Source: a virus. Taken from it: a stretch of 20,492 nt of DNA. The DNA is taken from the IMG/VR virus record IMGVR_UViG_3300006790_000142, positions 1 to 20,492 of that record; one strand, 5' to 3'. A program made the translations under genes and the position numbers. Position 1 is the first letter of the stretch; every line of letters starts with the position of its first letter. A model generated the notes under the pieces. That model did not search any database and was not told the DNA's origin. It saw nothing but the letters and a program-made list of their open reading frames with translations. This document shows, in pieces, positions 1 through 20,492 of this stretch.

Positions 1-1632
1 GGGTTGATCAGGCGCAAGAGGATGCGGAGACTGCAACATCTGGTTTAATAATACCAGGAATTGCTGCATTGACGACTGTACTTGTCCGACCATTCTGAAA
101 GGAAATCCTTTCAACATTTCGGCACGTTCGGATTCATTTTTATCAGGGAAAAGGTATTTAAGAGCTTCGACACTCTCCACACCTAGTTCCTGCATGTTCC
201 GAACGACCATGGACTTCTGCAAGACGTCGTAAGCGGTGTCTTCGTAGACATCGCCTTGGTACCTGTAGCTGACGTTGCGGTCGCCATCTTCAGGAATACC
301 AATAACGCCCCTAGGCACCTTATTTTCGGTAAGGGCCTTCTGCATTTCTTGGTTTAACTTTGCTTCGAAGCGGAAAGTTGCCTTTTGGAACCTTTCAATC
401 GACTCTTCAGTAGGTTCTTTCGGTGGTTTTGGCTCTTTGATGCCAGTTGCGGCAATAAATGACTCTCTAAAGATGTTTTCCTGGTGGAAAATCATCATTT
501 CGAGCAAAGCGCAGAAACCGTAAGTCAGGAAGCTCTTATTCTTCCTTGTTGCGGTCGCTTGAGCCCTACCCATCAAGCCTTTAATCTCTGTAGCCGTTGC
601 TCCGGCTGAAATAGAGATTTCGTCCACACCGCCTAGGGCTGTACGGATCTCTTCTCGTAAAAGAAGCGCATAACGGTTCATATCACCGCTAATCGGGTCC
701 GGAGTCATGTAACCGACTCGGTCCGAAGGCTCCACGTTGGCAATAATGCGTGGAACACGCAATCCGCCGCCCATAGACGAGCCAAATGGCTCACTTACAC
801 GCGTGGAAGGAGTGTTTTGACCGGCAAAACCCGACTGAGAGCTAATTGTTGGTCGGAAAGTGTTGCCTGCGTCCGAAGCTTCGACCAGATCGGACCTAGG
901 ACGACTAGAAATCAGCGTTGGGTTGCCGAAAAACTCAATATTCTTCGAAATATTCTTGATCATCTGGTCATGAAGCACAATTTGCTCCATGAAGGGGTCG
1001 AAATCACCCTCTCCTTCAGTACCACTAGCGTTTGGTTTGTTTAAAACCTCAACTGCGGGCACAAAGCCGAGAGAATTAGGTCTTTTCTTCTCTCCGTAAA
1101 GGACTCCAGTCGGTTCAAGCTCAAAACTAAGCTCTGTATCTGACTCAGCTTCAGCAATCTCCTCTGCAGTGATGCTTAAACGGACGTAACGCTTGTTCTG
1201 ACCGTAAACATCACTAGGTAAGCCCAGATTACTGTTCTTTACCTTGTAGTCGTAGAGAATAACGACCTCTTCAATCTGACCATTAGCGTCGTGGAAGACT
1301 CGGTACTGCTTCTTATTAAAGAAATAGATCTGATATTTAAGTTTTGGATCGGGTCGGAAGTAGAAAAGCCCACAACCGTCGATTAAGAAGTTACGAATAA
1401 TGGCTGGAAAACGAATATCGAGTCTGTTTAACTCAATAACATCGCTTAAAAACTTAGTTCGACTCTTATAAGTATCTTGATCGCAGTAAAAAGACAGACC
1501 CTTTTTGATCATCAAAAGGGTCATCTGTTGAAGGTGGCTTAAAACCACCATCGTCGCTGCTTGGTTAGAACGATCCTGAGTGCGGGCTGCCTCTAGGATC
1601 TCTTCAAACTGGCTTCGTACGTCAGTTGTCAT
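1..1632 (-). CDS. Phage portal protein, C-terminus cut by window edge
   Basis: An open frame of 544 codons runs from an ATG at 1632-1630 to the window edge without a stop. The portal forms the dodecameric ring at the capsid vertex through which the terminase pumps DNA. I translated it by hand. It starts MTTDVRSQFEEILEAA and contains a segment around 1050-940 reading DPFMEQIVLHDQMIKNISKN. Near 650-560 it reads LGGVDEISISAGATATEIKG, followed by LMGRAQATATRKNKSFLTYG. The pattern GG-x-(D/E)-x-I-S-x-G-x-(T/S)-A-T-E-I-K-G followed by a long helix is typical of the wing/clip region of tailed-phage portals. It is the last gene of the terminase-led minus-strand run and starts 15 bases after the GT17 stop. 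The assignment rests on this motif, the length and the proximity to terL. The exact portal family is not resolved. Confidence 0.8.
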   Translation of the reverse strand, partial: MTTDVRSQFEEILEAARTQDRSNQAATMVVLSHLQQMTLLMIKKGLSFYCDQDTYKSRTKFLSDVIELNRLDIRFPAIIRNFLIDGCGLFYFRPDPKLKYQIYFFNKKQYRVFHDANGQIEEVVILYDYKVKNSNLGLPSDVYGQNKRYVRLSITAEEIAEAESDTELSFELEPTGVLYGEKKRPNSLGFVPAVEVLNKPNASGTEGEGDFDPFMEQIVLHDQMIKNISKNIEFFGNPTLISSRPRSDLVEASDAGNTFRPTISSQSGFAGQNTPSTRVSEPFGSSMGGGLRVPRIIANVEPSDRVGYMTPDPISGDMNRYALLLREEIRTALGGVDEISISAGATATEIKGLMGRAQATATRKNKSFLTYGFCALLEMMIFHQENIFRESFIAATGIKEPKPPKEPTEESIERFQKATFRFEAKLNQEMQKALTENKVPRGVIGIPEDGDRNVSYRYQGDVYEDTAYDVLQKSMVVRNMQELGVESVEALKYLFPDKNESERAEMLKGFPFRMVGQVQSSMQQFLVLLNQMLQSPHPLAPDQP

Positions 1633-1646
1633 TATTTATTAGACCC

Positions 1647-2459
1647 TCAGCTGGCGGGCAGAAGGTAATCCCGTACTCTTTCTATTCTAAGGGCAGGTTC
1701 TGGAAGGTCAGATACTGGGTAGGTGGTAATAAGGTGATCTTTACGACCTAACATATCTGTATTGCCTTCTTCAGGCACAAAGTCCTCACACTTTTTCTGA
1801 ACGTCTGGTTTATCCCAGATGTAATATTCTGCGATAGAGCGCAGCTTAGTCTTACGTTTATCTGCGTCACCCATCCAGCTAAGGTGCCAACCAGCGTCTC
1901 TGTTACCGACGTAGACGTTATTGGTCGTAGCTCGAAGCGCAGACAAAGTTCCAAAATTACGGAGCTGACCAACCGTGGAAGCTGTACCGCAACGCCAATC
2001 AAACTTCTCACCTTTAGGTGAAATCAGCTGACGATCAGCGCGTCCATAGTGCATAGACATGCTGAGACGCACAGTCTTATCCTCGTTATCGAGAACCGCT
2101 TGTTTAATTTCCTCTAGCTTCTCAGGGTTAGTGATCTCGTCGCAGTCACTGCAGATAAAGAAGGTATCGTCAGGCATCATGAAAAGAGCGACGCTGAGGG
2201 CATCTCTCTGCCCACGCTCTCGGATCCAAGGGTCTGGGGCTTCTTCGTAAGGCGGTAGTTCGACGTGCAGGACTTGAATCTTGTCCTCAGGGAGACCAAG
2301 CTCGCGAATAGTGTCGAGACAGGTGAAAGGCTTCTCCTCTCCCCTGTGAGTCATGTTCGCATCAGTAATAAGGAAGCCATCTACGTGGTCCTCCAAAGTA
2401 CGGATGCGAAGCTCAAGTAGTTCTTTCTCGTTGAAATAAGGAAAGCAATCTAACAACAT
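1647..2459 (-). CDS. GT17-family glycosyltransferase
   Basis: This 270-residue protein looks like family GT17, the beta-1,4-N-acetylglucosaminyltransferase-III-like family. Members transfer a sugar from a nucleotide-sugar donor. The N-terminus has the family opening (FPYFNEKELLELRIRTLEDH, residues 7-26, then VDGFLITDANMTHRG). A DxD-like metal/nucleotide site, SDCDEI, is at residues 104-109. The segment GWHLSWMGDADKRKTKLRSI lies in the C-terminal half and matches the 'GWH(L/F)S...K' block of the family. It is about the length of other phage/bacterial GT17 proteins. There is no signal peptide or membrane segment, so it should act in the host cytoplasm. It lies between two small virion-like genes and the portal gene. 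The family call is solid from motifs; acceptor and donor are unknown. Confidence 0.82.
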   Translation of the reverse strand: MLLDCFPYFNEKELLELRIRTLEDHVDGFLITDANMTHRGEEKPFTCLDTIRELGLPEDKIQVLHVELPPYEEAPDPWIRERGQRDALSVALFMMPDDTFFICSDCDEITNPEKLEEIKQAVLDNEDKTVRLSMSMHYGRADRQLISPKGEKFDWRCGTASTVGQLRNFGTLSALRATTNNVYVGNRDAGWHLSWMGDADKRKTKLRSIAEYYIWDKPDVQKKCEDFVPEEGNTDMLGRKDHLITTYPVSDLPEPALRIERVRDYLLPAS

Positions 2460-2494
2460 GCTGACACGATTAGATGTCTTACGATACCACGGTT

Positions 2495-2785
2495 TTACAT
2501 GTCGGCTACTTCAGCCATCCGAGTCTTGGCTTGGTTTAGCAAATAGTTTTTAGTGCGGTCAACGTTCTCGTTCTCGTCATCGAACTGAGCTTCCTGGACT
2601 TGCCCAGGGCTCTCAGGTTCCTCAGGAGGCGTGGGGCCGTTCAGCTCTTGATCAAAACCACTCTGCACGTAAGAGTCAAACTCTTCGGTTGGTTGTTGAT
2701 CAGCGCGACGCTGACTATTCGCAGCTTTTACTGCGTCGGCGTAACGACCCTTAAAGATGTCGCCGTAATCTTCGAAATTGTTCAT
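2495..2785 (-). CDS. Small acidic hypothetical virion-region protein
   Basis: This is a 96-residue, strongly acidic protein that I do not recognise. Residues about 33-75 are rich in P, E, Q and D and look disordered. Both ends look helical (NNFEDYGDIFKGRYADAVKA near the start, TKNYLLNQAKTRMAEVADM at the end). Its ATG overlaps the stop of the upstream gene by one base (position 2785), so the two are probably translationally coupled. Placement between the terminase and portal genes suggests a head-assembly role such as a scaffold-like or decoration protein, but nothing in the sequence proves it. Confidence 0.6.
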   Translation of the reverse strand: MNNFEDYGDIFKGRYADAVKAANSQRRADQQPTEEFDSYVQSGFDQELNGPTPPEEPESPGQVQEAQFDDENENVDRTKNYLLNQAKTRMAEVADM

Positions 2786-3063
2786 CAGAAAAGAACGTTA
2801 ACGAGTTGAATGTTTCCGCCGCTGATGGTGGTAAAGCCGCCAGTAAGCGTAGGGTCGCTAGCGAAACCGGAAAATGGAATCATCTGCCCCTGAGCGTCAT
2901 TCATCTCAAGATAAACTTGCTCAGCGTTATCGGTAGCTTGGACCCTGATGGCACGGCAAGTGGGAAAAGTTTTCTGACCGGCAAGAGGGCTCCACAGAAA
3001 ACCACTCGCGTAAGACAGGTCAGCGACCTGCCCGTACACCGTACCAAATGCGCGAATGTCCAT
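2785..3063 (-). CDS. Small beta-rich protein, possible head/spike component
   Basis: This 92-residue protein has alternating hydrophobic residues consistent with a small beta-sandwich. The C-terminal part (about residues 36-92: CRAIRVQATDNAEQVYLEM, then a turn region, then GGNIQLVNVLF) resembles the short beta-barrel proteins often found next to phage head genes. Those carry the pattern 'C/G-R-A-I-x-V ... G-x-x-x-x-F-x-G ... V-x-V-x-x-L'. I base this on pattern resemblance only. The ATG at 3063 lies one base from the end of an 8-bp hairpin (3065-3084), which leaves no room for a normal ribosome binding site. Its stop overlaps the ATG of the next gene. Confidence 0.6.
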   Translation of the reverse strand: MDIRAFGTVYGQVADLSYASGFLWSPLAGQKTFPTCRAIRVQATDNAEQVYLEMNDAQGQMIPFSGFASDPTLTGGFTTISGGNIQLVNVLF

Positions 3064-3064
3064 T

Positions 3065-3084
3065 ACTGAATATTTTTATTCAGT
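3065..3084. promoter_or_regulatory. Perfect 8-bp hairpin between two coupled genes
   Basis: ACTGAATA at 3065-3072 and TATTCAGT at 3077-3084 are perfect inverted copies separated by a four-base loop. The right arm contains the stop codon of the DUF3310 gene, and the left arm ends one base before the ATG of the next gene on the minus strand. No T-run follows on the minus strand, so it is not a typical intrinsic terminator. It may be an mRNA processing or translation-control hairpin. Confidence 0.45.
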
Positions 3085-3295
3085 CTACTGTATATAAACT
3101 GATCAGCTTATCCAGGTACCACCTAGCTTTCTTCAAGTCCTCCACACCGTTCTTGAACTGGAAACGCCAGATGTATTTGAAGCAAGCGAGCTGACAGTAA
3201 GACTTAAGACCCTCAACACCAGCAGCAGCCTGCATGGCGTCGAAGCACTCAATATCACCTTGCGTATAGTGAGCAGGATGATTAACGGGGTCCAT
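3080..3295 (-). CDS. DUF3310 family protein
   Basis: This 71-residue protein has the DUF3310 (PF11753) signature. NHPAHYTQG is at residues 5-13, with the IE-x-F/I-D motif just after it. Near the C-terminus KYIWRFQFKNGVEDLKKARW (residues 41-60) is followed by a helix. The family is common in phages, sometimes fused to nucleotide kinase domains, and has no established biochemical function. The protein covers essentially the whole domain and nothing else. Its start overlaps the end of the upstream glycosyltransferase by 14 bases. Confidence 0.85.
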   Translation of the reverse strand: MDPVNHPAHYTQGDIECFDAMQAAAGVEGLKSYCQLACFKYIWRFQFKNGVEDLKKARWYLDKLISLYTVD

Positions 3296-4163
3296 AACTA
3301 AACATGTCGTCTAGGGTGATCGTATTGTCTTTGGCGTAAAGCTGCTTCGAATACTTAATATCTAAATGCCTCACAAGCCCGCACGGGTGGATTCGCAGGT
3401 CGCCATCCAGGTTCATCAAAGGAACAACGCGGCGGTGTTCTTGCCCTGGCTTAAGACCTTCGAAAGCGAGACCCATCGAGCTTCTGTCAGCTATAGGCCA
3501 GTTTCGCTTACCGATAACTTCGTAACTTGAGCGTGGGTCACAACTACGACTAGAGATATATTTCTCAGCATCCTGCTGATCGAGAATCATGAGACCAGAG
3601 TAAGGATTACCCAGAGAAGTAAAACCAGCGAAGTTAATATCACAAGGCAAGATCTTGAAACCGCAGTCGTAACCTATTTCGCCCCAGACAGATTTAGTCT
3701 CTCGGTCAAGGTTCCAAGTTTTATAGTTATCGAAAGGTATATCAATATCGTTGAAGTGCTCATACCTGCAGAACCCTGGTTCAAGGTTTAAAGGTCTTAG
3801 TTTCTCTTTGTAGTCCTTCCAGTAACCAAATTGTTCACTACTGAATAACATATCGTTCTCCGAATACATGTAGTAATCGAAGTCCTTATTCAGCACTCTT
3901 CGTGCAAACTCTTCTTTGTGTGCCCAACACAAGTAGTACCCCTCGAACTCAGGCGCAGCTACAACCACGCTGGTTTGCTTTAAGGAGCAGTGCGATCCGA
4001 CAATTAGAGAGAACTCGTCGAGATCATGTTTGTGGTCATGATCTATAAAGAACTCAACGTAGACGTCAATAGGAATAGTTTCGTAAGACCTTAAAACAGC
4101 AAGGGTTTTTTCGATCCGTGCAAGGGGGTCGTGCGCAGTGACTGCGATGTAGATCTTTTCCAT
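3282..4163 (-). CDS. Probable GT-A-fold glycosyltransferase
   Basis: This protein has 293 residues from the ATG at 4163, which overlaps the terminase stop as TGATG. A TTG one codon upstream is the only longer choice. The first 40 residues look like the opening beta-alpha-beta of a GT-A nucleotide-sugar enzyme (KIYIAVTAHDPLARIEKTLA). The stretch HKEEFARRVLNKDFDYYMYS leads into SENDML (residues 101-106), which sits where GT-A enzymes keep the DxD metal-binding motif. No membrane segment is visible. I cannot place it in a CAZy family from sequence alone. Co-translation with terL implies late expression. A non-catalytic relative of GT-A enzymes is possible because the DxD is not canonical. Confidence 0.65.
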   Translation of the reverse strand: MEKIYIAVTAHDPLARIEKTLAVLRSYETIPIDVYVEFFIDHDHKHDLDEFSLIVGSHCSLKQTSVVVAAPEFEGYYLCWAHKEEFARRVLNKDFDYYMYSENDMLFSSEQFGYWKDYKEKLRPLNLEPGFCRYEHFNDIDIPFDNYKTWNLDRETKSVWGEIGYDCGFKILPCDINFAGFTSLGNPYSGLMILDQQDAEKYISSRSCDPRSSYEVIGKRNWPIADRSSMGLAFEGLKPGQEHRRVVPLMNLDGDLRIHPCGLVRHLDIKYSKQLYAKDNTITLDDMFSYGPR

Positions 4164-5683
4164 CAATATTCGATGTTGTAATTACCTCGTTTCTGTAGGT
4201 AAGCGATTAAGTGAGTGTATGCGTCGAGTAGGTCATCGTGAGAAGTAGCACCGACGTTAAGCAACTGATCGTGAAGGGCATCAAACTTCCTGAACTTATT
4301 GAATGTTACTTTCTTGTTTTCTAGTAAACCAAGCGTGCCTCTAAACCGTGCGACTTTGTCACCACGGAATCCCTTGACCTCGTGGATGTGTAAGTTCCCT
4401 AAACCGCGCTCATCTAACAAGACCCTCTTAAGGTCAGCAGCTAGAGAAGCCTGGTAGGCAACCGCTTCAACAACCAGAGTAACGGTTGAATAAGTAGGGA
4501 AATATTGGTCTCCTTGGAGTTCGAGAATGCCCCACTCGACAAGCATGTCGCACAAAAGATCGATTTTTTCGAGGTTGCCAATCGATCGAACCTGATGAGC
4601 GTCGATAATGAAGTACTTATCTTTCAAGCGACCGCCGAGAACGAAGGCTGTGTAATCAGATGTCTCGTTCTTACTTGCCGAAAGGTCAATACCTACAGCG
4701 AGTGAGTCGAATTCAGTCTCCACTTCGCCCTTAATGAGTAAGTCCGGCGAAAGCACAAGATCTGACGTCATGACTGGCTGCTGTTGGTACTGGTACGCAA
4801 AAGCCACCGGGTCGAGTTCTTTCTGTCCTAGTAGATACTTAACACTCCACTGCTCAGGCCAGTAACTGACTGGTTCGCCTTCTTTGTCATAAGTAAGCGC
4901 TTCTTGAGCAACCTGCTTCCACCCCTTCTTCGGAACGAACATAGTTTTGTGGATGTCGAGTGGATGGAACCGTGTACCCAGGCAAATACACCGACCGCCT
5001 TCGAAGACAATCGGTGCAATAACTGAAGACCAGTTGTTGTTCATCTCGTCTCGAACCGCAGGGTTCTTAATATCCGAGCTTGATTTAATAGGGTCATCCA
5101 CGATGACTAGGTGCGCACGTTTAGAGGTAATTGAACCTCGAAGACCAGCTGCACGAAGTGTGAATTCTTCGTCGCCTACTCGCTGGATACCTGCGTAGTC
5201 AAAGTCAATCGACCAACCGATATCGCTCTGCATACCGGCTCGCAGCTTCACTTTCGGAAAGATCTTCTTGAAAGTGGTGGAGTCGATAATCTGCTTAATA
5301 ATTCGACTCTTAGGAATAGCCGTTGCGATGTTGTATGAGCAGTAAATGATCTGAAGAGGGCGCCCATCAGTCGTGTGTCTGCCGATGACCCACGCGGTGA
5401 ATAGGTTCAGAACGGTCGACTTAGCTGAACCTCGCGGGCTGAGAATATCTAAGTTTGGACCAGCTATATCTAACAGATACTTGTTACTTTCTCCTGTAAT
5501 AAGTTCCCTGTGCCACTCAAGCATGTGGGCAGCTGGAGGTTTATCCAAGAGAGTACAGAACGTCAGGAAGTCATTCTGTGCTCTAGAAAATACACTATCG
5601 ATACCAGAGTCGTCTTTATCAACTGCTTTCTGTGCTCTGTTCTTAAGCGCACGACGATATGCAAAGGTCTCTCTACTAGGCAT
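4163..5683 (-). CDS. terL: Terminase large subunit (packaging ATPase and nuclease)
   Basis: This 506-residue motor protein packages DNA into the prohead and cuts the concatemer. The ATPase domain has a Walker A motif SPRGSAKST (residues 82-90), a Walker B motif LVIVDDP (192-198) and a coupling motif around GTRF (236-239). The RNase-H-like nuclease domain has the expected three acidic positions: D333 in GIDLSASKNETSDYTAF, E406 in VVEAVAY, and the D483/D484/D487 cluster in HDDLLDAYTH. Length is normal for the family. It is the first gene of the left minus-strand run and is divergently arranged with the GT4 gene, with only 44 bases between. AGAAG precedes the ATG by two bases. All catalytic motifs are intact, so it should be functional. 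Confidence 0.96.
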   Translation of the reverse strand: MPSRETFAYRRALKNRAQKAVDKDDSGIDSVFSRAQNDFLTFCTLLDKPPAAHMLEWHRELITGESNKYLLDIAGPNLDILSPRGSAKSTVLNLFTAWVIGRHTTDGRPLQIIYCSYNIATAIPKSRIIKQIIDSTTFKKIFPKVKLRAGMQSDIGWSIDFDYAGIQRVGDEEFTLRAAGLRGSITSKRAHLVIVDDPIKSSSDIKNPAVRDEMNNNWSSVIAPIVFEGGRCICLGTRFHPLDIHKTMFVPKKGWKQVAQEALTYDKEGEPVSYWPEQWSVKYLLGQKELDPVAFAYQYQQQPVMTSDLVLSPDLLIKGEVETEFDSLAVGIDLSASKNETSDYTAFVLGGRLKDKYFIIDAHQVRSIGNLEKIDLLCDMLVEWGILELQGDQYFPTYSTVTLVVEAVAYQASLAADLKRVLLDERGLGNLHIHEVKGFRGDKVARFRGTLGLLENKKVTFNKFRKFDALHDQLLNVGATSHDDLLDAYTHLIAYLQKRGNYNIEY

Positions 5684-5694
5684 CTTCTAAAAGT

Positions 5695-5712
5695 GCTTAT
5701 ATACTGTTATCG
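5695..5712 (+). promoter_or_regulatory. Candidate promoter between terL and the GT4 gene
   Basis: The 44-base gap between two divergent genes holds TATACT (5700-5705), which matches five of six bases of a sigma-70 -10 box for the plus strand. I see no matching -35 box. ATACTGTTA (5701-5709) recurs exactly at 14057-14065 in another divergent gap. On the minus strand the same bases read GTATATAAGC, also found at 20423-20432. Orientation and function are uncertain. Confidence 0.35.
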
Positions 5713-5727
5713 AAATTCTAACCCTGT

Positions 5728-6891
5728 ATGGCAAAGATACTCTGGTACGGAGACGCTGTTTCAAACACAGGGTTTGCTCGTGTGTCGCACAGTGTATTAG
5801 AGCACCTGAGCAAAGACCATGAGGTAGTTGTCTTTGGTATCAACTACACAGGGGATCCTCACGAATACCCTTTTAAGATTTATCCAGCAGCAGCACTTAA
5901 CCCTGCTGATCGATTCGGCGTGGGACGCATCCACCAAGTTATTGAAACAGAAAGACCTGATTTTGTCTTCTGCCTTAACGATCTCTGGATCGTCAATCAA
6001 GTGTGGGAGCGAGTGCACCTCCTCAAGAGCGCACTGAAATTTAAATTTATTGCTTATTTCCCCACCGATTCGGAGTGGTACCCACTCTCGATGCTTCGGT
6101 ACATCAAAGACTGGGATTTCGCGATTACGTTCACGATCCAGCAAGCACAGCGCATCATGGCGCATGGTGTTCAACCGAAGAAGCTTGGGGTTATCCCCCA
6201 CGGTTTAGACGAAGGTAAGTTCTTCGAGATGGACAAAGCCCAGGCACGAAAAGCGCTGGGGCTCCCCTTAGATAAATTCATCGTCTTTAACGGAAACCGT
6301 AACCAGCCCCGCAAGCTGATTGATCAAACGATCAAAGCTTTTGCTGAGTTCGCTGTAGGTAAGAAAGACGTCATGCTCTTCCTAAACATGGGAGAGAAAG
6401 ACCTGGGTTGGGCTGTAAGGGAACTGTTCGAAACTGAGATGCGTCGTAGAGGAGAAGATCCCACGCAGAAACTCGTCCTTACGCCAAACATGAATTACAT
6501 GAAGGCTCCCCCGGACAGTTACCTGAATACCATTTACAACGCTGTGGACGTCGGCATCAACACCGCTAATGGTGAAGGTTGGGGTCTTGTGCCGTTCGAA
6601 CACGCCTTGTGTAGGAAACCTCAAGTGGTTCCCGAACACACTTCATGTAAAGACATCTGGAAAGGCAAAGGTCTTTTGATCAAGATCGGCGCGTGGATTA
6701 CAGACAAGGATCTTGGAGTAGAGCGAGGAATTATCGACTTCAAGCACGCAGCGGAACTACTCAACGATCTTTACGAAGACGAAGAGTATCGCGAGATGAT
6801 CGCAAATCAGTGTTACGAAGTTACGCAAAACCCCTCCTATAGGTGGGAGAAAGTTGCTGAAGGATTTACCAAAGCGATGGAGGTGATCTGA
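5728..6891 (+). CDS. GT4-family (GT-B fold) glycosyltransferase
   Basis: This 387-residue protein has the two Rossmann halves of a GT-B retaining glycosyltransferase. The N-terminal half has the glycine loop SNTGFARVS (residues 12-20). The central linker has VIPHGLDEGKF (155-165). The C-terminal donor site has the diagnostic E-x7-E motif, E283 to E291 in GEGWGLVPFEHA. The first half reads WYGDAVSNTGFA, an arrangement seen in phage and bacterial GT4 proteins. No signal peptide is present. It is on the opposite strand from the virion genes. Its stop overlaps the next ATG (TGATG at 6889-6893), so it and the propeller protein form a two-gene operon. No clear Shine-Dalgarno sequence precedes the ATG. 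Donor and acceptor are unknown. Confidence 0.88.
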   Translation: MAKILWYGDAVSNTGFARVSHSVLEHLSKDHEVVVFGINYTGDPHEYPFKIYPAAALNPADRFGVGRIHQVIETERPDFVFCLNDLWIVNQVWERVHLLKSALKFKFIAYFPTDSEWYPLSMLRYIKDWDFAITFTIQQAQRIMAHGVQPKKLGVIPHGLDEGKFFEMDKAQARKALGLPLDKFIVFNGNRNQPRKLIDQTIKAFAEFAVGKKDVMLFLNMGEKDLGWAVRELFETEMRRRGEDPTQKLVLTPNMNYMKAPPDSYLNTIYNAVDVGINTANGEGWGLVPFEHALCRKPQVVPEHTSCKDIWKGKGLLIKIGAWITDKDLGVERGIIDFKHAAELLNDLYEDEEYREMIANQCYEVTQNPSYRWEKVAEGFTKAMEVI

Positions 6892-7982
6892 TGACTACCC
6901 AACATCCCCGTTACGCTGCTTCACTCACTTACTTAGAACACCCTCTCAAAGGAGACTCTTACTCTGGCTACCCGACTGTCTACGAACAAGCAGAGCGTAT
7001 CGGAGGAAAGTTCACTCGAATTCGTTGGGGCTTACCTGATCAAGCTATAGCTAACTTCAGCCCTTGTTTAATCAGTGAGCACGGGCATCGTCTCCTCGCT
7101 TTCCGAAGTCAGCCTGAACCTTTTGTATTCAGGTACGACCAAAAATATTTCTACTACAACAACACTCCCACAGATGTTTATATCGGGGAGTTAGTTTCCG
7201 ACGACACGATACTTGGCGCTCGCAAGATCAGGTCTGCGCCGCACCGCCTCAGCTACGAAGATCCTCGTTTGTTTAACGCACCAGACGGAGAACTTTACTG
7301 TCAGTTCGTAACCAGCTCTTACGCGACGAAGTGGGATAACTCCCCACACCTGATGGTTAATGCACCGAAGATCTGCGTGGGACAGGTAACGTCATTCGGT
7401 GAAGTAGTCGATTGTGTTTACCCTCCTGCAGGACAAAACCTTGAGGCAGGCAAAACAGAGAAGAACTGGTGTTTCTTCACAGACGAAGAAGAACTCAAAC
7501 TTCTTTATTCGACGATTCCCTTAACGATTAAAACCCCTGGCAAACCCGATAAAACTATCGATTCTGATTGCCTTAAGAAGCTTGTTGGAGAGTACCCAAC
7601 ATTTAACTCAACTGCCCCGATCAAGATCGGAGACGAATGGCTTGTGTTCTTCCATTGGAAGTACATGGCTTTCGATGCTCAACAACAGCTGACTTATCTT
7701 CTTTATCACCTCGGGGCTTACACGCTCGACGAAAAGATGACGAAGATAACCCGCCAGTGCACAGAAGCTATCTTCAGCGGTTCTACCAACGACAAGTTGA
7801 TCTGGTGGACTGATGTCAGTGGTCAAGCTGTGTCGAAACAACCCGCTTGTGTTCTTCCCTTTGGAGGGATTTACGACGAAGACACTGAGTGCATCGAGAT
7901 GCCTCTAGGCGTCAATGACTCGTTTATGGGCATCTTCCGTTGCCCTCTCGTCAACATCTTGGCTCTACTAGAAGAGGTTTAA
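6891..7982 (+). CDS. Five-bladed beta-propeller carbohydrate enzyme (GH130/GT108-like)
   Basis: This 363-residue protein carries the hallmarks of the five-bladed propeller superfamily of glycosidases, phosphorylases and mannosyltransferases. SYEDPRLF (residues 121-128) is the 'EDPR' blade motif. EKNW followed by LLYST (190-207) is the 'E-K-N-W...F/Y-S' block. The last blade has VLPFGGIYDEDTECIEMPLG (321-340) then VNDSFMG, matching the 'P-x-G...Y-G-x-x-D' closing motif. Such enzymes break, phosphorolyse or transfer mannose-type sugars. Which activity applies here is not decidable by eye. It is coupled to the GT4 gene, so the pair probably acts on the same glycan. Its stop codon overlaps the stop of the convergent minus-strand gene by four bases, leaving no room for a terminator. 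Confidence 0.75.
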   Translation: MTTQHPRYAASLTYLEHPLKGDSYSGYPTVYEQAERIGGKFTRIRWGLPDQAIANFSPCLISEHGHRLLAFRSQPEPFVFRYDQKYFYYNNTPTDVYIGELVSDDTILGARKIRSAPHRLSYEDPRLFNAPDGELYCQFVTSSYATKWDNSPHLMVNAPKICVGQVTSFGEVVDCVYPPAGQNLEAGKTEKNWCFFTDEEELKLLYSTIPLTIKTPGKPDKTIDSDCLKKLVGEYPTFNSTAPIKIGDEWLVFFHWKYMAFDAQQQLTYLLYHLGAYTLDEKMTKITRQCTEAIFSGSTNDKLIWWTDVSGQAVSKQPACVLPFGGIYDEDTECIEMPLGVNDSFMGIFRCPLVNILALLEEV

Positions 7983-8503
7983 GACTTCTCTTCTCTTTCG
8001 ATAGTCGACCAGACCACCATCGATGCTTCCTCTAAGAGGTCAGCCATCGTTGGTGCGTCTTCGAAAGTATTAAGCAATTCACGTAAGCAACGATCTGCAC
8101 CGGCAAGTAACAAGCCACGGCGATCAAGACCATCCGTCAGCTGTCTAACTGCTTGGATGTGAGAGCGGAGTTCCTTTTGCAGGACTGAGATTTTGGTTGC
8201 TGCTGTGGCGTGATCAAGCATCCCAGTAAGGGTCATTTGACGCACGTTGCCAATATCCTCTCGAATAGAATCAATTTCGATCAGAAGGATTTTGCGTAAA
8301 TCCTGCTTAGGGTATTTCTCCTGGATATAAGCAGTGATATCCGAAATAGATCCTTCATACCCTGGACGCATAAAGCGAGCAAACAAGTAAGCTTCGATCT
8401 CACTCGTAGCGTTCTTTGCGTGGTGTAGAAAAGAATCTTTTTGTGTCTTGTCGAGCGACTGAAGCCAGTCAGCAACTGTGTTTTCAGTCGTTGTGTCGAT
8501 CAT
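7979..8503 (-). CDS. Helical hypothetical protein, small-terminase candidate
   Basis: This 174-residue protein is predicted almost entirely helical, and I do not recognise it directly. The N-terminal half (VADWLQSLDKTQKDSFLHHA and the following GSISDITAYIQEKYP) could hold a small DNA-binding helical domain. The C-terminal half (about residues 90-130) looks like a coiled coil suitable for oligomerisation. This layout and the position as the last minus-strand gene before terL fit a small terminase subunit. That is inference from position and shape. Its ATG overlaps the stop of the upstream gene as ATGA (8503-8500), so the two are coupled. Confidence 0.6.
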   Translation of the reverse strand: MIDTTTENTVADWLQSLDKTQKDSFLHHAKNATSEIEAYLFARFMRPGYEGSISDITAYIQEKYPKQDLRKILLIEIDSIREDIGNVRQMTLTGMLDHATAATKISVLQKELRSHIQAVRQLTDGLDRRGLLLAGADRCLRELLNTFEDAPTMADLLEEASMVVWSTIEREEKS

Positions 8504-9453
8504 CCGAAGTAAGCGTTACCGGCCATCACCCGACCCATCGAACGATTGCGTAAGTCGTCCGTAGCCATGGCGTTTGCACGGATCTTAGCGATGTCGCCTT
8601 TAACTTTAGCTTGGTTCCGGGTCAGATCTCCCATGATGTCTTGGTCACCAAGTGCCAAGGAACCAGCAATTCGCTGAGCATTAGAAGCTAAGTTTCCGCG
8701 AATGCTTTGCTCGCCCACAGACAGAGCGTTCCTTACGTTCTGCTGCCCAAGAGCTAAGCGGCTCTGAATATCTTGTTGACCAAGGGCCAAGTTACCTTCA
8801 GTAGATGCTCGGGTAGCAAGCAAACCGCCAAGAGTATCTGCGTACTTCTGAGCAATGTTTGTCTTAGCTCCTTCCTGCAGAGCCCGCAGACCAATATTGG
8901 TCGTAGCGAGATTCTCAGCTAAACGATTATCTTGGTTCAGCATTGCGCTGCCTGCTTGAGCAGCAAATGCAGGATTAAGAAGCTCTAGCTGAAGTTTTGC
9001 ATTACCGGTCTGTTCAGCAAGACGCTGACCAGCACCAATCATCCCCGACACTTCACCCATCTGAAGTTGTCGAGCGCCACTAGAATCTTTAGCTGCATCA
9101 GCCAAGATAGTCTTCTGACCAGAACTCAGGCCCTCTCCATAGAGGCCCATAGCACCGATATTTGCACCAGACTGATTAGTGAAACGTAAACCAGCCAGTG
9201 TCAGCGGAACATTAGCCGCTGCTGCTTCCGTGCCGTACTTAGCAAAGAAGTCGTAAGGATATTGTTGGTAACCGTACTGACCGCCTCCAGTACCCTGAGG
9301 TGCCTGAGCTTGTTGTTTACCTCCGGAATCCAGAGCGCTGATACCCCCAGCAAGAGCTGATCCAGCAGCGGCACCTCCAGGTCCAGCAATAGCACCACCG
9401 ACAATCGGAGCTGCGACCTTCGCAATGTTCTTAACGCCGTCCCAAAAGCTCAT
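8500..9453 (-). CDS. Virion-like protein with eleven 11-residue repeats
   Basis: This 317-residue protein has a glycine/alanine-rich, membrane-compatible N-terminus (residues 11-40, AKVAAPIVGGAIAGPGGAAA and onward). A Q/G/Y-rich linker follows (45-68), then a long helical C-terminal half. Residues 178-298 divide without gaps into eleven units of exactly 11 residues, most beginning with L. Examples are LALGQQDIQSR, LALGQQNVRNA, LSVGEQSIRGN and LALGDQDIMGD. Hendecads form untwisted or right-handed coiled coils, or amphipathic membrane-binding helices. The ATG is two bases after the upstream stop. A role as an internal or ejected virion protein is likely from neighbours and composition. No family match is claimed. 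Confidence 0.75.
   Translation of the reverse strand: MSFWDGVKNIAKVAAPIVGGAIAGPGGAAAGSALAGGISALDSGGKQQAQAPQGTGGGQYGYQQYPYDFFAKYGTEAAAANVPLTLAGLRFTNQSGANIGAMGLYGEGLSSGQKTILADAAKDSSGARQLQMGEVSGMIGAGQRLAEQTGNAKLQLELLNPAFAAQAGSAMLNQDNRLAENLATTNIGLRALQEGAKTNIAQKYADTLGGLLATRASTEGNLALGQQDIQSRLALGQQNVRNALSVGEQSIRGNLASNAQRIAGSLALGDQDIMGDLTRNQAKVKGDIAKIRANAMATDDLRNRSMGRVMAGNAYFG
8560..8922 (-). repeat. In-frame 33-base-period coding repeat (11 units of 11 residues)
   Basis: The DNA encoding residues 178-298 of the 317-residue protein has a 33-base period because each unit encodes 11 residues. Units 5 and 6 (residues 222-243) are nearest to identical, starting LALGQQ in both. Unit 9 (LALGDQDIMGD) is close to unit 5. 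Outer units are diverged, which suggests an old amplification followed by drift. Confidence 0.7.
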
Positions 9454-9455
9454 GA

Positions 9456-10301
9456 TTAGTTAACCGGTGAACCAGGTTTAAATGCAGTCATGGCCTGCTG
9501 AGTAGGTCCTGCTAAAGCACCCAACACGTTGGCATTAGGAGTAGCAGATAAATATGCTGCTTGTAGCATAGATGAGCCAAGAACAGCGTCACGTTTAATC
9601 TGTTCGTTGGTGACGCTGCGCCAAGCATCAATCACCTGTCGACGGGTAACTTCCCGTCCTTTCTCCATCGCATAGCGTTGGTTGATCGCATTGATCTCTT
9701 TCGTTGCCGCGAGATCTTGATCGATCATCGTCTGGCGACGCTCGGGATCCATCGCATCGCGAAGAATCGAAGCTAAGTCGCCACGGAGATTACCGACTTC
9801 TCCTTGAGCTTGAGAGACTGTGGGCAGAATCTGAGTTGACTCTTCGTCACTAATACCAGGATCAACCGCAGGAATTAGAGGGTTGTCTCCAGGTTCTTCG
9901 TATGCAGGACCCAAACCAGGAGGGTTATCAGACCCCGCACCGTTGGGTTGACTGGTTTGAGTTTCCCCTTGAGCGTTGGGGTAAAGATTACGCAGTGGGT
10001 TACTCAGATAAGGGTTGTCTGCTCCACCAGGAAGAATGCCGCCAATCCTTTCGTCAATCTCTCCATAAAGTTCAGGAGCGACGAGGTTCGCACCGCCTGC
10101 GACAGCAGCACCCAAACCAGCAAGACGTAAGAACTCTCCGAGAAAACGAGCCCCTTTATTACGGCTAGTGCGCATACCTTCAGTAACACTCGGTCGAGTC
10201 CGAGAACGACTAGGAGCCTCTGATTCGTTAACAGTCACGCGTGGAGGAGAGCTGTTAGCTCTGGGATCTCCAGGTGTATCAAATCCAGTGGTAACAGGCA
10301 T
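9456..10301 (-). CDS. Virion-like protein with hydrophobic Gly/Ala segment
   Basis: This is a 281-residue protein of unknown family. Residues 1-50 are basic, Ser/Pro/Arg-rich and probably disordered. Residues 57-74 (LRLAGLGAAVAGGANLVA region) form one short hydrophobic segment. Residues 90-160 are low-complexity and rich in P, G, N and D. Residues 165-245 look like a long helix or coiled coil. This sequence of disordered, membrane-compatible and coiled-coil parts resembles phage internal or ejection proteins by shape only. It sits between two similar genes, with two-base gaps on both sides. Confidence 0.65.
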   Translation of the reverse strand: MPVTTGFDTPGDPRANSSPPRVTVNESEAPSRSRTRPSVTEGMRTSRNKGARFLGEFLRLAGLGAAVAGGANLVAPELYGEIDERIGGILPGGADNPYLSNPLRNLYPNAQGETQTSQPNGAGSDNPPGLGPAYEEPGDNPLIPAVDPGISDEESTQILPTVSQAQGEVGNLRGDLASILRDAMDPERRQTMIDQDLAATKEINAINQRYAMEKGREVTRRQVIDAWRSVTNEQIKRDAVLGSSMLQAAYLSATPNANVLGALAGPTQQAMTAFKPGSPVN

Positions 10302-10303
10302 GA

Positions 10304-10786
10304 TCAGAAACCTCGTGCGACTTCAGTAGCAGAACCTTCACCACCGATAGTGCGGCGGCCCAGGATCTTATCAATGGCAGTATCAATGTTGCCTCCCATA
10401 GCTTGGAGGCCGGTGCCCACGGTGTTGTACATCGAAGGTACAGCTGAATACTGACCTTGGATGTTCGCCATAGCCCGCTCACGCGCACCAGCTTCAGCCA
10501 TGCGTTGTGCAGACTGCTCAGAGAAGAAGCGACTGAGATCCTGGAAATCAATCGGATCACCAGCATCAATGCCGACGCTTCGCAACCTTGCTCGGTTGTA
10601 GTTCTCCTGATTAATCGCTGTAAACAACTGATTAATATCTAACTGAGGAGAAGCGTATCCTTGGTTTGAAACTCCACCAGACTTAGGAGCTTGGTCCTTA
10701 AACAGCTGTGGAATAAGATCAATTAACTTATCTAAAGTCAGTGCTGTTGCGGTGGGGCCAAGCCCTGCAGCCAAAGGTCCAGCCAT
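10304..10786 (-). CDS. Hypothetical virion-region protein
   Basis: This is a 160-residue protein that I do not recognise. It begins MAGPLAAGLGPTATALTLDK, then has a mixed helical centre (FQDLSRFFSEQSAQRMAEAG) and a G/A/T-rich C-terminus. Its ATG overlaps the upstream stop by one base (10786), and its own stop is two bases from the next ATG. It is part of the same co-translated virion-like run and is probably structural. Confidence 0.6.
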   Translation of the reverse strand: MAGPLAAGLGPTATALTLDKLIDLIPQLFKDQAPKSGGVSNQGYASPQLDINQLFTAINQENYNRARLRSVGIDAGDPIDFQDLSRFFSEQSAQRMAEAGARERAMANIQGQYSAVPSMYNTVGTGLQAMGGNIDTAIDKILGRRTIGGEGSATEVARGF

Positions 10787-11019
10787 TACACAGCTCCTGG
10801 TTTATCGTAAGCGGTTCCGCTTAACGGTTTCTTGTTGAATTTTAGTTCATTTCCGTCTGGAGTCATTGGCATCACCACGTCTTTTTGTTGTGCTGATGGT
10901 ATTGCAGCGGTTTGAGGGAAATTAGACGCTAAGTAACGACGTAAAAAGTCGTTAGGACTCATCTGAGGTGCTTCCCTCTTTACATCACGCTCACGAAGTT
11001 GTGCTTGTCTAGTATTCAT
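10786..11019 (-). CDS. Small hypothetical protein in virion operon
   Basis: This 77-residue protein is basic near the N-terminus (TRQAQLRERDVKRE) with a short helix (SPNDFLRRYLASNF) and a probably disordered C-terminus. It has no recognised domain. Start and stop each overlap a neighbouring gene by one base, which supports it being real despite its small size. Confidence 0.6.
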   Translation of the reverse strand: MNTRQAQLRERDVKREAPQMSPNDFLRRYLASNFPQTAAIPSAQQKDVVMPMTPDGNELKFNKKPLSGTAYDKPGAV

Positions 11020-11525
11020 CAGCTCAACTGTTGGAACTGAACAGAGGGAGGAATATTGTTGCTAGAAGGTGCGTTGAGCATTGAGTAGTTAGCACCCAGG
11101 TTCGGGGTGTCATACTCAGCAGGACGCTGTGCAGAAAGCTCGTCCATATGCATATCACTCTGCCCTTCAAGAATCTCTAGAAGCTGCAGCATCTCGTCAA
11201 TGAGTTCAGGATTCTCGCAAACTCGATCGAGTAGCTCGACCAAGACAGGATCCAGAGCCGGGGGATCAGCTTGCTCCACGCGCAAACGCGCTGCCAACTG
11301 ATTACGACCCATCGGATCGTCTACGTCGGGATAAGTGTTAAGTGAGCGGGTAGCTCCGGTGTACATACCGCCTTGCTCAGGCTCAATGCGAGGAGCACGA
11401 CCCTGACTGAATCTACGCAGTACTTGTGCAACCATCGGGGCCGCAGCGGCCTGTTCATCAGGGGTCTCGGGCATAGGAAGCCCCAGCATCCGAGACGCTA
11501 ATGCATAATCTGCCCTAGAAAACAC
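11019..11525 (-). CDS. Hypothetical virion-region protein, GTG start likely
   Basis: This 168-residue protein reads from a GTG at 11525-11523 that lies inside the end of the XRE-type gene (11-base overlap). An ATG at residue 13 (11489) is the alternative start. Residues 90-122 are a leucine/glutamate-rich helix (LVELLDRVCENPELIDEMLQ, then LLEILEG). The C-terminus is rich in N, P, S and Q and likely disordered. I see no known family. Its stop overlaps the next ATG. The helix could mediate oligomerisation. Confidence 0.55.
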   Translation of the reverse strand: MFSRADYALASRMLGLPMPETPDEQAAAAPMVAQVLRRFSQGRAPRIEPEQGGMYTGATRSLNTYPDVDDPMGRNQLAARLRVEQADPPALDPVLVELLDRVCENPELIDEMLQLLEILEGQSDMHMDELSAQRPAEYDTPNLGANYSMLNAPSSNNIPPSVQFQQLS

Positions 11526-11787
11526 CGGAACCTACAGCGACTGATAATTCCATTGTACTCTGTATTTTTAGAACGTCGCCTGGAGTAACTTCTAGCGTCA
11601 GACAGATCTTCTCAAGAACATCAGGAGAAGGAATATACGTAGTATCGCTGCAGATCTTCCGCGTGGTAGTCGGAGATAAAGAAGCCAGCTTGCTTAACGC
11701 GAAAGAAGACAAGTCCTTTTGCGAAAGCAAGCCGTGCAGGTTATTTACCAGATAGCCACTGGCTGTATGTGCTGAGTAGAAAGGCAT
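11515..11787 (-). CDS. XRE/Cro-type helix-turn-helix protein
   Basis: This 90-residue protein has residues about 28-75 matching the Cro/C1 helix-turn-helix layout. An entry helix (SSFALSKLASL) is followed by the turn and recognition helix (SPTTTRKICSDTTYIPS), then the closing helices (PDVLEKICLTLEVTPGDVLK). The pattern 'A-L-x-K-L-A-x-L-S-x-x-T-x-x-K-I...P-S-x-x-x-L-x-K-I-C-x-x-L-x-V-x-P-G-D-V-L' is clear. It should bind DNA as a dimer and regulate transcription. It is unusual in sitting inside a virion/glycan operon. Its start overlaps the methyltransferase stop by one base, and its end overlaps the next gene by 11. Confidence 0.72.
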   Translation of the reverse strand: MPFYSAHTASGYLVNNLHGLLSQKDLSSFALSKLASLSPTTTRKICSDTTYIPSPDVLEKICLTLEVTPGDVLKIQSTMELSVAVGSGVF

Positions 11788-12470
11788 TAGCCAAGTTTTA
11801 GCCCCTCGGAGATATCGACTAATCCTGTGCCACTAAAGTGACCAAACGACGTGAGATCGATCTTAGGAGAAGAGATCAAACGCCAAGAGGGCATCTCGCT
11901 TTGGAAACGGATGTCGTCAAGAAGAAGCCAACGATCTTTTTTCGGGAACTTGATTGTTGTTAACAGACTATAGAACGTCTTCTCGAATACACCGTCTTTA
12001 GGTCCATCGCACATGATGAAATCGGCATTAACAAGAAGTTTGGTAAATCTATTGAATACCTCACTTTTCTTAAGATCTTCTAAGTGCTGCGTAAGTCTCC
12101 CGCTCTCAAAATCGTCTTCTTTTAAGTAAGTAGTCTCGTATTTCTCCCACGGAGTTACATCAAACGTGGTGACCTTGTCGACGTTGGGCGAGTAGTCCAG
12201 CATCACCCGCGCAGATGTTCCGTAGTGCGTTCCAATATCGACCAAGCTGAGAGGTCCGTTCCTGCGGTCGAGATTAAAAACCAGACCAGCAAGAATCCGA
12301 TAGTGGTCACCAGGGAAAGCGTTAGCAAAAGGGTTATCGCAATTAATACGGCATTTTGAAGCAGTCGAAACACTGTCAAGAACATAGTCCCAGCTATCGA
12401 AGTTCTGAGCCGCCGCGTCGTCGTCAGTCGACCAGCACTCGCTTGGGATCCTGTGGCGAACAGCTTTCAT
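11787..12470 (-). CDS. Class I SAM-dependent methyltransferase
   Basis: This 227-residue protein has SAM-binding motif I, VDIGTHYGTSA (residues 77-87), followed by the acidic end of beta-2 (TTFDVTPWEKY, 101-111). Later come ADFIMCDGPKDG and LLLDDIRFQSE, the post-I acidic positions of the Methyltransf_24/FkbM-like groups. Those families often O-methylate sugars or small molecules. The start ATG is two bases after the GT2 stop, so it is co-translated with a glycosyltransferase. This suggests methylation of a glycan, by inference. There is no DNA-methylase catalytic motif (DPPY/PC). Confidence 0.75.
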   Translation of the reverse strand: MKAVRHRIPSECWSTDDDAAAQNFDSWDYVLDSVSTASKCRINCDNPFANAFPGDHYRILAGLVFNLDRRNGPLSLVDIGTHYGTSARVMLDYSPNVDKVTTFDVTPWEKYETTYLKEDDFESGRLTQHLEDLKKSEVFNRFTKLLVNADFIMCDGPKDGVFEKTFYSLLTTIKFPKKDRWLLLDDIRFQSEMPSWRLISSPKIDLTSFGHFSGTGLVDISEGLKLG

Positions 12471-12472
12471 GA

Positions 12473-13243
12473 TTAGAAACCGAGGTGTTTAGAGCGGACG
12501 AAGCCTAAGTCGTAAGTCGTGAAACTTACGGGCATATCCGGCAAGTTAAAAGGAGTCTTATTGGTCACGCCATCAACATGCGCTTGCCAGGCTTCGTTCC
12601 ACTTGAGATGAAGATAACGCTTGTTCATCTCGTGTGCTCTGTGTACACCTTGAGCAATAGCCGGTTCAGACCTCCAGGTCTGTGAACCATCCGAATAGTC
12701 GTTTTTCTTGGTTCCGTGGTAGTAACCGTGGTCCAGACTAAGAACACGTTTCACATCGTCATGTATGAAGCGCATACCGTAATCCATATCCTCGCAATAG
12801 CCAGGGTATAGGTTTTCATCAAATAGACCGTAACGTTCAACCATCCAGTCTTTAAGGAGAAAGATATCCCAACCACCGCCGTTGCCGTGGACGATACCTA
12901 CCTCTTTATCCTGAGCTTTCTCATTCATCTCCTTCAGGAACCCTGATTCGAACTGAACGTCGTGGTTAGCGATGACCCAGTAAGGAGCTTTCATAAAGCT
13001 CTTGATAATCAAGTTCCATGCGCCACTACACCCGACATTCGCAGGCAGGTGACAGACGTGGACGTTCTCGACGTACTTATTAGGGATCTCCTTAAGCAAG
13101 TCGACCTGATCGTCGATCTGCCCTCTTCCGTTGTTATTGAACACAACAAAGTGCTCAACAGGGTAATCGATGCTCATGAAGAGCCGATGCAGCCAAAAAG
13201 GAGTATTTACGATCGCAGTCCCGATAACAGGGATTTTATTCAT
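12473..13243 (-). CDS. GT2-family glycosyltransferase
   Basis: This 256-residue GT-A inverting glycosyltransferase resembles the rhamnosyltransferase-like branch of GT2. Residues 5-12 form the first strand (PVIGTAIV). HLPANVGCSGAWN (65-77) is the conserved 'N-x-G-x-x-G/A-x-N' nucleotide-sugar loop. NHDVQF (93-98) occupies the DxD position. YCEDMDYGMR (149-158) is the ED catalytic-base motif. No membrane segment is visible, so it is probably cytoplasmic. It leads the methyltransferase and XRE genes in a tight run. A 7-bp inverted repeat lies just upstream of its ATG. Confidence 0.85.
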   Translation of the reverse strand: MNKIPVIGTAIVNTPFWLHRLFMSIDYPVEHFVVFNNNGRGQIDDQVDLLKEIPNKYVENVHVCHLPANVGCSGAWNLIIKSFMKAPYWVIANHDVQFESGFLKEMNEKAQDKEVGIVHGNGGGWDIFLLKDWMVERYGLFDENLYPGYCEDMDYGMRFIHDDVKRVLSLDHGYYHGTKKNDYSDGSQTWRSEPAIAQGVHRAHEMNKRYLHLKWNEAWQAHVDGVTNKTPFNLPDMPVSFTTYDLGFVRSKHLGF

Positions 13244-13248
13244 CGCCA

Positions 13249-13271
13249 GTTAGCAATAGCAGTATGCTAAC
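13249..13271. promoter_or_regulatory. 7-bp inverted repeat upstream of GT2 start
   Basis: GTTAGCA (13249-13255) and TGCTAAC (13265-13271) are perfect inverted copies with a nine-base loop. The repeat overlaps the stop of the upstream small gene and ends five bases before the GT2 ATG (13243, minus). No T-run follows. It could be an operator or an mRNA hairpin. Confidence 0.4.
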
Positions 13272-13494
13272 ACAAATCTAAGTTTTTACCATCCGAATCA
13301 ATCTGAGACTGAAGGTGTCTGTAGAACGCACCTCTCTTGGGTTTAAAGGTGCGATCAGGCTTCTTTGGTTGAGGCTCTCGTGGCCCTCTCTTGTACACCT
13401 TGCGTCCCCAGTCATCTAAATAATACAAGCCTCCTTTCTCCCCACGGAGCCATTCCCTTTCCCACTTGCTCTCAGGCACGTCTCTGTCTGTCAT
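13267..13494 (-). CDS. Small basic hypothetical protein
   Basis: I choose the ATG at 13494, giving 75 residues. It lies seven bases after the upstream stop, whereas the longer start at 13545 would overlap the upstream gene by 44 bases. The protein is rich in W, R, K and P (WEREWLRGEKGGLYYLDDWG, then a KRGPREPQPKKPDRTFKPKR segment). It looks like a small nucleic-acid-binding or unstructured protein, but no family is recognised. Confidence 0.5.
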   Translation of the reverse strand: MTDRDVPESKWEREWLRGEKGGLYYLDDWGRKVYKRGPREPQPKKPDRTFKPKRGAFYRHLQSQIDSDGKNLDLC

Positions 13495-13501
13495 GGTTTT
13501 A

Positions 13502-13894
13502 TCAGATACTAATATGCTTCCAGCGTCGTCCTGTATCGATCTCATAGATTGTGTGGTAAGTCACACCATACTCACTAGCGATATACATTCTCTTCCTGCC
13601 TTCCTTAAGCAGGGTTTTAATTCTGATGACATCATCCTCAGTGAGCCTAGCGTTACAGTTTCCGCTACCTCTAGTCTTCTCAGACGTGAACATCTGAGGG
13701 AGATTCTTCTTGCACTCCTTACAGACGTGGTTATCCCCTTTACGAGTGTTCTGGGAGTAACGAAGCAGTCTGACTCCACATCCACTGCAGGTCAGCTCTA
13801 ACTTTCGCTTTCCAAAAACAATTCCAGCGTTGTGCATCTCCCAACGCTTATCTGCTGCTTCTTTGGCTTTGCTGGGTTTGTCGAAGTTTTTCAT
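13502..13894 (-). CDS. Zinc-ribbon plus helix-turn-helix DNA-binding protein
   Basis: This 130-residue protein has an N-terminal basic segment (KPSKAKEAADKRW). A likely zinc ribbon follows with CxxC pairs C36/C39 and C58/C61, 18 residues apart. A C-terminal helix-turn-helix spans residues 84-125 (LTEDDVIRIKTLLKEG, IASEYGVTYHTIYEI, GRRWKHI). The C-terminal block is the DNA-binding part seen at the end of many phage HNH and homing-type endonucleases. The H-N-H nuclease residues are absent here, so it is more likely a regulator or a nuclease remnant. It starts 11 bases downstream of the tRNA 3' end and may be co-transcribed with it. Confidence 0.65.
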   Translation of the reverse strand: MKNFDKPSKAKEAADKRWEMHNAGIVFGKRKLELTCSGCGVRLLRYSQNTRKGDNHVCKECKKNLPQMFTSEKTRGSGNCNARLTEDDVIRIKTLLKEGRKRMYIASEYGVTYHTIYEIDTGRRWKHISI

Positions 13895-13905
13895 AAAAAG
13901 AAAGT

Positions 13906-13982
13906 TGGTACCCGCTGTCGGATTCGAACCGACACTGGACGAGGCTTAAACTCGGCGTCTCTGCCAATTGGACTAAGCGGGC
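13906..13982 (-). tRNA. tRNA with anticodon UAA, short variable arm
   Basis: The minus strand folds as a full cloverleaf. The acceptor arms are GCCCGCT and AGCGGGT, with discriminator A and encoded CCA. The D-arm stem is GTCC/AGAC. The anticodon arm is CCGAG-TTTAAGC-CTCGT. The variable region is five bases (CCAGT), and the T-arm is GTCGG-TTCGAAT-CCGAC. The anticodon at loop positions 3-5 is TAA, which would read UUA (leucine). Two stem ends are mismatched (the inner pair of the D stem and the outer pair of the anticodon stem). The short variable arm is class I, whereas leucine tRNAs normally have a long variable arm. The amino acid identity is therefore not certain. Confidence 0.88.
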
Positions 13983-14011
13983 TTGTTAGAGGGATGACCA
14001 CAGAAGGAATC

Positions 14012-14064
14012 TAGTGCGCTCGGCAGGCACTAAGAGCCAAATGGCAAACAGTTCAAATACTGTT
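14012..14064. promoter_or_regulatory. Three tandem small hairpins in divergent gap
   Basis: Between the tRNA and the plus-strand methyltransferase lie three consecutive inverted repeats. TAGTGC/GCACTA spans 14012-14032 with a nine-base loop. GCC/GGC spans 14036-14045. AACAGT/ACTGTT spans 14047-14064 with a six-base loop. Together with the promoter-like element at 14060-14083 they fill most of the gap. They could be operators or a structured RNA. I see no complete tRNA fold. Confidence 0.35.
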
Positions 14065-14083
14065 ACTATGCTGATGCTCAGAA
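14060..14083 (+). promoter_or_regulatory. Promoter-like element, copy 1 of 2
   Basis: The core CTGTTACTATGCTGAT (14060-14075) and the next eight bases match 20347-20370 at 20 of 24 positions, and all four differences are transitions. In plus orientation it contains TACTAT/TATGCT as possible -10 sequences, 19-28 bases before the GTG of the methyltransferase. In minus orientation it lies about 80 bases before the tRNA. I cannot tell the working orientation. Confidence 0.4.
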
Positions 14084-14093
14084 AATCTTAAAA

Positions 14094-14837
14094 GTGGCAG
14101 CTTCCTTTAAAGACCTGATGGGTCAGCTCAAAGAAGACACAAGAGTGAAAGTCGAGAAGCAAGTACAAGCTGTGCCAGTGATGGAAGGCAAGAAAAAACT
14201 GGACGACAAATATAACTTCACCGAAGGCTGGTATGACGCACTGCTAAACAGCGAATACCTCATCCAACACAACAACGAAGGCCAAACAATCGATCTTATG
14301 CCTGAAGAGGCAAAGACGATCGTGGAGATTGGCTGCTACGAAGGTGCTTCTTCTTGTTTCTGGTCTGATTATTACCTCGATCACGAAGATTCTCGCCTAA
14401 TCACCATCGATCCCTTCACCGGTAGTGAAGAACATCTCCGAGATCCTGGAAAATATGCAGGTTTGAGCACTCTGGAGACCACAGCTCGTTCAAACATCGC
14501 AAAATCTAAGAATGCAGGGAAAGTTGAGGTCCTCAAAGGGTACTCACACCTGATTTATCCCCACCTCTTCCACCGTTATGGCGAAGAACCTTGGATCGAT
14601 ATCCTCTATATCGATGGGGCACATGATTCGACTTCGGTTGCTCGTGATGTTTGCCTGTATGTGCCTATGGTTAAGCCTGGGGGCGTGGTGTTCTTTGACG
14701 ATTATGCCCACCCCGACGTCCGACGAGCCGTTGACATGTCTCTCAATGCTTTTGCAGCCTTCGATCTAGCGATCTTTACAGGTTGGCAGCTGGTGGGAGT
14801 AGTCAGCGACTACAAAAGATCCCACGGAGAGGAGTAA
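14094..14837 (+). CDS. Class I methyltransferase, Methyltransf_24 type
   Basis: This protein has 247 residues from a GTG at 14094. An ATG at 14118 (residue 9) is the alternative start. The SAM-binding motif is IVEIGCYEGASS (residues 76-87), and SRLITIDPF (100-108) holds the acidic end of beta-2. DILYIDGAHDSTSVARDV (169-186) and KPGGVVFFDDYAHPDVRRAV (194-213) are the 'YIDG-x-H-x-Y...L-x-x-G-G...D-D' blocks of Methyltransf_24 (PF13578). Such enzymes are frequent in glycan or small-molecule modification clusters. It leads a three-gene plus-strand operon in which each stop overlaps the next ATG. Its direction is opposite to the virion genes. Confidence 0.82.
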   Translation: MAASFKDLMGQLKEDTRVKVEKQVQAVPVMEGKKKLDDKYNFTEGWYDALLNSEYLIQHNNEGQTIDLMPEEAKTIVEIGCYEGASSCFWSDYYLDHEDSRLITIDPFTGSEEHLRDPGKYAGLSTLETTARSNIAKSKNAGKVEVLKGYSHLIYPHLFHRYGEEPWIDILYIDGAHDSTSVARDVCLYVPMVKPGGVVFFDDYAHPDVRRAVDMSLNAFAAFDLAIFTGWQLVGVVSDYKRSHGEE

Positions 14838-15031
14838 TGCCCTTCTTATTCGCTCTGATTGCGACACTCAACGTCAATCACACGCCGCATCACTGGCACA
14901 TGTCCTGTGAAAGGTGGCAAAAACGATCTCAAGAGATCATGGTTGACGAAAACTTACCGTACTCAGAGCGGATAAAGATCGTTTACTACCTCCGCACAAA
15001 GGTAAAAGGAGACTGCCCAGTGTTGTCCTGA
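14837..15031 (+). CDS. Small protein with short hydrophobic N-terminus
   Basis: This protein has 64 residues, with the start ATG overlapping the methyltransferase stop (TAATG at 14835-14839) and preceded by GGAG. Residues 1-12 (MPFLFALIATLN) are hydrophobic and could be a weak membrane anchor or short signal. The rest is hydrophilic with two cysteines (in HMSCERW and KGDCPV). No family is recognised. The tight coupling and the well-placed GGAG support it being translated. Confidence 0.6.
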   Translation: MPFLFALIATLNVNHTPHHWHMSCERWQKRSQEIMVDENLPYSERIKIVYYLRTKVKGDCPVLS

Positions 15032-15126
15032 TGTCGACGAACGATTTAGGACTACTCGTCTTGTTTCTTTTACCTCTAATGCTTCCTTCGCTGCTGATTC
15101 TCTTAACATTTGCCGAAGGCGGCTGA
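15031..15126 (+). CDS. 31-residue single-helix membrane protein
   Basis: A short ORF starts with an ATG overlapping the previous stop (TGATG at 15029-15033). The protein is MSTNDLG followed by an almost unbroken hydrophobic stretch of about 21 residues (positions 8-28, L/P/V/F/I/T) and ends in AEGG. It is a one-helix membrane peptide by composition. The coupled start and the clean hydrophobic profile argue that it is real. Its role is unknown; a lysis accessory or small membrane modulator is possible. Confidence 0.5.
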   Translation: MSTNDLGLLVLFLLPLMLPSLLILLTFAEGG

Positions 15127-15133
15127 CGCTTCA

Positions 15134-15160
15134 GGGCCGATCCCTTGTCAAAGTCGGCCC
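15134..15160. promoter_or_regulatory. 7-bp inverted repeat in the convergent gap 15127-15351
   Basis: GGGCCGA (15134-15140) and TCGGCCC (15154-15160) are perfect inverted copies with a 13-base loop, just after the plus-strand operon. It may end plus-strand transcripts, but no T-run follows directly. The rest of 15127-15351 holds no ORF that I find convincing. The longest frame there (15110-15334, plus) has no domain-like pattern. Confidence 0.35.
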
Positions 15161-15351
15161 ATTCACGGAAACCAACAGCTGTGGCGGCTCATGTCACAAC
15201 TGAGGGGACCTGGTTTCATCCCTTTTATACCGTCTCGCGAGCACTGCGTCCACAGAGAAATCTACAACAGCATTGCGTCCCGATCGTTTTTCTTTAAAAA
15301 CTCAGACCCACCATCTATCTCCTTTGCCCTTTAGGCCCTTGGTCCTTTTTT

Positions 15352-15588
15352 CTACTTCAGCTTATCGCTCGACAGTAAAGACAATATAGTGGCAGTTGCA
15401 ACACCAAACAAGTTTTCCATACGATTCGCTAAGTCTGGACATGTATCAGCGACCCGCGCACTCCCATTAAGTTTCGCTTGCTGCCCACACAAGATTATCG
15501 CCAGGATCACAGCAAGACCCTGATAAACGAATACCCCAATTAAAGCCCTTAATAAAAAGAGTTTCGGACGAAACTCCCCCGGCGTCAT
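15352..15588 (-). CDS. Small membrane protein, holin candidate
   Basis: This 78-residue protein has a clear transmembrane helix (about residues 11-34, LFLLRALIGVFVYQGLAVIL and onward). A second weaker hydrophobic segment follows (about 60-73, LFGVATATILSLLS), with charged ends (MTPGEFRPK, SSDKLK). This two-helix layout and size fit class II holins and related phage membrane proteins. No endolysin is visible next to it, so the holin call is an inference. Its ATG overlaps the stop of the 234-residue gene by one base. Confidence 0.65.
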   Translation of the reverse strand: MTPGEFRPKLFLLRALIGVFVYQGLAVILAIILCGQQAKLNGSARVADTCPDLANRMENLFGVATATILSLLSSDKLK

Positions 15589-16292
15589 TACAGATTACTA
15601 AAAGTACCCTTCAGCAAATTCAGACCATCTCGCGCACGTTCAGCAACTGCATCAGACTCAGTCACATAAGTCTTACGCGCCATCCCCTCATCACCACTCA
15701 GTTCACTGACCACATCACCTAGATACTCGCCGGTCTGCACAGAACGCATAAAGCTACTGACATCACCTGGCACTGGTGCATCTACGTTCTGCGGCGCCAT
15801 CGCATCGACGAAACGCCCGATACCGCCCCTCGTCGGATCACCTTCGTAATAGTCAGCGGGATTGCTAGGATCACCGCCAACAAAATCAAAGAAAGATCCT
15901 GCAAAAGGAGGATATGTTGCCTCCTCGACTCTTTCTTCAAACGTAACTGGACCCGGAATTGTTTCATCTCTCGGCGGGCCGCCCGTCGGATCTTCCGGTC
16001 TAGATTCCTTGTCGTCATCCTTCAGGTATCCACGGAGTTTGTTCAAAGCTTTCTCTGTACCGCCGCCCATTGAGGACTTGCCATACAGATCGTCGGCATA
16101 GTCTAGAACCATCCGAGCAACGTCAGACTTAGACCCACCGCGATCGATACCTGCATCAAAGGTCCTGCGCACGTCCATCGCACTAAAGCGATCTTTCTTC
16201 GGATCCTTCTGGGAACCAGCGCCTTTAGCCTTGCGGTCGTAATTAGCTAAGTATTTTTGAAACGACTCATCGTCAAAAGCCATGCGGCCCAT
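15588..16292 (-). CDS. Hypothetical virion-like protein
   Basis: This 234-residue protein is hydrophilic and highly charged. Its N-terminal third is helical and lysine-rich (YDRKAKGAGSQKDPKKDRFS). The middle is P/G/E/D-rich and probably disordered (residues about 95-170). The helical C-terminus begins around residue 180. No family is recognised. There are two near starts (ATG at 16292 and at residue 4). It lies between the 762-residue protein and the holin candidate and is probably structural or assembly related. Confidence 0.65.
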   Translation of the reverse strand: MGRMAFDDESFQKYLANYDRKAKGAGSQKDPKKDRFSAMDVRRTFDAGIDRGGSKSDVARMVLDYADDLYGKSSMGGGTEKALNKLRGYLKDDDKESRPEDPTGGPPRDETIPGPVTFEERVEEATYPPFAGSFFDFVGGDPSNPADYYEGDPTRGGIGRFVDAMAPQNVDAPVPGDVSSFMRSVQTGEYLGDVVSELSGDEGMARKTYVTESDAVAERARDGLNLLKGTFSNL

Positions 16293-16328
16293 ATCTAATA
16301 CCCATCAGTAATATCTACTCTAGTTTAA

Positions 16329-18617
16329 TCAACGACCAAAGATAAGCTCACTCAAACCAAACTCACCCCGGCGTGGATTAAACCGTTCACCAGCTAAATC
16401 AGTCCTAGCGCGAATACCATCTGTAATGCGCTCGATTGGGTTCCGCTTCTTCGTCACAGTTAATTCTGGTGTAACCAGCTCACCAGAACCAGAAGGAAGC
16501 TCATCCGCCATGCCAGTCCTTTCCCGAGTACCAAGGAACTGACGAACCTTCGGAACAATACCCTCACCAGTCTCTTGCCTGACAACTTCATCAGCAGCCT
16601 CGACAACTGAAGAACCAATCAGACCGGCACCAATACCTGGAGCAAACGGTGCAGCCGGACCAGCCAAGATCGGAACTGCGGCGGCAGCAACAGGAAGACC
16701 CTCAATAAACTCCTTAGCCATGTTTTGGTACATAGCCACGGGGCCTTGCTCGTAACCCAAACGCACTGACTGAGCACTAGGAATCAAATCAGCAGCACCA
16801 GGCGCAAGAGAAGCCGGAACCTTTCGGACATTTTTTGCCAAGCCTTTCAATTCGAGACCTTGGACTCCCTCTGGCGTCAGACCAGGTACCAGGGTTGAAT
16901 AAAAGCGTGGTTGAGATTTATACGGAGCAGCGGGCTTAGATTCGGCTAAATCCTTGAAAACATTCACTGAACCAACCAAAGGCGTCTCAGGTCTTGTGAT
17001 TTGCAAAGGAATCGCCTTACCTTCGTTGTCGATGTAGGTGTACTGATCATTAAACCGGTCAGTCGGACCATAACCACTCAGCGTATAAGCCTTACCGCGA
17101 AGGTTCGGAGCCTGAACACTGGCATCAACGAAAGGTTGAACTTGCCTGAGATAACTACTGGTCTTCTCGTCTAACCCTTCTTCATACGCCTTTTGGAGCA
17201 AATCGCTATTAGCCATAGGCGAATTATTTAAAATCGAGCCTCCACGCCTGTCTGCCATCGACGCTTCTTGAACAAAGCGCATAACAGGACGTTGCACATC
17301 GTCTGGTAGTTCTTTGGCGTCATAGCTCATATCGTCTTCACCAGGGGTCGCGACCTTAAAAGCCACGCTCGCTGGCTCAAGACCGGGGTTATCTTTTAGA
17401 AACCGGACAACATTGCGTGAAACTTCAGCATCATCAGGAAGGTCAGTGAAGTCTTGTAGACGCCCATAAGAAGCTCCACGGGAGACATCGATTCTCGTAC
17501 CCGGATTATCGGGATCGAACTCTGCGTCATCAATGTAGTCGGTCGCGGAATAATAGGTGCGTTCTGTGTCATTGTAAGGAAGAGGTCTTTGAATACCTGG
17601 GTAATCCCTTTCTAATGCTTCTCTTGACCTGAAATCCGAAATAGCAGTCGCATCTAAGTAATCTTTAGCCCTCTGATTGATGTACTTAATATCATCATCC
17701 GTCCCAGGATTCACATAACCACCGCCGCCAATGATTGGTTTGTTGGGTTGAAACGCTGGTTTCTCTACACCACTGAGGTCTTCGCCGTAACCACGCAGGA
17801 TTTCACGGGCAGCTTCCTGTTGCCGAGCATCACCTGACGTATAAAGTTCTTCAGCACGCTTGACGTCAGCATAAGCTCTAGCTGCATCTGCGCTGTACTC
17901 ATCGTCATAGTCATACAAGTCTTCAAGGACACTTGTATAAACCTTCGCCCGATCACTTGGATCGGAGTACATCTGAGCTAAATCGGTGTACTGCTTGTAC
18001 TTATCGAACGACTTAGGGTCAATGCGCGTGGCAACAGTACCCCTGTTTTCTGCAGGAGTCTTGAGCATACTTTCAAGCTCGGGGTATTTCTGCAGCAAAC
18101 CCTCGATACGCTTTCGATCACCCTGCGCTCGAATGTCTTGGATAACCTTATTTGACTCATCAATCTGATAATTAAGCCCAGGGATCGCAAGTTGATTACC
18201 ACCGCCAGGCAACGTCTCACCGATTCCGTAAAACCTAGTCTCCTGAGGTCTAGTAGCTAACTCATAATCAACTAATGGTTCTCCACGTTCTCTCCTTGCA
18301 CGACGTTCTTCAGCCCTCTGCCGCCCACGGATCTCATTAACAACGGATTCACGACCCTCTTCACCAAGTGCCTCAAACACCTGGGGTAACATAGAACTCC
18401 TTATAAAATCAATATCATCGAAATACTGACTAGAAGAACTAGCTTCCTCCATTAAAGGAAAGCGCCTCTGCTGCTGCAAAGGACCCTGTGTCGCGAATCT
18501 TGCTCTCTGGCGTGGTGCGTTATTAACTTCTTCCACACGAGGATTATTCTCAGCTTGCCGACGCCGCCGTGAATTTTCTTTATCTAATACCCGATAACCA
18601 AAATCCGACGAGGTCAT
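16329..18617 (-). CDS. Large virion-like protein, candidate internal/ejection protein
   Basis: This 762-residue protein is the largest complete gene here, and I do not recognise its family. Residues 1-55 are basic and Q/R/N-rich (LDKENSRRRRQAENN). Residues 85-115 form a charged helix. The centre (200-560) is mixed and rich in D, Y and R. Residues 638-672 are a glycine/alanine-rich hydrophobic segment (LPVAAAAVPILAGPAAPFAP, then GIGAGLIGSS), the only membrane-compatible part. A charged tail follows. Size, low-complexity ends and one hydrophobic patch resemble phage internal virion or ejection proteins by general character only. It is the main gene of the 18840-15352 operon. Confidence 0.7.
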   Translation of the reverse strand: MTSSDFGYRVLDKENSRRRRQAENNPRVEEVNNAPRQRARFATQGPLQQQRRFPLMEEASSSSQYFDDIDFIRSSMLPQVFEALGEEGRESVVNEIRGRQRAEERRARRERGEPLVDYELATRPQETRFYGIGETLPGGGNQLAIPGLNYQIDESNKVIQDIRAQGDRKRIEGLLQKYPELESMLKTPAENRGTVATRIDPKSFDKYKQYTDLAQMYSDPSDRAKVYTSVLEDLYDYDDEYSADAARAYADVKRAEELYTSGDARQQEAAREILRGYGEDLSGVEKPAFQPNKPIIGGGGYVNPGTDDDIKYINQRAKDYLDATAISDFRSREALERDYPGIQRPLPYNDTERTYYSATDYIDDAEFDPDNPGTRIDVSRGASYGRLQDFTDLPDDAEVSRNVVRFLKDNPGLEPASVAFKVATPGEDDMSYDAKELPDDVQRPVMRFVQEASMADRRGGSILNNSPMANSDLLQKAYEEGLDEKTSSYLRQVQPFVDASVQAPNLRGKAYTLSGYGPTDRFNDQYTYIDNEGKAIPLQITRPETPLVGSVNVFKDLAESKPAAPYKSQPRFYSTLVPGLTPEGVQGLELKGLAKNVRKVPASLAPGAADLIPSAQSVRLGYEQGPVAMYQNMAKEFIEGLPVAAAAVPILAGPAAPFAPGIGAGLIGSSVVEAADEVVRQETGEGIVPKVRQFLGTRERTGMADELPSGSGELVTPELTVTKKRNPIERITDGIRARTDLAGERFNPRRGEFGLSELIFGR

Positions 18618-18654
18618 CTACAACTACATAAACCCTTCTACCAGTTTATATAGT

Positions 18655-18840
18655 TCAGGCTCTACCAGATAAAGCCTCGACGATTTTACGGCGTAAGTTA
18701 TCTCGACGCTCGGTGTAACCAGGAATCACTCGCTCGGTTGCAGCGGGGACTTGGCTGCGAGGAATCTCACCGATGTACTCAATCATGAACTCCTGAGGGT
18801 CCCGAATAAATTCTTTGAGTAAAAGCTCTTCAGTTCCCAC
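18655..18840 (-). CDS. Small hypothetical protein, GTG start
   Basis: This 61-residue protein starts at a GTG (18840-18838). It has a charged helix (TEELLLKEFIRDPQEFMIEY) and a basic C-terminus (YTERRDNLRRKIVEALSGRA). No known family is seen. It is the first gene of the operon that contains the 762-residue protein and faces the divergent promoter region. The frame is plausible but short. Confidence 0.5.
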   Translation of the reverse strand: MGTEELLLKEFIRDPQEFMIEYIGEIPRSQVPAATERVIPGYTERRDNLRRKIVEALSGRA

Positions 18841-18900
18841 GCGGTGTCCAAGCCAGATATACCATTCTAATCAGAGCAGCCCGACTCACCAACTACCCTG

Positions 18901-18924
18901 GTGCGTATGGTATGCTTTATGCAC
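18901..18924 (+). promoter_or_regulatory. Extended -10 promoter inside a palindromic operator
   Basis: TGGTATGCT (18908-18916) fits an extended -10 box (TG-n-TATGCT) for the plus strand. It is flanked by GTGCGTA (18901-18907) and TATGCAC (18918-18924), inverted copies matching at six of seven positions. A Shine-Dalgarno-like AAGAGG lies at 18930-18935. A regulator bound to the palindrome would block this promoter, possibly the product of the gene it drives. No -35 box is evident. Confidence 0.45.
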
Positions 18925-18955
18925 GCCTCACAAGAGGCTTACCTAATGAACGTCC

Positions 18956-19663
18956 ATGACTTTTACTACTCCCCCCGTACGACGGGTCAGTCAACCTATT
19001 GTTCACGAGTATCCACTCGAACAATTCATCCAGCTCAAGACCCAAGAGGTGTACGACACACTCTCGGAACAGGCTTTCGAACTAGCCAACAACATTACAC
19101 TGGCTGACTTGTTGAAATCCGACGTCGCTAGGTGCGAAGTCATCTCCCTGCTTGCAAATATTCCCAAATACTGGAAGTACTACGGAGTTAACAACAACGT
19201 CGAATCTGATATTGTCTCTCAAGTGGGAAATATCAAAGACTTACTTCCACGAAAGACCTATAAATCTGCCTTCGCCGCAATCGCAAGGCTCAAAGAAGAC
19301 ACTCGTTCGGCGCGAATCGAAACCAGTGCTATTTCAAACCGCCAAAAACAGCTAGAAAAGCCCGTTATTAAACGTGCTGAGCCCCTCAAGGAGTCAGTTA
19401 TAAAGGACTTCATCTGCAAATATGTCGAAAACGTCCAAACGAGCGGAAAACAAAGCTTCAAGTACGAAAATTTGTGTACTTGGATCAACCACAAGTACAC
19501 CAAAGGAGGCGAAATCAGGCTTGCAGAGTCCGATCTGGTGAAATGCAGTGCTAATACACCGACTTGGAAGAGCGCTGTGTCTAACGCGCTCCAGAAATTC
19601 CAAGATCACGAGCTTATTAAGTACCGGAAGATCAAGGACGACTGGTTTATCTTCCCCGACTAG
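18956..19663 (+). CDS. Hypothetical protein with possible C-terminal winged helix
   Basis: This is a 235-residue protein of unrecognised family. Residues 20-115 are mostly helical. A charged linker covers 115-145. Residues 145-235 look like a winged helix, with helices KESVIKDFICKYVENVQ, YENLCTWINHKY and TWKSAVSNALQKFQDHELI, then a beta-hairpin wing YRKIKDDWFIFPD. That suggests DNA binding, by inference. The best Shine-Dalgarno (18930-18935) is better spaced for an ATG at 18946 in another frame, so the start at 18956 is uncertain. It stands alone with its own promoter and a strong terminator, opposite to the virion genes. Confidence 0.7.
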   Translation: MTFTTPPVRRVSQPIVHEYPLEQFIQLKTQEVYDTLSEQAFELANNITLADLLKSDVARCEVISLLANIPKYWKYYGVNNNVESDIVSQVGNIKDLLPRKTYKSAFAAIARLKEDTRSARIETSAISNRQKQLEKPVIKRAEPLKESVIKDFICKYVENVQTSGKQSFKYENLCTWINHKYTKGGEIRLAESDLVKCSANTPTWKSAVSNALQKFQDHELIKYRKIKDDWFIFPD

Positions 19664-19749
19664 GCTCAAGTAGTAGGGATCGCCTCCTGAGTATTTAACA
19701 GTCCAAACCAGTTCACTCCGATGGCACGGTTTAACAGGAAGTTTCAGCA

Positions 19750-19776
19750 CCCCGGTCTAGTCAGCCGGGGTTTTTT
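19750..19776 (+). terminator. Rho-independent terminator
   Basis: CCCCGG (19750-19755) pairs with CCGGGG (19765-19770) across a nine-base loop and is followed at once by six T residues (19771-19776). It ends the plus-strand transcript of the gene at 18956-19663. On the minus strand there is no matching T-run. The T-run overlaps the stop codon of the convergent gene. Confidence 0.88.
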
Positions 19777-20101
19777 AATCTCTAAACCCCTCTTCATCCA
19801 CGAACCATTTGCGTTTTGTGGTGAACCAGTTGGCTAAAGAGTCCGGATCCTGCGGTCCCACCAGGTGATCGCTTGTATCTGGCTCGCCAATATCCATGTC
19901 ATCGAGAAAAGCATCCAAACCGCCCTGTGGTTGCTCACCCCTATTGGCTTCTCTACGCGCTCTACGCAGCATCGCATCAGCGCTGTGGTTAGCTTTAGCG
20001 AGCTTTTGGACAAAAATTATATCTTCTAGTTGAACTTCGGCGTTATTAGCGATCCGGTTGCAGATATATTCGCAACGCTTACGAAGCTCAGTTGAAAGCA
20101 T
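19775..20101 (-). CDS. Hypothetical phage protein
   Basis: This protein has 108 residues from the ATG at 20101; a GTG one codon upstream is also in frame. The first 60 residues are helical (LRKRCEYICNRIANNAEVQL, then FVQKLAKANHSADAMLRRAR). The rest is acidic and likely loose, ending NWFTTKRKWFVDEEGFRD. No family is recognised. It follows the 61-residue gene by 24 bases and is probably co-transcribed. Confidence 0.62.
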   Translation of the reverse strand: MLSTELRKRCEYICNRIANNAEVQLEDIIFVQKLAKANHSADAMLRRARREANRGEQPQGGLDAFLDDMDIGEPDTSDHLVGPQDPDSLANWFTTKRKWFVDEEGFRD

Positions 20102-20125
20102 CACGACATTCTCAATAGTCGCAGT

Positions 20126-20311
20126 CTACTGATCTCCTAGTAATAACTCCAAAATCCCTCGATCTAGCTCTGTTTTGATGTGTTTGAGCGTTAACTGCTC
20201 TTCTGGATGACCTCCGGGCCAATTTTTCAAATATTCGATAACGGCTGCCCTTAAGAGCCTTGCACAGACCACGTCGGTCGAAAACTCAATTCGGTCCTCG
20301 GAGTTTTCCAT
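20126..20311 (-). CDS. Small hypothetical protein
   Basis: This is a 61-residue, mostly helical, acidic protein (VVCARLLRAAVIEYLKNWPG, then LTLKHIKTELDRGILELLLG). No family is recognised. It is the first gene of the minus-strand run at the right end and lies 30 bases downstream of the promoter-like element at 20341-20370 if that element works on the minus strand. Confidence 0.58.
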   Translation of the reverse strand: MENSEDRIEFSTDVVCARLLRAAVIEYLKNWPGGHPEEQLTLKHIKTELDRGILELLLGDQ

Positions 20312-20340
20312 AACTTATTCTACGCGCCGAATTTTTTTAA

Positions 20341-20370
20341 AAACAGCTGTTATTATGCTGATACCCAAAA
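20341..20370. promoter_or_regulatory. Promoter-like element, copy 2 of 2, with 10-bp palindrome
   Basis: AACAGCTGTT (20342-20351) is a perfect palindrome. It runs into TATTATGCTGAT, the second copy of the element at 14060-14083. In copy 1 the same AACAG/CTGTT arms are separated by a short spacer. TATTAT (20351-20356) matches five of six bases of a -10 box on the plus strand, and CATAAT on the minus strand also matches five of six. Working direction is unresolved. Confidence 0.42.
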
Positions 20371-20465
20371 GTTTTGACCCCGATTTACCTGGAAGATACC
20401 CAAACCCTTCTCGCCCGCGCCGTGTATATAAGCGTATATATAAAAAAAGGCGTAAAAATTTATAG
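20355..20465 (+). CDS. Doubtful 36-residue basic ORF
   Basis: An ATG inside the repeated element opens a frame reading MLIPKSFDPDLPGRYPNPSR and then a very basic tail (RRVYKRIYKKRRKNL). It ends at TAG 20463-20465. A clustered basic tail could bind nucleic acid. There is no Shine-Dalgarno, and AT-rich bases encode the lysines and tyrosines anyway, so chance is quite possible. Confidence 0.25.
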   Translation: MLIPKSFDPDLPGRYPNPSRPRRVYKRIYKKRRKNL

Positions 20466-20492
20466 GTTGCGGGGTGCCAGGGGGTGGGGATA

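Follow-up and report, generated by a model that had tools for sequence, protein, structure and literature searches.

Virion glycosylation has been shown in few phage systems, namely in mycobacteriophages, where it is reportedly carried out by phage-encoded glycosyltransferases (GTs) (Freeman et al. 2023, as cited in PMC12619734). Chloroviruses glycosylate their own capsid protein. In bacteria, the GT2 and GT4 families serve envelope glycans and, to our knowledge, the family of a GT does not reveal its acceptor. Two unrelated phages, Synechococcus phage S-CBS4 and Pontimonas phage phiPsal1, carry GT4-GT2-methyltransferase trios among their head genes, either in the portal-protease interval or between the genes for capsid and neck; in S-CBS4, GT4 and GT2 are adjacent on one strand. 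Glycosyltransferases of aquatic phages are usually read as modifiers of the host surface (PMC7029224).

The locus described here lies in a 20,492-nucleotide window, namely positions 1 to 20,492 of the IMG/VR virus record IMGVR_UViG_3300006790_000142. The window covers part of the genome of an uncultured virus related to Synechococcus phage S-EIV1. TerL and portal are 44-45% identical between the two and the late backbone is shared; S-EIV1 and its clade differ in lacking the sugar genes at this site, S-EIV1 having one GT4 homologue that adjoins the primase.

Sugar genes within the packaging block

The following features are relevant to the analysis:

1-1632, minus strand: portal protein, running off the window edge (phrog_20475, E 5.7e-142; phrog_64 portal, 2.9e-7; 44.6% identity to S-EIV1)
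1647-2459, minus strand: GT17-family glycosyltransferase (PF04724, E 3.4e-13)
3080-3295, minus strand: small DUF3310 protein gene in the GT-A/GT17 interval (phrog_236, 7.6e-26)
3282-4163 (stop included), minus strand: predicted GT-A-fold glycosyltransferase with no assigned family (AlphaFold model and PDB matches)
4163-5683, minus strand: terminase large subunit, TerL (phrog_38, 5.1e-74)
5684-5727, no strand: divergent 44-bp intergenic element between TerL and GT4 (TATACT-like box toward GT4, TAGAAT-like box toward TerL)
5728-6891, plus strand: GT4 glycosyltransferase, GT-B fold (PF00534, 9.7e-8; phrog_2170 glycosyltransferase, 7.4e-45)
6891-7982, plus strand: predicted GH130/GT108-like five-bladed β-propeller enzyme (TGATG overlap with GT4; Foldseek, 2.2e-11)
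7979-8503, minus strand: conserved protein, putative small terminase subunit by its position upstream of TerL
11515-11787, minus strand: Cro/C1-type HTH regulator (PF13443, 3.5e-11)
11787-12470, minus strand: Methyltransf_24-like methyltransferase, MT1 (PF13578, 1.5e-4, just under the cutoff)
12473-13243, minus strand: GT2-family glycosyltransferase (PF00535, 4e-7; phrog_29879, 7.8e-20)
14094-14837, plus strand: Methyltransf_24 methyltransferase, MT2 (PF13578, 2.2e-21)

The initial annotation had described GTs of four families, a propeller enzyme and two methyltransferases scattered among portal, terminase and virion-like genes. Profile matches agree for GT17, GT4, GT2 and both methyltransferases, with MT1 just below its cutoff, and portal and TerL are identified by PHROG. 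The term virion-like is based on position only: the other genes from 7979 to 11525 gave no significant family match in searches that included PHROG, and a virion role is assigned to them by their location. The protein encoded at 7979-8503, a homologue of which is found upstream of TerL in 71 of the 82 S-EIV1-clade records searched, is possibly the small terminase subunit.

GT17 clearly belongs to its family (49.8 bits against a curated PF04724 cutoff of 26), and its SDCDE motif, of the DxD type, is invariant in 21 relatives. When its profile was searched against PDB sequences, the chains listed were not glycosyltransferases, and INPHARED contained weak partial matches only. A tight junction between GT17 and portal, with a gap of 6-14 bp, is confined to the subclade of the window; elsewhere the two genes are 139-188 bp apart. 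The small gene upstream is co-conserved in 46/46 spanning loci, and a relative's copy matches PF11753 (DUF3310).

The unplaced GT-A protein of the initial annotation is borne out at the level of fold. Among PDB entries, its AlphaFold model (pLDDT 91) matches GT-A enzymes with a best E of 2.9e-6 and a TM of about 0.4, so that the product is assigned a GT-A fold on the basis of this model. E102 and D104 of its SENDM motif are invariant. Searches of Pfam, PHROG and NCBIfam gave no match for the window protein, 31 relatives were likewise without a significant Pfam match, a profile search against PDB sequences returned nothing meaningful, and no homologues were found in INPHARED. The start codon of GT-A shares one base with the TerL stop codon (TGATG), an arrangement that 59 of 77 relatives retain, and the gene is predicted to be translationally coupled to TerL.

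GT2 scores 30.6 bits against a PF00535 cutoff of 23.3. Its NHD and YCEDMDYG motifs are conserved, with D95, E151 and D152 invariant; searching its profile against PDB sequences gave nothing meaningful. GT2, MT1 and the HTH regulator form a tight gene string on the late strand, and MT1 is present in 17 of 27 spanning relatives.

The GT4-propeller pair and its upstream element

GT4 scores 32.2 bits against a PF00534 cutoff of 26.4 and carries a C-terminal E-x7-E motif in which E291 is invariant and E283 nearly so. Its nearest solved structure is chlorovirus B736L (3oy2, E 6.9e-31), the best ligand of which is GDP-mannose (PMC4691112). The resemblance to chloroviruses consists of a virus-encoded set of several GTs and distant homology for GT4 only; the chlorovirus system belongs to a eukaryotic virus with a different capsid.

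The propeller gene is coupled to GT4 through a one-base overlap (TGATG). The model of its product (pLDDT 84) matches GH130/GT108 five-bladed propellers with a best Foldseek E of 2.2e-11, and the top 39 PDB matches are either GH130/GT108 enzymes or putative glycosidases that share their fold. By its model, the protein therefore falls structurally within the GH130/GT108 mannoside phosphorylase/mannosyltransferase fold group, in line with the propeller enzyme first annotated. PF04041 is recognised in 15 of 27 propeller relatives (best E 4.6e-5; 20.9 bits in one relative against a cutoff of 26). The window protein itself does not match PF04041, and differs from characterised members in its viral context, its status as a predicted enzyme and its 10-17% identity to solved structures; a profile search against PDB sequences gave nothing meaningful. 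D124 and R126 (ED-x-R), K191 and H255 are invariant in the alignment of relatives and, by motif alone, we take them to be plausible catalytic Asp and phosphate-binding residues. No propeller homologue was found by tblastn among 50,697 phage records (INPHARED). In bacterial genomes, a single relative was found, a Planctomycetaceae MAG protein in which a Methyltransf_24 domain is fused to such a propeller, with an FkbM methyltransferase adjacent. This fusion links the propeller to methylation.

The 44-bp element between TerL and GT4 is strongly conserved across 76 loci and appears promoter-like, which would provide the GT4 side with a start separate from that of the late genes. A sigma-70 consensus scan matched at 5677-5705(+), overlapping the element; overall, the scan found fewer sites than in shuffled sequences, so that single matches carry little weight and conservation across relatives was used instead. 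Upstream of other genes, the motifs of this element did not recur as a class.

Expression timing

The initial annotation had argued from co-translation with virion genes that the transferases are made late. This holds for GT-A, through its TerL overlap, and for GT17, GT2 and MT1, which run with the late genes. All-late expression is rejected for GT4, propeller and MT2. These lie on the plus strand, opposite TerL and portal, and are thus not part of virion-gene transcripts; the DNA polymerase shares their strand in 6/6 lineage contigs where it was found, as does the primase. MT2 is on the opposite strand in relatives as well, and the strand split of the set is kept in all of them. For virion glycosylation as read from gene context, the embedding of the set in the packaging and head block stands, while the timing argument for the whole set does not.

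Conservation and distribution

The search for the same set in related phages, proposed in the initial annotation, was successful: gene order and strand are conserved in about 80 contigs, which rules out random accumulation of moron genes. GT-A and GT17 are in place in 46/46 spanning loci, with GT17 between TerL and portal, propeller and GT4 in 54/54 and GT2 in 27/27; the GT4 and GT2 counts include three loci that were scored absent automatically but have the gene on the locus map. The sugar genes show pN/pS of 0.07-0.30 relative to the window and dN/dS of 0-0.09 in close pairs, and are under purifying selection. Loci with the set form a single TerL clade (100/100). None of the loci of the sister S-EIV1-like clade, which shares the TerL-portal backbone, carries it at this position (0/80). 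Both strand halves of the set belong to the one set-bearing clade and are never apart in the spanning loci examined.

A complete relative with a 114-bp terminal repeat (G002) was used to assess wider gene content. By Pfam (E <= 1e-4), it encodes no flippase, lipid-linked or polyprenyl-phosphate transferase or Gtr-type gene; the GtrA-type flippase and lipid-linked transferase of a Gtr-type serotype conversion module are thus both missing from its matches. It likewise has no Pfam match to a nucleotide-sugar synthesis enzyme.

Proposed function and candidate acceptor

These genes are best explained as a glycan-assembly set that belongs to the core of this lineage of S-EIV1-related phages. Based on sequence, we favour with moderate confidence a host-donor-dependent pathway by which a virion protein receives a methylated glycan that possibly contains mannose. 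Using host nucleotide sugars, GT17, GT-A, GT4, GT2, the propeller and one or two Methyltransf_24 enzymes would assemble a short O-methylated oligosaccharide that is most likely attached to a virion protein during assembly. GT4, propeller and MT2, which are expressed from the replication strand, could carry out the first or preparatory steps, and GT-A, GT17, GT2 and MT1, made with the late proteins, would extend or finish the glycan. The structures closest to GT4 and propeller make mannose a plausible component. We infer the sugar identities, the action of the seven enzymes as one pathway and the virion acceptor. Counting against this reading, half of the set shares the strand of the replication genes, and the lone GT4 near primase in S-EIV1 indicates that a GT4 can work without a late partner.

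Here, GTs are encoded together with virion genes, as would be expected of a phage virion glycosylation system. The locus shares with S-CBS4 and phiPsal1 a homologous GT4 (45.5% identity for S-CBS4), a homologous GT2, a methyltransferase and the head-gene location; their trio stretch lacks GT17, GT-A and propeller, and their methyltransferases belong to other families. With mycobacteriophages it shares phage-encoded GTs which, in the present reading, act on virion proteins. Hosts and gene sets differ, the present system is known from genes alone, and its four GTs, GH130-like propeller and methyltransferases occupy constant positions within the packaging block throughout a lineage.

Directly ahead of the major capsid gene, all set-bearing loci compared (25/25) and none of those lacking the set (0/29) encode a Ser/Thr-rich protein (17-22%); the protein that occupies this position in the sister clade is no homologue of it. 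The Ser/Thr-rich protein is a candidate glycan acceptor, as a lead only: a one-clade distribution represents a single evolutionary event, so the co-occurrence could be coincidence. A C-terminal Ser/Thr tail of the major capsid protein, considered as a mycobacteriophage-like acceptor site, was not seen. That the propeller acts as a synthetic mannosyltransferase or phosphorylase, yielding a methylated mannoside glycan on the capsid-adjacent protein, is a specific version that we consider unlikely.

The main rival, somewhat unlikely in our judgement, is that the set modifies host LPS O-chain, S-layer or exopolysaccharide, thereby blocking superinfection or keeping progeny off debris. This would fit the usual reading of aquatic-phage GTs, the bacterial roles of GT2 and GT4 and the possibly early expression of GT4, propeller and MT2 from the replication strand. 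The overlap of GT-A with TerL and the recurrence of trios within head-gene blocks of unrelated phages argue against it, as does the lack of flippase, polyprenyl-phosphate transferase and Gtr-type genes in G002, even if host enzymes could supply these functions. Further, the genes keep their positions, in contrast to the hypervariable host-recognition regions of aquatic phages (PMC7029224).

A division of labour, in which GT4 and propeller (with MT2) act on host carbohydrate, for instance to liberate or form mannosides via phosphorylase chemistry, while GT-A, GT17, GT2 and MT1 glycosylate the virion, seems doubtful. GH130 enzymes are mostly mannoside phosphorylases (PMC8950772), and the universal strand split and the promoter-like element of the GT4 side are consistent with such a division; moreover, S-EIV1 keeps GT4 alone near its primase, so GT4 can serve a role without a late partner. 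Against this, the halves are never separated, the fusion of methyltransferase and propeller suggests a synthetic and not a degradative role, and S-CBS4 has GT4 and GT2 side by side.

Glycosylation of the phage's own DNA bases against restriction, for which phage glycosyltransferases are known (cited in PMC12619734) and which would fit the nearby packaging functions and the 2OG-Fe(II) oxygenases of G002, is unlikely, indeed the least probable reading, given that four transferases plus methyltransferases exceed the need, that the S-CBS4 and phiPsal1 trio lies among head genes and that G002, by Pfam, has no thymidylate-synthase-type (dCMP/dUMP) hydroxymethylase or TET/JBP-type family, ThyX and generic 2OG-Fe(II) oxygenases being its only families bearing on base modification.

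The preferred explanation, glycosylation of a virion protein, suggests that a whole branch of uncultured Synechococcus-phage-like viruses builds a sugar coat, probably on its own particles. The sister clade without the set offers a natural control and the cultured phage S-CBS4 carries the GT4-GT2-methyltransferase core, making the question testable. If true, glycosylated virions would be a constant feature of these aquatic phages, a widespread branch represented by hundreds of contigs in IMG/VR.

Enzymes of the set and their relatives

The genes named in the initial annotation are all real, with a profile or fold match for each:

1-1632 (-), portal
1647-2459 (-), GT17 glycosyltransferase
3282-4163 (-), GT-A-fold glycosyltransferase
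4163-5683 (-), terminase large subunit (TerL)
5728-6891 (+), GT4 glycosyltransferase
6891-7982 (+), propeller enzyme
11787-12470 (-), methyltransferase MT1
12473-13243 (-), GT2 glycosyltransferase
14094-14837 (+), methyltransferase MT2

GT17, GT4 and GT2 each score above their own Pfam cutoff, MT2 is a clear Methyltransf_24 protein and MT1 a weaker match to it (Pfam), and the TerL and portal identities are borne out by PHROGs. The previously unplaced protein has a GT-A fold (model pLDDT 91), with COLGALT1, LH3 and GT6 enzymes among its PDB matches (best E 2.9e-6, TM about 0.4); it belongs to no catalogued family, and its SENDM motif keeps the E/D pair without exception across 31 relatives. The propeller (model pLDDT 84) best matches GH130 mannoside phosphorylases and Leishmania GT108 enzymes in the PDB (E 2.2e-11); PF04041 (GH130) is matched by 15 of 27 relatives (best E 4.6e-5) and not by the window propeller itself. 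The solved structure nearest GT4 is chlorovirus B736L (E 6.9e-31), whose best ligand is GDP-mannose (PMC4691112). The space before MT2 holds a tRNA-Leu gene (anticodon taa, 13906-13982, -) adjoining an HNH-type endonuclease gene (13502-13894, -).

The window is a linear IMG/VR record of 20,492 bp. TerL relatives are encoded on 383 IMG/VR contigs, the best 80 of which were analysed. Synechococcus phage S-EIV1, the only isolate with a portal match, shares 44-45% TerL and portal identity. Its TerL (L082:24081-26621), annotated only as a long terminase, is interrupted by about 338 additional residues whose ends look intein-like (starting CLVGDT, ending HNFIANGFNVLNC); the insertion is also seen in about ten relatives among loci L106-L116 and is absent from the others.

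Conservation and clade distribution

In relatives the order runs from MT2 (opposite strand) through GT2, sometimes MT1, HTH and several small genes to propeller and GT4 (opposite strand), then TerL, GT-A, DUF3310, two small genes, GT17 and portal. Counting only loci that span the given interval, the tally is 46/46 for GT-A and GT17, 54/54 for propeller and GT4, 27/27 for GT2 and 17/27 for MT1; for GT4 and GT2, three loci flagged by the script's overlap tolerance were read from the gene map. In the sister S-EIV1-like clade, which has the same TerL and portal, the set profiles matched nothing in 80 loci; the single GT4 of S-EIV1 adjoins primase. In a TerL tree of 43 sequences, every set-bearing locus lies on one side of a single branch (support 100/100). 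Purifying selection acts on every sugar gene: pN/pS relative to the window is 0.07-0.30, with GT-A the fastest, and dN/dS for closer pairs is 0-0.09. TerL is slower still (pN/pS 0.04-0.08). One-branch distribution, fixed sites and purifying selection thus indicate that the set was gained, or lost in the other clade, once and then kept in place; a single gain is the simpler reading of a tree whose rooting is not settled. We are highly confident that this is a conserved, functional sugar-decoration set.

Pathway reading

G002, a complete relative (85 kb, 114-bp terminal repeat), encodes a carbamoyltransferase and 2OG-Fe(II) oxygenases; nucleotide-sugar synthesis, flippase, lipid-linked transferase and base-hydroxymethylating families were not found there (Pfam, E <= 1e-4). 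Because no sugar-synthesis, flippase or lipid-linked transferase family was found, the set looks like a transferase pathway using host nucleotide sugars, without parts for lipid-linked glycan export, which host enzymes could supply. G002 (L092, L090) also encodes bpMoxR and vWA proteins of the MoxR-vWA-propeller type and a Kyanoviridae Gp96 family protein.

A Planctomycetaceae MAG encodes a protein that joins a Methyltransf_24 domain to a set-type propeller, and an FkbM methyltransferase gene follows it. This arrangement suggests that the propeller acts in methylated-glycan synthesis. Related gene groups occur in other phages: S-CBS4 has homologous GT4 and GT2 together with a methyltransferase between portal and head protease, phiPsal1 has a homologous GT2, a distant GT4 and a methyltransferase between capsid and neck genes, and in Tetrasphaera phage TJE1 a GT4 homologue, an FkbM methyltransferase and an epimerase immediately precede the terminase genes. 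These gene groups and the fusion are two independent lines connecting the parts of the set.

Strand and timing

The initial annotation held that several of the sugar genes are co-translated with virion genes and hence would be made late. The last base of the TerL stop is also the first base of GT-A (TGATG), an overlap retained by 59/77 relatives, and GT2, MT1 and HTH follow one another closely in a late-strand string. The Cro/C1-type HTH regulator (11515-11787, -), within this string, adjoins the sugar genes, and relatives retain it. GT17 lies near portal in the window's subclade only, the gap being 139-188 bp in most relatives. GT4 and propeller, joined by a TGATG overlap of the same kind, and MT2 occupy the opposite strand, which carries DNA polymerase in 6/6 lineage contigs where it was found and primase in 3/3 contigs mapped in full. 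The late-timing argument is therefore limited to GT-A, GT17, GT2 and MT1 and does not extend to GT4, propeller and MT2; strand is an indirect guide to timing: the lineage encodes ThyX on its late strand. In the TerL-GT4 gap (5684-5727, 44 bp) lies an element that is strongly conserved and has a -10-like, promoter-like box on each strand; roughly 30 bp long, it occupies the same place in 76 loci and is nearly unique within the genomes scanned.

Candidate acceptor of the proposed glycan

In relatives, the major capsid gene lies downstream of portal (phrog_1357, E 5e-22). Between it and a portal-overlapping ORF, set-bearing loci encode a protein of 265-585 residues (17-22% Ser+Thr) with stretches resembling tail-fibre and baseplate proteins. 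It occurs in 25/25 set-bearing versus 0/29 set-lacking loci, and sister-clade proteins at the capsid-adjacent place show no homology to it. Since protein and set follow the same tree branch, their association counts once rather than as 54 independent events, and the protein is a candidate acceptor, no more. In L099:277-1485, one such gene, and its homologues in 25 loci, a variable insert reads like a cupredoxin domain (YCTVHSGMGG).

The main rival is host O-chain modification, as glycosylation genes of pelagiphages have been read (PMC7029224); in G002, the relative tested, neither the parts that define Gtr serotype conversion nor those of known DNA glycosylation systems were found. Virion glycosylation has been shown for mycobacteriophages (Freeman et al. 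2023, as cited in PMC12619734); the set would work like a system of that kind, whose membership takes a detected glycan. The observed gene arrangement stands and its reading as virion glycosylation is supported in part, with the balance tipping slightly towards an acceptor on the virion.

Follow-up and report, generated by a model that had tools for sequence, protein, structure and literature searches.

Leucine tRNAs are normally class II molecules with a long variable arm, and reviews assign such an arm to every bacterial tRNALeu; the existence of a large, natural arm-less class in phages and Actinobacteria contradicts this view. Leucylation in E. coli needs A73, the A15-U48 pair, G18G19, and A20a (summarised in PMC9976931), and both the sequence and the folding of the long arm are dispensable for E. 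coli leucyl-tRNA synthetase (LeuRS), arm-less variants staying active (PMC9976931). The natural arm-less class, mycobacteria included, keeps these determinants, which were derived by mutagenesis in E. coli, and so provides a natural test of the rules. One short-variable-loop tRNALeu(UAG) has been mentioned for mycobacteria (PMC6582537), and we found no paper treating short-arm tRNALeu as a class in the open literature searched; the short-arm type is common and hardly described.

We analyzed a viral fragment of 20,492 bases (the window), whose sole tRNA gene is a tRNA-Leu(UAA) with the following parts:

13906-13982, minus strand (read from 13982 to 13906): complete class I (short variable arm) tRNA-Leu(UAA), 77 nt including the encoded CCA
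13946-13948, minus strand: anticodon UAA, in the loop UUUAAGC (13944-13950; U32, G37, C38)
13934-13938, minus strand: variable region CCAGU, 5 nt, with U48 at its end pairing with A15 (direct reading)

ARAGORN calls tRNA-Leu(taa) on the minus strand at 13906-13982, and Rfam RF00005 matches the same region with 48.9 bits (E = 6.5e-8; gathering score, 29). By direct reading, the acceptor stem is GCCCGCU/AGCGGGU with one G-U pair, and U8 and A9 come next; the D stem, GUC/GAC, has 3 bp with C13·A22, and the D loop is AAUUGGCAG. The anticodon stem, CCGAG/CUCGU, carries a C27·U43 mismatch. The T arm is GUCGG-UUCGAAU-CCGAC, whose loop (UUCGAAU) contains the partners U54-A58, U55, and C56; the acceptor and T stems are intact, and the molecule ends in A73 followed by the encoded CCA. 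The sequence-only reading of this DNA had claimed a UAA anticodon, A73, an encoded CCA, and a five-base variable region, all of which are confirmed by ARAGORN, Rfam, and direct reading. Because the variable region, CCAGU, has 5 nt and class II tRNAs have at least 10, the window tRNA is class I by architecture and is not filed as class II. The computed energy of the cloverleaf, for the unmodified sequence, is −22.3 kcal/mol versus −25.7 kcal/mol for the free minimum, a difference that weighs neither for nor against the fold, and a search for a σ70-like promoter near the tRNA found none. A tRNA occupies the same place in the diverged relative L030 and in L079, arguing that the window tRNA is not a chance fold.

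To score leucine identity, we parsed 1,599 distinct tRNAs from fetched loci and used a set made up of A73, A14, A15, U48, a 4-nt 20-22 stretch, and A20a, to which A22 was then added. Without A22, the set is present in 163 of 176 long-arm Leu tRNAs; among Leu tRNAs whose variable region is <10 nt, it is present in 169 of 190 from phages and 85 of 87 from bacteria. Non-leucine tRNAs carry it in 6 of about 1,150 cases. With A22, it is found in 412 Leu tRNAs and in none of the about 1,150 others compared; A73 itself occurs in 99-100% of the Leu tRNAs compared. The window tRNA has A73, A14, A15-U48, G18G19, A20a, and A22, and the L030 tRNA likewise keeps all determinants. Leucine determinants combined with a variable region of 3-6 nt, A9, and C13 characterize the class I tRNALeu type, and the window tRNA has them all. 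The A9/C13 combination occurs in 203 short-arm and 0 long-arm Leu tRNAs, and is frequent in other class I tRNAs too. A minority of short-arm Leu tRNAs (n = 22) retains G9 and G13, which suggests that tRNALeu may have lost its arm more than once.

A whole-body composition classifier trained on long-arm Leu tRNAs (leave-one-out accuracy, 80% overall) was dropped as support for leucine identity: it called as Leu only 58 of 190 phage and 18 of 87 bacterial short-arm Leu tRNAs, and it is indecisive because the bodies of short-arm Leu tRNAs are class I-like. Leucine identity therefore rests on the determinants. By published tRNAscan-SE scores, the Leu_TAA tRNA of phage Sf14 fits Leu best (60.2; PMC12482277); phage Sf13 aligns with the window tRNA without a long gap, and L006 carries a 79-nt short-arm form. 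We read the window tRNA as a genuine leucine tRNA built on a class I scaffold, a reading that is well supported. That the gene encodes a slimmed-down leucine tRNA still used by LeuRS was one of two options offered by the sequence-only reading, and it gains support from the full determinant set, from the E. coli work (PMC9976931), and from the Actinobacteria sampled. A leucine identity set would have been grafted onto a class I core (5-nt variable region, A9, C13). Since bacterial LeuRS has no need for the long arm, it should charge the window tRNA with leucine, and the phage would gain its own leucine tRNA supply for its UUA codons in infected cells; UUA accounts for 76 of the 494 leucine codons in the genes counted.

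Some match to the window tRNA is present in 559 INPHARED records, including those of Felix O1 and its relatives, Streptomyces and Pseudomonas phages, and cyanophages; the phage matches that were fetched are tRNALeu genes of 73-79 nt with the anticodon UAA, UAG, or CAA. A bacterial scan that covered one genome per species gave at least 118 hits. Nearly all of the matches listed are in Actinobacteria, and the genera among them are Mycobacterium, Nocardia, Rhodococcus, Gordonia, Arthrobacter, Corynebacterium, and others. The actinobacterial class I tRNALeu(UAA) gene is single-copy and mostly the lone tRNA gene in a locus of up to 8 kb. In four actinobacterial genomes it is the only UAA-anticodon tRNA recognised, other pattern hits in these genomes having the spacing of another tRNA or being no tRNA (one checked); in 12 of 14 further genomes, which are drafts so that this count is not absolute, it is the only pattern match. 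The short-arm type appears to be the only UAA-anticodon tRNA, and the only UUA reader, in the Actinobacteria sampled. Many related phages and hosts thus carry the same short-arm leucine tRNA, a finding that the sequence-only reading had named as one that would count against it; the rarity it implied was overstated, the type being widespread in phages and Actinobacteria.

Among the phage tRNAs fetched, tRNATyr is long-armed in 39 cases and short-armed in 0, tRNASer in 89 and 2, and tRNALeu is a mixture of long and short forms for the anticodons UAA, UAG, CAA, GAG, and AAG; UAA patterns served to choose the loci, which biases the UAA ratio, and the other anticodons, Ser, and Tyr are unselected. 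Arm loss among class II tRNAs is confined to leucine. The Ser and Tyr tRNAs of the same phages remain long-armed, which would be expected if SerRS and TyrRS depend on the arm. Pattern counts of short versus long Leu(UAA) in IMG/VR were 32 and 21, and at least 120 each in a further search; we dropped this ratio as a measure of abundance, and it shows only that both forms are common. L541 has 22 pattern positions in common with the window tRNA but turned out to carry an unrelated Leu(UAG).

Several fetched loci are of separate interest. The bacterial loci, L149-L266, show the lone class I tRNALeu(UAA) in many Actinobacteria, and L165, L173, and L188 (cyanobacterial genomes) and L216 (a planctomycete) hold arrays of 12-32 tRNA genes that include a class I tRNALeu and resemble phage arrays. 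At 3201-3287 of L023, ARAGORN calls a tRNA-Pyl(cta) within a viral tRNA array; it is possibly an amber-suppressor tRNA. The Campylobacter phage A132 record (L039) has the taxonomy Ounavirinae and a tRNALeu nearly that of Felix O1; its host may be mislabelled.

Bacterial short-arm Leu(UAA) genes mostly have C32/A37/A38 (68 of 76 distinct genes), and the window tRNA has U32/G37/C38, in common with L030, L079, L524, and L532. Among phage Leu(UAA) genes, the loop UUUAAGC occurs in 15 distinct ones with a short arm and 5 with a long arm; none of the 76 distinct bacterial short-arm genes has it. TrmL requires an A36A37A38 motif (PMC9976931); G37/C38 removes this motif and the anticodon stem has its C27·U43 mismatch, so decoding might be weaker. 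The loop change might protect the gene from a linked endonuclease, or the tRNA from a nuclease.

We used the large terminase subunit (TerL) to find relatives of the window and as a fixed point for synteny; the tRNA is flanked by a methyltransferase gene on one side and a short ORF on the other:

4163-5683, minus strand: large terminase subunit
14094-14837, plus strand: methyltransferase gene (Methyltransf_24), divergently oriented, which forms the conserved left edge of the tRNA locus
13502-13894, minus strand: 130-amino-acid ORF starting 12 nt past the tRNA, with cysteine pairs, a helix-turn-helix, and a weak PHROG match to endonucleases

No close DNA relative of the window was found in INPHARED. 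Among cultured phages, Synechococcus phage S-EIV1 has the nearest TerL (44% identity), with all others further away, and the host is therefore likely a picocyanobacterium. Among the best 80 of 383 TerL relatives in IMG/VR, which were fetched, 24 loci have a tRNA; it is always Leu(UAA) and always in the same place. Of these, 22 are long-arm genes (82-88 nt), and the other two, in L079 and L133, are short-arm. The order at the locus is the divergent methyltransferase gene, tRNALeu(UAA), and then the same glycosyltransferase gene, and the tRNAs of the window, L030, L079, and L133 lie between homologous flanks. Because short-arm carriers fall in three places within long-arm groups in the TerL and glycosyltransferase trees, long- and short-arm tRNALeu(UAA) appear to be interchangeable in these phages: in this lineage, the tRNALeu(UAA) at the locus is either of the ordinary long-arm kind or short-armed. 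A homologue of the 130-amino-acid ORF (70% identity) follows a long-arm tRNA in L068; we rejected this ORF as an HNH enzyme, since Pfam finds no HNH domain in it and its PHROG matches are weak. The window also has three glycosyltransferase genes within 20 kb, beside the terminase (1647-2459, 5728-6891, and 12473-13243), belonging to Glyco_transf_17, a phage glycosyltransferase family, and Glycos_transf_2.

An exchange of one form for the other is preserved in L079. This locus matches its long-arm relative L075 at 93% over positions 401-1261 and at 91% from position 1790 onward; the 528 nt between (in L079) contain an L030-like leader, an HNH gene, and a complete short-arm tRNALeu. Position 1790 corresponds to loop position 32|33 of the resident tRNA, and the next 61 nt are identical to L076: the 5′ half of the resident long-arm gene has been replaced, and its 3′ half persists as a remnant. 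After its tRNA, the donor-like L030 reads TATTAA, and the resident loop is CTTAAAA, placing the join within the TTAA common to both. The junction is seen in a single contig; a simple chimera of two contigs is unlikely, because the sequence is of the L075/L076 lineage both on the methyltransferase side and downstream. This junction is the one observation that points to a cut in the anticodon loop.

The L079 HNH product matches HNH_3 with 22.8 bits, just under the Pfam cutoff of 24.8. In 14 of 14 viral loci (L079's own contig included), the homologous HNH gene terminates at or within a tRNALeu(UAA) gene, and a tRNALeu(UAA) of 74-77 nt directly follows. Most of these frames run into the tRNA and stop on tRNA bases 8-10 (UAG or UGA; L523-L536), so that 5′ processing of the tRNA would sever the stop codon from the HNH message; feedback on endonuclease expression by this route is possible. 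More distant HNH relatives, in Klebsiella phage KP13-16 and Salmonella phage RUS_R7, lie just before or overlap a long-arm tRNALeu(UAA), which argues that the family is linked to tRNALeu(UAA) and not to the short arm as such; still more distant relatives have no tRNALeu directly after them. We dropped the HNH family as a general partner of short-arm tRNALeu on account of these long-arm neighbours and because, among independently fetched loci, only L079 has it. The window contains a probable trace of the same gene:

13983-13999, minus strand: GGTCATCCCTCTAACAA, 17 nt directly before the tRNA, which probably derive from the 3′ end of an HNH homing-type endonuclease gene

Continued into the tRNA, the frame gives GHPSNKPA and a stop at tRNA U8A9G10, the same residues and stop as in L079. 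The 17 nt are identical to the end of the HNH gene at 15 of 17 positions in L079 and 14 of 17 in L532, and no other match among the 40,952 window positions is as good. The window would thus retain only the last codons of the gene, which is intact, ending at or in the tRNA, in L079, L532, and others. Short as it is, this stretch is probably what remains of a lost HNH gene.

We consider it very likely that the window encodes a functional, UUA-reading phage leucine tRNA charged by LeuRS. The short form was probably acquired through recombination along with an HNH gene of homing-endonuclease type, of which the window has only a trace; breaks made by the HNH enzyme in tRNALeu(UAA) genes would promote replacement by the linked copy, much as SegB favours inheritance of the T4 tRNA region (PMC13096335, citing work from 2008). 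Long and short forms trade places at one locus, and a homing-type endonuclease gene sits at the junction, which offers a concrete route for phage tRNA swapping. A more elaborate version is possible, although we are inclined to doubt it: the HNH gene and tRNALeu(UAA) might form a self-repairing selfish cassette that cuts a competitor's tRNALeu(UAA) in the anticodon loop, replaces the broken half, and supplies a cut-immune class I tRNALeu. Immunity would then come from the changed sequence (short arm, U32/G37/C38), UUA decoding would never be lost, and the window would represent a late stage, its endonuclease decayed and its tRNA left.

Three other explanations bear on the tRNA. The sequence-only reading had raised the possibility that an anticodon change turned another tRNA into a UUA reader; some other class I tRNA (for example, of the Phe, Val, Met, or Lys type) mutated to UAA would read UUA as a different amino acid. 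The body of the window tRNA beyond the leucine positions is indeed class I-like, and the classifier often places short-arm Leu bodies in other isotypes. However, the leucine determinants, which lie outside the anticodon, are all present, and no non-leucine tRNA was found to have the full set including A22; a synthetase that recognises the anticodon would face A35A36, and the alanine mark G3-U70 is absent, the window tRNA having C3-G70. In the Actinobacteria sampled, which read UUA as leucine, the same type is, moreover, apparently the only tRNA with a UAA anticodon, and we regard a reassigned UUA reader as highly improbable. It is also improbable, if somewhat less so, that the gene is a decayed pseudogene, a long-arm tRNALeu that has lost its arm and fallen out of use. 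Such decay might account for the C27·U43 mismatch in the window, a T-stem mismatch in the L030 tRNA, and the lack of an obvious promoter, but not for the retention of all determinants in both the window and L030, the conservation of the gene at the same locus between relatives, or the intact acceptor and T stems of the window tRNA. Its body is unlike those of the sister long-arm genes, which argues for replacement rather than a trimmed copy.

In the third explanation, the short arm would itself be an adaptation that lets phage tRNAs escape defence nucleases cutting class II variable loops: Septu and retron-Eco7 cut the variable loop of tRNATyr, the T5 tRNATyr, with its distinctive variable loop, resists (PMC13096335), and arm loss is frequent in phage tRNALeu. 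We think this unlikely, since we know of no nuclease here that cuts the tRNALeu long arm, most relatives of the window still have long-arm forms, and the same short-arm type is normal in Actinobacteria.

Among known systems, the actinobacterial class I tRNALeu(UAA) of Mycobacterium, Nocardia, Arthrobacter, and Corynebacterium is like the window tRNA in its length (75-78 nt), 5-nt variable region, A9, C13, A15-U48, and A73; it shares the AAUUGG D loop, and its variable region usually ends in AGU or GUU. It differs in being chromosomal and single-copy and in its loop, CUUAAAA with A37 in place of UUUAAGC with G37. The short-arm tRNALeu(UAA) genes of Felix O1, Synechococcus phage S-CREM1, and Rhizobium phage RHph_I1_18, annotated as tRNA-Leu, have the architecture and determinants of the window tRNA but differ in their stems, and that of Felix O1 lies within a tRNA cluster, whereas the window has no other tRNA. 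Human mitochondrial tRNALeu(UUR) likewise lacks a long arm and is leucylated through A73 and A14 (PMC9976931), but it has a mitochondrial synthetase, a loosely folded anticodon branch, and an independent origin. The tRNALeu(UAG) of mycobacterial tRNA clusters has a short variable loop, and an HNH endonuclease gene is reported within such clusters (PMC6582537); its anticodon is different, and it is described only in passing. SegB of T4/T6 is encoded by a free-standing homing endonuclease gene that adjoins phage tRNA genes and favours inheritance of the tRNA region, and the 3′ end of segB is reported to share microhomology with the 5′ end of the tRNATyr gene (PMC13096335). SegB is, however, of the GIY-YIG kind and acts on a tRNA array, whereas the HNH gene here, of which the window has only a trace, terminates within a single tRNALeu(UAA). 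The exchange of tRNA class at one locus and the HNH cassette look new, and the tRNA itself is a member of a widespread, little-described class.
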